A DNA stretch of 64,000 nt from Desulfomarina profundi (lineage in GTDB: Bacteria; Desulfobacterota; Desulfobulbia; Desulfobulbales; Desulfocapsaceae). The stretch covers positions 310,001 to 374,000 of the forward strand of contig NZ_AP024086.1 of the NCBI RefSeq assembly GCF_019703855.1, written 5' to 3'. The notes beneath the pieces were generated by a model. It worked only from the letters and a program-made list of their open reading frames with translations, was not told the origin of the DNA and made no database searches. Of the stretch, positions 1 to 64,000 are shown one piece after another; positions within the stretch are counted from its first letter, which is position 1; every line of letters begins with the position of its first letter. The position numbers and the translations under genes were made by a program.

Positions 1-1
1 T

Positions 2-217
2 TCCCCCGGTCTGCAAAAGGATATAGAGTTTCTTGATGAAGCCTATCCGGATATAGATATCGAATTCGTGCCACTGCTGGGAACATTTGGGCCGGATCTG
101 ATTAAAAAACTGTCGAAGGAGTGGAATATCCCGGCCAATCTTATGTTTATAGGTTCTCCGGGAACACATTTTATTTATGGGTTAGCGGATCTTGGCGGGG
201 TGCGTCTTATTATCTGA
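2..217 (+). CDS. C-terminal end of an unrecognised cytoplasmic protein (5' truncated by window edge)
   Basis: An open frame runs from the first bases to a TGA at 215-217, giving 71 residues of a protein whose start lies outside the window. The visible part is a compact soluble alpha/beta sequence (it includes FVPLLGTFGP and MFIGSPG and ends GGVRLII) without membrane segments, cysteine clusters or a motif I can name. Codon use and composition match the neighbouring genes. It is followed after about 90 bases by the molybdopterin oxidoreductase on the same strand, so co-transcription is possible. No function is assigned. Confidence 0.6.
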   Translation, partial: SPGLQKDIEFLDEAYPDIDIEFVPLLGTFGPDLIKKLSKEWNIPANLMFIGSPGTHFIYGLADLGGVRLII

Positions 218-308
218 TATCCGAATCCTTCAATTGGTAATATCGGTTGTGGGATTTTTGGCCCGCATGAGAAATGCTGGTGAGATAAAATCATTTAAAA
301 TCAGTGGT

Positions 309-2324
309 ATGGAAATTATAAAAAAGAGAAAAACAATATGTCCCCTGGATTGTCCTGACAGTTGCGGAATCGTTGCAACAGTAGAGAACGGCAGGGTTAC
401 CGGCCTCGCAGGAGACAGGGAACATCCGGTGACCAACGGTTTCATCTGTCGGAAGATGCGGAAATACCCGGAGCGACTCTATGGCGATTCAAGAGTTCTC
501 TTTCCCCAGGTTCGTGAGGGGGAAAAGGGGAAAGGACGTTTTTGTCGTATCAGCTGGGATGAAGCTTTTGATCTTCTCGTGGAAAAGCTGGATGAAATAA
601 AAAGGAAGTCTGGTGCCGAGGCAATTCTGCCCTATTCCTATGCCGGAAATATGGGAGCGGTCAACCGTTTTGCCGGTTATCCTTTTTTTCATAAACTGGG
701 TACATCCAGGTTGGACCAGACTATCTGTTCCGCTGCCGCCGGGGCCGGCTGGAAGAAGCAGTGCGGGAATATGCCGGGATCACCGCTTGAGAAGGCGATG
801 GATGCGGACCTTATTGTCTGCTGGGGAATCAATTGCAGGGTGACCAATATCCATTTCTGGCAATATGTGGTGGAAGCCAGGAAAAAAGGTGGCATGCTGC
901 TAGTGATTGATCCTTATCGCAACAGTACAGGGAAAAGTGCGGATATTCATGTGTCCCTTGAGCCCGGGGGGGATGTGGCTCTGTCTTTGGGAATAATTAA
1001 AGCTCTTTTGGAGGTGAACAGGCAGGACAGCAGTTTTATTGAAAACAGCACCACAGGTTTTGAACATCTCGCCATTTATTTGCGGGAAACTGACTGGCGT
1101 GAATTTACAGATCAGAGTGGGGTGACCAGGGAAAAGATCACTGATCTGGCCCTTCTTTTTGCGGATCACCCGAAAATGTTTCTCCGGATTGGCATTGGTC
1201 TTTCCCGCAACAGCAGGGGCGGGATGGCCCTGCGTGCGATTACTTCTCTGGCTGCTGTTCTCGGTCTTTTCGGTGAGGGAACAGGCAGGGGGGTTCTGTA
1301 CAGCAGCGGGGCTTTCAATGGGAGAAAGGCGGAACTGACCCGACCAGATCTTGCGGAGAAAATAACCAGAAAGATAAATATGATTCAGCTGGGTCGCGCC
1401 CTTACCACTCTTGATCCGCCGATCAGAGGCCTGTTTGTGTATAACAGTAATCCTTTAAGTGTGGCTCCGGACAGTGCAATGGTAAGAAAGGGACTGTTGC
1501 GCAATGATCTGTTTACAGTAGTTCATGAGCAGGTCATGACCCCAACAGCCCGCTATGCTGATCTCCTGCTGCCAGCCACCACATTTCTGGAAAACAGGGA
1601 TGTATATACCGCCTATGGGCATTTTTATATGGGAGTTGTGGAGCCGGTCATTCCGCCCCTGGGTGAGGCCATGTCCAATTTTGATTTTTTTCAGATCCTG
1701 GCCCGGAAAATGGGGTATGACGATCCGGTTTTTTCACAGAGTTGTGATGAGAGAATAAGGAGTTTTCTGACTGGTATGAGCGGATTGCCTGAAGAGGTTA
1801 CACCAGATCAGGTGATGGCGGGTGGATATGTCCACTCCACCTGGTCCAGGAAAGAGGAGTCACTTCTGACAGGATTGGATTTGAAGTTTCAGTTCAGTTC
1901 GCCTTTTTCCCCACTGGAACCCGAAATTCCCTGCCTCCAACCTGGAAAAGAATTTGATGATGTTGATCTCCAGGGACGGTTTCCATTTAAACTCATTACA
2001 CCACCCCATGCGGATTTATTGAATTCCACATTTGGAGAGAGTTTTCAGGATTGTTCCGGGGAGGTGCTGATTCATCCGGAGGATGCAGAAGAGGCGAATA
2101 TTGCGCATGGTGATCTTGTAACACTGGAGAACTTTCGCGGTAGAACGAGGCGAGTCGCCCATCTGACCGGGGATACACGCCGAGGACTGCTGGTTGCTGA
2201 AGGGATTTTCTGGCAGGGCAGAGAAGATGAGGGTGGAATAAATGATCTTACCTCCCAGAATCTTACCGATATGGGTGGTGGCGCTCTGTTTCATGAATCG
2301 CGGGTGCGACTTTTGAAATCCTGA
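309..2324 (+). CDS. Molybdopterin-dependent oxidoreductase, cytoplasmic, one [4Fe-4S] cluster
   Basis: 671-residue member of the DMSO-reductase/formate-dehydrogenase superfamily (bis-MGD enzymes). The N-terminus carries the cluster motif CPLDCPDSC (Cys11, Cys15, Cys19) with the fourth Cys near residue 47. The middle has the two nucleotide-binding halves (DADLIVCWGIN; LVIDPYRNSTGKSADIH), and the last 130 residues form the molydopterin-binding beta barrel, ending NDLTSQNLTDMGGGA. There is no twin-arginine signal, so it should act in the cytoplasm. The substrate is unknown; the family includes poorly characterised YoaE-like oxidoreductases. The open frame extends upstream to 192, but the ATG at 309 directly precedes the conserved cluster domain. 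The Mo ligand is probably in the TICSAA stretch, and I cannot say whether Ser or Cys. It is not adjacent to an electron-transfer subunit. Confidence 0.85.
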   Translation: MEIIKKRKTICPLDCPDSCGIVATVENGRVTGLAGDREHPVTNGFICRKMRKYPERLYGDSRVLFPQVREGEKGKGRFCRISWDEAFDLLVEKLDEIKRKSGAEAILPYSYAGNMGAVNRFAGYPFFHKLGTSRLDQTICSAAAGAGWKKQCGNMPGSPLEKAMDADLIVCWGINCRVTNIHFWQYVVEARKKGGMLLVIDPYRNSTGKSADIHVSLEPGGDVALSLGIIKALLEVNRQDSSFIENSTTGFEHLAIYLRETDWREFTDQSGVTREKITDLALLFADHPKMFLRIGIGLSRNSRGGMALRAITSLAAVLGLFGEGTGRGVLYSSGAFNGRKAELTRPDLAEKITRKINMIQLGRALTTLDPPIRGLFVYNSNPLSVAPDSAMVRKGLLRNDLFTVVHEQVMTPTARYADLLLPATTFLENRDVYTAYGHFYMGVVEPVIPPLGEAMSNFDFFQILARKMGYDDPVFSQSCDERIRSFLTGMSGLPEEVTPDQVMAGGYVHSTWSRKEESLLTGLDLKFQFSSPFSPLEPEIPCLQPGKEFDDVDLQGRFPFKLITPPHADLLNSTFGESFQDCSGEVLIHPEDAEEANIAHGDLVTLENFRGRTRRVAHLTGDTRRGLLVAEGIFWQGREDEGGINDLTSQNLTDMGGGALFHESRVRLLKS

Positions 2325-2375
2325 TTTTTCATGAAACTCAGCCAGCTCGGCTTTCTCGTCAGTTCAGACGAGTGC

Positions 2376-2388
2376 TCACGGATTCAGG
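2376..2388 (+). repeat. 13-bp dispersed intergenic motif TCACGGATTCAGG, copy 1
   Basis: The same 13 bases occur at 52843-52855 and 61696-61708, always between genes and in the same orientation. This copy lies between two convergent genes, just after a small hairpin (CTCGTC / GACGAG, about 2355-2372) that could help end transcription. Confidence 0.6.
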
Positions 2389-2401
2389 ATTATTATCGAA
2401 T

Positions 2402-3034
2402 TTATGAAAGCAGCATGTTATTGGCGAAACTGATAATCGGTAAAATGACCCTTGAGAGAAGGCCGCTGAAGGCAAGAAGAAGTATGATAATAAAGCCGTA
2501 GCGCTCAACCTGCATATAGGATCGGGCCAGGTCATCCGGCAGCAGGCCGGTCAGGATACGGCTGCCATCCAGGGGAGGGATGGGAAGGAAATTGAAAATA
2601 CAGAGCACAAGATTAATCCAGACCGAAGCGATCAGCATTCTGCTCAAGGGGATGAGGATTGCTTCGGCAAGTGGAGAATAGGGTAACATTGTCGCCAGGG
2701 CCCATATCATTTTGATAATAAAAGCACTGAGAACTGCAAGTACCAGGTTAGTGACAGGCCCTGCCAGAGCGACCCAGAGCATGTCTCTCTTCGGGTTTTT
2801 AAAATAAATGGGATTAACAGGTACCGGTTTGGCCCAGCCGAATTTAATAAAAAAGAAGGCAATTGTGCCGATGGGATCCAGATGACTGAGCGGATTGAGT
2901 GTCAGCCTTCCCGCATCTTTTGCGGTCGGATCCCCAAAGCGCCAGGCAACATAGCCATGGGCAAATTCATGGAAGGTAAGGGCAAAGAGCAGGGGTGGGG
3001 CAAGGATAATGAATTCTATGATGGAATTTTGCAT
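2402..3034 (-). CDS. Site-2 protease family (M50) membrane metallopeptidase
   Basis: 210-residue polytopic membrane protein of the YwhC/Rv-type short S2P group. The zinc-binding HEFAH motif is near residues 22-26 in the first transmembrane helix, and the third ligand motif, NFLPIPPLDGSRIL, is in the second half. Hydrophobic helices cover most of the chain, and there is no PDZ domain, which separates it from RseP. Members of this group cleave substrates inside the membrane; the substrate here is unknown. It lies 76 bases downstream of the tRNA nucleotidyltransferase fusion on the same strand and converges with the molybdopterin oxidoreductase. No strong Shine-Dalgarno sequence precedes the ATG. 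Confidence 0.88.
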   Translation of the reverse strand: MQNSIIEFIILAPPLLFALTFHEFAHGYVAWRFGDPTAKDAGRLTLNPLSHLDPIGTIAFFFIKFGWAKPVPVNPIYFKNPKRDMLWVALAGPVTNLVLAVLSAFIIKMIWALATMLPYSPLAEAILIPLSRMLIASVWINLVLCIFNFLPIPPLDGSRILTGLLPDDLARSYMQVERYGFIIILLLAFSGLLSRVILPIISFANNMLLS

Positions 3035-3110
3035 GGAAACAGGATGTTATGGTTTCAGATTTGACCTTCAAAATAGACTGAGCGAGAGAATAAGCATTGT
3101 TGGCCCAAGA

Positions 3111-5774
3111 TCAAAGGGGAAAATGTTTTCTCAAAAGAACAAGTTCATCATCCCGGCTCTCTGCCAGACCATCCATCCTGAAATCCCGCATTGTTGCCAG
3201 GATGGTTTTAAACCGTGGACCTGGCTTGTAACCCAGGTTGACCAGGTCCTTTCCAGTCAGTTCCGGTTCCATGTTCCGCAGGGTTGTTACGTAGAGGGAT
3301 ACTGCTTTTTTCACATGATTTTTTCTTGCCAGGGCCATGATATAGAGAAGACCTTCAATGTGCAGATCTTCGAGGAGAGAGGCGATCTGACTGTTTTTGT
3401 ATGTCGAACTGCGGGCTAGTTGATTGATGGCCCTGTCAGCCATGGCTTTTTCCTGAAGAAGGAATTCAGTAGTTTTCGGACTTTCCTTAAAACGTGTGCA
3501 GCAGGCCTTTAGCTCCCTCTGTCCGGATCTACCGAAGATGGCGAGGAGGTAAACTATCCAGTTTCTGCATTTTTCTTCCAGATAGAGGAGATGATACCAG
3601 GAGATAGCGTTGTGGGCCTGAGTGAGGATATGTCTGAACCGCCGATCGATTTTCAGGTGGGGACGCAGGTCCGGCCAGAGATATGGAAAAAGGTTGAACT
3701 GTGCCAGTCGTTCAATGGCCGGGAGCGGGTTTTCTTCGGAGAGAATGATCTTGACCTCATTGAAATAGCGGGGATCGTGGTGTTTGCCGAACAGTTCCAT
3801 ATTGACCGCATTTACGATAAGCCGTTTCGTATGGGGTGATAGAAGAAAATCCATTCGCTTTTCAAACCGGATTGCCCTGAATATTCTGCTGGGATCTTCC
3901 ACGAAGCTTAAGTTGTGCAGTACCTTGATGGTACGCTGCTTGAGATCGTTCTGACAGTTGAAGAAGTCGATCAGCATACCGAAATGGATTGGATTGAGCT
4001 GGATGGCCATGGCGTTAATGGTGAAATCTCGGCGATAGAGATCAAGTTTGATTGAAGAGAGTTCCACGGTTGGCATGGCGGCCGGATATTCATAATATTC
4101 CAGTCTTGCCGTGGCGATGTCGATCTTAAAACCGTCCGGAAGAATCACTGTAGCCGTTTTGAAACGTTTATGGGTCCTGTGCCTCCCCTGAAGATGGTTG
4201 GCGAGTGTTTTTGCAAAACGAATCCCGTCCCCTTCAATAACAATATCCAGATCAAGATTCTGCTTTTTCAGGAGCAGGTCACGAACGAAACCGCCCACAG
4301 CAAAAGCATTATAGTTCATTTGTTCGGCCACATTACCTATTGTCTGGAGAAGCTGTATCATGTTTCGCTCAAGGCAGTCGACAATGAGGCTGTTGACATT
4401 CCGCTTTTTCTCAAGAGACGGATGTTCCGATTCATGGAGGAGGTTTTTCGGTAGATGGGCCGGGTCGTTGACCAGCCTGTTCAGCAGGTCGGTACGAGTG
4501 ATAACTCCTATGATCAAATCGTTTTCAACTATGGGTATCAGTCGCTGGTGATGTTCGATAATAAGTTCCTGGATATCGGCCAGTGTTGCGTTGAATGGCA
4601 GGGTTATAACCTCGGTGGTCATGTAATCTGAAACCGGCCGGTGAGCAAGGTGATGGTGAGCTGCTTTTTCAATGACCTGACGGGTGATGATACCCGCAAG
4701 TGTTGAAAGTGGTTTCGGCAAGTGCTGATCTTCATCACATACCGGCATGGAGTTGATATTGTACCGGGTGAGAATTTCTTTCACCTGGCTGATGGGGGTT
4801 TCCGGTGACACTGAAATGGCCGGTTGTGACATCATCTCCCTGGCAATGGGTTGGGGAAGAATATGCCTGTGCAGGGAAAGGATCAGCTTCTCCTGGGCTT
4901 GGATCAGGGTGATATCGTTCAATGTGGCAGATGCTGCCGTCGGGTGCCCTCCTCCTCCCATGTCCCGGGCAATGATCCCCACGTTTACATCGGCCGAACG
5001 GCTGCGGGCGATAAGATAAATCCTGCCGCCCATGGAAATGAGGGCAAAAAGTACATCGATATTTTCCATTGTCATGAATCTGCGGACTATGGGGGCAAAT
5101 TCGTCAACATATTCAGGAAGAGAGTGGGTGGCGATAACTATTGGAATATCCTGGATGGTATATTTTCTGGCATTTTTCTGGAGTTGCTGAAGGATATCGA
5201 TATGGCTGCTTTTCAGCTCATGGGTGATAAATTGGGAAACCTGGTCCAGTTCCGCTCCTTTTTTAACGAGGTAAGCCGCGGCCATCAGGTCTGCGGGGGT
5301 TGTTGTAAGATGTGTAAGAGAACCGGTGTCTTCGTATATCCCAATAGCGAAGAGTGTAGCCTCCTTTTTGGAGAACGGGATGTTTTTCTTCTGCAGTATT
5401 TTGATAAGCAGGGTGGTTGTGGAACCGTAATTTTCTTCCTTTTCCACCACACCACTGAGATCACCGGGATTTCCTGGATGATGGTCGTAGAGATGGATTT
5501 TCAGGTTCGGGTTTTGCAGGCAATCTGCAAATGAACCTAGCCGGCCTGCCACCTTTGTGTCAACAACTATAAGGGTGTCTATCTCTGCAGTATCGACTTG
5601 CCTGGCAGTGAGGAAATCATAGTCGTCCTGCAGATTTTCAGAAATGAATTCCCGAACATTTCGTTCCTGGGAACCGGGGAACGCCATGACTGCGTCCGGA
5701 TAAAGCTTGCTGACTGCAACCATTGAAGCCAGTCCGTCAAAGTCGGCGTTGATATGTGTAGTGATTAACTGCAT
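3111..5774 (-). CDS. DHH phosphoesterase - CBS pair - tRNA nucleotidyltransferase/poly(A) polymerase fusion
   Basis: About 887 residues with three modules. Residues 1-310 are a DHH/DHHA1 phosphoesterase of the NrnA/RecJ type (THINADFDG, YDHHPGNPG, GGGGHPTAASA). Residues about 315-440 are two CBS domains (ADSD-type adenosyl sensors; MTTEVITLP and LIIGVITRTDLL). Residues about 470-880 are a class II nucleotidyltransferase head with FAVGGFVRDLLL, the catalytic pair in LDLDIVIEGDG, and RRDFTINAMA, followed by an RNA-binding helical body. Enzymes of this architecture in delta-proteobacteria add A (or CCA) to tRNA 3' ends. The frame opens at a TTG at 5780, but the ATG two codons later is the better start. 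It probably processes tRNA 3' ends, with the DHH part perhaps degrading oligonucleotides or cyclic dinucleotides; that last role is inference. Confidence 0.9.
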   Translation of the reverse strand: MQLITTHINADFDGLASMVAVSKLYPDAVMAFPGSQERNVREFISENLQDDYDFLTARQVDTAEIDTLIVVDTKVAGRLGSFADCLQNPNLKIHLYDHHPGNPGDLSGVVEKEENYGSTTTLLIKILQKKNIPFSKKEATLFAIGIYEDTGSLTHLTTTPADLMAAAYLVKKGAELDQVSQFITHELKSSHIDILQQLQKNARKYTIQDIPIVIATHSLPEYVDEFAPIVRRFMTMENIDVLFALISMGGRIYLIARSRSADVNVGIIARDMGGGGHPTAASATLNDITLIQAQEKLILSLHRHILPQPIAREMMSQPAISVSPETPISQVKEILTRYNINSMPVCDEDQHLPKPLSTLAGIITRQVIEKAAHHHLAHRPVSDYMTTEVITLPFNATLADIQELIIEHHQRLIPIVENDLIIGVITRTDLLNRLVNDPAHLPKNLLHESEHPSLEKKRNVNSLIVDCLERNMIQLLQTIGNVAEQMNYNAFAVGGFVRDLLLKKQNLDLDIVIEGDGIRFAKTLANHLQGRHRTHKRFKTATVILPDGFKIDIATARLEYYEYPAAMPTVELSSIKLDLYRRDFTINAMAIQLNPIHFGMLIDFFNCQNDLKQRTIKVLHNLSFVEDPSRIFRAIRFEKRMDFLLSPHTKRLIVNAVNMELFGKHHDPRYFNEVKIILSEENPLPAIERLAQFNLFPYLWPDLRPHLKIDRRFRHILTQAHNAISWYHLLYLEEKCRNWIVYLLAIFGRSGQRELKACCTRFKESPKTTEFLLQEKAMADRAINQLARSSTYKNSQIASLLEDLHIEGLLYIMALARKNHVKKAVSLYVTTLRNMEPELTGKDLVNLGYKPGPRFKTILATMRDFRMDGLAESRDDELVLLRKHFPL

Positions 5775-5812
5775 TGGCAAATGTTCGTGCGGGATCTCAG
5801 GTCTTATTTGTT

Positions 5813-6013
5813 ATGAATATTGTGTCAGTTCAAGGATAATTGCAGAATATAAACAATTAGTCAACTATCAGTGATTGAACAGGATTGATGCAATGTGTCC
5901 ATCCAGGGTCAGTCCAGGCGATGTCACCTTCTTCAGTATTTCCGCGGCAAATATGGGTGACTGTTATTTTTTGTAAAAAATTTTGAAACTGACGCCAGCA
6001 CCTGAAATAATGA
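5813..6013 (+). repeat. Dispersed ~200-bp intergenic repeat, family A copy 1
   Basis: This stretch aligns by eye over its full length with 7723-7928 and over its right two thirds with 12763-12930. The shared core is GTCAGTCCAGGCGA, then CTTC(T)-CAGTATTTC, then an AT-rich hairpin, then CTGACGCC. It fills the roughly 300-base gap between the nucleotidyltransferase fusion and xerD; no gene is visible in the gap. Confidence 0.7.
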
Positions 6014-6076
6014 TAAATTGGGTTTAAAGATAGCCTGTTGAAAGTTCATTGCTGGCTATTCGGAATAAGTTTGTTT

Positions 6077-6988
6077 TTATCCCCTGGGATGAAACTGTTT
6101 GTGAACTTTTTTCAATCTTTCCTGGTCTATATGGGTGTAGATCTGAGTTGTTGCAATATCAGCATGGCCAAGCATGAGCTGGACGGAGCGCAGGTCGGCC
6201 CCATGGGCAAGGAGGTGGGTGGCAAAGGAGTGGCGCAGCATATGAGGGGATATTTCTTTGCGAATTCCAGCGGCTTGTGCGGTTTTTCTGATGATCTGCC
6301 AGAAGCGGAGCCGGGTCATGCATTTGCCATGATGGGTGATAAAGAGATAATTGCTTCGTTTTCCCTTGAGAATCAGGGGACGTGCTGTTTCCAGGTAGAA
6401 TTCGATCTTTTCCTTTGCCTGTTCCCCGAATGGAATAAGGCGCTCCTTGTTTCCCTTGCCGAGAACCCGAACAAAACAGGCGGAGAGATTGCAGGCGGCC
6501 AGGGGCAGTTTGATCAGTTCTGAAACACGTAGTCCCGTGGAATAGAGAAGAAAAAGCATGGCATTATCACGTGTTATAAGAGGTGACAGCTTTTCAGGTG
6601 GTGTCAGGAGTCGTTTCACCTCATCAAGGGTGAGGGCCTTTGGTAGAGTGCGCCCGCTTTTAGGGAGATCAACGATGGCGAACGGATTATGTTTGACGAT
6701 TTTCTGCCGGGAAAGAAAGGAAAAAAACGATTTCAGGGCAGAAACTCGTCGACTGTTGCTGCGGTTGGAAATGGATTGTTGGCGACAATGTTCTAGGAAA
6801 GCGTGGATAAGAGAAACATCCACGCTGTTTAACTGTCTTTTTCCATGTGCCCTGATAAAATGAAGGAAAAGAGTGACATCTGCAGAGTACGCTTTTACAC
6901 TGTTTTCCGCCAGTCGTCTCTCGGATATGAGATAGTGGAGAAAGAGATCACGAGCGCCACTGAATTGTTCGGAAAGTTGTGATGATAT
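6077..6988 (-). CDS. xerD: Tyrosine recombinase XerD; N-terminus without a normal start codon (likely 1-base frameshift)
   Basis: Site-specific recombinase that resolves chromosome dimers at dif with XerC. The catalytic residues are visible: Arg in STGLRVSELI, Lys in VLGKGNKERLIP, HMLRHSFATHLL, LGHADIATTQIYTH. The first in-frame GTG (6823) would delete most of the SAM-like core-binding domain. The same frame continues upstream through a clear domain (LFLHYLISERRLAENSVKAY) to about residue 303, the normal XerD length. No ATG, GTG or TTG exists there. Either translation starts at ATA 6988, which has GGGGAG five bases upstream, or one G is missing from the G run at 6997-7000; adding it puts ATG 7008 in frame. 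It could also be another XerC/D-type recombinase, but the length and context favour XerD. Confidence 0.88.
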   Translation of the reverse strand: MSSQLSEQFSGARDLFLHYLISERRLAENSVKAYSADVTLFLHFIRAHGKRQLNSVDVSLIHAFLEHCRQQSISNRSNSRRVSALKSFFSFLSRQKIVKHNPFAIVDLPKSGRTLPKALTLDEVKRLLTPPEKLSPLITRDNAMLFLLYSTGLRVSELIKLPLAACNLSACFVRVLGKGNKERLIPFGEQAKEKIEFYLETARPLILKGKRSNYLFITHHGKCMTRLRFWQIIRKTAQAAGIRKEISPHMLRHSFATHLLAHGADLRSVQLMLGHADIATTQIYTHIDQERLKKVHKQFHPRG

Positions 6989-7066
6989 GACTTCTCCCCG
7001 GTAATCATCTGCGAAGCCGGATTTGGTGGTACGATAAGAAACCGGATTTGCAGTTTATGGAAACAA

Positions 7067-7171
7067 ACCGACTGGCTGGACCTGAAGGCTCAGCAGTTTA
7101 TACCCCTTGTGTAAAAAACGAGTGAAAATCCCAACTGTGGCAAAACACCTCAGGTGATGGGATTTTCAAAC
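7067..7171 (+). repeat. Stem-loop repeat family B, tandem unit 1
   Basis: Begins CCGACTGGCTGGACC and ends with an imperfect hairpin of the form GTGAAAATCCC ... GGGATTTTCAAA. It is directly followed by a second unit (7172-7282) and matched by a third at 59543-59652. It lies just upstream of xerD. Confidence 0.65.
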
Positions 7172-7282
7172 AGACCGGCATGGCCGGACCAGATGACTCG
7201 GCAATTTATGCCCTGTGGGTGCACAACAGAGTAATGAAAATCCGACTGCGGCAGAACGGTTTTTTGTCGCAGGATTTTCAGA
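7172..7282 (+). repeat. Stem-loop repeat family B, tandem unit 2
   Basis: Begins GACCGGCATGGCCGGACCAG, then CTCGGCAATTTATG, then the hairpin ATGAAAATCCGACTG ... GGATTTTCAGAT. It is nearly identical in layout to 59543-59652. Together with unit 1 it fills the 300-base gap between xerD and rpsU; no gene is seen there. Confidence 0.7.
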
Positions 7283-7304
7283 TAAAAACCTGAATTATTT
7301 TCGC

Positions 7305-7499
7305 CTAAAAGGATCTTCTCATGCGATTGAATTTGCGGAGCTTTCTACGGGCTTCCGCCTGCTTTCTGCGTTTTTTAATGCTCGGCTTCTCGTAGTACTC
7401 GCGACGCTTTAATTCTCTTTTAATGCCGTCAATCTGTAATTTCTTTTTAAGCTGTCTGATTGCGTACTCAAGATCTCCGCGAACTTCAACTTCTATCAT
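7305..7499 (-). CDS. rpsU: 30S ribosomal protein S21
   Basis: 64 residues, the usual length. The sequence is very basic, with the family's conserved opening (MIEVEVR-type beta strand, then LEYAIRQLKKK) and the REYYEKPSIKKRRKQAEARRK helix and tail. It is a small-subunit protein involved in mRNA recruitment at initiation. A good Shine-Dalgarno (CGGAGC) lies about seven bases upstream of the ATG. It is isolated here: upstream is an IS110 element with its repeat, and downstream are tandem stem-loop repeats. In many proteobacteria rpsU sits with dnaG and rpoD; that link is not present on this side. Confidence 0.96.
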   Translation of the reverse strand: MIEVEVRGDLEYAIRQLKKKLQIDGIKRELKRREYYEKPSIKKRRKQAEARRKLRKFNRMRRSF

Positions 7500-7722
7500 C
7501 TGTAGCTCCGTTTAACGAATTAATTTATTGTTTATGCAAAAGAATCTATATGTTACCGATTCCAGGGAAATTCAATCGAATGTCATGGTGACAATCTTTT
7601 TTATATACTAAAGGGCAGGAGCTTTTGTCAATGGATTTTTGTGATAGTCACTGTTTTCCTCCCCTTTCTCCAGAGGGGCGGTGCGTTGGGTCATTTCTTA
7701 TGGTAAGGTTAGCCACATTTCT

Positions 7723-7928
7723 CATGAACATTGTGTCAATTTTGAGAATAACTGTAGATTACAAATAATTGGACAACTATCAGTAGTAGAACAAAATTTA
7801 CACAATGTTCACCCAAGGTCAGTCCAGGCGACGCCATCTTCTACAGTATTTCTGCAATAAATATAGATCACTATAATTCACTGCAGAAAACTTTGAACCT
7901 GACGCCGCCTGAACTGATGAGGTAAAAT
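7723..7928 (+). repeat. Dispersed ~200-bp intergenic repeat, family A copy 2 (abuts IS110 element)
   Basis: Aligns with 5813-6013 from ATGAACATTGTGTCA through GTCAGTCCAGGCGACGCCA to CCTGACGCCGCCTGA. It ends a few bases before the left flank of the IS110-family transposase unit. The remaining gap sequence from 7500 to 7722 is AT-rich leader of rpsU with nothing else recognisable. Confidence 0.72.
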
Positions 7929-7933
7929 GAGAA

Positions 7934-8015
7934 GGCTGGTTCTCCCGAGCTATGTTATAGAACATGCTCAACCATAAAACGCAGTCATGATGCTGCAAAA
8001 AAAGGAGAACCAGCC
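7934..8015 (+). promoter_or_regulatory. 12-bp perfect inverted repeat that would sequester the transposase ribosome-binding site
   Basis: GGCTGGTTCTCC at 7934-7945 is exactly complementary to GGAGAACCAGCC at 8004-8015, which contains the AAGGAG ribosome-binding site and touches the ATG at 8016. Between the arms are two smaller stems: ATGTT/AACAT inside GAGC/GCTC near 7947-7970, and GCAG/CTGC at 7981-7996. A transcript would fold into a branched structure hiding the start site, which would limit transposase synthesis. It could alternatively be part of the guide (bridge) RNA known from the 5' non-coding end of IS110-group elements. Confidence 0.5.
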
Positions 8016-9071
8016 ATGAACAGTATAACAATTGGAATGGATTTAGGCGATAAAACAAATTTTGTTTGTATTGTGGGTGACAGAGGTACCATCCTGCTGA
8101 GTAAATTTATAGACAACAATGTAGAATCCATAAGAAATTTTTTTAGGAAATATAAAAGAACTACGGTCGCTATTGAAGCGGGAACTCATTCCCCATGGAT
8201 GAGTAGACTCCTGAGCTCCATGGGCTGTAATGTTTTAGTGGGGAACCCAAGAAAACTACGTGCAATATGGGAGAGTGATTGTAAGACAGATCAGCGAGAT
8301 GCTGAAATGCTTGCAAGGATAGCACGATTCGATCCCAATTTGCTTTATCCGATACAACATAAAGGTGAACAGGTACAAGCGGATCTTGCACTATTGCACT
8401 CAAGAGATTTATTGGTGAGAACCCGCTCCAGTCAGATTAATCATGTTCGTGGCATTGTAAAATCCTTTGGTGAGCGGTTACCAAGTTGTAGCACAGAATG
8501 TTTTCATAAAAAGGCTATATCCCATATTCCTCAACAGTTGCAGCTTGGCCTTGGACCTGTACTGATACTCATTGCACAGCTTAACAAACAAATTAAAACT
8601 TTGGATAAAGAAATCGAGAGTATCAGCAGTGAGCGGTATCCTGAGACAGAGTTGCTCAGGCGAGTGAAAGGAGTCGGTCCTATAACAGCTCTGGCATTTG
8701 TGTTGACGGTTGAAGATCCTGGTAGATTTGGAAAAAGCAGACAGATTGGCCCATATCTCGGGCTGACACCTCGTCGCGATCAATCTGGAGAGACAGATAA
8801 ACAGCTTCGAATAACCAAAGCTGGCAGTCCGTTTTTACGAAAGCTATTGATAAATTCGGCGCAATATATTCTTGGCCCATTTGGAGAGGACTGTAACCTG
8901 CAACGTTTTGGTTTACGTCTGGCATCTAGAGGCGGGAAAAATGCAAGACGTAAAGCTGTAGTGGCAGTGGGAAGGAAATTAGCAATACTCCTACATCGTC
9001 TGTGGAAATATGGAGAAATATATGACCCGGTTTACAAACGTAACGTTTTATCAAGAAGAAAGGCAGCATGA
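8016..9071 (+). CDS. IS110-family transposase (DEDD RuvC-like plus Tnp_20 serine domain)
   Basis: 351 residues, typical length. The RuvC-like DEDD residues are visible as Asp9 (GMDLGDK), Glu54 (AIEAGTHSP) and Asp92/Asp95 (KTDQRDAEML). A coiled-coil linker follows. The C-terminal Tnp_20 domain has a helix-hairpin-helix (RRVKGVGPITALAF) and the probable nucleophile Ser257 in TPRRDQSGETD, followed by ITKAGSPFLRKLL. The gene is intact, so the element may be active. Enzymes of this family recombine DNA guided by a structured RNA from the element's own non-coding end. The start is supported by AAAGGAG directly upstream, although that site lies in a hairpin arm. Confidence 0.93.
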   Translation: MNSITIGMDLGDKTNFVCIVGDRGTILLSKFIDNNVESIRNFFRKYKRTTVAIEAGTHSPWMSRLLSSMGCNVLVGNPRKLRAIWESDCKTDQRDAEMLARIARFDPNLLYPIQHKGEQVQADLALLHSRDLLVRTRSSQINHVRGIVKSFGERLPSCSTECFHKKAISHIPQQLQLGLGPVLILIAQLNKQIKTLDKEIESISSERYPETELLRRVKGVGPITALAFVLTVEDPGRFGKSRQIGPYLGLTPRRDQSGETDKQLRITKAGSPFLRKLLINSAQYILGPFGEDCNLQRFGLRLASRGGKNARRKAVVAVGRKLAILLHRLWKYGEIYDPVYKRNVLSRRKAA

Positions 9072-9091
9072 GTTACATAGTCTCACTGCAC

Positions 9092-9199
9092 CTGTCAAGG
9101 ACAATGTTCCCCAGGAACCGTAAGTACCCGGTACTACATACTGTGACACTTAAAATGAACTTGGTGAGTATATTTATAGAGGAACATTCTCCTTGACAG
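9092..9199. repeat. Structured 108-bp inverted-repeat unit downstream of the IS110 transposase
   Basis: The arms 9092-9110 and 9181-9199 (CTGTCAAGGACAATGTTCC and its complement) match at 18 of 19 positions. Inside are GTTCC/GGAAC and the palindrome AGTACCCGGTACT. This is either the right-end structure or guide RNA of the insertion sequence, as in IS1111-group elements, or an independent palindromic repeat. No target duplication is visible. Confidence 0.5.
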
Positions 9200-9230
9200 C
9201 TTTGTTCGTTATGTACAACCGGTAACTGTG

Positions 9231-9258
9231 AAAAGGGGAAAAATGATTTTCCCTTTTT
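9231..9258. terminator. Probable terminator after the transposase gene
   Basis: AAAAGGGGAAAA, a short ATGA loop, then TTTTCCCTTTTT: a hairpin with A-rich and T-rich flanks that can act in both directions. Confidence 0.55.
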
Positions 9259-9598
9259 ATAAGCAACGTAAAATGAGTGGAGACTTTCAAGTCATTTTGA
9301 AAATAAAGCCCTGAATAAAGAACGTCCCGTCCGGAAGACTGCGTGAATTTCTCTGGTCTGTCATATGCCAATGACAATTTTTAAGACCGATGATGAGGTG
9401 GCAGCTCCAGGACGGACCCTACAATGCACCGAACTTTTTGGCAGAGGTTCATAAATGAGTGCGAATGGAAGCATGACGTTTCAGGGATTATTTAAAAAAT
9501 GGTTCGCCACGTCGAACTTATATCTTGACAAGCCTTCTCATGGAAGAAATGCGGGTTAGGCATTGGCAGAGAAATGATCTTGAATAATGGGGAGCAAC
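9259..9598. other. Non-coding stretch before ddl
   Basis: No credible reading frame is seen here. Near 9541-9560 is a copy of a short dispersed motif (GAAATGCGGGTTA) that recurs near 25000 and 32890. The last bases contain GGGGAG, the ribosome-binding site of ddl. Confidence 0.5.
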
Positions 9599-10537
9599 AT
9601 GGAAAAGAAAATAATAAATATAGCACTTCTGGCCGGAGGTGTTTCAACCGAAAGAGAAGTTTCCCTTGCGGGAGCAATTGGTGTGGAAAAGGCGTTGGAC
9701 AGTAAGAAATTTACGGTAAAAAGGTATGATCCGGCAACGGACCTGGCCCGTCTGGCAGCGGATGCCTCGAAGATCGATTTTGCCTTTATACTGCTCCATG
9801 GTCTTTATGGTGAAGATGGAACAATGCAGGGTTTTCTTGATCTTCTGAAAATTCCCTACCAGGGTTCGGGAGTGCTTGGCAGTGCCGTTGCCATGGACAA
9901 GCATCTGGCAAAGGAACTCTATAAACTGAACGGGCTACCTGTGGCTGACTGGCAGATCATTGAGGCTGGTGAATCAGTGGATGTGGAAAGGCTGCTTTCC
10001 CGGTTTGGTCTGCCCGTGGTGATAAAACCGGTTCGGGAAGGATCTAGCCTGGGGCTGACTCTTGCGACCAGCGAAAAGGAACTGGAAAATGGTATAAGTC
10101 AGGCCCAGAACCATGACTCCATAGTGATGATTGAGAAATATATCCGGGGAAGAGAGTTGACCGTGGGGGTTATCGGCAATGATGAACTTACTCCTCTGCC
10201 TGTAATTGAGATCATTCCCGGTGAAGAATTTACATTTTTTGATTATGACGCAAAATATAAGGCGGGTGCTTCAAAAGAAGTCTGTCCGGCAGAAATTACA
10301 GATGAATTGAAAAACAGAGTACAGGAATATGGGGTGGCAGCCCATAAGGTACTTCGCCTGCGAGGGTACAGCAGGACCGATATGATTGTTGCGGAAAGCG
10401 GCGAGGTTTTTCTGTTGGAAACCAATACCATTCCGGGAATGACCCCGACCAGTCTTCTTCCCCAGGCTGCTGCGGAATATGGTCTGGAGTTTCCTAAGTT
10501 TCTGGAATACCTGATTGACCTCGGGCTGGAAGGATAG
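9599..10537 (+). CDS. ddl: D-alanine--D-alanine ligase
   Basis: 312-residue ATP-grasp enzyme that joins two D-Ala residues for peptidoglycan. Recognisable parts are the N-terminal GGVSTEREVS, HGLYGEDGTMQGFLD, the grasp core (LPVVIKPVREGSSLGLT), and the C-terminal metal and active-site segment RGYSRTDMIV ... ETNTIPGMTPTSLLPQAA. The frame opens four codons earlier at 9587, but the ATG at 9599 has GGGGAG seven bases upstream and gives the usual family length. It is alone, not in a mur/fts cluster, and is followed by an MscS-type channel after about 240 bases. The cytoplasmic role is clear. Confidence 0.96.
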   Translation: MEKKIINIALLAGGVSTEREVSLAGAIGVEKALDSKKFTVKRYDPATDLARLAADASKIDFAFILLHGLYGEDGTMQGFLDLLKIPYQGSGVLGSAVAMDKHLAKELYKLNGLPVADWQIIEAGESVDVERLLSRFGLPVVIKPVREGSSLGLTLATSEKELENGISQAQNHDSIVMIEKYIRGRELTVGVIGNDELTPLPVIEIIPGEEFTFFDYDAKYKAGASKEVCPAEITDELKNRVQEYGVAAHKVLRLRGYSRTDMIVAESGEVFLLETNTIPGMTPTSLLPQAAAEYGLEFPKFLEYLIDLGLEG

Positions 10538-10774
10538 GAGCGGCAAGAGGTCTTTATCAAGTGGATGTTTTCTGCAATTGCTTTTTACCCAGTTTTTAAA
10601 AAACTCTGGCTGAAAGGGTGGTCATGAAGACTGGAAAATCGAGCAGCAGGGCAAGGGGTGGGCAGTGGAATTTTGCCGGATGGTTTGGTTTATTTCCATG
10701 GCACTTATACCCCCTTGTGGGGTGTTAGACTGTTATTGAATGGTATTACGGGAGAGCAGGAAGGATATGTTGAC

Positions 10775-11857
10775 ATGGTGAATTCGCTCGTATTATTTGC
10801 ACCTTTTCTTGCTACAGTCGCTGTTGTCGGAATTGTTTTGTGGGCAATATACTGGTTGCTGATAGGACGAGATCCGAACCTGAATAATGAACGGAAATTT
10901 CCACGACAACTGCTTATGTTCGGTCTGGTTCTCAGCGGGCTTCTGGTATCTGTATTTGTTCTGCCTGTAAATGAAAGTTCCCGCAATCAACTCCTTGGCC
11001 TGATAGGGATTGTGATATCGGGGGTTCTGGCTTTTTCTTCGACAACAATTATCTCCAATCTTATGGCCGGGCTCCTGCTTTCAATAACAAAACCGTTCAG
11101 GGTCGGGGATTTTATCCGTATTGGTGATCATTTTGGAAGGGTCTCGGGGCGAGGGCTGTTTGATACGGAAATCCAGACGGAAAAACGAGAGCTTATTGCT
11201 TTGCCAAATACCTATTGCATCAACAATCCAGTGGCAAGAGTTCTTGATTCCGGAACTATTATTTCCACGAAGCTGTCACTGGGGTATGAATTTAATCATG
11301 ACCGGGTGGAACTTCTGCTTCTGGAAGCTGCGCAAACCTGTGGTCTCCAGGATCCTTTTGTCCATATTCTCGAACTGGGGGATTATGCGGTGACATATCG
11401 TGTGTCCGGATTTCTTGAGGAGGCCGGTCATCTGATTTCCATGGGGTCCAAGCTTAACGGTTGTGTGTTGGATACCCTTCATAACCATGGTATGGAGATT
11501 GTATCACCTTCATTTATGAACCAGAGAAAACTAGCTGCTGATAAGCGGTTCATACCTGTACCGACAGTGATGGTTTCAGATGAAGAACAGAAGATTTCAG
11601 CAGAAGATATAGCCTTTGACAAGGCAGAACAGGCAGAAGAACTGGAAAACGAAAAAGAGCAACTTCTGGGGGAAATTGAAGAGCTTAAAAAAAGCCTGAA
11701 AGATCTAAAGGTTGAGGGTCAGATAAAAATCAGACAGGACGCCATTGGCCGAAAACGGCAGCGTCTCAAAATGATTGAAGAGGCAATGAATCAACCGGAA
11801 GAGAGGATCGGAAAAACCGATTCAAGGGGTTCATCAGTTGGCGGGCCTGTTACCTGA
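10775..11857 (+). CDS. MscS-family mechanosensitive ion channel
   Basis: 360 residues. Three hydrophobic segments precede the MscS pore helix and beta domain: LAFSSTTIISNLMAGLLLSI, then ITKPFRVGDFIRIGDHFGRV. The last 70 residues are a charged coiled coil (DKAEQAEELENEKEQLL and following) not found in small MscS proteins. Such channels release solutes on hypo-osmotic shock. The frame opens upstream at 10658, but the ATG at 10775 has AAGGA at a suitable distance and starts just before the first membrane segment. The stop overlaps the convergent fdhD stop by eight bases. Confidence 0.85.
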   Translation: MVNSLVLFAPFLATVAVVGIVLWAIYWLLIGRDPNLNNERKFPRQLLMFGLVLSGLLVSVFVLPVNESSRNQLLGLIGIVISGVLAFSSTTIISNLMAGLLLSITKPFRVGDFIRIGDHFGRVSGRGLFDTEIQTEKRELIALPNTYCINNPVARVLDSGTIISTKLSLGYEFNHDRVELLLLEAAQTCGLQDPFVHILELGDYAVTYRVSGFLEEAGHLISMGSKLNGCVLDTLHNHGMEIVSPSFMNQRKLAADKRFIPVPTVMVSDEEQKISAEDIAFDKAEQAEELENEKEQLLGEIEELKKSLKDLKVEGQIKIRQDAIGRKRQRLKMIEEAMNQPEERIGKTDSRGSSVGGPVT

Positions 11858-12653
11858 CAACCTGTCGGTCGACGATAATCCGATCCGGATTATTAAAGAT
11901 ATTTAAACGATCGGGGCGGGCGTAGGCGGCAAGTGTTGCCCCGGACCGCCTGGCGATGGCAAGGCCCAGTGACGAGGGGGCGGTGCGGGACATGATTATG
12001 GGAATGCCTATTCTCGCGCATTTGAGGACCATGTCCGAGGTGAGTCTTCCTGTGGTATAAATGGCTCCCCGGGCTGTTGCCTTGCCCAGGAGAATTGCTC
12101 CCAGGACTTTGTCCACGGCATTATGGCGTCCGACATCCTCGTAGAATGCCTGGAGTCGGCCGTTCTGCCAGAGACCGCAGCCATGGACACAATGGGTGTC
12201 CTGTCCGAGGGTTGAGGTGTGCAGGGCCTGGCGGATAAAAGATCTGATTTCCGGGAAACCGATTGAATAATCCTGCAGCGGCTCAAAAGCATCTTCCAGC
12301 ATCTCTTTAGATATTTTTCCAGTGCCTCCGCAGCCTGAGGTGATGATAACTTCTTTTGGTTCTGTAATCTCCACATCAGCGTAAACGGCTATTCTACCTT
12401 CAGGACAGACATAGATCTCTTTGATTTCTTCCCCCGTCTTTATATATCCCTGGCCGAAAAGAAAACCCGCTCCGAATTCTTCCAGGCCGATGGGCAGGAC
12501 CATGGATGAGCCTATAGTTTCATCATTCAGGGCGATTGAATAGGGAGTCTCGATGGCCAGTTGCTCTTCCTGTTCTCTATGGCCGTCAGGGGAAACAACT
12601 GTAGTGGTATGGGTGAGGGTCAGGGCAGTGCTGCCGGATTGTTTCTTGCTCAT
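11850..12653 (-). CDS. fdhD: Formate dehydrogenase accessory sulfurtransferase FdhD
   Basis: 267 residues. FdhD moves sulfur from a cysteine desulfurase to the bis-MGD cofactor, needed for formate dehydrogenase activity. Family signatures are ITSGCGGTGK (Cys108, the likely sulfur-carrying residue), HCVHGCGLW, YEDVGRHNAVDKVLG, TGRLTSDMV and SRTAPSSLG. The E. coli enzyme has a CxxC loop, while only one Cys is seen here, a common variant. It is encoded divergently from the solute-binding/kinase operon and about 7 kb from the formate dehydrogenase genes it must serve. A 300-base gap upstream carries a repeat of family A. Confidence 0.96.
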   Translation of the reverse strand: MSKKQSGSTALTLTHTTTVVSPDGHREQEEQLAIETPYSIALNDETIGSSMVLPIGLEEFGAGFLFGQGYIKTGEEIKEIYVCPEGRIAVYADVEITEPKEVIITSGCGGTGKISKEMLEDAFEPLQDYSIGFPEIRSFIRQALHTSTLGQDTHCVHGCGLWQNGRLQAFYEDVGRHNAVDKVLGAILLGKATARGAIYTTGRLTSDMVLKCARIGIPIIMSRTAPSSLGLAIARRSGATLAAYARPDRLNIFNNPDRIIVDRQVVR

Positions 12654-12762
12654 ATGGATAAAAACAATTTATAGTGAAGTAAAGATTGAGTGGAGGATAT
12701 CCTAAGAGGTGTTGTCCTCTATTTCAAGTATGAACTTGCCAATTGTGCAGAAATCAGTTCGG

Positions 12763-12930
12763 ATTTCCCATCAGTTCAGGCGGCGTGAGGTCTTATCCCC
12801 CAGGGTCAGTCCAGGCGACGCCACCTTCTGCAGTATTTCAGGCAGTAAATATAGGACAATCTAATTTACTGCCAGGGAAGCGAAGACTCCGGGAACTTTG
12901 AAGCTGACGCCGCCTGACCCGATGGAAAAT
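12763..12930. repeat. Dispersed intergenic repeat, family A copy 3
   Basis: The ends are inverted: ATTTCCCATC-AGTTCAGGCGGCGT at the left and ACGCCGCCTGACCCGATGGAAAAT at the right. The core GGGTCAGTCCAGGCGACGCCA is shared with copies at 5813 and 7723. Inside is a perfect 10-bp hairpin at 12841-12873 (GGCAGTAAAT / ATTTACTGCC). It fills the gap between divergent fdhD and the solute-binding protein. Confidence 0.75.
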
Positions 12931-12956
12931 GCGAGCTATTGCCCTAGGAGTTGTAA

Positions 12957-14107
12957 ATGAGAAACTGGTCGATTGGTGTTGTTTTTGTATATTTTTTACT
13001 GTCTGTCTGTTCGCTTCGGGCTGACCAGCAGCCGGGTGCCCGTCCCATTCTTCTGGGGCAGTCCTGTGCTCTGACGGGGCCGGCCAAGAACCTGGGCCTT
13101 GAGATGCGTGCAGGGCTTTTGGCCGCGTTTGCCCGGTTAAATGATGGCGGGGTATCCATGGTCGGGAAATTATTCTGATCAGTCGAGATGACGGGTATGA
13201 ACCGGATAAGGCAGTGAAGAATACAAAAGAACTGATCTATGACGATCAGGTTTTTGCCCTGATCGGAGCAGTGGGGACGCCGACATCAAAGGCTGTTGCT
13301 CGAATCGTCTCCGATGCGAAAATTCCTTTTTTTGCCCCGTTTACCGGTGCGGAATTCCTTAGGAAACCTTTTGAAAAATATGTTGTCAATGTGAGGGCCA
13401 GCTATTTTCAGGAAATGGAAAGACTGGCATCTTATCTGATCGATAAAAAAAAGCTGAAAAGAATTGCCTGTTTTTATCAGAACGACAGTTATGGTTTTGC
13501 CGGTTTAAAGGGAATTGAAATCGCCCTGGCCAGACGAGGGATGAGGCTTGTCTCCAGGGGCAGTTATGAACGAAACACTGTGGCGGTAATGGGAGGCTTG
13601 AGGGATGTCTACAGGGAGCACCCTGAAGCTATTGTCCTTGTGGGTGCCTACTCTGCCTGTGCTGAGTTTATCAAACTGAGCAAAAATAAATATTCTGAAA
13701 ATGTCCTTTACTGCAATATCTCTTTTGTAGGGACGGAAAGTCTGCAGGAAGCCCTGGGTGGGTATGGGGAAGATGTCATTGTTTCCCAGGTTGTTCCCTC
13801 ACCCCATGACAGGGAAACAGCACTGATAAGAGAATTTCAACAGGATATGATGAAATATCAGCATGATGCGACTATAAGTTTCACATCATTGGAGGGCTAT
13901 ATAGCCGGAAAACTGTTTGGAAAGATTGCTCTGGCCGTAAAAGAGGAGATTACAAGGGAAAAGTTTATCTCCACCATGGAAAGCATTGGCCGTTTTGATT
14001 TAGGCGGTATCGTTCTCAGATTTGGCCCCGGTGATCACCAGGGGATGGATACCATTTATCTTACCCGGATTTACCCGACTATCAGGACACTTGATGAAAC
14101 CCGCTGA
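12957..14107 (+). pseudogene. Periplasmic solute-binding protein (LivJ/branched-chain amino-acid type), interrupted by one frameshift
   Basis: Family 1/6 periplasmic-binding fold (Leu/Ile/Val-binding type). The first part has a signal peptide (MRNWSIGVVFVYFLLSVCS) and the opening ILLGQSCALTGPAKNLG. It runs into a stop at about 13178. The family sequence continues in another frame (GIHGREIILISRDDGYEPDKAV) from about 13150 to the TGA at 14107. Adding one G to the GGGG run near 13146-13150 restores a single protein of about 383 residues (LNDGGGIHGRE). It overlaps the histidine kinase gene and has no ABC permease genes beside it, so it probably acts as the ligand-binding partner of the kinase rather than in transport. 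The break may be a sequencing error. Confidence 0.8.
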
Positions 14108-16550
14108 TTTTGGCAGATCCTTGCTTTCAACCATATTTACCAGGATTACCCTTTCTTCGGCACCTTTTTATGCTTCCCTGGTGGTGGTTACTTCACTCAG
14201 CCTCTTTATTGGTGCTTTCTGGGCTGTCAACGAGTACCAGGCATACAGGGAGAGCGTGGAAAACATCAGGAACAATTATCAGCATCAGTATGAGGTCAGG
14301 GTAAAGGAGGAACTGGAAAAGGTTGTCGATTTTATTGATTTCAGGCGTTCCCAGAATGCCATGCGGGTTGAGCGTGATATCCGGGAACGGGTTCAGTCCG
14401 CCTATACCATTGCCTCTCATCTTTACAGGTTTTACAAGGATGAAAAAAGTGTGGATGAACTGCGCTCAATGGTTGCGGAAATACTCAGACCCATTCGCTG
14501 GAATAACGGCCGGGGATATTATTTTGCCGGAAGAATAGGGACTGGGCGTATCGATCTCTTCAGTGATGAACCGTTTTTTGAGAATAAAACAGCAGTTCAG
14601 TTTAAAAAAATAACCGGTCAGGATCTGATCGGGGATATTGTCACTCTTGTCCGGGAAAAAGGGGCCGGGCTGTACAGTTACAGCCTGGTGAAACCTGAAT
14701 TTGGTGGGAAAAGTTTTGGAAAAATCGCTTTTGTGAAACATTTTGAGCCGTTTGACTGGTTCATTGGTGCCGGAATGTATACGGATGACCTGGAATGGGA
14801 GCTGCAACAGGATATCCTTGACAGACTGCAGAACATGAAATTCGGCAAAGACGGTGAAGTATTCGGTTTTCGTTTCGACGGCACTATAATCTGTAACAGG
14901 GATCAGCGGTTGATCGGGAGATCCATTAAGGATCTTGTCGGCAGCAATGGACAGGCCTATGGACGGACTTTTCTTGAAGTTGGTCGGCAGGAAGCAGGTG
15001 GTTATGTTTCTTATGCAGTAGACCGGGACGGGCAGGAGTCTTCCCGGCAAAAACTCGGTTATATAAAAAGGTACAGTGACTGGAACTGGGTCCTCGGTAC
15101 ATCCATGTTCATGGATGCGATGGAAAAGGCGATTGCTGCGGAAAGCGTGACTTATCAGCGGATTTCTTTTGAGAATGTTTTTATATTTATTATTCTCTAC
15201 TGTATTGCTGTTTCCTTTCTTCTGCTCAGCACCTTTTTTTATTCCCTGAAGATACGACAGGGAATCAGTCTCTTTACCGATTTTTTCCGGCAGGCCGCGG
15301 ATTCCAATGTAAAAATCAGAAACGACAGTCTGACCTTCAGAGAATTTGAAGACCTGGGCCGCCTGGCGAACATCATGGTAGAGAACAGAATTAAAAATGA
15401 GCTCCTTCTTCACCGGGATGAGCTTCGTCTTGATACTTTGCTGCGGCTGGGAATGATGGAACAGTATTCCCTCCAGGAAAAATATGATTTTGTCCTGCGA
15501 CGAATCGTGCGGATTACCCGCAGTGAGGAGGGATATCTTTGCCTTGTCAGAAAGGGGGAGGTGGAGATTCGTTCCCTTGTCTCTTTGGACGGCGATGAGC
15601 CTGTAGGAAAAAAGGACGTCAGTTTGGTTCCCCGGTCAATCCGGAATGCCGGGTTGCCCGGACAGTGTCTCAGAAAAAAATCGGCGGTTATAGTAAATCA
15701 GGCGGATCAATCTGAAAACGGAGAAAACTACCCTTACAAATCTGCTGTTACCAGGCATCTTGATGTACCGATTTTTAATGATGGTACCATTGTCATGGTA
15801 GCTGGAGTCTGCAATAACCTGGAGCCATATGATAATTCTGATGTGAGGCAGATGACCATGTTGCTTGAGGGAATGTGGCTCCATGTCCTGAAAAAACGTT
15901 CGGAAGAGGAACTGGCCAGGCTTGAGCGTCAGATTATTGCGGTCAGTGAGGAAGAGAGAAGCGATATCGGCAGGAATCTGCATGATGATCTGGGCTCCCA
16001 CCTTACCGGGGTTGAACTGCTCAGCAAGGTACTGCAGCAGAAACTGGAAAACCGTGTTCCGGAAATGGCTAAGCAGGTTGAGACGATTCGAAACCTGATA
16101 CAGGATGCTATTGAAAAGACCAGGCGCTTTTCCCAGGGACTGTACCCTGTCCATGTGGTGGAGTATGGTCTTGAATCTGCAATTGAGGAGTTGATGGTGG
16201 AAGTGGAAAGCCTTTTCCGGGTCCAATGCGTTCTTTCCTGTGAGGACGAGGGAGAAAAACTTCAGGCCAGTCTTGCCACCCATCTGTATTATATAATACG
16301 TGAAGCGGTTTTTAATTCCGCCAGGCATGGCAAGCCGGAACACATCGGGGTCTTTATGGAATTTGCAGTTGGCCGGTTTTCGGTTAAGATAGTGGACGAC
16401 GGACATGGTTTTGGCTGGAAACCGAAGGGAAGCGGTATGGGGTTCCATACCATGAAGTACCGGGCCAAGGCCATAGGTGCAAAACTGACCATTGATTCCG
16501 ATATGGTCAGCGGCACAATTGTTACTGTTTCAGGTGAGGTGCTTGAGTGA
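14094..16550 (+). CDS. Membrane histidine kinase: Cache sensor domains, GAF-like domain, HisKA_3, HATPase
   Basis: About 818 residues. A transmembrane helix lies near residues 25-46. A periplasmic region with two Cache-type repeats follows, each ending in a W-(N)W-x-x-G motif (FDWFIGAGMY; WNWVLGTSMF), then a second helix near 355-378. The cytoplasmic part has a GAF-like region, then HisKA_3 with the phospho-acceptor His in NLHDDLGSHLTG, and an ATPase domain (REAVFNSARHG; DDGHGFG; GSGMGFHTM). The ATG at 14094 overlaps the end of the binding-protein gene; the open frame from 14022 is less likely. It belongs to the NarX/DegS class and should phosphorylate the next gene's product. The ligand is unknown. 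Confidence 0.9.
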   Translation: MKPADFGRSLLSTIFTRITLSSAPFYASLVVVTSLSLFIGAFWAVNEYQAYRESVENIRNNYQHQYEVRVKEELEKVVDFIDFRRSQNAMRVERDIRERVQSAYTIASHLYRFYKDEKSVDELRSMVAEILRPIRWNNGRGYYFAGRIGTGRIDLFSDEPFFENKTAVQFKKITGQDLIGDIVTLVREKGAGLYSYSLVKPEFGGKSFGKIAFVKHFEPFDWFIGAGMYTDDLEWELQQDILDRLQNMKFGKDGEVFGFRFDGTIICNRDQRLIGRSIKDLVGSNGQAYGRTFLEVGRQEAGGYVSYAVDRDGQESSRQKLGYIKRYSDWNWVLGTSMFMDAMEKAIAAESVTYQRISFENVFIFIILYCIAVSFLLLSTFFYSLKIRQGISLFTDFFRQAADSNVKIRNDSLTFREFEDLGRLANIMVENRIKNELLLHRDELRLDTLLRLGMMEQYSLQEKYDFVLRRIVRITRSEEGYLCLVRKGEVEIRSLVSLDGDEPVGKKDVSLVPRSIRNAGLPGQCLRKKSAVIVNQADQSENGENYPYKSAVTRHLDVPIFNDGTIVMVAGVCNNLEPYDNSDVRQMTMLLEGMWLHVLKKRSEEELARLERQIIAVSEEERSDIGRNLHDDLGSHLTGVELLSKVLQQKLENRVPEMAKQVETIRNLIQDAIEKTRRFSQGLYPVHVVEYGLESAIEELMVEVESLFRVQCVLSCEDEGEKLQASLATHLYYIIREAVFNSARHGKPEHIGVFMEFAVGRFSVKIVDDGHGFGWKPKGSGMGFHTMKYRAKAIGAKLTIDSDMVSGTIVTVSGEVLE

Positions 16551-17215
16551 AATTAAAGGTGTTGATTGTCGATGACCATCCTATTTTCCGCATGGGAATG
16601 GCAGAGTTGCTCAATCAGGAGAAGGATCTTGAGGTTTGCGCCCTTGCGGAAGATATTGTTTCCGCCCGAAAGGCCCTTGTAGAGCATGAACCCGATCTGG
16701 CCATTGTTGACATAACCCTGGCTGGAGACAATGGTCTGGATCTGGTGAAGGAAATCTCGGTCTGGCAGAAACCGGTACCTGTTCTTGTCCTTTCCATGCA
16801 CGATGAGTCTGTCTGGGCGGAACGGGCTATCCGTGCCGGCGCAAAGGGATATATCATGAAGAGGGAGGCAAGCGAAACGGTGATTGTCGCCCTTCGTAAT
16901 ATCGTGGCGGGCAAAATACATGTCAGTGAAAACATGATGGCCCTCATGCTCGACAAATTTCATGCCCGGCAGGGAGGAGGAGCTCCAACGGTTGATTTGC
17001 TCACTGACCGGGAGCTTGAGGTGTTCAGGCTGATCGGTGCGGGTCTGGCCACCCGTGAGGTCGCAGCACGGATGAATCTGAGCATCAAAACAATCGGGAC
17101 CTATCGGGACCGGATCAAACAGAAACTCTGTATCAAAACCAGTGCCGAGCTTTCAAGGCGCGCAGTTCTCTGGACGGAAAGAGAACATTTCAGCCAAGGC
17201 AGTCCTGCCGTGTAG
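16547..17215 (+). CDS. NarL/LuxR-family response regulator
   Basis: 222 residues. The receiver domain carries acidic residues in LIVDDHP, the phospho-acceptor Asp55 in LAIVDITLAG and a Lys near residue 105. The C-terminal LuxR-type helix-turn-helix (LTDRELEVFRLIGAGLATREVA ... LSIKTIGTYRDRIKQKL) is at about 152-205. The GTG start overlaps the kinase stop by four bases, so the two are translationally coupled. It should bind DNA on phosphorylation. The closest downstream target is the formate dehydrogenase island, whose leader begins with a palindrome at 17210; that regulatory link is inferred. Confidence 0.93.
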   Translation: MKLKVLIVDDHPIFRMGMAELLNQEKDLEVCALAEDIVSARKALVEHEPDLAIVDITLAGDNGLDLVKEISVWQKPVPVLVLSMHDESVWAERAIRAGAKGYIMKREASETVIVALRNIVAGKIHVSENMMALMLDKFHARQGGGAPTVDLLTDRELEVFRLIGAGLATREVAARMNLSIKTIGTYRDRIKQKLCIKTSAELSRRAVLWTEREHFSQGSPAV

Positions 17216-17230
17216 GTAAAACACCTACAC
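17210..17230. promoter_or_regulatory. 8-bp perfect palindrome GTGTAGGT-AAAAC-ACCTACAC
   Basis: Overlaps the stop codon of the response regulator gene and is followed at about 17247 by a half-site-like TGCCTACA. It could be a weak terminator (T-rich sequence follows at about 17238) or a binding site for a dimeric regulator such as the adjacent NarL-type protein. Confidence 0.4.
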
Positions 17231-17387
17231 ATAGCTGTTTTTTGCCTACATAATAAAAGGGGTTGGTCTGATTTCGGTTTTCGCAGGAATACCCTATAAT
17301 GACTCGTAATTACACTTCAAGAACGTTCATATTGGCTTGTTGACCAGTTACCTTTCAAGTCTGTGCATGGGGGTAGGATTACAGCAA

Positions 17388-19247
17388 ATGACCACTTTTT
17401 CCGGATGTCTGTTAGTCGAAAGAAATAATACTGAACCAGAAATTGTGGAATCGGAAGTTCGGCTTGACTCCGGGAATAAACCGGTCTTTGCCGTCGATTC
17501 CTCTGACACTGTATTGCTGGCCGGTGGTTTCCCATCCTTTTTTTCTCAATCACCATTCCCTTTCTCGGTAACTTTGCAACTGAACCGCGATAGAACTTTT
17601 CTTGACGGGGACGGCCTGTTGCGACTTGCTCTGGCGGAACACAGACGGCTGAACACTGCTTTCTGGCCCAGTTACATAAGCGAGGTGGATACCCGGGTAT
17701 GTGTTATAGGGAGTCAAACTGCCCATGTGGAAAAATTTCTCGATACCTATGGCGGTATGCTGGAGATTGAACCACTGCTTCTGCAGGAGCTGCATCCGGA
17801 AATTGCCACGGCAGTAGATCTCCATATTGAAAAGAATGACGATGGATTGCGTCTTGAATATACAGTCAGGTTGCCCCTGTCGATCCGGGAGTGTACCTAT
17901 TGCGGGGCCTGCGGCTCGGTATGCCCGGAAAACTGTATTTCTCCCCGACTTTTTCTGAATCTGCAGCAGTGTAGTCTCTGCGGGGAATGTGAAAAGGTCT
18001 GTGCAACGAAGGCCATTGATATCAATCGCATTGAAAAAAGGGCTTTGGAGGTTCCCGCCCTGATCATTCTCGACGACAGTAGATTTGAAGTTGGAGAGGA
18101 CGTGTCAACTGTCTATCACGAAAATGAACTGGAAAGGTTTTTTTCGACCCTTTTTCCCTGGCAGGTGGAGGAACCTGTTGTCTGGAGTGCTTCGATTTGT
18201 CAGTATAACTCCCGGCTTGGAGCCGGCTGTGACCTCTGTATTCGAAGTTGTAATTATGGCGCGATAACCCGGGGCAGTGACGGAATCGTGATAAATCCCT
18301 TTGCCTGTGAGGAATGCGGTGCCTGTGTAGGTGCCTGTCCTACCGGGGCTCTGCAGAATGGAAGATTTGACGATACAGCTTTTGTCAGGTTTTTTGATAC
18401 CGTGGATTTCCGGCAAGGAACAACCGTCGTTATGGGCAGTGAAGAACAGCTCCATGAGTTCTGGTGGCAGAGTGGAGGACAGCGTTATGACAACCTGTTC
18501 TTCCTTGAATATCCTGACTGCGAAAATCTGTCACTTTTTCATCTTCTCTTTCTGCTCCTTCGTGGGGCGGGCAAGCTTATACTGCTTACCGGAACACAGG
18601 GTGGCAGGGAACTGCAGAATCAGGTGGCTCTGGCCAATTCGCTCGTAACTTCACTTTATGGCGGGGAGCATCGGTTTTTTTTAAAGCCTGTCAGGGATGT
18701 AGAGAAACTGTTTGCCCGGCTTTCACCTCTTGAGCGGATTCCGGGAGGAAAAGGCACGGGGGAGTACACAAATCGAAGAAAAGAACTGGCAGAAGAACTG
18801 AAAAGACTTGTTGCGGGCAGTGGAAAAAATGCCACAGTCCGACCGGAGAAGTCTCTGGCCTTTGCCACACTTTCCTGTGACAGTGAAAGTTGTACACACT
18901 GCCTTGCCTGTCTGAACGGTTGTCGTATCGGGGCGTTATCTGCCGATGAGGAGAAGTTGTCTTTGAATCATGTGGGTGTGATGTGTATCGGCTGTGGGCT
19001 CTGCGTTCAAATCTGCCCTGAAAATGCGCTTGGACTGGCGCCGGAATTTACGCTGAACACCGATTTTTTCATGCAGCAGATATTAGCGGAAGCAGAGCCA
19101 ATGACCTGCAGGAGTTGTGGAAAGGTTTTCGGTACCCGCAAGAGCTATGAGCGGGTTATGGCCATTCTTGAAAAAAAAGAAAGTGTTGACACAACACATT
19201 TTGAATATTGTGAGACCTGCAGGGTTGTCAGGCTTTTTGAGGATTAA
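17388..19247 (+). CDS. Multi-cluster [4Fe-4S] ferredoxin-type protein of the formate dehydrogenase locus
   Basis: About 619 residues with at least five ferredoxin-like cysteine sets: CTYCGACGSVCPENC, CSLCGECEKVCATKA, CDLCIRSCNYG with CEECGACVGACPTGA, CTHCLACLNGCRIGA, and CIGCGLCVQICPENA, plus terminal CRSCG and CETC pairs that look like a zinc or rubredoxin-type knuckle. There is no signal peptide or membrane helix, so it should be cytoplasmic. A similar Fe-S protein precedes fdh genes in Shewanella and epsilon-proteobacteria and may pass electrons or help cluster loading. The ATG at 17388 is chosen (TAGGA upstream); an in-frame TTG start exists at 17337. The stop lies two bases before the chaperone gene. 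Confidence 0.82.
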   Translation: MTTFSGCLLVERNNTEPEIVESEVRLDSGNKPVFAVDSSDTVLLAGGFPSFFSQSPFPFSVTLQLNRDRTFLDGDGLLRLALAEHRRLNTAFWPSYISEVDTRVCVIGSQTAHVEKFLDTYGGMLEIEPLLLQELHPEIATAVDLHIEKNDDGLRLEYTVRLPLSIRECTYCGACGSVCPENCISPRLFLNLQQCSLCGECEKVCATKAIDINRIEKRALEVPALIILDDSRFEVGEDVSTVYHENELERFFSTLFPWQVEEPVVWSASICQYNSRLGAGCDLCIRSCNYGAITRGSDGIVINPFACEECGACVGACPTGALQNGRFDDTAFVRFFDTVDFRQGTTVVMGSEEQLHEFWWQSGGQRYDNLFFLEYPDCENLSLFHLLFLLLRGAGKLILLTGTQGGRELQNQVALANSLVTSLYGGEHRFFLKPVRDVEKLFARLSPLERIPGGKGTGEYTNRRKELAEELKRLVAGSGKNATVRPEKSLAFATLSCDSESCTHCLACLNGCRIGALSADEEKLSLNHVGVMCIGCGLCVQICPENALGLAPEFTLNTDFFMQQILAEAEPMTCRSCGKVFGTRKSYERVMAILEKKESVDTTHFEYCETCRVVRLFED

Positions 19248-19249
19248 CA

Positions 19250-19882
19250 ATGGACGATCAGAAAGAGTTGTTTCGTGTGCGCCTCCGGTTTCTTGATCTT
19301 GGAAAATCTTTTTTCCTTGGTGAACCTGATGCGGAGAAGATCAGCCGGTGGAGGGGAACTTTTTCTGCAATGACCCGGGAGCAGATCAGTCCAGCTTTCG
19401 ATCGAGCGGTCAGGGAGCTGGTGGAGGTGCTGAACACCACGGCGGAGAACACGGTAAGCCTGTCAACTCTGCAGGACGAGTATTATACACTTTTCATGGA
19501 TCCCTTTGAAGGGAGTCCTGTAAACATGACTGTTTCCCATTATTTAGACGGTAGGAATTTCGGACCGAGTCTGGTGGAAATCAAGGGTTTGCTCCATGAG
19601 GCGGGAATAGAAAAGGATAAAGCCGTAAAAGAGCCTGAAGACTCTCTGGTTGTTCTTCTGGATGCTTATGCAGCGCTGGTGGATGAAGAGCAGAGAGGAG
19701 ATGATGGAAGCGAAACGGCAAAGCGGTTGCAGGGTCGGTTGCTGGAAGAATTTCTTCTGCCGTTTCTTGAAAAATTCAATTTGGCCCTGGAGAAAAATGA
19801 CCGGGCAAATTTTTTTCGTATCTGCGGCCGTTTTCTCCAAGAGTATTTTGAATTGGAGAAAGGACTGACAGTTGGCGGATAA
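19250..19882 (+). CDS. TorD/DmsD-family redox enzyme maturation chaperone
   Basis: 210-residue all-helical cytoplasmic protein. It matches the TorD family in size and in the core segment LQDEYYTLFMDPFEGSPVNMTVSHYLDG, which corresponds to the conserved acidic/aromatic region. Members bind the twin-arginine leader of a molybdoenzyme and hold back export until the cofactor is in. It sits two bases after the Fe-S protein and upstream of fdhX and fdhA, so FdhA (or FdhX) is the likely client. The assignment to a subfamily is uncertain. Confidence 0.85.
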   Translation: MDDQKELFRVRLRFLDLGKSFFLGEPDAEKISRWRGTFSAMTREQISPAFDRAVRELVEVLNTTAENTVSLSTLQDEYYTLFMDPFEGSPVNMTVSHYLDGRNFGPSLVEIKGLLHEAGIEKDKAVKEPEDSLVVLLDAYAALVDEEQRGDDGSETAKRLQGRLLEEFLLPFLEKFNLALEKNDRANFFRICGRFLQEYFELEKGLTVGG

Positions 19883-19990
19883 TGTTCATGGCGGGTGAAT
19901 TGTGCCGCTTATAAAAGCGATGAAAGCCCAGCTGTAGTGATGAAGTATTCACTGCAGAAGAGGCTTTCTTATTCAAAAGGAGGGTATGCG

Positions 19991-20179
19991 ATGAAAAAGG
20001 AACAGGACAGTCGGCGTTCATTCCTCAAGCACATGCTGGCGGGAACGGCGGCCGTTGCCGGGACTGCAGCCGTTGTCAGGTCGGTGAAGGCAAAATCGGT
20101 TTCGGTGGAGAATCATTGTGATGAAATTCTTTACCATGAGAGCGAAAGTTTTAAAAAATATTACAAAACGCTGCGCTAG
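19991..20179 (+). CDS. fdhX: FdhX-like small twin-arginine-signal protein of formate dehydrogenase loci
   Basis: 62 residues, nearly half of which is a twin-arginine signal (RRSFLKHMLAGTAAVAGTAAV). The short mature part, rich in Ser, Glu and Tyr, ends FKKYYKTLR. Small proteins of this shape next to fdhA are a recognised family (formate dehydrogenase region TAT target). Their role is unknown, though Shewanella FdhX has been linked to enzyme function. The start is set by AAGGAGG seven bases before the ATG. Longer upstream frames to 19895 lack a site and are not used. Confidence 0.85.
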   Translation: MKKEQDSRRSFLKHMLAGTAAVAGTAAVVRSVKAKSVSVENHCDEILYHESESFKKYYKTLR

Positions 20180-20264
20180 TAATAACCGGTATGGCTGACC
20201 AGTAATCCGGGTTTTTGCAAACATTTTGCAAACAAAAGAACCTATTGAAAAGGAGAACAGTATA

Positions 20265-23060
20265 ATGGCCAGAAGCAAAATAAGGAAAAATTCCGGGGGT
20301 GATATCACCGGCGGTGGTCCGAGGATGACCCTGAATCCGAAACTCGCCAGGCGATCGTTTTTAAAGTTGTCCGCGGCAACGGCAGCCTTGAGTGGAGTAG
20401 CAATGACCACTAGGCTGACAACCAGAGCAATGGCAGCAGACCGGAAGGAGCCGTACCTGGGATCAAAAAAGGTTCGGACAGTCTGTACATACTGTGCCGT
20501 GGGATGCGGAATAGAGGCTGAAGTCCATAACGGGGTGTGGGTACGTCAGGATATCGCCCAGGATCACCCAATTTCCCGTGGATCTCACTGCTGTAAAGGT
20601 GCGGGAGCGATCGATATGGTGACCAGTGAAAAAAGGCTGAAAAGCCCGATGAAACGGGTCAATGGAAAATGGACTACTCTCTCCTGGGATCAGGCTATTG
20701 ATGAAATCGGTGCAAAACTGCTCGATCTCCGGGAAAAGGACGGACCTGACGCACTTCATTTTAACGGCAGCGCCAAGGTATCCAACGAGATGGCCTATCT
20801 GCACAGGAAATTTGCTGCCTTCTGGGGGACGAATAATATCGACCACCAGGCCCGAATCTGACACTCCACAACGGTGGCAGGTGTCGCCAATACTTGGGGT
20901 TACGGGGCAATGACCAACAGCCTGAATGATATCAGGCATGCAAAAAGCATGATCTTTATAGGCTCGAATGCAACGGAGGCCCATCCGGTTTCCATGCAGC
21001 ATATTCTCCATGCAAAAGAGGTGAATAATGCACCACTTATCGTAGTTGATCCACGATTCACAAAACTCGCGGCCAAGGGAACGGATTATGTCCGTATTCG
21101 TCCCGGTACCGATGCAGCCTTTATGATGGGGCTGATTAATGCCATCATTACCAACGGCTGGGAAGACAAGGAATTTATCAGAACCAGGGTCGCGGGATAT
21201 GAGGAAATGGCTGCAGTCGCCTCCCAATATACCCCGGAAGCTGTTGAAGAAATCACTGGTATTCCGGCTGCCGAGGTGACCAGAATTGCCGAGATTCTCG
21301 CCAATAATCGACCGACCAGTCTCACCTGGTGCATGGGTGGAACCCAGCATTCAATAGGTTCTTCCATAACGAGGACCTTCTGTATTCTTCAGTTGGTTCT
21401 CGGCAATATGGGAAAATCAGGTGGTGGAACCAATATTTTCCGAGGCCACGACAATGTTCAGGGTGCAACGGACATGTGCATTCTATCCCACAGCCTGCCG
21501 GCATACTACGGTCTGTCTGATGGGGCCTGGAAACACTGGTGCCGTGTCTGGGATGTGGATTATGACTGGATGGTTGGCAGGTTCCCGGCCAAGGAGTGGA
21601 TGAATAAAAAGGGTTTTACTTTGGCCCGCTGGTATGAAGGGGTTCTTGGTGAAGAGAAGATAGAATCTCCCAGTGCAGTCAAGGCCATGATCCAGTGGGG
21701 CTGCGGTTCCAATTCCAACTCCCAGTATAATCGTGTGGTCAGGGCTCTGAATAAACTGGAGCTGCTGGTTATTGTTGATCCCTTCCCCACCATCGCCTCG
21801 GCAGTGACAAAAACGGACAACGTCTATATCCTGCCCTGTTCAAGTCAATACGAGACCTCCGGTTCCGTGACCTCCACATCCCGGCAGATTCAGTGGAGAA
21901 ATAAAGTTGTAGAGCCGATCTATGATTCCAGGGATGATTACCAGATCATGGAACTGCTGGTGAAACGTCTGGGATTTGATAAAGAATTCTATAAGAATAT
22001 CAGTCAGGTGCCGGAAGATATTACTTTGGAGCTGGGTTCAGGTTCTCTGACCATTGGTTATAATGGCCAAACTCCGGAACGGATCAAAAAACATATGGAG
22101 AACTGGCATACTTTTGATATTGATGATCTCCAGGCCAAAGGTGGACCGTGTGATGGGGAGTATTACGGGATGCCGTGGCCCTGCTGGACAACTGATCACC
22201 CGGGGACGCCCATTCTCTATGACGTATCCAAACCTGTTGCTCAAGGAGGTCTGCCCTTCAGGAACCGTTTCGGACTCAAGAAAAAGTACGATTCAAGCGG
22301 CAGAACTGAAAATCAGCTGGCGGCAGAAGGTGTATATAATCCGGGCAGCGAGGTCAAAGGCGGTTATCCTGAGTTCAAGGATGTTGTTCCTGGAACCAAC
22401 TGGAAAACTGACCTTTCCCAGAAGACCTTGAAGGAGGCTATAAGAAGGGGAATGGCCCCATTCGGCAATGCGAGAGCTCGTTGTGTCGTCTGGAATTTTC
22501 CAGATCAGGTACCGATTCACCGTGAACCGCTTCATTCACCGCGACCGGACCTGATCGCCAAATATCCCACCTATGAGGACAAGCCGAATCATTATCGGGT
22601 ACATACCCGCTACAAGAGCGAGCAGGATCCTGAACTTGTGAAAAAATATCCCTACGTTATTACCACAGGTCGAATGGTTGAACATATGGGTGGCGGAGCA
22701 GAGACGAGAAGTTCCAAATATCTTGCAGAACTTCAACCTGAAATGTACGTGGAAATCAATCCGCGTCTTGCCAATAATCTCGGAATTCGCAAAGGTGGCA
22801 TGGTTATCATTGAATCACCTGAAGGTGCGAAGATTAAAGTCAAGGCCAAGCTCACCAAACGTGTTGACGAAAAGACGGTCTTTTTGCCATTCCATTTTGC
22901 CGGTACGCTTATGGGTGAATCGTATGAGAAGGATTACCCGGAAGGTCATGCCCCGTTTGCTGTCGGTGACCCCGGCAATGTCGTGACCAATTATGGCTAT
23001 GACATCATCACCCAGATCCAGGCCACCAAGGATGGTCTGTGTAATATCACCCGCGCCTGA
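20265..23060 (+). CDS. fdhA: Formate dehydrogenase catalytic subunit, selenocysteine-containing, TAT-exported
   Basis: 931 residues if TGA at 20859-20861 is read as selenocysteine (Sec199). The leader has RRSFLKLSAATAALSG, so the enzyme is exported by Tat. The first cluster is bound by Cys74, Cys77, Cys81 and a Cys near 109. Sec is followed by His and by a stretch matching FdnG-type enzymes (VANTWGYGAMTNSLNDI), the place where Sec/Cys ligates Mo or W. Both sides of the TGA are in the same frame. The enzyme oxidises formate to CO2 (or runs in reverse) in the periplasm and passes electrons to FdhB/FdhC. The ATG at 20265 has AGGAG nine bases upstream. Automated callers may split it into 20265-20861 and 20874-23060. 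Confidence 0.97.
20859..20885 (+). promoter_or_regulatory. Selenocysteine TGA codon with adjacent SECIS-like hairpin
   Basis: TGA at 20859-20861 is followed by paired segments GACAC (20860-20864) with GTGTC (20881-20885) and CCAC (20866-20869) with GTGG (20874-20877) around a four-base AACG loop. Bacterial SECIS elements lie directly after the UGA and direct SelB, so position and form fit. Confidence 0.8.
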
Positions 23061-23085
23061 TTGGTGCGTGGAGGAGGAATAAACA

Positions 23086-23673
23086 ATGGCAAGAATGAAA
23101 TTTTTGTGTGATGTGGAGCGGTGTATAGACTGCAGCGGTTGTGTTGTAGCCTGTAAAGAGGGCAATCATGTTCCGGTGGGTGTCAATCGTCGCCGTGTTA
23201 TTACCCTGAAACAGGGCGAGCCCGGAGAGAAGTCAATTTCAGTTTCCTGTATGCATTGTTCCGATGCACCCTGTATTGCTGTCTGTCCGGTTGATGCCAT
23301 CTACCAGCGTGCTGATGGAATTGTACTGGTGAATAAAAAAACCTGTATTGGTTGCGGTTACTGTTTTATGGCCTGTCCCTTCGGAGCACCACAGTTTCCC
23401 AAAGGCAATGTTTTTGGCGCAAGAGGTGCCATGGATAAATGTACATTCTGTGCCGGTGGTCCGGAAGAGACTTTCAGTAAAGAGGAGTACAAACTGTACG
23501 GCCAGAACCGGATTGCAGAGGGTAAACCACCCCTCTGTGCAGGAATGTGCGCAACTAAGGCCCTGCTGGCTGGCGATGCGGATGTCGTAGCAGATGTGTA
23601 CCGCACCAGAGTGTTTCAGCGTGGTTCGGGTGTCAATGCCTGGGGCTGGAACAGGGCGTATAAAAAGAAATAG
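23086..23673 (+). CDS. fdhB: Formate dehydrogenase iron-sulfur subunit (four-cluster ferredoxin)
   Basis: 195 residues with four cysteine groups typical of FdhB/HybA-like electron-transfer subunits: CIDCSGCVVACKEGN, CMHCSDAPCIAVCPVDA, CIGCGYCFMACPFGA and CTFC ... CAGMCATKAL. It passes electrons from FdhA to the membrane cytochrome. There is no own signal, so it is probably carried out by the twin-arginine signal of FdhA. It starts 25 bases after fdhA with a strong GGAGGAGG site. It lacks the C-terminal membrane anchor of E. coli FdnH. Confidence 0.95.
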   Translation: MARMKFLCDVERCIDCSGCVVACKEGNHVPVGVNRRRVITLKQGEPGEKSISVSCMHCSDAPCIAVCPVDAIYQRADGIVLVNKKTCIGCGYCFMACPFGAPQFPKGNVFGARGAMDKCTFCAGGPEETFSKEEYKLYGQNRIAEGKPPLCAGMCATKALLAGDADVVADVYRTRVFQRGSGVNAWGWNRAYKKK

Positions 23674-23756
23674 CCGGGTTGGTTTTCTGTTCCCACGATC
23701 CCAGTATGCCGGGATTTGTCGGGAACGGAAAACCGTCTCTTTGACTGGAGCATATT

Positions 23757-24629
23757 ATGTGGAGAGCAATTCTGTCTCTGTTTCTGCTGGTGCTTTGTAT
23801 ACTGGCAGGAACAAATGCCTTTGCTTTGGAAGGGTACTCCTCTCCTGTACTGTCTGGAGAATCGGCTGCTGATTACTATCATCAGTTGATGACTTATATT
23901 ACCGGGGACTGGCAGCAGTACGGTCAAATGTTTACGGCATTGCAGGGGGTGTGGTTCTGGAAGATTTTCCTTGCGGTCATTTCGATTATTCCCACTCTGT
24001 TCCTGATCCATTACCTGATAATCGGTGCCAAACGGTTTGCACATGACGGGGAGTATGTCTATTTTTTCAACCTCTTTAACCGGGTTGTTCATTTCTTTGC
24101 TGCGCTCTCATTTTCTTTACTGGTCATCACCGGATTGGCTGTAGTCTTCGGTTCCTTTTTCGGAGGTGGCGGTTTTGTCAAAATGGCAAGATATGTTCAT
24201 CTTATTGCGGCTATGGTTTTTATCTTGCCGGGACTGCTCATGTTCCTCATGTGGTTTAAGGATATGTTACCGAAGTTGTACGATATCAGCTGGATGCTGA
24301 TTCTTGGCGGGTATCTCAGTAAAAGGAAAAAACCTGTTCCGGCCGGAAAATTTAATGCCGGTCAAAAAATGTATTTCTGGCTTGCCACTGCCGGTGGTGG
24401 AATCATGGCCTATACAGGTTATCTGATCTGGGGATTTGGAGCAGATATTGACAGTATCCGTATTTCGATTATGGTTCATAATATTCTGGCAGCAGGGATT
24501 GTTGCCTTCTACCTGACCCATGTCTATATGTCCGTCTTTGCAATTGCCGGGTCCCTGGAGAGTATGAAGACCGGTTATAAACCGAAAGAAGAGGTGGATA
24601 TCCTACACAGTAAATACGAATATGAATAA
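23757..24629 (+). CDS. fdhC: Formate dehydrogenase cytochrome b subunit (gamma)
   Basis: 290 residues. An N-terminal signal-like helix (ILSLFLLVLCILAGTNAFA) and a short periplasmic part precede four membrane helices with histidines in suitable places (FNLFNRVVHFF; ARYVHLIAAM; MVHNILAAGIVAFYLTHVYMS) for two b hemes, as in FdnI-type subunits. It links the periplasmic dehydrogenase to the quinone pool. It is the last gene of the fdh operon and is followed by a clear terminator. The longer N-terminus with an extra helix resembles the Shewanella/epsilon-proteobacterial FdhC type. Confidence 0.93.
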   Translation: MWRAILSLFLLVLCILAGTNAFALEGYSSPVLSGESAADYYHQLMTYITGDWQQYGQMFTALQGVWFWKIFLAVISIIPTLFLIHYLIIGAKRFAHDGEYVYFFNLFNRVVHFFAALSFSLLVITGLAVVFGSFFGGGGFVKMARYVHLIAAMVFILPGLLMFLMWFKDMLPKLYDISWMLILGGYLSKRKKPVPAGKFNAGQKMYFWLATAGGGIMAYTGYLIWGFGADIDSIRISIMVHNILAAGIVAFYLTHVYMSVFAIAGSLESMKTGYKPKEEVDILHSKYEYE

Positions 24630-24646
24630 GTGTTTTTCCCTTGCAG

Positions 24647-24685
24647 AAAAAACCGGCTCTGCCCCAGGCAGCGGCCGGTTTTTTT
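24647..24685 (+). terminator. Intrinsic terminator of the fdh operon
   Basis: AACCGGC (24651-24657) pairs with GCCGGTT (24674-24680), with an inner CTGCC/GGCAG stem, preceded by an A run and followed by seven T residues. Confidence 0.9.
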
Positions 24686-24827
24686 ATGCAACCTGAATTT
24701 TGTAATTGGCAATCTTGCAGGAGTTAAGTGCAAATTTGAAATTGCATTAACCAAAAAATTGAAATGGCAGACCTATGTTGAATTGTCAGAGGTCATGATA
24801 TAAAGTAGGGAGGATAAGACTCTCAGT

Positions 24828-24984
24828 GTAAGTGATCAGGGGTACTGCATATTCACACGGTCGCAACTGCCCGCATAGATGGGCTATAGTGGCCAGTCAC
24901 GCCTGCACGAATCTGCGGCTCTTCAGCTCATTTACAGGTTTGATGTGATGAAAACACAGAGTTGCAAATCCTGTGACCAATTAC
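24828..24984. mobile_element. MITE-like palindromic element, family C copy 1
   Basis: About 157 bases from TAAGTGATCAGGGG to CCTGTGACCAATTA, nearly identical to 35923-36077. The interior folds on itself (GACTGCCCGC-type arm opposite GCGGCCAGTC). The ends are imperfect inverted repeats (TAAGTGATCA-GG and TAATTGGTCACAGG). No gene lies in the remaining part of the 400-base gap between fdhC and mobB. A short GAGAAATGCGGG motif follows at 24999-25010. Confidence 0.7.
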
Positions 24985-25033
24985 CTATCTGGACTGATGA
25001 GAAATGCGGGCTAATCTATATTAAGGAGAGGAA

Positions 25034-25699
25034 ATGTCTGCAATTGTGACCTTTATAGGCTGGCACGACAGCGGTAAAACCACTCTTGCTTCGGCGGTGG
25101 TCAGTGAACTGAAAAAACTCGGATACCGCGTAGCGGTAATAAAATCCAGTAATGATTCAGGCCTGGAATTTGATACTCCGGGAACAGATACGTATAAACA
25201 TAAGGAAGCCGGAGCGGACAGCGTTCTTTTCGTGGCGCCCGATCAGATGGTACTGCAGACCGGTTACAGCAATCTTTCCCTGACAACTTTGGCCCATCGC
25301 TATTTCCCGGATGTGGATATTGTTATCGGAGAGGGTTTTAAGACAGCCAGAAAGACAGCCAAAATTGAGGTGTGCAGGAATGTGGACCAGAAACTGCGTC
25401 GGGAGGTGCATGGTGTCATCGCTGTTGCCACAAATCTGGAGGGTGTGGCGGGAGACTATGTATTTCGCCTTGATGAAGCACCGGAAATTGCCGCATTTAT
25501 AGAAAAAAGGTTTCTACTGCGAAAAGGTGCGCGCAGGCACAGGGAGCGTACGGCTCTGCTGGTTAATGGTCATAAAATTCCCATCAAGGATTATATCCAG
25601 GAAGCATTGGCCGAAACGGTGCATGGTTTTGTCAAAACCTTGAAAATCGGTCAGGACATTGAAGAGATCGAACTCCGTATCAGAATCCCAGGGGAATAA
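25034..25699 (+). CDS. mobB: Molybdopterin-guanine dinucleotide biosynthesis protein MobB
   Basis: 221-residue P-loop protein. Walker A is GWHDSGKTT at residues 9-17, with switch regions around DTPGTDTYKHKEAGAD and the acidic VIGEGFK motif of MobB. The last 60 residues (LLVNGHKIPIKDYIQEAL) form a small extra domain seen in some anaerobes. MobB binds GTP and assists MobA in attaching GMP to molybdopterin, needed for the bis-MGD enzymes in this window. The start is supported by AAGGAGAGG nine bases upstream. It is separated from the fdh operon by a terminator and a repeat, so it has its own promoter. Confidence 0.93.
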   Translation: MSAIVTFIGWHDSGKTTLASAVVSELKKLGYRVAVIKSSNDSGLEFDTPGTDTYKHKEAGADSVLFVAPDQMVLQTGYSNLSLTTLAHRYFPDVDIVIGEGFKTARKTAKIEVCRNVDQKLRREVHGVIAVATNLEGVAGDYVFRLDEAPEIAAFIEKRFLLRKGARRHRERTALLVNGHKIPIKDYIQEALAETVHGFVKTLKIGQDIEEIELRIRIPGE

Positions 25700-25702
25700 T
25701 CA

Positions 25703-28078
25703 TCACCTGTTCTGTCCCCGTTGACGTGATGCCAGTTCTTCTTCCTCCTGCAGAGCGGCAGCGGCTCCCGCACCTTCGGCAATGGTCTTGAGCTGGTTTT
25801 CAGGCAGAGGGTTGCCTCCGTTTGCATTTTGCAGGCCCGGAACGTCCACGATCACCTTCTTATGAGCATAGTAGATACCTTTTGCCACAAGGGCTTCGGT
25901 AATGCGTTTGTAGGCTTCCCGGCGTATGACAAAGTGAGTCCCGGGTTTGGCTGTAAACTTTACCCTGATGGTCATGACGGAGTTGGTGATTTGGTAGACC
26001 CCCTGGGATTTAACAGGTTGTATAAAATCCTTGCCAAGTTCCTCATCCTTCAGCATGGCCTGGCCGACTTTTTTAATGACCTTTCTGATCTGATCAATAT
26101 TGGCATCGTAAGGAAAATCGAGGTTGAATTTTACAACCATTCCACCACGCATATAATTTGTAATCGCTCCAAGTTCACTATGGGGGACTATCTGCAACAT
26201 TCCCCGGTGGTGCCTGAGCATTACATTTCTGAGAGTGATTGTTTCCACCGTCCCCGAAACTGATCCGGCGGTCAGGTATTCTCCCACCCGAAAGGCGTCA
26301 TCCAGCAGAAAAAAGAAGCCGGAAAAAATATCAGCCACCAGTTTCTGGGCACCAAATCCCACGGCCAGCCCAATTACTCCGGCACCGGCAAGAAGAGGCC
26401 CGATATCCACACCCATGGAAGAGAGAATGGTCATGGTCACCATGACGACAAGGATGCTGCCGATGAATTTCCGAACCATGGGCAGCAGGGTGTAGGATCT
26501 GCCCCTGGTGGGCGCACTGCCGAATTCACCATCGCCGGAACTCTCTTCCTCTTCAGCCGGAAGTGTTTCCTGGATCTTTCTCTCTATCCAGGAGCTGATG
26601 AATCGCCAGAGAAAGAGGGCCAGGGCCATAATGATGACAGCGTCGAGCAGAACAGCAGTAAGATTGGATAAAAAAGGGATTTTTATGTTCCAGAGGCTTG
26701 CAAGCCAGATCAGGAGACTGATGAATACGCCGCTTCTGGCGAATTGATTTATTTTCAGATAGAATTGCCTGCTGTTTTCCCTGGCCGCGAGTTCTTCTTC
26801 ATTCAGTTGATCTGTATTCTCTTCGTTTATACGGTAAATATTCAGGGTAATGACAGCATACCTGACCACCCATTGAATGAGCTGGTCGACTACCATCCAG
26901 AGAGGAACAATAAAAAAACTGAGGAGAAATGCTCCCCTGGTTTTCTGGTTCAGATCAGGATTTGCTATGTCATTTATCAGCAGAGCCCAGAGAACAATAA
27001 TATAGAGCAGACCGGGAATGTGCCAGATAGCGGCAAATTGTTTTCGCCACCAGCTTCCTGCCATTTCACTGTTCCTGTTATTTTCGGTAAGATAATTTTT
27101 CACCTGGTTTTTATAAAGTAGAATGGCAACCGCTGCAGCCCCGAGAAGAAGGGTGGCAAAAAACAGCTGGAGGATTAGCACAGTATGCAGCGTTGCTCCC
27201 AGCCGTTTAATGACAACAGAACCAATAAGTGTACTGAAAATATAACCCAGGGACCAGATAAGAAACCTGTACATTTTTACGGCTGATTGATCTTCAAGTG
27301 GCAGGATACGAAACGCGGGTATCGATGGAGATAAAATGAGATGAAGAACGATTGATGTTGCGCGGACCAGGGCTATTGTCAGCAGGATGGCCAGAAAAAA
27401 CAGCTGCACAAGCGATGAATTTATCCCGGCAAAAAGAAAAAAAGTAGAATAGGAGGCCCCGAAAAACAGCAGCAGGCCGATAACATCCGGAAGTTTTTCT
27501 GCAATTCCGTTGATAAATCTGTCGCTGTTAGACATTTTTTCAGAGCGGTCCGGGCGAAATGTGAAATATTTTTTCAAGATAAATTTTTTTGCGAGGATTT
27601 CCACTGTCAGACCTATGGAAACAAAAAGCAGAACAAGGAGAACATTGGTCATGGCGCCAGTAAAGGTGGAATTGCCAAGTGGACAGAGCGACAGGAAAAC
27701 CCTGTAAAGGTCTGATGGAATATCGGGGATTGAGTACCAGAGCTGCTGGAGTTTACGTTCGGATTCATCGGTGTTGCTGGAAAGGGAAGTGAGCATCCTG
27801 TCAAAAATATTGGCGGGACCTCCTGATGCCTCAATAGCTTTTTCTTCAATAACCTGTTTCTTCAGTTCTTTCAGCAGCAGTTGTCTTACCTGTTCGTCGC
27901 TGAGTTCTGCCACCAGGAGTTCAGTGTTTTTTTTATCCTGTGTCAGACGTACCTGATCGTTGGGTGCAGAATTGGCTGACGCCGCGTATGATTGCGGCGC
28001 CGGAAGGGATAAAAAAGAAAAAGTAAAGAGTATGAGGAGTATCAATAAGAGAGGTTCTGGAAATTTCTTTTTGTTCAT
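25703..28078 (-). CDS. Large MscS-family mechanosensitive channel with periplasmic domain
   Basis: 791 residues. A signal peptide (LLLILLILFTFSFLSLPAPQSYAA) is followed by a 100-residue periplasmic helical part, about ten membrane segments, and then the MscS core: pore helix (GPLLAGAGVIGLAVGFGAQKLVADIFSGFFFLLDD split by glycines), beta domain (FRVGEYLTAG-SVSGTVETITLR) and C-terminal alpha/beta domain. It resembles YbdG/YnaI or MscK-like channels in the extra helices. It protects against osmotic downshift. It starts directly after the serS stop with GGAGGG overlapping that end, so the two genes are probably co-translated. Confidence 0.88.
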   Translation of the reverse strand: MNKKKFPEPLLLILLILFTFSFLSLPAPQSYAASANSAPNDQVRLTQDKKNTELLVAELSDEQVRQLLLKELKKQVIEEKAIEASGGPANIFDRMLTSLSSNTDESERKLQQLWYSIPDIPSDLYRVFLSLCPLGNSTFTGAMTNVLLVLLFVSIGLTVEILAKKFILKKYFTFRPDRSEKMSNSDRFINGIAEKLPDVIGLLLFFGASYSTFFLFAGINSSLVQLFFLAILLTIALVRATSIVLHLILSPSIPAFRILPLEDQSAVKMYRFLIWSLGYIFSTLIGSVVIKRLGATLHTVLILQLFFATLLLGAAAVAILLYKNQVKNYLTENNRNSEMAGSWWRKQFAAIWHIPGLLYIIVLWALLINDIANPDLNQKTRGAFLLSFFIVPLWMVVDQLIQWVVRYAVITLNIYRINEENTDQLNEEELAARENSRQFYLKINQFARSGVFISLLIWLASLWNIKIPFLSNLTAVLLDAVIIMALALFLWRFISSWIERKIQETLPAEEEESSGDGEFGSAPTRGRSYTLLPMVRKFIGSILVVMVTMTILSSMGVDIGPLLAGAGVIGLAVGFGAQKLVADIFSGFFFLLDDAFRVGEYLTAGSVSGTVETITLRNVMLRHHRGMLQIVPHSELGAITNYMRGGMVVKFNLDFPYDANIDQIRKVIKKVGQAMLKDEELGKDFIQPVKSQGVYQITNSVMTIRVKFTAKPGTHFVIRREAYKRITEALVAKGIYYAHKKVIVDVPGLQNANGGNPLPENQLKTIAEGAGAAAALQEEEELASRQRGQNR

Positions 28079-29374
28079 TCATCCCTCCGGGTCATGTTTA
28101 AAACGAGGCGAAAAATAGGGTTGCAGGACTTCCGGAAGGGCAATAGTGCCATCCTCCTGCTGGTAGTTTTCCATAATGGCGAGAAGGGTTCTGCCAACGG
28201 CGAGTCCTGACCCGTTCAGGGTGTGAACCAGTCTGCTTTTTTTCTGGCCGTTGGGACGATACCGAATGCCGCCCCGGCGTGCCTGAAAGTCGAGAAAATT
28301 GGAGCAGGAGGAAATCTCCCTGTAACAGTCCTGGCCGGGCAGCCAGACTTCAATATCATATGTTTTGGTTGAAGAAAAACCAAGATCACCGGTGCAGAGT
28401 GTGACAACGCGATAATGGAGTCCAAGCATCTGAAGGACTGTTTCCGCATCATTGAGAAGGCTTTCCAGTTCATCAGATGAGGTTTCCGGTGTTGTGAATT
28501 TTACCAGTTCCACCTTGTCAAACTGATGTTGTCTGATGAGCCCCCTGGTGTCTCTTCCATGACTCCCTGCTTCTGATCTGAAACAGGGAGTGTAGGCGGT
28601 ATATTTAATGGGAAGGTCATCTTCGTTCAGGGTTTCATCCCTGTGAATATTGGTAACAGGAACCTCAGCAGTGGGTATGAGATAGAGATCCCAGTCCTTT
28701 ATCTTGAAGAGGTCCTCTGCAAATTTTGGCAGCTGTCCTGTCGCGGTCATGGAAGCGCTGTTTACCATGAACGGCGGTAGAACTTCCTTGTAGCCATGGC
28801 GTTCGGTATGCAGGTCCAGCATAAAGTTTGTCAGAGCCCGTTCCAGCTTTGAAGCAAATCCTTTCAGAAGAGCAAATCGGGCACCAGACAGTTTTGCTGC
28901 AGTCTCAAAGTCAACAATGTCCAACTGTTCTGCCAGTTCCCAGTGCGTTTTTGGGGAAAAGGAAAAAACCGGTTTCTCTCCCCATTTTTTAAGTTCGATA
29001 TTATCTTCTTCATTCTGGCCGACGGGAACAGCGTCATCACAGAGGTTGGGTATTGCCATGACGATTTCCTGCAACTGTTCCTGGATGGTTGCCAGTTCGA
29101 TATCAAGTTCCTTGATGCGGGTACTGGTTTTTTTCATCTCGTCAATAAGTGGCTCTGCTTTTTCCCGGTCGGAATCATTTCCCCTTTTGAGGACAGCGAT
29201 TTCAGCGGATGTGGTGTTTCTCTTGTTTTTCAGTCCTTCCACTTCTCCCAGGAGGGTAAGTCGCTGTTGATCAATGAGAATGAATTTGTCCAGAAGGGTT
29301 GTTTCCATTCCTCTTCGAACGGTTTTTTCTTTAACAAGGTCTATATTTTCGCGGATAAATCGTAATTCGAGCAT
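28079..29374 (-). CDS. serS: Seryl-tRNA synthetase
   Basis: 431 residues, normal length. The N-terminal coiled-coil tRNA-binding arm covers residues about 25-110. The class II catalytic domain shows motif 2 ([23 protein letters not shown]) in outline and motif 3 ([20 protein letters not shown]). It charges tRNA-Ser and also tRNA-Sec, the first step in making selenocysteine for FdhA. The ATG at 29374 opens the conserved [10 protein letters not shown]. It is followed without spacing by the large MscS gene. Confidence 0.97.
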
Positions 29375-29460
29375 GGTCTTGTCCGGGGATATTTTATAAT
29401 TATATGGATTTTCAGGAAAACCTGAAATATTTCAGAATTCTGAAAATAACAGTACACCTA

Positions 29461-29676
29461 TTAAAATGAAGATATATTGATATCTTTGTAGCATGGCTGC
29501 ATGGTGAAATCAACCTCTATCAAATTGCATTTTTCTTCTGCTTCTGATAGGTTGTCGGATACTTCGATATCCTTGTGTTGCAGGAGAACAACCTTTGGTT
29601 GCGGGATTTTCAGATAAGGGCAGATACAAACTGACAATTGAACCAGTATCTTGAACGATGGCTTTTCATAATTCAT
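29461..29676 (-). CDS. Possible small unknown protein, divergent from and overlapping tatC
   Basis: A 71-residue frame (MNYEKPSFKILVQLSVCICPYLKIPQ to CYKDINISSF) with three cysteines and no recognised motif. In its favour, the ATG has GAGAGGA nine bases upstream and the frame is free of stops. Against it, its first 19 bases overlap the start of tatC on the other strand and the base composition is more AT-rich than its neighbours. It may be spurious. Confidence 0.3.
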   Translation of the reverse strand: MNYEKPSFKILVQLSVCICPYLKIPQPKVVLLQHKDIEVSDNLSEAEEKCNLIEVDFTMQPCYKDINISSF

Positions 29677-30353
29677 TTATAATTTTCCTCTCCGAGTTAC
29701 GAAAATCCATACGTGCTCTTGCGGTTACCCTTTTTTGCTGCACTGTGGCGATTTTTTTTCTTTCTCCTGAGCTGCTGCATTTTGTTCAGGCGCATCTGGC
29801 GGAAAAACTCTATTTTTTTTCAATAGCCGGCCCATTTCTCGCCCACGTAAAACTTGCTCTTTTCGCGGCGGTATATTGCCTTATGCCCTGGGTGATGACC
29901 CTGTTGTGGCGAGCCATGGGGAAGCCTTTCGGCGTTGCGGGTGGTGAGCTTTTTTTCTTTATCCTCTTTACCTGTCTGCTCTTTTATGGCGGCACATTGT
30001 TCTGCTATTTTGTGACCCTGCCCTTTGGTATTCAGTTTCTGCTTGGGTTTGGTTCAGAGGAGTTGAAGCCGGTTATTTCAATCGGCCGTTTTGTGAATTT
30101 CACAACGATCTTCATTCTCGCTTTCGGGTTTATCTTCGAGTTACCTATTTTTATGGTGTTTCTAGCCAAAGTTGGTGTATTTACACGAAAATTTTATGAA
30201 AGGAACAGGCGGTATGCCCTGCTGATTATTGCCATCCTGGCGGCTCTGCTGACACCGACCCCGGATGTAGTCAATATGCTTATGATGGGAGGACCTCTTT
30301 ATTTGCTTTATGAGTCTGGTATAGTGATTTTGATGGTACTTCGTGTGCAGTAG
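29658..30353 (+). CDS. tatC: Sec-independent protein translocase TatC
   Basis: 231-residue membrane protein with six hydrophobic helices. Family features are FLSELRKSIRALAVTL at the N-terminus (usually HLxELRxR), LFAAVYCLMPWVM and a central FILAFGFIFELPIFMVFLAKVGV. TatC recognises twin-arginine signals, here those of FdhA and FdhX. No tatA or tatB is adjacent. The C-terminus has the expected ALLTPTPDVVNMLMMGGPLYLLYE. Upstream lies a possible small divergent gene, and downstream is a convergent DUF523 gene. Confidence 0.93.
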   Translation: MAFHNSFIIFLSELRKSIRALAVTLFCCTVAIFFLSPELLHFVQAHLAEKLYFFSIAGPFLAHVKLALFAAVYCLMPWVMTLLWRAMGKPFGVAGGELFFFILFTCLLFYGGTLFCYFVTLPFGIQFLLGFGSEELKPVISIGRFVNFTTIFILAFGFIFELPIFMVFLAKVGVFTRKFYERNRRYALLIIAILAALLTPTPDVVNMLMMGGPLYLLYESGIVILMVLRVQ

Positions 30354-30374
30354 CACACTATTTAATCACGTAAT

Positions 30375-30809
30375 TTATCCAAATTCTTCGAGCTTAAAGC
30401 CATGTTTTGACAGCAGTGCAGCGGTAACACCACAGACACCTGTGGAGGAGCAGGATGGACTGCGGGCTTTCAGCAGGACTGCCGTAACAGGCTGGGATCT
30501 GGCAATTGCCAGAACCTGTTCAGCTCCCCTGATGAACTGTCGGGTAACATCTGTCCCGGTTTTTGTACGGACACGCGCCCTGCCGCAGAGGACGTCGTAA
30601 CCGTCACCACCGCAGATATCCGCTGCTTCCCGTGGTGTCGGCATACCACCGAGCTGTTCCGGACAGATGGGGATCCAGATTTTGCCCTTCAGTCTTTCCA
30701 GACAAGCCATATCCTGCTTTGTCTTACCGTCATAGCGTGTACAGAGTCCCGTCAGGCAACTGCTGACCAGATAGAGTTCAGGTTTTGAGTTGTTTCTGCT
30801 TTCAGTCAT
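30375..30809 (-). CDS. DUF523 family protein
   Basis: 144 residues. It matches DUF523 (YbbK-like) in length and motifs: VSSCLTGLCTRYDG at the start, PICPEQLGGMPTPR, and LLKARSPSCSSTGVCGV near residues 110-126. The conserved cysteines suggest metal or cluster binding, but no activity is established. The gene ends near the convergent tatC stop and starts 19 bases from the divergent ftsB gene, so a shared promoter region must be very short. Confidence 0.88.
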   Translation of the reverse strand: MTESRNNSKPELYLVSSCLTGLCTRYDGKTKQDMACLERLKGKIWIPICPEQLGGMPTPREAADICGGDGYDVLCGRARVRTKTGTDVTRQFIRGAEQVLAIARSQPVTAVLLKARSPSCSSTGVCGVTAALLSKHGFKLEEFG

Positions 30810-30827
30810 GAGTCATTTGGTGGAATA

Positions 30828-31178
30828 ATGTTGAAAAAGAGAAAAAACAGACCATCACAGAGGATTTCTCCAAAACAGGAGCGGCTGTTTTATAGAATAG
30901 TCGCTTTTCTGGCACTGATTGCCCTGTTGTGGATTGTTTTCGCACCCGGCTCCGGTTTATTCGGCTACTACAGGTCCCGGGCAAAATTGACTCGATTGCA
31001 GAATGATGTTTCTCTGCTTGAGAAGGAAAACAGTCAGCTCAGGACAGAAAACGATCGATTACGGAATGATCCGGTATATCTCGAAAAAATAGCCAGGGAA
31101 AAATATAATCTTCTGAAAAAAAATGAAAGGGTCTTTGACTTTTCAAAAGGAAAACCAAAGACCCTGGAAAAAAAATAA
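30828..31178 (+). CDS. ftsB: Septum formation initiator FtsB/DivIC-type cell division protein
   Basis: 116 residues: a basic cytoplasmic N-terminus, one membrane helix (IVAFLALIALLWIVFAPG) near residues 24-42, then a periplasmic leucine-zipper coiled coil (LTRLQNDVSLLEKENSQLRTENDRL) and the family's NDPVYLEKIAREKYNLL end. FtsB links FtsL and FtsQ at the septum. The final 20 residues are Lys-rich. A monocistronic location is usual for this family. Confidence 0.9.
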   Translation: MLKKRKNRPSQRISPKQERLFYRIVAFLALIALLWIVFAPGSGLFGYYRSRAKLTRLQNDVSLLEKENSQLRTENDRLRNDPVYLEKIAREKYNLLKKNERVFDFSKGKPKTLEKK

Positions 31179-31235
31179 TGTTGTTTCATGATATTATATA
31201 TCCGGCTGGTTCACACGGAACCTGTGCTTTCAGGC

Positions 31236-31448
31236 TCAGGAAAACCCTGATTTTGCTGAGCACCCTGAAAGGGCTCCTGCCGGAATGGATGACCCTTTGT
31301 TGAGCCGGTAACTGGAGGCGGAAATTGTTTTCCGTACATCCGGACTTCCGCATTGTGTGCAGACAGGATCTTCCCTGGAATCTGATGAAGTGGTCAGGAC
31401 TTCAAACAGGTTGTTGCATGCATTACATCTGTATTCATAGATAGGCAT
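31236..31448 (-). CDS. FmdB-family zinc ribbon protein
   Basis: 70 residues. It starts MPIYEYRCNACNNLFEVL and has the second pair CTQCGSPDVRKTISA, which together form a putative single zinc ribbon. The C-terminal tail is Ser/Gly rich (SGCSAKSGFS) as in many FmdB-type proteins. Some members are described as regulators of formamidase genes, but for most the function is unknown. A strong AAGGAGG site is visible upstream. Confidence 0.9.
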   Translation of the reverse strand: MPIYEYRCNACNNLFEVLTTSSDSREDPVCTQCGSPDVRKTISASSYRLNKGSSIPAGALSGCSAKSGFS

Positions 31449-31587
31449 AATTTCACCTCCTTGTTTTGATACCCTTTCATGAGAAAACTACTGCGTGATT
31501 CGGGGAAATTGAACAATATTCCTTTGCATACGAAAATTAATGTATTGTTTCCGGATACTATGAGCAGCGTGGATATCTGAAAAGAAA

Positions 31588-31959
31588 TTATTCCAGAAGA
31601 GCTTGAAAAATATCACACTGTTTACAAATTTCAATTTTTTCCTTCTGGGAAATATCGTGGGTGCAGTCACATTTGGTTCCACAGAGGAACCAGCAAAGAT
31701 GGCCGCTCTGGAATTCCCAGGCAGGGCATGTTTCTTTTACGTCACACTCCTTTTTTTCCCAACAGGGTGTGAGGCTGTTTTTTCTACCCCGTTGATTGAT
31801 CAGCAGGAAAAAGATCTGTCGCTCAATATGGGCAGGTATGGTACGCCATCCCTGCTCATAGCTGTGGATTGTTTTAAGCGACATGCCAAGGAGTTCAGCC
31901 AGTTGTTTTTGTGTTTTTCCCAGTTTTTTCCGGGCAATACTGAATTCTTCTTTAATCAA
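31588..31959 (-). CDS. XRE-family helix-turn-helix protein with Cys/Trp 'two-CW' C-terminal domain
   Basis: 123 residues. The N-terminal HTH covers residues about 5-50 (RKKLGKTQKQLAELLGMSLKTIHSYEQGWR). The C-terminal part carries eight cysteines with the pattern CWEKKEC ... CPAWEF ... CWFLCGTKCDC ... CKQCD, suggesting an Fe-S cluster or zinc sensor. Such HTH/CW proteins are common in sulfate reducers. It may act as a redox-responsive regulator of nearby genes, but no target is known. It is transcribed away from the lipoprotein gene, with a 400-base AT-rich gap between. Confidence 0.82.
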   Translation of the reverse strand: MIKEEFSIARKKLGKTQKQLAELLGMSLKTIHSYEQGWRTIPAHIERQIFFLLINQRGRKNSLTPCWEKKECDVKETCPAWEFQSGHLCWFLCGTKCDCTHDISQKEKIEICKQCDIFQALLE

Positions 31960-32358
31960 GGGTCTGCCTCGTCACATATAGTTTCTGATACCATGATTAT
32001 CCTGGAGTGGGCTTGAAAAAATAGTTTTTCAAGGTATCTCTTTTTTCCTTTCACTCTTTCTGTTGAAAGCCCAAGAAAATCAGATAATTCTGGCCACAGG
32101 ATATTGCTAAAGTAGTTCCTAAAACAATTAAATTCATATCTAAAATAACCATTCAACAAGTGAATACCAGAAAAAATTTAAAAACGCAGTTTTTTTTCAT
32201 CCATTACGAATGAGAAAAGATTTTTTCCTTTTTTGACTTATGGTATTCTTACAGAATAGGAAATTCAGCCGGATTTTTGTGTTGCAGAAGAGAAAGCTGT
32301 TTTGCTGACAAAAATTCTCGTTTTTGGTCAGACAAGGTAATCAACAACAGGTATATCC
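31960..32358. other. AT-rich intergenic stretch upstream of the XRE regulator and the lipoprotein
   Basis: No gene is seen. A weak promoter-like TTGACT at about 32235 is followed by AT-rich sequence that could serve the lipoprotein gene. Small inverted repeats occur near 32010-32030 (TTGAAAAA ... TTTTTCAA). Confidence 0.4.
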
Positions 32359-32865
32359 ATGAAAACCAAATTTAATTTACGGTTGTTTGCTGTACTTTCA
32401 GCGGTTTTATTTTTTGCTCTGGCTGGTTGTGTCCACTATATGAATCCAAAACCAGGGACTGTTGCGGTAGCCCAATTTCGCATACCTCTGTCGGGTGTCG
32501 GGAAGGAGAAGTCCGTCTGGAAAGGAAAACATCTTGATATTGCCTACAAGATAGACCAGAAGGAGGAGCAGGCAGAAATATCCGGAGAGGTCAGAATTCA
32601 TGAAAATCTTCTGATGTCCTTTCCGAAACTGACCAGGCTGCGGGTAAAAGTTCATTTTCTTGATGATCACGGTAGCGTCCTTGCCTCTGCCGGAATCACC
32701 CCGCTCTATTCCTCTTATTCAGAAGTTACGGAACCACTGGTATTTCATACTGATACCGTTATTCCTCCGGAAGCTGTTTCCATAGTATTCAGTTATTCCG
32801 GTCTGCTTACCGGACAGTTCAATGAGCCGTCAGAAGGTTGGGATATTGACTTTTCCCCGTTTTGA
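32359..32865 (+). CDS. Predicted lipoprotein of unknown function
   Basis: 168 residues with a lipoprotein signal (LSAVLFFALAGC, lipobox LAGC with Cys near residue 23). The mature part is a single beta-rich domain (VKVHFLDDHGSVLASAGITP; VSIVFSYSGLLTGQFNEPSEGWDIDF). I do not recognise the family. It has no obvious operon partner: the uracil-DNA glycosylase gene starts about 155 bases later, with a short dispersed motif (AAATGCGGGTTGG) in the gap. Confidence 0.75.
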   Translation: MKTKFNLRLFAVLSAVLFFALAGCVHYMNPKPGTVAVAQFRIPLSGVGKEKSVWKGKHLDIAYKIDQKEEQAEISGEVRIHENLLMSFPKLTRLRVKVHFLDDHGSVLASAGITPLYSSYSEVTEPLVFHTDTVIPPEAVSIVFSYSGLLTGQFNEPSEGWDIDFSPF

Positions 32866-33021
32866 AGAAGAACCTGAATTTATGAAAAATGCGGGTTGGC
32901 AACACAATGAGAATACGGTTGAAATATCTGACATGACTTTCTGTAAAGATACTGTCTCACTGATTCTGGGCAGACACTATCTAATAAATACAATTTTCCC
33001 TTTCCTGCCTGGTTGGTTCTT

Positions 33022-33828
33022 ATGCGTATGAATGATCTCCCCGAATTTGTAAAAAATATAAGGTCACTCCTCTGTTACCATCGAGGAATTGGTATTGATT
33101 CTTATCCATTGAAGACTGAAATATCGCTGTTTCTGGAGATAAAACCGGATCAGGTTAATCATGGAACTGCCGGCATGGGAAAGGTATCTGCGGCTGTGAT
33201 ACCTGGAAAGGATCCCGACCCCGAACAGGAAGCTAACAGACCGGCTGCCCTGAACTCTCTGGTTGAACTGAAAAATGAAATCGCAATATGTCGGAGTTGT
33301 GATCTGTGTCGGGATCGTATCCGTTCTGTTCCCGGTCAGGGAACGGAAAAGAGTCGGCTTATGGTTGTCGGGGACTGGCTGGCTGCTGTGGATGGCGACC
33401 ATCTTGAGGCAGGTCTTGTCTTCGGTGTTGAACAGGACAGGATGCTCTCAAGAATGTTTTCAGCCATAAACGTGTCTTTTGAAGATGTGTATGTAACCAA
33501 CGTCATCAAATGCGCCATTCCAGAAAGCTGTCACCCCCTTGCCACTCATGTTCGATGCTGTCTGCCGTTTTTAAGGCGCCAGATTGATGCAGTTCAGCCG
33601 GATATTCTCTGTATTATGGGCGGTGTGGCGGCCAAGGCGATACTTGATCAGACCCGATCCCTGTCACAGTTACGCGGAAAATTTCATGAATATAGAACAG
33701 AAAGGGGGCTTGCAGTCCCGGTCCTGGTCACCTATCATCCATCTTTTCTGCTGGAGAATCCTGAGATGAAGAAGGCAACCTGGGAAGATCTCCAGTTCTT
33801 GGCGAAAAGATTGCTCGGATTTCAATGA
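33022..33828 (+). CDS. Family-4-type uracil-DNA glycosylase with altered motif A and N-terminal extension
   Basis: About 268 residues. After a 90-residue extension comes the glycosylase domain with four cluster cysteines: CRSCDLC, then VIKC ... RCCLPFL, fitting the [4Fe-4S] of family-4 enzymes. Motif B (YHPSFLLENP) is normal. The usual motif A, GE(A/G)PGxxED, is replaced by GDWLAAVDGD, so the uracil-activating water residue may be missing or moved. The overall fold is clear; activity is not. The ATG at 33022 is chosen; another lies at 33028 and an upstream TTG at 33013. Confidence 0.85.
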   Translation: MRMNDLPEFVKNIRSLLCYHRGIGIDSYPLKTEISLFLEIKPDQVNHGTAGMGKVSAAVIPGKDPDPEQEANRPAALNSLVELKNEIAICRSCDLCRDRIRSVPGQGTEKSRLMVVGDWLAAVDGDHLEAGLVFGVEQDRMLSRMFSAINVSFEDVYVTNVIKCAIPESCHPLATHVRCCLPFLRRQIDAVQPDILCIMGGVAAKAILDQTRSLSQLRGKFHEYRTERGLAVPVLVTYHPSFLLENPEMKKATWEDLQFLAKRLLGFQ

Positions 33829-33873
33829 GATTCGCAGAAATATATTAAATGTCCTTTTCAAAATTGTCTTTTA

Positions 33874-34043
33874 CCTAAATCCTGCAATTGGCAAGTTCGG
33901 AGTTTTCGCTACCTGTCGGAGATGCAAGGCATCAAGGGCGCCGACGTATTAACATACTTCAAGCCCTTGATAACGATGCAGATACGATAAAATTGCCAAT
34001 CCTGCAGGGCGAGGGAATAAAGAAAAAAAGTGCAGGATTTAGG
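33874..34043. mobile_element. 170-bp MITE with perfect 13-bp terminal inverted repeats and 5-bp target duplication
   Basis: CCTAAATCCTGCA at 33874-33886 and TGCAGGATTTAGG at 34031-34043 are exact complements. TTTTA flanks both sides (33869-33873 and 34044-34048), as expected of a transposase-made duplication. The interior holds a second inverted pair (GCAATTGGCAA / TTGCCAAT) and GATGCAAGGCATCAAGGGCG opposite AGCCCTTGATAACGATGCA. There is no gene inside. Confidence 0.85.
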
Positions 34044-34045
34044 TT

Positions 34046-34435
34046 TTATGGTTTCCTGAGAACAATAACTCCCCGTCTACCGAGTTCACGCAGGAAAGCG
34101 GTGACGGATTGTTCCGCCTCCTGAATGGAAAATCTTTTTGTTTCTGCAAATTCTTCAATAAGTGTTTTGACGTTTTTTTTCCCGTCTATCATGCACCACA
34201 AGGTGGCTCCCAGTTCATCGAGCTCCAGTTTTTTTGTCGGTTGCAGTTCCTGTTCCCTTTGGAACCGGCGGGCAATTTGCAGAAAAAAGGGTTTGATATT
34301 CAATGGATATTCAATTCTGATTACACCGTTGTCCATTCGTTTCCAGTCGATGTCAGGCAGATGGCAGGGCGTGCATGCCAGTGATTCGGTCCTGTCCATG
34401 GGTGGGGCGTTTTTTTTAGATTGAAACAGTTTCAT
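34046..34435 (-). CDS. PqqD-family protein
   Basis: About 129 residues; the last 60 (LDELGATLWCMIDGKKNVKTLIEEF ... FLRELGRRGVIVL) match the PqqD winged-helix fold that binds precursor peptides for radical-SAM enzymes. The preceding part has CTPCH and a conserved-looking IRIEYPLNIKPF. No radical-SAM enzyme or precursor peptide is visible nearby, so this is an orphan PqqD that may serve another role. The start at 34435 overlaps the upstream gene's end by 20 bases, so the two are coupled. Its stop codon lies in the target duplication of a MITE. Confidence 0.8.
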   Translation of the reverse strand: MKLFQSKKNAPPMDRTESLACTPCHLPDIDWKRMDNGVIRIEYPLNIKPFFLQIARRFQREQELQPTKKLELDELGATLWCMIDGKKNVKTLIEEFAETKRFSIQEAEQSVTAFLRELGRRGVIVLRKP

Positions 34436-35273
34436 ATTCTGGTTGGTTCGGAATACATATTTCGGGAGGAATGGGTTGTGTCGATTCAGCCACCATGGAA
34501 AAAAGAGTGTTGTTATCCGGGTCATGCTGAATTGAAGCCCGGATAAACGGTTTTTGTCGTTTGAGCCGGGATAAGACTTGAAATGTCATGGAAGGATATC
34601 GGTACCCTCCACAGGAGAGATCCGTGCGGCCGTTTTTTATTTCATTTTCGGAGAGACCTGAGAGGACAGCAAGAATTTCCTGCAATGACTGGTTTTGGAG
34701 TCTGATATCAGCCGGACTCAGTCTGCTGCAGTGGAGGTCGAGTTTTTTCAACCTGAACGAGAGGCAGCCAAAACCCGGTCTGAAGGAGAATTTATGTAGA
34801 ATAAATGTGGACGGTAAAAGCAGATCTGATCCCTGAAAAGACCAGAGATGGGGTTCTTCCTGAAGAAAATGGCATGAGAGTGAAGAGAGGGCAGCAAGAG
34901 GGGCAGCAAGGTTTTTGTCACACTGGTTCAAATGAAAGAGAATAAGTTTTCCACATGTTTTGCAGGAGAGAATGCCGCCTTCCGGACCGGGTGTCTCCTT
35001 TTTACCGTAGCAAAAGATATGATAGTGTTTCTTGAGTGAAAAGAGTTTTTCTTCAATCTGTTTTTCTTCGATGTCGTTGTTTTGTTTCTGCAGTTTCCTG
35101 AGCATCGATTGGTGTGTAGCCGGTTTACGGGAGTCAGGAATTTGCCAGCGTATTTCCAGCAGAGGCTGAAAATCTTTTTCAAAAATCAAATGGGTATGGC
35201 CATTGATATGCAAGGTCCAGGAACGGGGAACTGTCAGGCGGATACCATTCCATCCCACATGGGTTGTGTTCAT
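34416..35273 (-). CDS. Unknown protein encoded with the PqqD-like protein
   Basis: About 285 residues from ATG 35273 (an in-frame GTG at 35318 would overlap the preceding gene). It is soluble with no signal peptide. Seen: an N-terminal beta segment with WNGIRLTVPRSW and HTHLIFEKDF, a Lys/Glu-rich helical stretch, a CKTCGK pair near the middle, and a C-terminal part with LSGLSENEI and CGGYRYPSM. I do not recognise the family. Its overlap with the PqqD-like gene suggests that the two proteins work together. Confidence 0.65.
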   Translation of the reverse strand: MNTTHVGWNGIRLTVPRSWTLHINGHTHLIFEKDFQPLLEIRWQIPDSRKPATHQSMLRKLQKQNNDIEEKQIEEKLFSLKKHYHIFCYGKKETPGPEGGILSCKTCGKLILFHLNQCDKNLAAPLAALSSLSCHFLQEEPHLWSFQGSDLLLPSTFILHKFSFRPGFGCLSFRLKKLDLHCSRLSPADIRLQNQSLQEILAVLSGLSENEIKNGRTDLSCGGYRYPSMTFQVLSRLKRQKPFIRASIQHDPDNNTLFSMVAESTQPIPPEICIPNQPEYETVSI

Positions 35274-35289
35274 GGCATTATCTATCTGT

Positions 35290-35886
35290 TCAATCGGGGA
35301 TGAGATAGGACCAGTCACTTTTTTTCAGGTCATTTTTCTGTAGTGCAGAATTTTTTTCATGCATTTCATCACACATCCGGTTGAAGCAGAGTCGTTCTTC
35401 TTCTATGCGTTCGGGATAGGATAATTTGATGACATTGCCGATGGTTTCGTTTGGATCTTTGGCATTGAACTGGAGACTCATGCTGACACGGTTCTGGTCC
35501 TTATCAATAAAATGCCATTTCCATACGTGCAACAGGCCGAAGGAATCTCCGTTCCAGGAGTCGGGGGCGCCGAATTTTGCCCGGAATTTTTTGAGCAGCT
35601 TTTTATAAAAGGACTTGGATTTATCCGCGTATTTCAATCTGATTCTGAGGATTTCATTTTTATATCTGCAGACGCCGTAAGAGATAATGCCTTTCCTGAA
35701 GCCATGCCTGTCTGTAATGACAACTTCTTTCATAAAATTGGACTGTACTATATCCGGGTATTCACTAATCTGTGTTCCCAGTGAAATGCCCCCTACAGAA
35801 TGGGGAACAGATTCAGCGGCAAATGATACCGAGACAAGCAGTAGAAAAGACAGTAGAGTCAGACTGGCTATATGATATTTCCTCAT
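35290..35886 (-). CDS. Secreted protein of unknown function
   Basis: 198 residues with a signal peptide (ASLTLLSFLLLVSVSFAAES, cleavage after SFA). The mature part is rich in basic and aromatic residues, with LLHVWKWHFIDKDQNRVSM and two Cys near the C-terminus (RLCFNRMCDEM), and is probably periplasmic. The opening VGGISLGTQISEYPDIV resembles small periplasmic proteins found next to enzyme or transport genes, but no family is named. It is the first gene of a three-gene minus-strand set with the unknown protein and the PqqD-like protein. Confidence 0.7.
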   Translation of the reverse strand: MRKYHIASLTLLSFLLLVSVSFAAESVPHSVGGISLGTQISEYPDIVQSNFMKEVVITDRHGFRKGIISYGVCRYKNEILRIRLKYADKSKSFYKKLLKKFRAKFGAPDSWNGDSFGLLHVWKWHFIDKDQNRVSMSLQFNAKDPNETIGNVIKLSYPERIEEERLCFNRMCDEMHEKNSALQKNDLKKSDWSYLIPD

Positions 35887-35922
35887 TTTCCTTCACCTCA
35901 AATTGTTGGCACACGTTTGCAG

Positions 35923-36077
35923 GTAAGTGATCAGGGGCACCGCATATTCGCACGGTCGCGACTGCCCGCATAGTGGACTATAGCGGCCAGTCACGCCTGC
36001 ACGAATCTACGGCACCCCTGATCACTTACAGGGGTAGGGTAGATGAAAACACAGAGTTGCAAATCCTGTGACCAGTT
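35923..36077. mobile_element. MITE-like palindromic element, family C copy 2, flanked by 10-bp direct repeats
   Basis: Nearly identical to 24828-24984. The first 20 bases (GTAAGTGATCAGGGGCACCG) are matched in inverse at 36010-36029 with two differences, and an inner arm pair (GACTGCCCGC / GCGGCCAGTC) follows. ACGTTTGCAG occurs at 35913-35922 and again at 36078-36087, directly flanking the element, which looks like a target-site duplication. Confidence 0.75.
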
Positions 36078-36139
36078 ACGTTTGCAGTCTTTTGAAAATA
36101 TGTGTACCAGGCCCACTTCTGTCAAGCATTGCCTTGTCA

Positions 36140-38098
36140 TCAGTAGGCCATATGACCAAGGGATTTCATGATCAGGGCAAAGCCCATGGCAAACATACCA
36201 CTCAGTCCCATCCCGCAGGAAAAACCGGCAAGCAGGACCGGCGCATATTGTCGCCACATGGAGCCGTATTTTTTCAGGAAAAAATAGCGGCCAAGAAGAG
36301 CACCTGCCACTTCCAGTATCAGGCCATGGGGAGTGGACTGGCCCAGGCCTCGTACGACACCGTAGATCAGCAGGACCGGGAGGCCGAAAATACTGAGGAC
36401 AGCATACATGATGAGGCCGAACCCAAGGCCGGAGAAAACCGTCGCCCCGTTGAGTGCCTGGTAGAACATTGAATTACCTTCCAGGGTAGATGTCTGCATG
36501 AGCAGGGTATTGAGGGCCTGCAGGTGCCAGAGTTCCTGGGCAAAGGGGTAACTTGCCGACGGGATCGGCGCCAGTCGCCAGATGAACTGAGAGAAGACAA
36601 GGCTTGCTGTCATTACAATGGGAAAAACCAGTAGTTCCGCTTTGATAATGCCCCTTATTGAAGTTCCTGTCAGTTCAATCTGCCTGAACTGGACGGTGGC
36701 TTCTCCGTAATTGTGGATGGGAATGGGGGCATACCATATTTCAATACCCTGGTAGCCGAAGAATTTTGCCCCGGCTATGAAACTGGCCTCTCTTACAAGG
36801 GGAAGACTGACAAACTGTCCTGCTATTCCTTCCATTCTGGCGGTAATATAGGAAATAACCGGGGTATACACAAAACCGTAGGCAAGAAAAAAGAGCCATG
36901 GAAAAGAAGGAACCAGCCAGACACAGAGCCCCACGTAGGCAAGGGTCGAAAAAAAATAGATGGCGATGGCGATCCAGAAATTAAAATCACCCCTGCCCGG
37001 AGGAGGATTGAAAAGGTCTTTTAATGTACCCCTATTGCCTTTGGAGTTACGGATGGAATGAATAACTGACCAGACGCCGATAAAACCAATGGCAAGACCG
37101 AGACCAATACCAAAACTCATGTAGAAATCAAAATTATTGGCGAATACTGTATCCACTGTAGCCATTCCCGGGTGCCAGCGGTGGAGGATACCGGCGGAGT
37201 AGAGCAGGGGGTTGAGAACTATGGTGATGATGAGCCCGATAAAACCGCCTATAACAGCCCAGAAGGGAAGGACCATTCCGACAAACAGCAGGCCGAGATC
37301 AAGTTGCAGGCCTGTGGCAACAGCGGGCAGAAAATCTTCTGTATAGCCGGTAAGTTCAATCCATGGAATGGGGATCAGTCGAATCTGTTCCGTGAAAATC
37401 AGGCCGGAGACAATGGGTAACAGGACGTAAATTGAGCCAAACCCAAGACCGATGACTCCACCTATGGAAAAGACACGCCATTTCCAGCTTGCCTTTTTTT
37501 CCTCGGCGGACTCGGCAAGGGCCATTGTACCGAGTGCTGCAACCGGAGCCATGGGGAAGGGCAGTTTCTCCACATCCGAGGTGATTCTATAGAGGGCGTA
37601 ACCCAGGCCGAAATGGTCAATACGCTGGATAATCTGCGAGCCGACAAGGAGCAGAATAGGGATCAGCCAGTCCCTGTGGAAAAAGCTTCTTTCTATCATT
37701 GATGGTGAATCCGGTCCGGGAGCGACCCAGCTGGGAATGAATTCGGTTACACCAAGCATACGCGCGGCATCTGACTGGACCAGGTACTGGTTCCAGAGCA
37801 GACCGGAAAATGGTGAGGCAAGGGCGGCACCTGCCATATAATAGAGGAGAAATATTTCCTGTTGCTTGAGGTCAGAGTGGGCACGTTTGGCAATTTCGGC
37901 AAAGAGAATAATGGTGACCCAGCGTGCAGCGGGGCCAATACCCTGGCCGATTACCAGTTGCAGATACATGGAACCCGGCATCATCAAAAAGCCGATAAAA
38001 ACGGCACCGATGATAGTCTTCCAGTCGAACCCTTCCTCAAAATGGTCGGGGGGAGGGAGCAGATCCCGGTATTCTTTCAGTTCCTTGTCATCGTACAT
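36140..38098 (-). CDS. OPT-family-like polytopic membrane transporter
   Basis: 652 residues with about 14-16 hydrophobic helices and a 25-residue charged N-terminus (DDKELKEYRDLLPPPDHFEE). It resembles the oligopeptide transporter (OPT) superfamily in helix number, in GLGYALYRI and ARMEGIAGQFVSLPLVREASFI, and in the glycine-rich helix ends. In that family, members move peptides, siderophores or metal chelates. It is the last gene of a five-gene minus-strand operon (from 46431), 43 bases after a second OPT-like gene. A heterodimer with that protein is a reasonable inference. The substrate is unknown. Confidence 0.75.
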   Translation of the reverse strand: MYDDKELKEYRDLLPPPDHFEEGFDWKTIIGAVFIGFLMMPGSMYLQLVIGQGIGPAARWVTIILFAEIAKRAHSDLKQQEIFLLYYMAGAALASPFSGLLWNQYLVQSDAARMLGVTEFIPSWVAPGPDSPSMIERSFFHRDWLIPILLLVGSQIIQRIDHFGLGYALYRITSDVEKLPFPMAPVAALGTMALAESAEEKKASWKWRVFSIGGVIGLGFGSIYVLLPIVSGLIFTEQIRLIPIPWIELTGYTEDFLPAVATGLQLDLGLLFVGMVLPFWAVIGGFIGLIITIVLNPLLYSAGILHRWHPGMATVDTVFANNFDFYMSFGIGLGLAIGFIGVWSVIHSIRNSKGNRGTLKDLFNPPPGRGDFNFWIAIAIYFFSTLAYVGLCVWLVPSFPWLFFLAYGFVYTPVISYITARMEGIAGQFVSLPLVREASFIAGAKFFGYQGIEIWYAPIPIHNYGEATVQFRQIELTGTSIRGIIKAELLVFPIVMTASLVFSQFIWRLAPIPSASYPFAQELWHLQALNTLLMQTSTLEGNSMFYQALNGATVFSGLGFGLIMYAVLSIFGLPVLLIYGVVRGLGQSTPHGLILEVAGALLGRYFFLKKYGSMWRQYAPVLLAGFSCGMGLSGMFAMGFALIMKSLGHMAY

Positions 38099-38141
38099 TC
38101 AATACCTTTTCAATTCTGGAGCCGGATGGTTTGGTCAGTCC

Positions 38142-40142
38142 TCAGTTGGGAAGGACTTGGTAACTTGTATCAGCAAAAAGACCGATCAATGCCCAGCCGC
38201 CTCCCATGAGGAAATCTCCAATTATAAGACCGATAAAAAAATACTGTAGTTTCCTGAAAAGTGTAATACCCCCATATCGCATGCAGAGAGCGTTGCATGC
38301 CCAGCCGATAAAAAAACTGACCCATAAAATCCGCATTGCGGAGCTGTAAGCTGTCAGGTAACCAATGGGGTGGATTGGCCACCAGTAGAACCTGTGGTAA
38401 CAGGTCACCAGGATCAGCATGAGCACTGCACCTGTGATTGTAAAAATAAATACCCAGCCACCTGTGTCGGGGGCTGTTGTGGCAAGACGATAAATATTTT
38501 CATAAACCGAAAGAGTTGTGCGTGTTGCCCAGTCCAGTTGCAGCTCACGGATACCAAATCGGTAGCAGAGAAGGAGCATCGCCAGGATTGAAGTAGCCAT
38601 GGATGCTGTAATGGTTACAGCCAGAGAGGTAAACAGGATAATAACCGGTTTTCTACCCTGGTGGAGGTGACGGGCATGGAGGAGCGAAGGCATGAGTGAT
38701 TCTCTCAGGTCGACAAAGAGCATCTTCTGGCTCATACCTGCCAGCAATCCGTTTGTTCCTGCAAATATTTTAGCACCGAAGAGGGCGATGATTCCATCTG
38801 TCGGTGCGGCGGTCAGGGTAAAATAGGCAATGCCCCCCTGGCAGATAATTCTGGTGGCTACCAGCATTATCATAAAAAAGGCTCCTGTGACCATGGTTGC
38901 GGCAAGAGGTGTCATGCCCAACTGGACATACCAGCAAATGATGAGAAATATTCCGATGAATGTTCCCCAGAAGGAAATACGCACATCGACCAGGCCGGAA
39001 TGTTCAGGGTCTGGTTTTTTCAGGAAGAACGACTGTTTGCAGACATCAAGGAGATGTTGTCTTGCCAGCCACACCAGGAAAAAAAAGAAAATACCGTAGG
39101 CTCCAATCATCTGCATTTCTTCAGGTCGAGCCAGGGTTGGTCCAAAGGTAATGCCAAGTTCTGATGCGGGTATTGAGTAGCCTAGCAGATCAAGAATACC
39201 ATAGAGAAGGGCACCAAAAAGAAAGAAAAACCAGAAGGAAAAGGAAATCTGCCTCGATGTGAGAAAAGCAAAGCCGATAAATGCCGGATAAATATATATT
39301 TTCAGTTTATGAAAGCCGGTGAAAAGACCGGAAGCAGGAAAATAGGGTCCGGCGAGAATAAGGGTGGGGATTGCCGGGACAGAAGGAAAGTAAAGATTCA
39401 GTCCGTTCAGAAGATGAAGCATGACTGGTATGGAGAGGCCGAACAGGAGGAAGCGGTTCAGAAAAAAATCCGCAGTGGTTCCACTGTCCACAGCTTTGCT
39501 GATCATCTCCGGTACCTTGAGGAGGGGGAAGTTCATACGTTCATTTTCAATCCACTGTCTGGCGAGAAGATTGATTAGAAAGAGCATGACACTGTAAGAG
39601 AGGAGAACAAAAACAGACCAGGTGCCAAGGGGAACAAGCCATGCGGACCATGGAATCTTCGGTATCACTTCCAGCCAGCTCATGCTTCTGCCACCGGCGA
39701 TACCGTTGTAGAGCTGCTCAATTGCGGCATGGTCGGAGGGAATCAGGGATGGGGGAATGAGAGGATGAAGAGTCTCCTGCCAGCGATTTCCCATGGAGGC
39801 AAAGTGGACGGGTGCTGTGAGGTTTACCAGAAAGGTTCGGGCAAATCCGGTATAGGCGATACCTGAGCCTATTACCGTTTCTATCCAGATGATCAGAAGC
39901 TCGGACCCTGTGAGCAGTAGTGAAGTTTTGAACAGTCGGGAAATGAGGGTGATTACCAGGGCCAGCAGGATGAATATGAAAAACGGTGCCAGGGGGAAAT
40001 GACCACCGCCCAGGGGAGTTGCCTGCATATAGATATTATTATAGGGTGTGAGCAGACATATCCCCATGGCAAGCAGGATACCGATAATTCCGGCTCGCAA
40101 CCTGATGGGTTGTTTCCTTTTTTTCTCACCACTGTTATTCAT
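38142..40142 (-). CDS. Second OPT-like membrane protein (DUF6785/DUF6784 type)
   Basis: About 666 residues, again with about 14 membrane helices. An N-terminal YNNIYMQATPLGGGHFPLAP segment and the WSVFVLLSYSVMLFLINLLARQWIENERMNFPL region are typical of the DUF6785/DUF6784 proteins that accompany OPT-like transporters. The ATG at 40142 has GGAGGG just upstream and overlaps the stop of the giant permease gene by eight bases, so translation is coupled. The upstream extension to 40211 is not used. Its role is presumably transport together with the next gene; the direction and cargo cannot be told from sequence. Confidence 0.72.
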   Translation of the reverse strand: MNNSGEKKRKQPIRLRAGIIGILLAMGICLLTPYNNIYMQATPLGGGHFPLAPFFIFILLALVITLISRLFKTSLLLTGSELLIIWIETVIGSGIAYTGFARTFLVNLTAPVHFASMGNRWQETLHPLIPPSLIPSDHAAIEQLYNGIAGGRSMSWLEVIPKIPWSAWLVPLGTWSVFVLLSYSVMLFLINLLARQWIENERMNFPLLKVPEMISKAVDSGTTADFFLNRFLLFGLSIPVMLHLLNGLNLYFPSVPAIPTLILAGPYFPASGLFTGFHKLKIYIYPAFIGFAFLTSRQISFSFWFFFLFGALLYGILDLLGYSIPASELGITFGPTLARPEEMQMIGAYGIFFFFLVWLARQHLLDVCKQSFFLKKPDPEHSGLVDVRISFWGTFIGIFLIICWYVQLGMTPLAATMVTGAFFMIMLVATRIICQGGIAYFTLTAAPTDGIIALFGAKIFAGTNGLLAGMSQKMLFVDLRESLMPSLLHARHLHQGRKPVIILFTSLAVTITASMATSILAMLLLCYRFGIRELQLDWATRTTLSVYENIYRLATTAPDTGGWVFIFTITGAVLMLILVTCYHRFYWWPIHPIGYLTAYSSAMRILWVSFFIGWACNALCMRYGGITLFRKLQYFFIGLIIGDFLMGGGWALIGLFADTSYQVLPN

Positions 40143-43100
40143 ATCCCTCCATTTTTTGTGCGATGGTATCCCGGAACAACCGTTCCAGTTCTCCATGTGT
40201 TTCACTGTCAATGGAACGCCAGATCAGGAGCTGTTTTCTGAGTTCATGGAGAAAGGATTTGTTGATTCGCCGCCAGACGCCGGATTCTCCGGAAAACCGT
40301 GTCAAAGAAAGTTGTATTTCAAGAAAATCACTCTTGTCCCCTGTTGGACGGAACCCGATTTCAACCTGTTGCATGATACCGAAATCAAAAGGAGCCAGCC
40401 AGACCTTTGTACTGATGTGCAGCCAGCTCGGGTTACTTTCTGTTTTAACGTACTTGCGGGATTGTGCATGGATCTTTTCCATTTCATCCAGGGTTGAACA
40501 GTAAAGCTGTACATTCACCGGCCCTGTGGAGAACAGTCCATGGGAGATATCCTGGTGACCCTGCAGATAAGTGTAGAGGAATGCGCCGACAGACTCATAT
40601 TCATGTGGTTTCAGCAGAAACGGCAAGGTGAGTTCCATGGTGTTATCAACAGCTGTGGGCAGTTGAAATGTCTGGTTGATATCGGGAATGGCAATACGCG
40701 CAGCCACTTTTGAAGGGTAAATAACGGAAATAAGGACAACGGCAATAACCAGGACCATGGCAGCAACACCGGCCATGGAAGAATAGTTGACTGTGATCCC
40801 CTGCCAGAGTGATGTTGACGAAAAAAGGGCTGCTGAAACCTGGGCAACCAGGTAGCCCAGGACCACGGATATGACGGCAAGGGCGATGGCCTCGGCAACA
40901 AACAGAAAACTGACATGGGAGGGGGCCAGCCCCACGGAGGTATAGACGGCTATCTCACTTTTCCGTTCGTGGACAGAGCTGATCATCGTGTTCAGGACAA
41001 TGAGAATGGAGATAAGCAGGGGGATGATAATATTGGGTACTCCGCTGTAATTCATGGTGTCACTGATATTGTAGAGACGGACTCCGTCCTTTTCGCCGGT
41101 AAAAATTGCCAGGTTGAAGCGATCCGTCAGCCTGGAGGCTATCGCGGGAATATTTTCCACCCGGGCTGGTCTGATTGCCAGATTTTTCAGCTTACCGCCT
41201 GCGGCCAGCAGGGTATGGGCAGGAATAATGGCAACCTGATTCGCGGGAATATGCCGATACCTGCTCTGGAAGGAGCGGATATCATCTCCGGACTCCAGGG
41301 CATCCTGCTCCACATCAGTGAGGTCCGATGTCGATTCATCAGGGAAGATTACAGGGGTCAGTGGCTCCCCGTCCAGATCGACTGCCTGGTCAAACTGCTT
41401 TCCATTAAAAGTGCCGATCACAGTAAAGGGAATACCCCACAGGGAAATTTGATTGTCTGAGTGAATGTCCACTCCCAGTTGTTCGGCCATCTGTTGTTCA
41501 AGAAGAATAGCCTGGTTGTCCCGATCTGTGAACCAGCGCCCGGAGATGAGCAGGCTGTCAAGCCCGGTTACCGCCGCTTCGTTGGGGCTGAGCCCGATCA
41601 GGCCATGTATCTCAAGTTCCCGGCCGTTTTTTCGCAGCGGGACGGTGACCGGCTTTGTAGGATCCCCGGTTTCAAGCCAGATACGGGGCGCCGGTTTATT
41701 CACTCTCGTCATGCTGTTTAAGAGAATATCCGTTGCCTGGGGAGGCAGGCTCTGCCAGTTGAGTTTTTTCAGGAGGAGCCCCTGGTAAGGAGCATCAGCT
41801 CGAAAATCAAGACGGACCTGTTTGCTGTTGGATTTGATGGTTGTAAAACTCATTATCGTAAAAGTGAGAATAATGAGCGTAGTACAGGTGAGAATGGTTC
41901 GCAGTCGTCTTCTTCTTAAATTGGAAACTCCGAGAAAAAAGGCGGCCACAAATGCCTTCCAGCGGCTGATTTCGTCGGGACGTTTATGGGTGGCCCTTCG
42001 TTGGAGAAGAATCATTTCATCTTCAAATCTGAAGAAAATGATGAGGGTAACCATGAAGGAGAGTCCGATGATGAAAAAAGCGAGAATGACCACCAGCGGG
42101 CTGTAGGCCAGTTCAAAGGCCGGGTGGACATTGTATATGAGAGTTATAAGAATGACAAGAATAAGAAAAAAGCCACTGATTCGTTTGTATATGTGGTTGA
42201 AGTTAAACAAAAAACGTTCCATTACAAAGGCAAAGGGAACAAAAAGTGCTATGTAGAAGAGAACCCCGAAGAGTACATCTTTCTGGGTTTTTTCTATCTG
42301 CACATAGACTCTTGCGGCCAGAGCCAGGGATTCGGCGCTGTTTTTACGGCTTTTGGAGTAGATAAGTTTCTGTAGAGATTTTTCGCTTTTTTCCAGAGCT
42401 CGCAGTCCTCTGGTTTTCAGATCATTGATTTTCTGATCAAAAATCCCATGTCGTTCAAGATTTTTAATACGGGGGGTAAGCAGGGTCCAGGCATCCCTTG
42501 CCGCGTGGAGTACTGTATTGGGAATTGACGGGTACATTTCAACCGGATAACCTGTTCCCAGTGGATTCTTTTTTGAACCGTTGGTGAGGATCATCTTATT
42601 GGTCAGCACAGTATCAGACAGGGTCAGTTTCAGTCGTGTTCCCGCTTCCGTGTAAATGGACGAGATGATGGAATCCCTGGTGTCGATCCTGCTGTACCAG
42701 AAATGCTGGGGTGGGCCGTCCCGTCGGCCATCGTAGAGATGCAGTTTAGTCATATGGGCGAAGCTTCGTGGCTCGAGAAGATCAAAAACCGTGGTTTGCA
42801 GACATTTGAACAGGATCAGGTCCGTTTTCATGGATTTTCGCAGAATCTTCAGCCGGTAATTGACCTTTCCTGTTTCTTTTTTATCTATAGCCCAGATAGC
42901 TTTACCCGTTGCTTCATCAAATCGGTATCCTTCGATAATCAGTTTGTCGAGAACATTTTTTTTGTCGGCAAACCCCTTGATACGGAAATAACCGGATTCG
43001 TCGACCATGGCATAATAACGATTGAGGCCCTGGTAGGCGAGAATGGTGGTTTTTCTGGCTGGATAGTCGGCAAAGAGTTCACCCTGGAGAAGCAGGTTGG

Positions 43101-44973
43101 TCCGGGCCGTCAGGGTGGAAAAACCGTTTCGGGGAAGTTTCTCGCCATGGAGTTTTGGCGCTTTGGTTAATTTCCGGATGAGTTTGTCGACCAGGTTGGT
43201 TTGGTCATGGAGGTAGGACCAGTTTATATGGTCTGTCGTATCGTAGGGAGTTCCCCAGAGGATTCTGCTGTCTCCAGTGGTGACAAGGCTGAGGCCAAGG
43301 TATCCCCCGAGAGCGCTCACCTCCCCTCCGAGAACCGGTTTGTCAAAGAACCAGGAATCCCAGCTGCGCATCCGTGTTGGCCTGAGACTGTTCTGGTAGC
43401 GGGCAAGAGAGGTGGCAGCCGTTTTTGTTGTTTCAAAAATATCAGCAACGGTACTGTAGATTCCGGTTCTGTTGATGGTTTTTTTCAGGGGATAGAGCCA
43501 GCCCCTGTGAAATCCTCCAACACCGTTCCCATGACTGGAGAGATGCAGGCTGACAATGGCGGCCACTTCTTCATATTCCCGGACTTGCGACCGAAACGCT
43601 TTGGCTGATTTCAGAGCTTTGAGCTGGCGTTTTGCATCCTGAATGCTGAGTTCATTTTTCTCCATTGCCGACGGGATGATTTGTCTGAGCATGTCCATCT
43701 GCCGGCTATCCAGGTTGTGAAAATCTTCAACCCATTCCAGGCGGCGGTAGGATATTCTTTCTTTGGCAAGTTCCTTGATCATGACTGAGGTATCTTCCGT
43801 CTGTCTGGCGAGACGTAACTGCATGAGCTTGGTGGCAAGACGGTCTACACGCAGTTTCAGTTCCTGTTCTATTGCTTTTTTCAGACGAAGATCTCTTTGT
43901 TTATCTGCGGTAAGAGGAAAATGTATATTTTTCAGCAAATTCAGGTTTCTGTTCCTGGTCGATATAGTTTTCTGTAGTTTTCTCCTGTATTTACGCAGTT
44001 CTCTGGAACGTTCATTCATACTCCATATGGCGTCCCGCATACCGGCAAGAGTCTGGCTGTTACCGCTGGTGGCCAGGAGCATGACCGTGCGATCCGGTGG
44101 AGATTTTTTCAGCTTCCTGCCAATTTCCAGAAGAGTTGCAATAGAAATTGCGCTGTCGGCACCTGGAGAGTCCTCCGTTACATATTCTTTATTGTCAAAG
44201 AATGCTTCAAGGATCAGCAGTTCCTTTTTTAATGTGGGATCGTTACCGGGAATAATCGCATAAATATTGCGGGCAAGGTAGTTTTCCCAGACAGTTGAAG
44301 AGCGCAGTTCCACCCGGCCGACAGGTTTGCTGTCGAGGGATTTTTCCTTCAAAGGGCCGAAAATTTCGTCAGCCTTCATCCGGCTCATCCAGAAGCATGG
44401 AAACTGAACAGGTGAGAGTTCGTGTTTTTCTGTAAAAAACACTTTACCCTTCGGTTCTCTGCTACCAACATAAATAAGAGCCCTGGCCCCTAAAGAGGCA
44501 AGCAGTTGCCAGTTATGGCCCGAATCAAAGTCCATGAGGATGATTGAATCCCGAATCTTTTTCCCATCCAGATCCTTGAGATCACCATGACGAACATAAT
44601 AGAGCGAGCCGGATAGCGTTCCGTCAGTAGCTTCAGGAGTAATTGTGTTATAAATGAATGGTTGGAGAGGGAGAGTTTTTCCATTGAAGGTGAGTTGTGC
44701 TCCAAGAAAACGGCGGACAGGAATTTCATAGTACTGGGAGGCTGGTTCAAGTCCCATTGACTGCATTTTCTTCTCAACATATTCCGCAGCCTTTTCATAC
44801 CCTCTGGAACCGGTTGTTCTGCTTCCGTATCTGCTCAATTCTTCAATTGTTCCACGGACGGAATCTCCGGTATTTTGTGTTTCGGCCATTACCGAAGTGT
44901 TCCAGACGAGACTGGTGCATAGCGTACAAAAGAGGTAGAAGACGGGAAAAAAGGGCCGAAGAAATAAAGTCAT
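40135..44973 (-). CDS. Giant fusion: M28-like pseudopeptidase plus FtsX/MacB-type ABC permease
   Basis: About 1612 residues. A signal peptide (VFYLFCTLCTSLVWNTSVMA) leads into an M28-aminopeptidase-like domain with a PA-like insertion and a long coiled-coil insertion. The zinc-ligand positions appear changed: HxD is FFD in LEAFFDN, the GADDNASG site reads GADSAIS, the EE pair reads GN, the LDM aspartate reads LHL, and the final HTPxDT reads GTPYDT. The second half has three membrane helices, then two FtsX-type blocks (LRRRRLRTILTCTTLIILTF; ISILIVLNTMISSVHERKSEIAVYTSVGLAP) around a periplasmic MacB-like domain, and a 150-residue tail. It is the large permease partner of the adjacent ATPase. 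The start at 44973 is favoured over GTG 45069 because it begins the signal peptide. Confidence 0.8.
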   Translation of the reverse strand: MTLFLRPFFPVFYLFCTLCTSLVWNTSVMAETQNTGDSVRGTIEELSRYGSRTTGSRGYEKAAEYVEKKMQSMGLEPASQYYEIPVRRFLGAQLTFNGKTLPLQPFIYNTITPEATDGTLSGSLYYVRHGDLKDLDGKKIRDSIILMDFDSGHNWQLLASLGARALIYVGSREPKGKVFFTEKHELSPVQFPCFWMSRMKADEIFGPLKEKSLDSKPVGRVELRSSTVWENYLARNIYAIIPGNDPTLKKELLILEAFFDNKEYVTEDSPGADSAISIATLLEIGRKLKKSPPDRTVMLLATSGNSQTLAGMRDAIWSMNERSRELRKYRRKLQKTISTRNRNLNLLKNIHFPLTADKQRDLRLKKAIEQELKLRVDRLATKLMQLRLARQTEDTSVMIKELAKERISYRRLEWVEDFHNLDSRQMDMLRQIIPSAMEKNELSIQDAKRQLKALKSAKAFRSQVREYEEVAAIVSLHLSSHGNGVGGFHRGWLYPLKKTINRTGIYSTVADIFETTKTAATSLARYQNSLRPTRMRSWDSWFFDKPVLGGEVSALGGYLGLSLVTTGDSRILWGTPYDTTDHINWSYLHDQTNLVDKLIRKLTKAPKLHGEKLPRNGFSTLTARTNLLLQGELFADYPARKTTILAYQGLNRYYAMVDESGYFRIKGFADKKNVLDKLIIEGYRFDEATGKAIWAIDKKETGKVNYRLKILRKSMKTDLILFKCLQTTVFDLLEPRSFAHMTKLHLYDGRRDGPPQHFWYSRIDTRDSIISSIYTEAGTRLKLTLSDTVLTNKMILTNGSKKNPLGTGYPVEMYPSIPNTVLHAARDAWTLLTPRIKNLERHGIFDQKINDLKTRGLRALEKSEKSLQKLIYSKSRKNSAESLALAARVYVQIEKTQKDVLFGVLFYIALFVPFAFVMERFLFNFNHIYKRISGFFLILVILITLIYNVHPAFELAYSPLVVILAFFIIGLSFMVTLIIFFRFEDEMILLQRRATHKRPDEISRWKAFVAAFFLGVSNLRRRRLRTILTCTTLIILTFTIMSFTTIKSNSKQVRLDFRADAPYQGLLLKKLNWQSLPPQATDILLNSMTRVNKPAPRIWLETGDPTKPVTVPLRKNGRELEIHGLIGLSPNEAAVTGLDSLLISGRWFTDRDNQAILLEQQMAEQLGVDIHSDNQISLWGIPFTVIGTFNGKQFDQAVDLDGEPLTPVIFPDESTSDLTDVEQDALESGDDIRSFQSRYRHIPANQVAIIPAHTLLAAGGKLKNLAIRPARVENIPAIASRLTDRFNLAIFTGEKDGVRLYNISDTMNYSGVPNIIIPLLISILIVLNTMISSVHERKSEIAVYTSVGLAPSHVSFLFVAEAIALAVISVVLGYLVAQVSAALFSSTSLWQGITVNYSSMAGVAAMVLVIAVVLISVIYPSKVAARIAIPDINQTFQLPTAVDNTMELTLPFLLKPHEYESVGAFLYTYLQGHQDISHGLFSTGPVNVQLYCSTLDEMEKIHAQSRKYVKTESNPSWLHISTKVWLAPFDFGIMQQVEIGFRPTGDKSDFLEIQLSLTRFSGESGVWRRINKSFLHELRKQLLIWRSIDSETHGELERLFRDTIAQKMEGYE

Positions 44974-45019
44974 AAAGGAGAAGATTCCGTTTTTCAAGTT
45001 TGTTGGACGGGGATTGAAT

Positions 45020-45760
45020 TTATGTATCGGCTGTTTCCAGTTTGCCGGTACGTATATTGAGTTCTTCACGCTGCTGTACTTTGTCTATACGTCCATCCCG
45101 TATCCAGACGACCTGGTCGGAAACATTAAGCATTTTGTAATCATGGGTGGCTGAAATGACCGTGACACCACGTTCCACACTGAGTTCTTTAAGCATGCTG
45201 ATTATATCTTCTCCGGTGGTGAGATCCAGATTGCCCGTCGGCTCGTCCGCCAGTATGATTGATGGTGTATTGGCAAGGGCCCTTGCAACGGCGACCCGCT
45301 GCTGTTGTCCGCCGGACAGTTCTGATGGCCGGTGACCGTGTCGGCCGGAAAGTCCCACCTGTTCAAGCAGGGCCATTCCTCTGTCCAGAGCCTCATCACT
45401 GCCTACTCCGGCAAATGTCATGGGCAGGGTAATGTTCTCAAGAGCTGTCATGACGGGGATAAGGTTAAATGTCTGAAAAATATAGCCGATTTTCCGGCAG
45501 CGGAGCCAGGCGAGTTCATAGGCATCCAGTTGAGCGATGTCCACCTCATCAATGAACACTTTACCACTGGTCGGTTTGTCGAGGCCGCCGATCATATTGA
45601 AAAGGGTTGATTTGCCTGAGCCGGAAGGTCCCATGATGGAAATGTATTTTCCTTCTTCAATCTCAAGGTCGATTCCCTTCAGTACTTTTACAACGATTTT
45701 GCCCAGGTCAAAGTTTTTGGTGACTTCACTGACTCTTACTATTTTTTTTGTATCAGCCAT
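45020..45760 (-). CDS. LolD/MacB-type ABC transporter ATPase
   Basis: 246 residues. Walker A GPSGSGKST (44-52), Q-loop YIFQTFNLIP, signature LSGGQQQRVAVARAL, Walker B IILADEPTGNLD and the switch His in SATHDYKML. The sequence is closest to the LolD/MacB/FtsE class, which drives mechanotransmission or lipoprotein export rather than solute import. It lies between a short FtsX-type permease and the giant permease fusion, so these three should form one complex with a 4-TM small subunit and a large one. Confidence 0.95.
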   Translation of the reverse strand: MADTKKIVRVSEVTKNFDLGKIVVKVLKGIDLEIEEGKYISIMGPSGSGKSTLFNMIGGLDKPTSGKVFIDEVDIAQLDAYELAWLRCRKIGYIFQTFNLIPVMTALENITLPMTFAGVGSDEALDRGMALLEQVGLSGRHGHRPSELSGGQQQRVAVARALANTPSIILADEPTGNLDLTTGEDIISMLKELSVERGVTVISATHDYKMLNVSDQVVWIRDGRIDKVQQREELNIRTGKLETADT

Positions 45761-45780
45761 TTTAAAAGTTATTTATTGTC

Positions 45781-46431
45781 CTATTGTTCAACCCGCATTG
45801 CTTCAACAGGACGCATGCGGGCCGCAATTATTGCCGGGTAGAGAACACCCAGAAGACTTAAAAATGTTCCTGTGCACACCGTGATGGCCATGGTTATGCC
45901 TATAGCACCCCATGGGATAAATGGAAAAAATGAATATCCAAATCGTGCAAGAGAAGTCACAAGTGCGGAGAGAGCTCCCAGGAAAGATCCGAGAACGGAT
46001 CCGCTTATTCCCATTATTGCAGCTTCAAGAAGAAAAATCCGGACGATGAAGTGATCCAGGGCTCCCAGGCATTTCAAAGTTCCTATTTCCCGGAATCGTT
46101 CTGTAACGGACATCAATTGGGCATTTACAATACCTACAACACAGACAAGAAGGGAGAGAAAAAGTATCCATTTCTGTTTGGCAGAGCCGGTAACTGCGCT
46201 CTCTCCCGGTGAGATGTCAAAACCTATTCTGGTGAGAACATGGACCAGTTCCGCGTCTCCGCTGGAGAGAGCACCCTGGGCAATATTATTACCAACCTGG
46301 ATAAATGCGAGAAAGGCAACGGCCAGGACAAGGCTCATGGTGGTGACCATTGATCGGAAGAAACGGACACGGATTGACTGGTAAGCCATCTGGATGGATT
46401 TGCGCAAAGGAAGTTCTACTAAGCGTCTCAT
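45781..46431 (-). CDS. Short FtsX-type ABC permease
   Basis: 216 residues with four helices. The first (VTTMSLVLAVAFLAFIQV) is followed by a reduced periplasmic part of about 60 residues (DAELVHVLTRIGFDISPGESAV) instead of the usual large MacB domain. The FtsX core (SVTERFREIGTLKCLGALDHFIVRIFLLEAAIMG) and the closing YPAIIAARMRPVEAMR box follow. It is the first gene of the operon, 20 bases before the ATPase. The reduced extracellular domain suggests that sensing or substrate handling is done by the giant partner. Confidence 0.88.
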   Translation of the reverse strand: MRRLVELPLRKSIQMAYQSIRVRFFRSMVTTMSLVLAVAFLAFIQVGNNIAQGALSSGDAELVHVLTRIGFDISPGESAVTGSAKQKWILFLSLLVCVVGIVNAQLMSVTERFREIGTLKCLGALDHFIVRIFLLEAAIMGISGSVLGSFLGALSALVTSLARFGYSFFPFIPWGAIGITMAITVCTGTFLSLLGVLYPAIIAARMRPVEAMRVEQ

Positions 46432-46520
46432 GTCCCCCCTGTTGTTTCCGGAGTTTTTTGAAATCTGAAATCAAGATAGAGTCAGATAGTGGCAGTGCTG
46501 ATAATTTAACTCTAGTTTTT

Positions 46521-47326
46521 TCATTTTGTCTTGTCAATGGTACTTCCGGCAGGAAGTAAATCATTGAAAAGAACAGGAACCAAAGAGGGGCAACCTGCCA
46601 GTTTTTCAAGGAGGATATCCAGAAAATCAAAGGCTCTTTTGTTCATTCGCTGGTGATGAATCATTACGCCGAATTGTCCTGAATGAATACCTTGTTCCAG
46701 TTCGTTCAGCAGGTTTACAAATCCAATGGCGGCTGACTGTTCTTTCCTGGTATGGAGATCAACATTGACCTGGATATCAGGAAGTGCTGGTATCGTTTGC
46801 GGCTCGGCCCATCGCTTCGTGAAAGAGCCATGAAGTTGAGATCAGCAAGGGTTTTAATGGTCACCCTACTGCAACGGTTCCAGGGGGGAGTGAAAATGGG
46901 TTGAAATTCAGGACCAAGCAGCGTTTCCAACCTTTCTTTTCCCAGTCGAAGACTTCTTTTGATCTCATGTTCTGCCCGGGCGGGGCCAAATTCCTGTTTC
47001 TTACCTTTTCTTTCAAAATTTCTGTGCTGGTAACCGTGCTGATGCCAGCACCATTGGGAGCTGTTTTTCCCGGTGATGTCCTGAAGGATTTTCAATCGTT
47101 TTTCCGTAAGCCAGGTGGGAACCGTAGCAAGGCAAAGGGGCAGCTTATGGCGGAGAAAACAGGTAATAAGCTGTTGGAAATTTGAAGAGGGAATGCCGAT
47201 ATCATCAGCCCGGAAAAAAACAGGTATGGGAGATGAAGCCTGTTGGCATAACCTGTCTATCAGGGCAGCAAGATCTGATTGTATTGTGTTCGTTGCAAGG
47301 CTATAGAGGGTGGCTGTTTTGCTCAT
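46521..47326 (-). pseudogene. Polysaccharide deacetylase-like protein, interrupted by one frameshift
   Basis: The first part (47326 down to about 46810) shows VFFRADDIGIP, LCLATVPTWL, WCWHQHGYQHRNF and FTPPWNRCS, matching the NodB-like deacetylase fold with its Asp and His metal residues. The frame is lost after LSRSDG and resumes as AEPQTIPALPDIQVNVDLHT and MIHHQRMNKRAFDFL to a TGA at 46521-46523. One extra G in the GGG run near 46808-46810 restores a protein of about 268 residues. It probably removes acetyl groups from a cell-surface glycan made by the neighbouring glycosyltransferases. The frameshift may be an error in the sequence. Confidence 0.78.
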
Positions 47327-47394
47327 GATTTTGTGGTTTTTTATTACCGGAAATACGTTCAGTCCGGCAATTCATACAGTTGGATGTTTCAGGA

Positions 47395-48543
47395 TTACTT
47401 GAACAGTCCAGCGGTTCTTCTAGCACCGTCAAGATCAATATCAGCAGGCTGTCGTCTGCAGGGAAGCATTTCCATTATTTTTTTTCTTAGCTTTTCCGGG
47501 GCAAGATCACTGTCTTTCAGCAGGCGGACGGTACTGTGGTGTTCCAGGGCAAGTGCCCGCATTTTCTGTTCCCTGTTCTGGTTGAACGGATGGACCAGCG
47601 CGGGAATTTCCGCCCGGAGCAGATTCATGCAGCTGTTGTACCCAGCCATTGAGATTGAGAGATCAGCTGCTTCGAGCCAGGATGGGAAAATATCTGAAAA
47701 CGTATCAACACGGATTTTTTCTGTTTGACTGTTTTTCAGTTTTTTATGAAAGGATTTCCTGCTGAAGGGGCCTGTAAATATCTGCAGAAAAAAATCTGTC
47801 TGTCTGGAGAGTAATCTGCAACCTGCCATGACCGCCTCAAGGAGTTCTCCCCCCACACTGCCGCCGCCGATACTGGCAACAATAAGGGGGGTGGATTCTT
47901 TCAGGTTCAACATTTTCCGTATTTTTTTACGGGCATTGAGCGGTTCAGGGCGGGGCGGACAGATAAAACCGGTATATTCCAGAGGAATTGTTATTTCATT
48001 TAATCGTTCAAAAGTTCTGTCAAGGGTAATTACCTTCGGATCCGCGTGGATAAATATACCATCATAAAATGTGTTCAGTGTTTTGATGACCCTGTCCTCG
48101 AATTTTTTCTTTCCGCCTGTTTTCTCAACCAGGATGTCGCGGACACTGGAGTAATTCCGGCAGGGTGGCAGGGAACCATCTTTTATTCCGTTGAGAACAG
48201 GGTCAAGCTCAAACCTGAAAGCTTTTCTGCCGAAGGGATAGAGCTCGGTGATAAATACCTGAGGGCGGTATGTCCTGAAATGGGAAAGAAGCAGCTCTTT
48301 TCTTGTTTTTTTGACTTGTTCAAGGTTCAGACCGGTCTCGCAGGGTGCCAGATTCTTGAAATCACTGTCCATCTGCAGGCCAGGGAGAGTGAACAGGGAG
48401 AAGGCTGATGGTGCAGGAGTTGTTTTCGGGCCACCGAGTATTAATGTCACCTCATGTTTTTCAGCGAGCAGGCGACAGATTTCCAGGCTGCGATGGAGAT
48501 GGCCTACACCCAGTACATGCTGGCAGTAGAAAGAGATCCTCAT
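47395..48543 (-). CDS. Glycosyltransferase of the COG4671 / MurG-like type
   Basis: 382 residues, GT-B fold. The N-terminus has CQHVLGVGHLHRSLEI (glycine loop like MurG). The C-terminal half shows ASIGGGSVGGELLEAV and LSISMAGYNSCMNLLRAEIPALVHPFNQNREQKMRA, the nucleotide-sugar binding region of MurG-like enzymes. It is a paralogue of the 50439-51689 gene (shared GVGHLHRS/GLGHIRRT and SMAGYNS/SMGGYNT). The ATG overlaps the phosphatase stop by four bases. The acceptor and sugar are unknown. Confidence 0.85.
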   Translation of the reverse strand: MRISFYCQHVLGVGHLHRSLEICRLLAEKHEVTLILGGPKTTPAPSAFSLFTLPGLQMDSDFKNLAPCETGLNLEQVKKTRKELLLSHFRTYRPQVFITELYPFGRKAFRFELDPVLNGIKDGSLPPCRNYSSVRDILVEKTGGKKKFEDRVIKTLNTFYDGIFIHADPKVITLDRTFERLNEITIPLEYTGFICPPRPEPLNARKKIRKMLNLKESTPLIVASIGGGSVGGELLEAVMAGCRLLSRQTDFFLQIFTGPFSRKSFHKKLKNSQTEKIRVDTFSDIFPSWLEAADLSISMAGYNSCMNLLRAEIPALVHPFNQNREQKMRALALEHHSTVRLLKDSDLAPEKLRKKIMEMLPCRRQPADIDLDGARRTAGLFK

Positions 48544-49169
48544 CTCTTTTCCCCACACGGAATATTAAGTTGTCGTGTCGAAAGATTACTACCGTCACCG
48601 GTGATGAGATGGAGCCTGTCGGGGTTGAGCAGTGGGTCGTCAGTCGGAAGAAATTTTCTTCCGGTAATTGCATAAAGGGTACACTTGATAACACCCTGGT
48701 GACAGACAACGAGGATATTTTCTCCAGGATAAGCACGGGCAAACTCATGTAGTGCTGCAGATGCGCGTTCCTGCACTGCCTGTCGTGTTTCTCCGCCTGG
48801 CGCACAAAATGCCCATCCTTTTTTTACCCGATTTTCAAGTTCTTGTTCGAAATGCGCCTTTACATGGGAAATAGTCAGCCCTTCCCATTCTCCCCAGCTC
48901 TGCTCTCTCAGGCGGTTGTCAAATTCTGTGGGGACATTCAGTTGTCTGTTCAGAATTGCCACTGTTTCCCGTACCCTGCCGAGATCACTGGCTATGATCC
49001 TGTTCCAATTGAAATTTTTAAGAAAATGAGCCCAACGGGTTGTTTGTTTTCGGCCGTCAACCGTTAATGGAGAATTACGGCTTCCCTGAATTTTTTTTAC
49101 TGTATTCCATTCGGTTTGACCATGTCGCAAGAGACCGAATGTTGTGATGTTGAGGGTTTGTTTTTCCAT
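48540..49169 (-). CDS. Histidine phosphatase family protein
   Basis: 209 residues. It has the RHG motif (LLRHGQTEWN, His16), EQSWGEWEGLT, GGETRQAVQERA and a second His in VVCHQGVIK, the four-part active site of the phosphoglycerate-mutase/phosphatase branch. In a sugar-nucleotide cluster it could remove phosphate from a sugar phosphate such as a heptose or GlcN precursor, but this is inferred from context. It overlaps the next glycosyltransferase by four bases and starts one base after the end of the previous one. Confidence 0.9.
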   Translation of the reverse strand: MEKQTLNITTFGLLRHGQTEWNTVKKIQGSRNSPLTVDGRKQTTRWAHFLKNFNWNRIIASDLGRVRETVAILNRQLNVPTEFDNRLREQSWGEWEGLTISHVKAHFEQELENRVKKGWAFCAPGGETRQAVQERASAALHEFARAYPGENILVVCHQGVIKCTLYAITGRKFLPTDDPLLNPDRLHLITGDGSNLSTRQLNIPCGEKR

Positions 49170-49170
49170 T

Positions 49171-50442
49171 TCAATTCAATGGCATTTTGAGTTGTTTATT
49201 TTCCTGAAGGAATGTTTTTCCCAGTTTTTTGACCCATTTTCTGTTGTCAAATTCTGATTCTACAAATTTTCTGCCATTTTGTATGAGGGTACTGCGCAGA
49301 TCCTGGTCCCTGAGAATTTTTAAGGTCGCTTCTGCCAGCAGGTCCGGTTGGGAGGGAGGAACCGTAAGACCTGTCTGTCCGTTTATTAAAATCTCAGGAA
49401 TGGCTGAAATATTCGTTGAAAGGGCGGGGACGCCCATTGCCAGGCTCTCAACCAGAACATTTGGAATTCCATCACGATCACCATTTTCAGCGATTCTGCA
49501 GGGAAGAACAAATGCATCGCTCTTTTTAAACTGCTCTATGACTTCTTCATGGGTCCGGGTTCCCAGCCAACAACAGCAGGAGTCGAGGCCGAGGGATGAA
49601 ATGAGCTGCAGAATTGCATCCCTGTCATCACCATCTCCGATAAGTGTATGTTTGAATACTACACCCTTTTTTTTCAGAATGTTGAGAGCGTCGTACAAGA
49701 CCGGTAAACCTTTCTTTTCGGTCATCCTGGCTACGGTCATTATTTGATAGGGTTCTTTTGGGGTAACCTGTGCCCTGGTCTGCTGAAAAAGGCTGATATC
49801 TATACCGTGATAGATTCGAAAAACTGGTGTTGCAGAGCTGCCGGCAATTTTTTTCAGGTATTTTTCATTGTACGCCGTGCAGGTTGTCACAAACCTTGCC
49901 AGTTCAATTTTTCTTTTCAGTTTTTTTTCGGCAGAAGTATAAATATCCTTGGCATGGGCTGTGAAGCTGAAGGGAATTCCAGAGAGGAGCGAAGCAAACA
50001 GGGTGACCGAAGTGGGTGAATGGGCGAAATGACCATGGAGATGGACAATATTCGGATCTTTCATCAGGAAGTTATGGGTCAGATAACCACCCTGCAGCAG
50101 GTGTTTAAGGGTGGCCAGGTTTCCTTTGCCAGCGGTTGACTCCCTGCAGCCGACCAGGGCGGTGAGGAAATTTTGCGGTCTTTTAACTGCCAAGAAAGTG
50201 TTGTGGTAAAGAAGGGTCGAGAAATTTTCAAAAAGTTCGGTGGGAAGATATTCGACCTCTGCCTGAATTTCTTTCACTGAAGCATGACAGAAACTTTCCC
50301 TCGGTTTTCGCATGGGAAAGAGACGCAGAGTGAAGCCCATTTTCTCAAGGAGCAGTATCTCATTGGAAATAAACGTTTCGGATATTCTCGGGTAACCTTT
50401 AAGTATATAGCCTAATACCGGTTTGTTCTGGTTTGGAATCAT
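49171..50442 (-). CDS. GT4-type glycosyltransferase
   Basis: 423 residues with a GT-B fold. The N-terminal acceptor half has GYPRISETFISNEI and HLHGHFAHSPTSVTLFAS. The C-terminal donor half has VARMTEKKGLPVLYDAL, IGDGDDRDAI and the E-x7-E region (LPCRIAENGDRDGIPNVLVESLAMGVPALSTNI in outline). It is similar to the WcaL/colanic-acid type in the start sequence. It overlaps the upstream GT by four bases. It probably transfers a hexose to a lipid-linked or glycan acceptor. Confidence 0.92.
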   Translation of the reverse strand: MIPNQNKPVLGYILKGYPRISETFISNEILLLEKMGFTLRLFPMRKPRESFCHASVKEIQAEVEYLPTELFENFSTLLYHNTFLAVKRPQNFLTALVGCRESTAGKGNLATLKHLLQGGYLTHNFLMKDPNIVHLHGHFAHSPTSVTLFASLLSGIPFSFTAHAKDIYTSAEKKLKRKIELARFVTTCTAYNEKYLKKIAGSSATPVFRIYHGIDISLFQQTRAQVTPKEPYQIMTVARMTEKKGLPVLYDALNILKKKGVVFKHTLIGDGDDRDAILQLISSLGLDSCCCWLGTRTHEEVIEQFKKSDAFVLPCRIAENGDRDGIPNVLVESLAMGVPALSTNISAIPEILINGQTGLTVPPSQPDLLAEATLKILRDQDLRSTLIQNGRKFVESEFDNRKWVKKLGKTFLQENKQLKMPLN

Positions 50443-51689
50443 GGCGTGGTATTTCTGTGTTCGTGAGGTTGCCCTCCGTTTACCTGATGCTCCTTTTTAA
50501 AATATTTAAGGCGCTTCATCATACTGTCCAGACCGGAAAGTTTGAAAGATTGAATGGTATTGACATATTTCTCGCGATTGTTACAGAGGGTCATGATCTT
50601 GTTTCGCAGGATCTGAGGGGTCACTTCAGTCCATGGAATATAGTCAAGCAAGCCTTGTTTTCTCAATCTTTGGGCGCGGATAAGTTGTTCTTTTCTCGGT
50701 GTCTGCCTGGGAATAATCAGGGCAGGAGTATGCTGGGTCAGAATTTCACATATGGTATTATAACCACCCATGGAAATAACAAGATCAGCAGCGGCAATGA
50801 GTTCTTCCAGTCTGGGGTGAAACGGCAATGTTTTTATACCGTAGCGTCTCGCCCGTTTTTTTAGTCGTTCTCTTATTTTTTTCGGCATGAACGGTCCGGT
50901 AATGATGATTGTTTTAAATGGGAGAGAAGCAGGGTAGTAATCGTGCATTGAAATAAAATGTTCCAGTACCTCCGAGCCGTCGCCGCCACCTCCAGTGGTT
51001 ACAAGGATAAATTTGTCATCATCAAGGATCCTGTGCCGCCTGCGGACCATGGATTTGGTGCCGGAGGGAAGCTGTTTTCTTGGTATATATCCTGTGAACC
51101 TGATTTTTTTGTGAAGAGTTTCCGGCATGTCATACATTTCCACCGGATTGTAAATCTTTCTGTCGCCATATACCCATATTTCATCATACAGGCTTTCCAG
51201 GTAGGAGTAGACGTTTTTTTCTCTCCAGTCTTTTTTAATTGTTTTTGCATCATCCAGAATGTCTCTCAGACCGAGAATGGATCGAGTTGACAGACCGGAA
51301 TCTTTCAACCAGCGAAGAGTAGGTAGCACCTCCTTTTTCAGACCGAGGGGCTCTTTGTCAACAATAAAAAGATTTGGACGAAAAGTTTTTGCCGTAGCGA
51401 GGATGATATTTGTCCGGATGGAAAGTGCTTGTTCCTGGTCAATTCGAATGGAAAGAGATCTGTACTCATCGTTTGTTTTTTTTATCATTCCTGGGATTCG
51501 TACAAAGTCCACTTGCTGGGGAAAAGAAAAACGTCCTGCGATGGGTGATCCGGTGAGAATAAGTATGTTAGTGTTATCATCCCGAAGATGATTTGCTATC
51601 GCCATGGTTCTGCGGATATGACCCAACCCGTAGGTGTCATGGGAATACATGAGTATATTAAAAATGGGTGAAATCCGTTTTTTCGCCAT
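50439..51689 (-). CDS. Glycosyltransferase of the COG4671 / MurG-like type
   Basis: 416 residues from ATG 51689 (upstream frame to 51713 not preferred). Seen: YSHDTYGLGHIRRTMAIA, LRDILDDAKTIKKDW, VTTGGGGDGSEVLEHF, and the donor region DLVISMGGYNTICEILTQHTPALIIPRQTPRKEQLIRAQRL. It is a paralogue of the 47395-48543 enzyme, which points to an oligosaccharide made by sequential similar transfers. It is the first gene of the glycan cluster, preceded by a hairpin terminator of the outer-membrane gene. The small basic N-terminus suggests peripheral membrane association. Confidence 0.88.
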   Translation of the reverse strand: MAKKRISPIFNILMYSHDTYGLGHIRRTMAIANHLRDDNTNILILTGSPIAGRFSFPQQVDFVRIPGMIKKTNDEYRSLSIRIDQEQALSIRTNIILATAKTFRPNLFIVDKEPLGLKKEVLPTLRWLKDSGLSTRSILGLRDILDDAKTIKKDWREKNVYSYLESLYDEIWVYGDRKIYNPVEMYDMPETLHKKIRFTGYIPRKQLPSGTKSMVRRRHRILDDDKFILVTTGGGGDGSEVLEHFISMHDYYPASLPFKTIIITGPFMPKKIRERLKKRARRYGIKTLPFHPRLEELIAAADLVISMGGYNTICEILTQHTPALIIPRQTPRKEQLIRAQRLRKQGLLDYIPWTEVTPQILRNKIMTLCNNREKYVNTIQSFKLSGLDSMMKRLKYFKKEHQVNGGQPHEHRNTTP

Positions 51690-51840
51690 GGTGCAAAAAG
51701 AGCAAAATTTCAAACTGAATTCAGACTGAATTCAGAAAAAGTATTGGCTTCAGTGAAAAGGAAACTCTTGACTCTTATTCGAAGAGAGTAGACTTGTCAA
51801 GGCGTACCGAGGTTTCTTTGTGCTTCCTGCTGGAAGAAGT

Positions 51841-51911
51841 AGAAAAAACTGATCGCCTGCGAAACTCACTTGGTTTTTGAATATCAGGTAGAGTTTTGCA
51901 GGCGATCAGAA
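51841..51911 (-). terminator. Terminator of the outer-membrane protein gene
   Basis: CTGATCGCCTGC (51849-51860) and GCAGGCGATCAG (51898-51909) are exact complements, and six of seven further pairs extend the stem inward. On the minus strand a T run (complement of GAAAAAAC at 51842-51849) follows the hairpin. Confidence 0.75.
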
Positions 51912-51921
51912 AGAAAAACAG

Positions 51922-52467
51922 TTAGAAACTCATGGTAAGTTGATTGCTGACCATGATAATTGATTCCACATCACTGTAACTGCTTCGTTCAGTGAAAAGG
52001 TCGCCTGTATCCATATAGGCAAAATGAATTTCGTAGGACAGGTTATCAAGAAGTTTGTAAATAACACCCAGATTTGCTTCCCAGCTGGCTTCGTTTTCGT
52101 AGTTGATTGAGTCCGGAGCCCAGAGATTTCTGGTTAATCCAAAGGCACCATGAAGGGCAAGTTTACCCGTGGCGTTTATCTGTGCCGCAACAGCAATACC
52201 CCGGCTGTTTGCTGTATGGGGATTGGTTTCTACCCAGGAAACAGATCCCTCGTATTCGCTGTTCAGTATGTCCGCGGCAGTGCTTGTTATTAATAAAGGC
52301 TTGAAGTTCCTGGAAGAAGTGTTGGTGTTCAGTCCCTGAAGATCAAAAATTGCACCAAGATTATACGAGGTGACTTTATAAATGCTGTGTGTTCCGGAAT
52401 CCTGCGCAAAAACGTTTCCGTGAACAAGAACCAGCAGCAAAGTGAGAATCAGGGTAAAATATTTCAT
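51922..52467 (-). CDS. Small outer-membrane beta-barrel-like protein
   Basis: 181 residues with a signal peptide (TLILTLLLVLVHGNVFA). Alternating beta segments follow, ending QLTMSF with a C-terminal Phe typical of BAM-assembled barrels. Segments such as ANLGVIYKLLDNLSYEIHFAYMDTG look like the last strands of the porin at 54850-56001, so it may be a shortened barrel or a duplicate. The function is unknown. It is monocistronic, with its own terminator. Confidence 0.75.
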   Translation of the reverse strand: MKYFTLILTLLLVLVHGNVFAQDSGTHSIYKVTSYNLGAIFDLQGLNTNTSSRNFKPLLITSTAADILNSEYEGSVSWVETNPHTANSRGIAVAAQINATGKLALHGAFGLTRNLWAPDSINYENEASWEANLGVIYKLLDNLSYEIHFAYMDTGDLFTERSSYSDVESIIMVSNQLTMSF

Positions 52468-52896
52468 TTTCGAAAAGATACTATCCAGACTTTTTGAAGA
52501 ATAGTTTCAGGGAATTCCTCAGTTTATACAAAACGTCGAATGGTACAAAAATCTGTACTTAAATTCTAGCCTTGTATTCGAAAAAGTCAAGGGGAAAGTG
52601 TGTGCTAGAGGTTTTTTGCGGGAGGAAAGAAAAGCTGCTGAAACAGCAAGTTTTCTTGCTACTGAAACTGTTATACGATATAGATAGTGTCTGTTCGTAG
52701 ATGGCGTTTTTGCCCGATTTCTGCGTCGCTATGAAAAACAAAAATGCTAACATATGCCTGATATGCTGCGCTTTTTTAAATCTATCGGTAGAGTTCTCTC
52801 TAGTCAAAGTGTTTTTTAAAGCAGGTTACATCAGGTGAACACTCACGGATTCAGGCTTTTTATTGATTTCCCGGTTGTCGGGGTTAAGGAGATTGT
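52468..52896. other. Intergenic stretch upstream of the FG-GAP-like protein
   Basis: AT-rich and without a gene. It contains the dispersed TCACGGATTCAGG motif at 52843-52855 and an AAGGAG ribosome-binding site at about 52887. Near 52700-52750 is a GC-richer piece (CGTAGATGGCGTTTTTGCCC) that might be another dispersed repeat. Confidence 0.4.
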
Positions 52897-54639
52897 ATGA
52901 GATACATAACTGTTCCGGTTATTATACTGGTTGCCTGTTTATGCCTGTCAGGTCCACTGTATGCAAAAAATGAGAGTGCTGCAAAAAAAATAATTTTTTC
53001 CGGATTCGATGTTGAGTCGGCCGGAAAATTTAAATATCTGCAGGATGGTATTCAGGCCATGCTCTTGAGCAGGCTTGCAGCAAAGGACGGTTTTGAAGTA
53101 CTTGATAAGCAGGTGAGCAGTGCGGAGATAAAAAAACTTGAAAGATCTGGAGGAAGTATAGGAAGTGTCAGTTCTGATCTACAGGCTGATTACCTGGTTG
53201 TCGGGTCACTCTTTTCTCTTTCCAGGGGGTTGAATATACAAGTTATATTTTATCCTCTCGACTCAGGTTTAACAAAAGGAGTAGAACGGTTTTCAGTGGT
53301 CTCTGAAAGCGACTCGGTTTTGTTTGCAGGAATAAACCGTCTGGTGGAAGAGATTGCATTGAGAATTCTTGGAAATGAGCCGTCCCTTGAGAATTTTGAA
53401 CGTGAGGAGGAAGGAAAAATAGCCAAAAAAGGTGCCGGGGCATTTATTACCGCACATCCGGAGATTGCCTATAAAAGGGGATTATATTCCGGAACAGTGA
53501 TAGGGGTGGGAGATCGCGCAATTAAGGTCGCGACAAAAGGTATCAGATGGACGAAAGAATTCTCCTCTGAAATAATAGCCATGGCCGTAGCTGACGGAAG
53601 CGGAATTGACCCTGCCCGTATTTTTATTTTAAGCGAAAGGAAATTGAAGGTTTTTCGCTTACTTGGCAGGAAAATAGTGGAAACAGGGAGCACTGATCTT
53701 CCACCGTTTCTCCGTGTGCATGCCATGAATATTGCTGATTTGGATAATGATGGGGTGCAGGAAATTTATCTCAGTGCCACCCGTGGATTAAATGTTTCAT
53801 CACGAATTGTTCGATGGACGGAAAAAGACGGATTTATAACTGTTTATAATAATATCCCCTGGTATATTCGACCAGTGAAACATCCTGAACAAGGATGGAT
53901 TCTGGCGGGACAGCGCCGGGGAATGGATCGTACAGAGCTGGTTGAAAAAGGTGTTTTCCGATTACTTTCCACGTCAGATAAAACCTTCCAAAAAGGGAGA
54001 GAACTTATTCTTCCGGAGCATGTGAACCTGTTTGATTTCACCTATGCGGATATTGATGGTGATGGTGTTTTTGAAACAGCTGTTATTGATCAGAATGAGA
54101 AATTACGTGTGTACGATCAAACTGGCGGGTTGTTGTGGGTCAGCACGGAAAATTATGGTGGCAATAAAACATATATCGGGCCGAGCATTGGAGGTGCAAA
54201 TGAACACAACAGGAGAACTAATTTTTCCGAGCATGAGGATACCGGCAGGCAGTTGATTTTTGTCCCGGGCAAAATCGTGGCGGTGGATGTTGTAAAACGA
54301 GGAAGGCAGGACCTGGTAGTTGTTAACAATATTGTCTCATCATTTCCGTTTTTCAAGAACTGGAGGATGTATGATGGTGGCTCAATCGTCGGATTAACAT
54401 GGAATGGTAAAGCCTTGAGTGAAACCTGGAGGACGGGAAAGCATACGGGTTTTATTTCAGATTTTGCTTTTAAACTGAAAAACAACCAGCAGAAAGGGCA
54501 TGGAGTTGCCACGCTTTTTATCGGGCAGATACCAAGAGCCGGAACCTTTGAGGCTCTGATTCCCGGTGGTGTCCGGTCAAAACTGAGTGTATATGAATTG
54601 GGATTTTCCATTAAAAAACAAATGATTGACAAGAAATAA
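52897..54639 (+). CDS. Secreted protein with FG-GAP/VCBS-type repeats
   Basis: 580 residues: a signal peptide (VIILVACLCLSGPLYA), then an N-terminal domain of the TolB-N/FlgO-like type (LQDGIQAMLLSRLAAKDGFEVLDK; DYLVVGSLFSLS) and a C-terminal half with calcium-binding repeats (IADLDNDGVQEIYLSA; YADIDGDGVFETAVID). Such proteins are usually periplasmic or surface-located. The gene is followed within 40 bases by the promoter of the porin. The start is clear: AAGGAGATTGT before the ATG. The function is not known. Confidence 0.8.
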   Translation: MRYITVPVIILVACLCLSGPLYAKNESAAKKIIFSGFDVESAGKFKYLQDGIQAMLLSRLAAKDGFEVLDKQVSSAEIKKLERSGGSIGSVSSDLQADYLVVGSLFSLSRGLNIQVIFYPLDSGLTKGVERFSVVSESDSVLFAGINRLVEEIALRILGNEPSLENFEREEEGKIAKKGAGAFITAHPEIAYKRGLYSGTVIGVGDRAIKVATKGIRWTKEFSSEIIAMAVADGSGIDPARIFILSERKLKVFRLLGRKIVETGSTDLPPFLRVHAMNIADLDNDGVQEIYLSATRGLNVSSRIVRWTEKDGFITVYNNIPWYIRPVKHPEQGWILAGQRRGMDRTELVEKGVFRLLSTSDKTFQKGRELILPEHVNLFDFTYADIDGDGVFETAVIDQNEKLRVYDQTGGLLWVSTENYGGNKTYIGPSIGGANEHNRRTNFSEHEDTGRQLIFVPGKIVAVDVVKRGRQDLVVVNNIVSSFPFFKNWRMYDGGSIVGLTWNGKALSETWRTGKHTGFISDFAFKLKNNQQKGHGVATLFIGQIPRAGTFEALIPGGVRSKLSVYELGFSIKKQMIDKK

Positions 54640-54677
54640 CCCGGGTATAAAAAATTATACTTACCGGTAAAAAAAAC

Positions 54678-54704
54678 TTGACAAAGAAAATGGTGAGGTA
54701 TAAT
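54678..54704 (+). promoter_or_regulatory. Strong sigma-70-type promoter of the porin gene
   Basis: TTGACA at 54678-54683 and TATAAT at 54699-54704, both perfect matches, with a somewhat short 15-base spacer. Transcription would start near 54712, giving a leader of about 140 bases. Confidence 0.75.
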
Positions 54705-54760
54705 CTACACAAATAATGTAATTTTCTTACTTTTTCTTTGTATTTGGAAGAAACCGGGCG

Positions 54761-54820
54761 TCGGAAGTTCCGATGGCCGGAGTAGGAGAAGGGGATACCC
54801 GGGCTTCCATTGTCGGAAGC
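54761..54820 (+). promoter_or_regulatory. Two hairpins in the porin mRNA leader
   Basis: TCGGAA-G-TTCCGA (54761-54773) and GCTTCC-ATTGTC-GGAAGC (54803-54820) are perfect inverted repeats between the promoter and the AGGAGAG ribosome-binding site. They may stabilise the transcript or provide a target for a regulator. Confidence 0.5.
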
Positions 54821-54849
54821 GTAAAAATGAAATCAGGAGAGATAAAAAA

Positions 54850-56001
54850 ATGAAGAAGATAATTGCTTCAGCAGTTGGTCTCGCGTTGGTCAGTACTGTT
54901 GCTGTAACTACAGCTTCCGCAGTAGAGAGTAAGTTCGGCGGTTACTGGCGTACCCGTGTTTTCAGCCAGAGTGATTTCAACAGCACCCGTACTTCTTACT
55001 GGCGTGTAGACAATCGTACCCGTCTTTATTACACCGCTAAATTCAACGACGATTTCAAATTTGTCAACAAGTTTGAGTTTAACACCAACTGGGGTGATAA
55101 CACTGGTGGTGATATCGGATCTGACGGAACAGGAATCTGGAGAATCAAGCACTCCTACGCTGACTTTAATCTTGGTCCTGTAAATACAAAAATTGGTATT
55201 TTCGGTTCTACAATTGCACGTGGTTTTATCTTTGATGATGACCATTCCGGTCTGAAACTGACCGGTAAGTTTGGTAATGTAACTGTACCTTTTCTCTGGA
55301 TTCGTGCGGAAGGTGAGTATACCAATAGCAGTGGTCGCGACAATGACATCTTTGCAGTAACGCCTTCTTTCAAGGCTGGTGATGCTCTTAAAGTCACCCC
55401 ATACTTTGTTTATCAGAAAGTCGCTAATGAAGAGACCGATAACTGGTACCTTGGTGCCGATGTTGATCTGAACATGGATGCCGTTTCTGCCTGGGGTTCT
55501 TTCATTTATGAAGGTGGAACCAAAAATGATCTGGACAATAAAGGTTTTCTCGTTGCAGCCGGTGCCAGTGTAAGTGTTGTTCACGGTCAGGTTTTTTATG
55601 CAACTGGTGACGATAATGCGGCTGATGGTGACAATGATGCCTTTGTAGGTGTTCCTGGTGCAATTTACTACTGGGCTGAGATCATGGGCTGGGGTACTTT
55701 TGACAATGCTCTTTCCAATGGAGCTCCTGCTGCAATAAGCAATATCATGGCAGCTAACGTTGGTGTAAAAATCAAGCCAATGGATAAACTGACCCTGAAT
55801 GCTGATGTATGGTATGCTGCTCTTGCTGAAGATGATGCAAATGGTGAGACTGATCTCGGTACAGAAGTTGACTTGAAAGTCACCTATGCTCTGATGGATA
55901 ACCTGAATCTTGACCTCGTTGGTGCTTACCTGTTCGCAGGTGACGCAACTGGCGATGATGATCCGGTTGAAGTTGGTGCCCGTCTTTCTCTCAAATTCTA
56001 A
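54850..56001 (+). CDS. Outer-membrane porin of sulfate-reducer type
   Basis: 383 residues: a signal peptide (IIASAVGLALVSTVAVTTASA), then a 16-strand-like barrel with short acidic turns (NWGDNTGGDIGSDG; GDDNAADGDNDAF) and the closing LSLKF with terminal Phe. Homotrimeric porins with the start FGGYWRTRVFSQSDF are abundant in Desulfovibrio and relatives. Codon use is strongly biased to GCT, GGT and CGT, suggesting high expression. A good promoter, leader hairpins, AGGAGAG site and terminator make it a self-contained transcription unit. Confidence 0.93.
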   Translation: MKKIIASAVGLALVSTVAVTTASAVESKFGGYWRTRVFSQSDFNSTRTSYWRVDNRTRLYYTAKFNDDFKFVNKFEFNTNWGDNTGGDIGSDGTGIWRIKHSYADFNLGPVNTKIGIFGSTIARGFIFDDDHSGLKLTGKFGNVTVPFLWIRAEGEYTNSSGRDNDIFAVTPSFKAGDALKVTPYFVYQKVANEETDNWYLGADVDLNMDAVSAWGSFIYEGGTKNDLDNKGFLVAAGASVSVVHGQVFYATGDDNAADGDNDAFVGVPGAIYYWAEIMGWGTFDNALSNGAPAAISNIMAANVGVKIKPMDKLTLNADVWYAALAEDDANGETDLGTEVDLKVTYALMDNLNLDLVGAYLFAGDATGDDDPVEVGARLSLKF

Positions 56002-56038
56002 TTTGACAGAATCAGACATCAACTTGATGTAACTGTAT

Positions 56039-56071
56039 GAAGGCCTGGTGTTAATCACCAGGCCTTTTTTG
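56039..56071 (+). terminator. Intrinsic terminator of the porin gene
   Basis: AGGCCTGGTG (56041-56050), loop TTAAT, CACCAGGCCT (56056-56065), then T6. Confidence 0.92.
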
Positions 56072-56094
56072 TTTGTCTACAGTATAGAAGAAAT

Positions 56095-57516
56095 ATGGAA
56101 AACCAGATTGTACCGGGCCATTCAAACAGCATGCGCTGGTTGATTCTGTTGTTGATAATGGGAGGAGTTTTTCTCTCAACAATGGACAGTGGCATGGTGA
56201 ATATCGCATTGCCCACTATAATGGCGAGTTTTTCAGTAAACCTGGGACAGACCAATCTGGTAGTTATTATTTATCTCCTGACCATTACCGCAACCCTGGT
56301 TTTCTGGGGGACTGTTTCAGACCGATTTGGTAAAGGGAGGGTATATCTGGCGGGTCTTGTGACGTTCTGTTGTGGTGCGGCAGGATGTGGTTTTTCCTCC
56401 AGCTTTGGTTTTCTGTTGTTCGGAAGATTTATACAGGCCCTGGGTGGTGCGATGATGATGTCTTCCGGTCCCGCTCTGATCAAGGCAGTATTCCCGGCAG
56501 AAAATATCGGCCAGAGCCTGGGCCTGATAGGTATAGCCACGGCATGTGGCTTGATGCTTGGACCACTTGTCAGCGGTTTGCTTCTGGTACGCTATTCATG
56601 GCAGTCTATTTTCTTTGTAACTGTTCCGGTTGCTGTAATCCTGTATTTGTTCGGACGGTTTTTTCTCTGGAAAAGTATACATACTCCCCGACAGAACACG
56701 TACGGAGATTTTGACTGGAAGGGCAGCTCTTATTGGTTTTTTCTGGTCATTACTCTGGTTGTTACTCTGAACGCGTTGCAATATTTCCCGATTCTTGCAG
56801 GTTCTGGTGGTGGTCTGCTTTTTGTTGTACTCTCAGTCAGATTTGTCAGGGTTGAAAAAAACGCAATAAATCCAATTATCCCGATGGAGCTTATTCGGGA
56901 GTATTCAATTTTTGTTGCACTGTTTACAGCTGCAGCCTCCTTTGCAGCTCTTTTTGTTGTCCTCGTTCTTCTCCCGTATTATCTTAAATTCGTTCTTTTG
57001 CTTAAGTCAGACAAAATCGGCATCGTGATTATGGCATTACCGGCTACTTTGACAGTTGTGTCGCCTCTTTCCGGTTACCTTTATGACAGAATTGGTGGTC
57101 GTTATTTGACAACAGCAGGACTTTTTCTCTGTGCCGTTACCCTGTTTCGCATGGCTTATCTCTCCTCCGGGACAGGCTTGGTCTCTATTGCTGTAAATCT
57201 TGCCTTGCTGGGTGCCGGACAGTCACTGTTTCTTTCTCCAAACAGTGCGTCAGTTCTCTCCCTTGTGAGTGATCGTTTCAGTGGTATTGCTTCTGGAATT
57301 CTTGCTACGGCCAGGAATTTTGGTATGGTTTTCGGCACGACTCTGGCAACGGTTCTGTTCACCTTTTTTATGAATTATTACGGGGATGGGACGAGACTTG
57401 AAAAATATAGTGCGAAGAACGAGGTTGATTTTCTTCTGTCACTGAAGGCAACGTTCCTGGTTGCCGCATTTCTGGTTTCTGCCAGTGCGGTGTTATCTTT
57501 TTCAAGAAGAAATTGA
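56095..57516 (+). CDS. MFS transporter of the DHA2 (EmrB/QacA) type
   Basis: 473 residues with 14 hydrophobic helices. Motifs: STMDSGMVNIALPTI in helix 1, WGTVSDRFGKGRVY (motif A), and GIATACGLMLGPLVSGLL (motif C, antiporter). These features define the drug:H+ antiporter family 2. It probably exports a toxic organic compound. The last 15 bases overlap the stop region of the convergent hybrid kinase gene. No adjacent EmrA or regulator gene is seen. Confidence 0.9.
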   Translation: MENQIVPGHSNSMRWLILLLIMGGVFLSTMDSGMVNIALPTIMASFSVNLGQTNLVVIIYLLTITATLVFWGTVSDRFGKGRVYLAGLVTFCCGAAGCGFSSSFGFLLFGRFIQALGGAMMMSSGPALIKAVFPAENIGQSLGLIGIATACGLMLGPLVSGLLLVRYSWQSIFFVTVPVAVILYLFGRFFLWKSIHTPRQNTYGDFDWKGSSYWFFLVITLVVTLNALQYFPILAGSGGGLLFVVLSVRFVRVEKNAINPIIPMELIREYSIFVALFTAAASFAALFVVLVLLPYYLKFVLLLKSDKIGIVIMALPATLTVVSPLSGYLYDRIGGRYLTTAGLFLCAVTLFRMAYLSSGTGLVSIAVNLALLGAGQSLFLSPNSASVLSLVSDRFSGIASGILATARNFGMVFGTTLATVLFTFFMNYYGDGTRLEKYSAKNEVDFLLSLKATFLVAAFLVSASAVLSFSRRN

Positions 57517-59396
57517 ATGATCCCCAAATGATTTTGGCAGTGTTATCATTACCTCAGTACCTCCAGTCTTAGCATCCCTTATAATAAAATCGCCACCATG
57601 TTCCTGAATGATCCGATCTACAAGCGTCAGGCCCATGCCATTTCCGAATGCCTTCGTCGTAAAAAACGGGTCTTTTACATGATTGACCGTGTCCGTAGAA
57701 ATGCCTGTACCGCTATCCAATATTTTTATGACTACTGTTTTTTCTTCCTCCTGGACTTCTATTTCGAGTATGCCGCCCCGGCCATTGCCTCAATGCTGTT
57801 TCTGATCAGGTGGAGAAAAGCCTGGCGTATTCTTCTTTCATTTAAAAAAAGAGTCGGACCTTTTCCGTCAAGATTCAATGCATAGGTAATACTGTTCCGT
57901 TTCATGGTGGCATAAAAGGCCATAACACTTTTTCTGATAAGTGGAAAAAGAGAAGTTTTTTGAAGAGTGTATTCTCTGCTTTCTACTATGCTAAACAGGT
58001 CTTCGAGAGTAGATTCAATTTTTGCTGTTTCTTTGGTGATGATATTGAGAAATCTGACAATGTAGGAGTCTGAGGTTTTCTTTGCAAGTAATCGGGAGGT
58101 GGCTCCAATTGAGGTCAATGGGTTGCGTATTGCATGGACGAGTTGGGCGGCCATCATTCCTATTGCGGAAGAGCGTTCCGCTTCAACCAGCAGATCTTTA
58201 TTTTTTTCAAGTTCTTCTGTCACCTGTTCCAGTTCTGCAATTTTCCTGACCATACCTTCGTGGAGATGGCTGTGCTCAATAGCGAGGCTTGCCTGGCTGG
58301 CGAAAATCTCAAGATCGGACATGTCCTGATCAGTAATGGGGGTGCGGGTAACGAAATTATCAACAATAATGACACCAAGAGATTGTGAGGGCGAATAGAG
58401 TGGTACAATGGCAAAGGAGTCCTCCCCAAGGACCTTGAGCAGGGACTGTGGCACAGTATCGTCTCCAGCCATACCATCTATTACCTTGATTGATTTTTTA
58501 TTTCTGCATGATGCTATCAGGATGTGATCGTGGTTGTCAGCTTGAATTCTGAGAGTTTTTACAATGTTATTTACTGTCAGGTCTTCTTTTATTTTTTTAT
58601 TTTGGATAATTTCCAGTATATCATCAAGTTGAAGTCCGTCGGCCTCAATGGCCTGCCATACCTTTCCAGCCTCTTCCCTGGAGGAAGGGCCAATGGCTAG
58701 TCTTCCTTCAAGATAGCTGCAGTCTTCATTGAACAGGGCCATAAACGCCCTGTTGAATTTCAGGCCATCATCGGAAGTAATACCTACAAGTATTGCCTGG
58801 AGTATACCATCCAGTTCTCCTGTATTGAGGTAGGCGGAATTCATTTTCAGGTTGAGCTGATGGAGGAACTGCATGCGGGAGTTTGCCTTCTGCAGCTGTT
58901 CCTGGTACAGGCGGTTATTGATGGCAAGTCTTCTTTTCTTCAGGGTGACATTGACAGTATGTAGAAAAAGTTCAGGGTTAACGGGTTTGGTGAGATAATC
59001 ATCGGCGCCATGGCGCAGGCAGGCAAGAGCGGTGTCAAGATCAGTTGTTCCGGTAACCATGATGATACTGAGATCCGGGTGAGATTCGATGAGGTCTGGA
59101 AGGACTTCGTCACCATTCTTATCTGGAAGGCCGATATCAAGCAGGACAAGAGCTATTTTTTTCTCAGCCAGCAGCTTATACAGGCCGCTGCTGCTTCCGG
59201 CAGAGCATACCTTGAAACGCTGCTTTTTAAGGTAATGAGTAAGGAGAACCACAATTTCCGGAGAATCGTCGATTACTGCTATAGATTCCTCCCCTGTGAC
59301 CAGATGGTTTATCGGGTCGGATATTGAGATAGTGTCGGGTGAGCCGTGTTGATTGTTCATTTGATGAGGTTGAATCTGAAATAATCCAGAATTCAT
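57502..59396 (-). pseudogene. Hybrid response regulator - GAF - histidine kinase, interrupted by one frameshift near its C-terminus
   Basis: The protein would be about 631 residues. An N-terminal receiver domain (AVIDDSPEIVVL; LVLLDIGLPDKNGDEVL with the phospho-acceptor Asp; LTKPVNPELFL) is followed by a GAF-like region, a HisKA domain (MMAAQLVHAIRNPLTSIGAT with the His) and a HATPase domain (HLIRNSIEAMAG; DSGTGISTD; TTKAFGNGMGLTLV). The frame is lost at EAMAGAAYSK (stop at about 57759) and resumes as GILEIEVQEEEKTVVIKILD. One extra G in the GGGG run near 57775 restores GG-GILEI. No membrane helix is present, so it is cytoplasmic. ATG 59360 is an alternative start. Confidence 0.8.
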
Positions 59397-59542
59397 GAGT
59401 ATTCAAGTTGTCATGAATTCAGGGAGTTGATTTATTCCCGGGAACATGTATGGTTCATGATTCATTTGTAGCATAAAAGAGTATAATAGTGCAAAAGATA
59501 TCAGAATATGTACTCAGCACCAATGAGGCACCTATCAATGAT

Positions 59543-59652
59543 AGACCGGCTTGGTCGGATCAGTTGGCTCGGTCATTTATGTCTTCCGGGTGCAAAATAC
59601 TGATGAAAATCCGACTGTGGCAAAAAACCTTTCGCTATGGAATTTTCAGATG
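59543..59652 (+). repeat. Stem-loop repeat family B, copy 3 (overlaps the helicase start)
   Basis: Same layout as 7172-7282: GACCGGCTTGGTCGGATCAG, GGCTCGGTCATTTATG, and the hairpin ATGAAAATCCGACTG ... GGAATTTTCAGAT. The ATG of the helicase gene at 59637 lies inside the second stem arm, so the repeat supplies the first codons. Confidence 0.7.
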
Positions 59653-61652
59653 AACAAAAGGCGGGGAGAGATCTTTTGAAACCGGGATTGACCGAAACGT
59701 TGGATGCAATTTTTGAAAATGATGGTTTACTGGCAGCCCATGTGCCCGGATACGAACCGCGCCGGGGACAGCTTGAGATGGCAAAGGCTGTACAATGTTG
59801 TCTCGAGGGTATGGTACAGGAGAGTGAAGAACCCGGGAATAATATTCTGGTTGTGGAGGCGGAAACTGGAATTGGAAAAACACTTGCCTACCTGATACCC
59901 GCGATTCTGTCTGGTAGAAGGATTGTGATATCAACAGCTACTCTGAATCTCCAGGACCAGATATTGGAAAAAGAAATTCCCCTTGTGGAAAAAATCGCAG
60001 GACGTGAGATTTCAGCACTCTGTATTAAGGGCCGGTCAAATTATCTCTGTCTGTACCGCTGGTATCAATACCGAAGCAATCCGCAGCTTTCTCTTGTGGA
60101 TAATCCCCATATTGACAGGATTGATGAATGGCTTGGCGCTACCGTGTCCGGAGACAGGGCTGAGCTTGACTGGCTTGGTGAAGATTCAAACTTCTGGAGG
60201 AAAATTTCCACTCATTCCGACCAGTGCCTGGGGGGAGGTTGTCCGGAATTTGCGCATTGTTTTATTTCCGGCCTGCGAAAAAAAGCCGGCTCTGTTGATC
60301 TTCTCATTGTTAATCATCACCTGTTTTTTTCCGATCTGGCCCTGAGAAAAGGAGGATATGGTGAGGTTCTTCCACGGTATGAAGCTGTAATTTTTGATGA
60401 AGCCCATCACATTGAAAATGTGGCGACAACCTTTTTTGGCAGGAGTTTCAGTCAATATCAGGTTTTTGCTCTGCTGGCTGATATTGAGAAGATGGCGAAA
60501 GATGACCTTTCACCACAAGCCTGCGCTGAAGTTGACCAGATGATAACAGGAATGAAAGAACGGGTCAGGGTTTTTGCATCTCTTTTTCCAGTCAAATCCG
60601 GCCGGTTTTATTTAAAAGACCTTATAACTGACCTCACTGAGAAGGTGTGGCGAGACGAAGTTGATCTGTTAATCAGGGGATTGGAGGGGTTGAGTGACAG
60701 CATCAGCAGGTATGGTGAACATGGGGAATACTGGAGGTCTCTGGAACGGCGTGGCAGGGAACTTGTAAAGAATGTGCGGGACGTAGGGCTTCATTTTCTT
60801 GAAAATGATTATGTTCACTGGTATGAGAGAAGGGATCGTTCCGTTGTTCTGTCTGCAACCCCGGTCGAGGTGGCAAAGGAACTGAATGAATATCTTTATC
60901 CGCTGGTATCGTCCTGTATTCTGACGTCAGCAACGCTTTCTTCGGGAGGTAATTTTTCATATCTTCGCGCCCGGTTGGGGTTGGGCGATGAAGTGGAATG
61001 CCTGCAATTTCATTCACCGTTTGACTATGAAAAAAGGGCGTTACTTTATGTTCCCGATAATTCTTTTCCAGAACCGTCTGCCCCTGATTATGGGGATGTG
61101 CTGTGTGGTCAAATTCTCGATATACTCCGAATAAGCGAAGGAAGAGGACTGGTTCTTTTCACAAGCTTTAAGGGAATGGAGAGAGTGGCATCTTTTCTCG
61201 AAGATCGTTTTGATTATCCCGTGCTTGTTCAGGGAACTGCCTCCAGGCAGAGTCTCCTTACCCGTTTTCGTGAGGAGACACACTCTGTCCTGCTCGCTGT
61301 TGCAAGTTTCTGGGAAGGTGTGGATGTGGTTGGTGAATCTCTAAGTTGTGTTATAATAGACAAGTTGCCTTTCGAAGTGCCGACTGATCCGGTAATAGAG
61401 GCCAGAATTCAGCATATTCTGGAAAAACAGGGAAAGCCGTTTTTTGAGTTTCAGGTGCCTCGGGCAATCCTGGCCCTCAGGCAGGGAATGGGGCGATTAA
61501 TGCGTTCTTCCACTGACAGGGGTGTTATTGCCGTGATGGATGTGAGGCTTTATAAAAAAGGTTACGGGGGATTGTTCCTGCGGAGCATGCCCCCTGCACC
61601 TGTTGTCAGGACCGTGCAGGAGCTCTCCGATTTTTTTAAACTATTTGATTAA
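59637..61652 (+). CDS. dinG: DinG/XPD-family ATP-dependent DNA helicase
   Basis: 671 residues. Walker A is AETGIGKT (75-82), and cysteines consistent with the family [4Fe-4S] cluster follow (RSNYLC, SDQCLGGGCPEFAHC). Other motifs are VNHHLF, FDEAHHIEN (motif II), SATLSSGGNFSYL, FTSFKGMERV and the late QGMGRLMRSSTDRG. Members unwind DNA 5' to 3', acting in repair or on R-loops. It has no exonuclease domain, unlike Gram-positive DinG. The start lies inside a dispersed repeat; no better ATG exists before the conserved region, although GTG or TTG codons within the next 20 residues cannot be excluded. Confidence 0.92.
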   Translation: MEFSDEQKAGRDLLKPGLTETLDAIFENDGLLAAHVPGYEPRRGQLEMAKAVQCCLEGMVQESEEPGNNILVVEAETGIGKTLAYLIPAILSGRRIVISTATLNLQDQILEKEIPLVEKIAGREISALCIKGRSNYLCLYRWYQYRSNPQLSLVDNPHIDRIDEWLGATVSGDRAELDWLGEDSNFWRKISTHSDQCLGGGCPEFAHCFISGLRKKAGSVDLLIVNHHLFFSDLALRKGGYGEVLPRYEAVIFDEAHHIENVATTFFGRSFSQYQVFALLADIEKMAKDDLSPQACAEVDQMITGMKERVRVFASLFPVKSGRFYLKDLITDLTEKVWRDEVDLLIRGLEGLSDSISRYGEHGEYWRSLERRGRELVKNVRDVGLHFLENDYVHWYERRDRSVVLSATPVEVAKELNEYLYPLVSSCILTSATLSSGGNFSYLRARLGLGDEVECLQFHSPFDYEKRALLYVPDNSFPEPSAPDYGDVLCGQILDILRISEGRGLVLFTSFKGMERVASFLEDRFDYPVLVQGTASRQSLLTRFREETHSVLLAVASFWEGVDVVGESLSCVIIDKLPFEVPTDPVIEARIQHILEKQGKPFFEFQVPRAILALRQGMGRLMRSSTDRGVIAVMDVRLYKKGYGGLFLRSMPPAPVVRTVQELSDFFKLFD

Positions 61653-61695
61653 ATATTTTATCCTGTTTTCAGTATATTACTAATAAAAAAAATCG

Positions 61696-61708
61696 TCACG
61701 GATTCAGG
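61696..61708 (+). repeat. 13-bp dispersed intergenic motif TCACGGATTCAGG, copy 3
   Basis: Ends four bases before the ATG of the polyprenyl synthase gene and includes its only purine-rich stretch (AGGTGA), so it may also serve as the ribosome-binding site. Confidence 0.6.
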
Positions 61709-61712
61709 TGAA

Positions 61713-62708
61713 ATGAAAAAAGAACAAGTACTTCTCGCGATAAAAAAGGAATCCGAACATATTGAAAATCGGATGAAGGCTGATCTGGCTGAGCTGCAAC
61801 CGACCATTGATGGGTTTCTGGCCGAAGTTCTCGAGTACGGGCTTTTCAATGGTGGTAAACGCATAAGACCTTTTCTTGTGGTCATGTGCTCGAAATTATG
61901 CGGTGGAAATGGAGATCTGGTCTACAGCCTTGCATGTGCTTTTGAGTATCTGCATGCTGCAACTCTCTTTCACGATGATATTATAGATGATTCTGATACC
62001 CGTCGGGGATGTCCAACTGTCTGTCGCCGATTTGGTGTTTCAGCTGCAATTCTTGCTGGAGATTTTCTGCATGCCTATGCCATGTCCACGGTTGGTCGTC
62101 TTTCGGGGGATGGTGGCCTGAAAGTATTCTGTGAGGCCACAACCGGGATGGTGGATGGAGAATTTGTGCAGTTGAGAAACAGTAGAAATTACACCCTTTC
62201 AGAGCTTGACTATTATGATGCGATCAAGGGAAAAACCGGATTGCTGATCTCTGCAGCCTGTGAAATTGGAGCCATGTATGGAGGAGGAAATGACAGACAG
62301 GTCAGCGCGTTGAGATGTTACGGAGAGAATCTGGGCTGTGCCTTTCAGATCGTCGATGATCTGCTTGATTACCAGGGTGACTCAAAAAAGACAGGGAAAG
62401 GTGTTGGAAATGATTTTATAGAAGGGAAAATGACTTTGCCGTTGATAATTGCCATGAAAAGGGCGGGGAAAGACGACAGATCACATCTGCTCTCTCTTCT
62501 CTCAGATAAGAAAGAAAGAAAGGACCGTGTTGTAGAGGTCTGTTCATTGATTGACAAATATAACGGTTTTGAATTGGCCCGGTTAAAAGCAGGAGAGGCT
62601 GTTGATACTGCCTGTGGGGCACTCTCAATATTTCATGATTCTTCATTCGCACGTGAAAAACGATTGCTGGAAGAACTTGCATTTTTTGTTCTTACAAGGG
62701 AAAGATAA
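61713..62708 (+). CDS. ispB: Polyprenyl diphosphate synthase (octaprenyl/heptaprenyl type)
   Basis: 331 residues. Both aspartate-rich motifs are present: FHDDIIDDSDTRRG (first, with the RRG) and QIVDDLLDYQGD (second). Other family segments are GGKRIRPFL near residue 45, EYLHAATL and GKTGLLISAACEIGA. It makes the long isoprenoid tail of menaquinone from IPP and a short primer. It is preceded by the helicase gene (about 60 bases) and followed by the YibQ-type gene. The ATG is directly after the dispersed 13-bp motif. Confidence 0.92.
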   Translation: MKKEQVLLAIKKESEHIENRMKADLAELQPTIDGFLAEVLEYGLFNGGKRIRPFLVVMCSKLCGGNGDLVYSLACAFEYLHAATLFHDDIIDDSDTRRGCPTVCRRFGVSAAILAGDFLHAYAMSTVGRLSGDGGLKVFCEATTGMVDGEFVQLRNSRNYTLSELDYYDAIKGKTGLLISAACEIGAMYGGGNDRQVSALRCYGENLGCAFQIVDDLLDYQGDSKKTGKGVGNDFIEGKMTLPLIIAMKRAGKDDRSHLLSLLSDKKERKDRVVEVCSLIDKYNGFELARLKAGEAVDTACGALSIFHDSSFAREKRLLEELAFFVLTRER

Positions 62709-62856
62709 AAGAATATGTATTAGTGATTTAATTGTCTTTTCAGTATATTACATAAAAAATTACAAGTCGGTTATTGATCCGGGTTCATTTTAATGAGATG
62801 GGTGGCAGGTTGGTCAAAAGAGCTGATCTTTGCAGAAGAAGTCTGGTATTTTTGGA

Positions 62857-63810
62857 ATGACTCGTCAGGTAAAAAAAAGAAAATTGAAAAAAAAGAAGAA
62901 AAGCGGCCCCAAAGGAGTTCTTTTTCGAAAACTGCTTCTGGTTCTGTTTTTTACAGCGATTGTTCTCTTTTCACTCTGTACGGCAGGTTATGTAATCTTC
63001 TTCAGAACTGTTTTTGCCCGGGAATTACAATCACCTGGAAATAATGAAATTGTTTTTGAGGAGCCTGATCCTCCCTCCCACGAGGTGACTGCTGTTTTTT
63101 CTAAACCGCACAGGGGAGACTCTGAAAGGCATTTACCACAGGTTGCTATTATTATCGATGATCTGGGATACCATAAAAAAGTTGGTGAGAATTTCCTGAA
63201 TTTCCCCATTGAATTAACATATTCTTTTTTACCTTTTGCACCATATACCGAAAAACAGGAAAAAAAAGCTTTTTATTCCGGAAAAACGGTTTTGTTGCAC
63301 TTGCCTTTGGAGGCCAGAGGCAAAGAGTGGGATCCAGGCCCGGGTGCTCTTTTTCTGTCAGATTCAGCAGAACTGCAGAAAAGAAAATTTGAACAGGATC
63401 TGGCCCTGGTTCCCCATGCTGTCGGGGTAAATAATCACATGGGCTCACGTTTTACCTCGGATGTTCCAGCCATGACGGAGGTGTTGAAATTAGTAAAGAA
63501 AAACGGCATGTTTTTTGTGGACAGTTTTACGTCTGCGGAAAGTAAGGGCTGGGAAACAGCTCTGAAACTGAAAATACGGACTGCACGTAGAAATGTGTTT
63601 CTTGATAATAGTCGTTTGAAAACGGACATTTGTAATCAGTTGGAAAAACTTGTTTCAGTTGCTGAATCCTATGGCGTGGCTATTGGTATTGGGCATCCCC
63701 ATTTTGAAACGTACAATGCGTTGAAAGAGTGTATGCCTGTGTACCAGGGTCGGGTGGAATTCGTAAATGTGACTGATATTGTGAATGTTTTAAATAGTAA
63801 TAAAAAATAA
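62857..63810 (+). CDS. Divergent polysaccharide deacetylase (YibQ/DUF610 family)
   Basis: About 317 residues. A very basic N-terminus (VKKRKLKKKKKSG) and one membrane anchor (LLLVLFFTAIVLFSLCTAGYVIFF) precede a periplasmic NodB-like domain with VAIIIDDLGY, LLHLPLEARG, GVNNHMGSRFTSD, VDSFTSAESKG and AIGIGHPHFETY. The family is related to peptidoglycan or polysaccharide deacetylases, and members often sit with murein hydrolase genes. The activity of this divergent branch is not established. The ATG at 62857 is preferred to TTG 62830. Confidence 0.85.
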   Translation: MTRQVKKRKLKKKKKSGPKGVLFRKLLLVLFFTAIVLFSLCTAGYVIFFRTVFARELQSPGNNEIVFEEPDPPSHEVTAVFSKPHRGDSERHLPQVAIIIDDLGYHKKVGENFLNFPIELTYSFLPFAPYTEKQEKKAFYSGKTVLLHLPLEARGKEWDPGPGALFLSDSAELQKRKFEQDLALVPHAVGVNNHMGSRFTSDVPAMTEVLKLVKKNGMFFVDSFTSAESKGWETALKLKIRTARRNVFLDNSRLKTDICNQLEKLVSVAESYGVAIGIGHPHFETYNALKECMPVYQGRVEFVNVTDIVNVLNSNKK

Positions 63811-63954
63811 TATATTTATATACTGGAAGGTGTTTCTTTTCTCAGTGGGAACAGGATAATATAAATTATCTAGTTGATTGCAGGTGAAAAAATGTTATAC
63901 TTTGACAAACTGAGTTGTTTGTCGGTTTTGTTTGAAATATCCATTATTCAAAAG

Positions 63955-63970
63955 TGGCATAATAGTTGCA
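63955..63970 (+). promoter_or_regulatory. Sigma-54 (-24/-12) promoter pointing out of the window
   Basis: TGGCAT (63955-63960) and TTGCA (63966-63970), with the invariant GG and GC separated by exactly ten bases as required for RpoN. It lies in the non-coding end of the window (63811-64000), where no gene is seen, and would drive a gene beyond 64000. Confidence 0.65.
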
Positions 63971-64000
63971 ATGTTTTTTGAAAAAATTGTTCTTTAAATG

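Follow-up and report, generated by a model that had tools for sequence, protein, structure and literature searches.

Introduction

Type VII ABC transporters (MacB, LolCDE, FtsEX and BceAB) couple ATP binding and hydrolysis to movement of the permease and thereby to work in the periplasm, without themselves moving cargo across the membrane (PMC5985334, PMC12646458). PMC5985334 counts sensor/regulator systems in the class and reports that in BceB one permease half probably lacks a periplasmic domain. In YbbAP-TesA (PMC12646458) a Type VII ABC is coupled to a periplasmic hydrolase that is a separate and active protein. Here we describe a locus of Desulfomarina profundi found in a 64,000-nucleotide stretch of its genome (the window). 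The kind of motor in this locus is already known; its architecture and its apparently obligatory partners are new.

The locus shares with Type VII ABCs its FtsX domains, a separate LolD/MacB-type ATPase, a four-TM core and, judged by a profile match just under its cut-off, a putative periplasmic core domain in the permease g6; the half without a periplasmic domain is here g8. Unlike those systems, g6 is extended by a pseudo-M28 arm of 865 residues and by three further TM helices, and g4 and g5, both polytopic membrane proteins, behave as obligatory partners. As in YbbAP-TesA, a Type VII ABC is joined to a hydrolase-type periplasmic fold, but here the M28 fold is inactive and is fused to the permease. 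The arm has the fold and PA-type insert of M28 aminopeptidases, the transferrin receptor and nicastrin, and differs from all of these in its long helical hairpin insert, its extra beta domain and stalk, and its fusion to an ABC permease. The receptor-like M28 relatives (transferrin receptor, nicastrin) are also inactive. OPT transporters (PF03169) are comparable in size and in their many TM helices, and g4 gives a weak, co-linear profile match to them; in contrast, hmmscan detected no OPT match in 45 g4 members and g5 scored at the level of shuffled controls. Finally, the glycosyltransferases u4, u5 and u2 belong to superfamilies seen in exopolysaccharide-type loci (EpsE-like GT4, MurG-like GT28), although they reach no equivalog cut-off and are linked here to a Type VII ABC with g4 and g5. 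Known glycan export routes include the Wzx/Wzy, ABC-2 and synthase-dependent ones.

In the open-licence literature we found no description of this system, no paper on DUF6785 or DUF6784, none on a peptidase M28 with an FtsX-like permease or Type VII ABC, none that brings together three or more of the OPT family, FtsX, M28 and Desulfobacterota, and none on DUF2334 with a glycosyltransferase and an ABC transporter.

Results

Layout of the five core genes

The five core genes are listed below in transcriptional order.

45781..46431, minus strand: g8, short FtsX permease, 216 aa, without a periplasmic domain (Pfam FtsX)
45020..45760, minus strand: g7, LolD/MacB-type ATPase, 246 aa (ABC_tran; nearest NCBIfam model LolD, under cut-off)
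40135..45069, minus strand: g6, M28-like/FtsX fusion (Pfam, model of residues 62-930, fold comparison, TM prediction)
38142..40211, minus strand: g5, polytopic membrane protein with DUF6785 and DUF6784 (Pfam, 557.7 and 124.4 bits, over cut-off)
36140..38098, minus strand: g4, highly conserved polytopic membrane protein that may be a distant OPT relative (no Pfam or NCBIfam family)

An earlier note, made from the letters of the window, had read these as five consecutive minus-strand genes at 36140-46431 with overlaps or short gaps between them, and both statements agree with what we found: coordinates and strand match, gaps span 20-46 nt, and overlaps occur at g6-g5 and, with a GTG start, at g7-g6. 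Specifically, g8 and g7 are 20 nt apart and g5 and g4 43 nt apart, while the g7-g6 junction is either a 46 nt gap, if g6 starts at the ATG at 44973 (1612 aa), or a 50-nt overlap, if it starts at GTG (1644 aa). The start codon of g5 is TTG, and a g5 search of the whole genome (4.31 Mb, single contig) returned one match. A 107-nt palindrome, a repeated sequence in this genome, separates g4 from g3, the next gene downstream. Promoter and terminator scans gave chance-level counts (16 against 15.9 expected; 20 against 16.6 expected) and thus neither split nor join the operon.

Conservation of gene order and co-inheritance

To follow the gene order we scanned genome contigs with g4 and used the best 80 of 204 relatives, in which g4 is 80-95% identical; these 80 carry desulfo-, delta-, Syntrophobacterales or loose proteobacterial names and include loci of Desulforhopalus singaporensis DSM 12130, Desulfogranum marinum DSM 2058 and Desulfatibacillum alkenivorans DSM 16219. 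After leaving out the 24 of 80 with less flank, 56 loci had 8.3 kb or more of sequence upstream of g4. The order g8-g7-g6-g5-g4 on one strand was found in 52 of these 56, so that the proposal of a conserved five-gene unit, which required the genes to be habitual neighbours, is upheld. The four exceptions are two loci with g8 unmatched (L039 and L058), one with g4 alone (L056) and one without g6-g8 (L070).

We also searched 296 genomes of the window's own phylum with completeness of 90 or more. The g4 gene occurs in 21 of them, at 69-84% identity apart from the genome of the window itself, with no weaker match at E<=0.001. The g5 profile picked out the identical 21 genomes and none of the 275 others, and full-length g6 is present in the same 21 (in two pieces in G034 and interrupted by a contig end in G119), the other matches listed covering only its FtsX end. 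Searches among the carriers found g8 in 21/21 and, with the window's own genome included, g7 adjoining g6 in 21/21. For g4, g5 and g6 this co-occurrence has a Fisher p of 1.3e-32, with relatedness ignored. Four families (f2, f36, f40 and f87) each contain both carriers and non-carriers; thus, the set has been gained or lost together. All pieces are kept even in G222 and G262, where g8, g7-g6 and g5-g4 are spread over three contigs; g4 lies apart from the rest in G068, and in G094 about 12 kb separate g6 from g5. One non-carrier, G001, holds a single sub-cut-off DUF6785 fragment with a stop (Pfam model).

Pairwise distance matrices of g4, g5, g6, g7, g8 and of the upstream glycosyltransferases u4 and u5 correlate with r of 0.59-0.97, values reached by at most 1 in 1000 permutations. 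Identity and length limits left 17 rows for g4, 19 for g5, 21 for g6, 18 for g7, 14 for g8, 15 for u5, 19 for u4 and 11 for u2. These correlations reflect common descent for the most part and, taken alone, leave contact between the proteins unproven.

Conservation of g4 itself is high: identity to the window protein is 69-95%, with a mean column identity of 84% over 45 rows, and across the best 80 of 204 loci mean identity is 85.5% for g4 and 77.9% for the ATPase g7, a value depressed by some matches to paralogues. Because co-occurrence in the 296 genomes is exact and g4 is conserved about as the ATPase is, the module must do something specific. We are highly confident that the five genes form one functional unit, which scattered members of the sulfate-reducer phylum inherit as a whole. 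Judged by these sequence patterns, g4 and g5 appear to be obligatory partners of the g6-g8 motor.

A probable Type VII ABC motor with unequal permeases

The Pfam FtsX model matches g8 with 61.2 bits and g6 with 45.6 bits (cut-off 25.5), and ABC_tran matches g7 with 118.8 bits. In the g7 translation we read intact Walker A, signature, Walker B and H-loop motifs. MacB_PCD reaches 26.8 bits in g6, just below its cut-off of 27, in a region that sits between the hydropathy-predicted TM stretches 1056-1074 and 1347-1365; g8 has no MacB_PCD. Among NCBIfam models, the nearest are LolD for g7 (227.4 against a cut-off of 307.75) and LolC/E for g8 (52.4 against 362.45), both equivalogs being missed by far, and g6, g7 and g8 reach none of the cut-offs of the LolC/E, LolD, FtsX, FtsE, MacB and YbbA models. 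The motor is very probably a Type VII (MacB/LolCDE/FtsEX-type) ABC transporter with g8 and g6 as an unequal permease pair. The Pfam FtsX and ABC_tran matches support the previous assignment of this part to a mechanotransmission-type (Type VII) ABC pair with its ATPase; mechanotransmission itself would follow from family membership.

The periplasmic arm of g6 carries an inactive M28 fold

From its N-terminus, g6 consists of a signal-like start, the periplasmic arm, three extra TM helices, an FtsX core that includes the putative periplasmic core domain, and a C-terminal cytosolic part. In the predicted model of residues 62-930 (mean pLDDT 91.8), the arm of ~865 residues comprises an M28 fold, a PA-type insert, a long helical hairpin, a beta domain (about residues 641-845) and a helical stalk. 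Structural comparison, which covered mainly the M28 part, placed the model closest to the M28 aminopeptidases 6hc7 (Z 26.6, rmsd 5.5, 368 aligned) and 1cp7 (Z 25.9, rmsd 2.4, 240 aligned), with the transferrin receptor 3kas near them at Z 24.9. The sequence profile of the arm agrees with the M28 fold, and Pfam Peptidase_M28 scores 32.0 bits in g6 against a cut-off of 21.3.

In all 29 aligned g6 homologues the EE pair is missing and F, S, P or R stands in place of the HxD histidine; in M28 these positions bind zinc or serve catalysis. Since the M28 fold is kept and both motifs are lost in 29/29, the arm is best read, on sequence and model, as an old inactive enzyme fold, and the periplasmic M28-like pseudopeptidase proposed for this protein is confirmed to that extent. 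The most conserved segments of g6 are its membrane parts: mean pairwise identity is 0.81 for FtsX TM1, 0.68 for extra TM1-3 and 0.67 for TM2-4, against 0.25-0.50 for segments of the arm. A tblastn search of plasmids with the arm gave a single match, over part of its length, with an M28 metallopeptidase of Sphingomonas, and the same kind of search gave no match for g4 and none for g5.

Relationship of g4 and g5 to OPT transporters

The earlier note had called both g4 and g5 OPT-like. An hmmscan of 45 g4 members against Pfam and NCBIfam (E<=10, filters on) yielded no OPT match in any of them. When g4 was compared with an alignment of six OPT proteins by hhalign, a co-linear match over 408 columns was obtained (E 6.9e-4, probability 26.7%) with a score of 38.8; the maximum was 34.4 for 100 chunk-shuffled OPT alignments and 15.8 for reversed ones. 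Additionally, the Pfam OPT model (PF03169) matched one g4 orthologue, in G068, in a 148-genome sample (E 7.9e-4, under cut-off), leaving g4 of the window's own genome and of the other carriers in that sample unmatched. A distant relationship of g4 to OPT is suggestive only: the profile comparison speaks for the OPT-like label and the Pfam and NCBIfam result in 45 members against it. For g5 the profile comparison gives the label no support, its OPT score of 24.8 falling within the range of shuffled controls (which reach 36.8). The description of g5 as DUF6785-type holds, with Pfam over cut-off.

A similarity between g4 and g5 was tried and rejected (hhalign E 0.17; a higher score is reached among 60 shuffles). 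Profile searches of PDB sequences gave two chance-level matches for g4 and none for g5, and the AlphaFold2 model of g4 is of low confidence (pLDDT 40.4).

A glycosyltransferase module upstream

Directly upstream of g8, on the same strand as the core genes and with short gaps or overlaps, lie five further genes in the order u5-u4-u3-u2-u1.

50439..51713, minus strand: u5, GT28-type glycosyltransferase, carried by all system genomes
49171..50442, minus strand: u4, GT4 glycosyltransferase (top NCBIfam model EpsE, under cut-off)
48540..49169, minus strand: u3, histidine phosphatase
47395..48558, minus strand: u2, GT28-type glycosyltransferase
46563..47326, minus strand: u1, DUF2334-like deacetylase, split over two frames (DUF2334 under cut-off)

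Homologues of u1 match one frame down to 46796-46814 and then another frame to 46563. The module lies outside 36140-46431 and hence outside the unit considered in the earlier note.

Because GT28 paralogues are common, we chose a threshold of E<=1e-60 for u5. At this threshold u5 occurs in 26 genomes, namely all 21 carriers (39-100% identity) and 5 of the 275 others (G011, G052, G102, G211 and G287, at 37-39% identity). In carriers u5 often lies far from the system locus. In 12 of the 21 system genomes a u2-type GT28 stands upstream of g8 at a distance of no more than ~3.5 kb; the other nine have none in that range. Among the recurring neighbours we recognised neither a flippase nor a polymerase nor an initiating sugar-phosphate transferase.

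The linked GT28 and GT4 enzymes suggest a glycoconjugate as the cargo, an identification to which we give even odds. Co-inheritance with glycosyltransferases is no proof that the cargo of the transporter is the product of those enzymes.

Downstream accessory genes and a possible peptide cargo

Three accessory genes lie downstream of g4.

35290..35886, minus strand: g3, small protein whose N-terminus is hydrophobic and signal-like (without a Pfam family)
34416..35318, minus strand: g2, 300 aa (no Pfam family over cut-off)
34046..34525, minus strand: g1, PqqD-domain protein (32.4 bits against a cut-off of 23.4, Pfam; no NCBIfam equivalog cut-off reached)

Among the best 80 of 204 relatives, 57 loci have at least 2.5 kb downstream of g4; at least one of g3, g2 and g1 is present in 44 of these and all three in 37. 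In the phylum sample, g2 is found in 9 of the 21 system genomes and elsewhere as two short stop-containing matches (G083 and G162). Some loci (e.g. L008, L009 and L012) have an MsbA-like exporter and a cNMP-domain protein inserted between g4 and g3; the exporter family occurs in 29 and the cNMP family in 25 of 84 clustered loci.

These genes bear on the reading nearest to the idea in the earlier note, in which the machine handles a peptide or RiPP: the inactive M28 arm would bind the peptide, g1 would serve as a peptide chaperone, and the accessory ABC exporter or OPT-like g4/g5 would move the peptide. The M28 fold of the arm and the over-cut-off PqqD domain of g1 fit a peptide at least as naturally as a glycoconjugate, a PqqD domain is also encoded just upstream of g8 in G023, g4 has its weak OPT similarity, and the cNMP protein resembles a bacteriocin-transport-associated model (E 1.6e-5, under cut-off). 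However, g1-g3 and the exporter are not universal, and the top NCBIfam model of the exporter, MsbA (under cut-off), does not describe an exporter of peptides. Neither a precursor peptide nor a maturation enzyme was recognised among the recurring neighbours; the universal extra partner is the glycosyltransferase u5. We regard a peptide machine as unlikely. For the earlier proposal that the arm binds a peptide or peptide-like ligand, the support consists of the M28 fold and a PqqD-domain neighbour that lies outside 36140-46431.

Discussion

We give equal weight to the truth and the falsity of the following reading: the locus encodes an ATP-driven machine that handles a glycoconjugate in the envelope, with g4 and g5 as partners of g6, g7 and g8. 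In such a machine, u5, u4 and u2 would assemble a glycan at the cytoplasmic face, on an acceptor in the membrane, and g4/g5 would hold or translocate the product. ATP-driven movement of g6/g8 would then allow the pseudopeptidase arm to receive this product at the periplasmic face and hand it over. We infer a physical complex, the direction of transport and the role of g4/g5; that g4/g5 are the translocating element is a tentative assignment, somewhat less probable than not being so. Still more doubtful is the strongest form of this reading, a new class of envelope export in which a Type VII ABC drives a g4/g5 translocase, with the dead-peptidase arm as carrier and a glycoconjugate as cargo.

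Another reading with a low probability is an extractor of lipids or lipoproteins resembling LolCDE or YbbAP-TesA. Here the ABC would pull a lipidated molecule from the inner membrane, the arm would present it to a partner, g4/g5 would flip the lipid or modify it, and the sugar genes would be bystanders. The nearest models of g7 and g8 (LolD and LolC/E) agree with this, as does YbbAP-TesA as a Type VII ABC coupled to a periplasmic hydrolase (PMC12646458), but g7 and g8 fall far under the LolD and LolC/E cut-offs, and the co-inheritance of u5 is left without explanation. Finally, it is very unlikely that the system is a sensor or regulator of envelope synthesis in the manner of BceAB or FtsEX, with an arm that senses or activates a periplasmic enzyme, with an ABC that transports nothing and with g4/g5 as separate nutrient transporters under the same control: non-catalytic M28-fold receptors (transferrin receptor) and Type VII sensor/regulator systems (PMC5985334) do exist, but g4/g5 occur without g6 in 0 of 296 genomes, and separate nutrient transporters would not need g6.

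Type VII ABCs are defined by their partners, and here the motor has an unusual fused receptor arm and two seemingly obligatory membrane partners that are annotated without a function, g5 belonging to a DUF family and g4 to no Pfam family. If the glycoconjugate reading is true, DUF6785/DUF6784 and the g4 family would gain their first assigned function, and the locus would show a new way to power the export of glycans or glycolipids in bacteria of environmental importance from the sulfate-reducer phylum. If the new export class were also true, it would be a further route beside Wzx/Wzy, ABC-2 and synthase-dependent export: partner proteins would carry out the translocation, and a mechanotransmitting ABC would supply the power.

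Conservation of g4 and its separation from g3

The last gene of the five-gene set, g4 (window 36140-38098, minus strand), encodes a membrane protein of 652 amino acids. Mean column identity in its alignment is 84% (45 rows, many families), and no Pfam or NCBIfam family match was found for any of the 45 members searched. A palindrome sets g4 apart from the downstream accessory gene, g3, and in related loci such as the three listed here a pair of genes lies between the two:

Window 35923-36029, near-perfect palindrome of 107 nt, between g4 and g3
Window about 24828-24938, further palindrome copy
L008:12039-15117, MsbA-like ABC exporter and cNMP-domain protein, between g4 and g3
L009:14874-17991, the same pair, between g4 and g3
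L012:12494-15560, the same pair, between g4 and g3

The palindrome between g4 and g3 folds at -82.6 kcal/mol (z -9.2) and is one of 16 near full-length copies in the D. profundi genome (at least 87% identity), which also holds weaker copies and fragments. Both orientations of the exporter/cNMP pair occur, and homologues of the MsbA-like exporter are found at other sites in the D. profundi genome with 39-50% identity.

Other neighbouring genes

Judged by eye, a putative response regulator-like protein is encoded at L109:5642-7087, and such proteins lie near system loci in 8 of the clustered genomes. Two extra genes, putatively glycosyltransferase-like and radical SAM-like (also by eye), are interspersed among members of the glycosyltransferase module of G023 (L173:8417-16006).

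In D. profundi, the open reading frame of the DUF2334-like deacetylase gene u1 (window 46563-47326, minus strand) is broken across two reading frames; the two homologues compared are single open reading frames of 270 and 272 amino acids. The two-frame state of u1 may reflect a pseudogene or a sequencing error.
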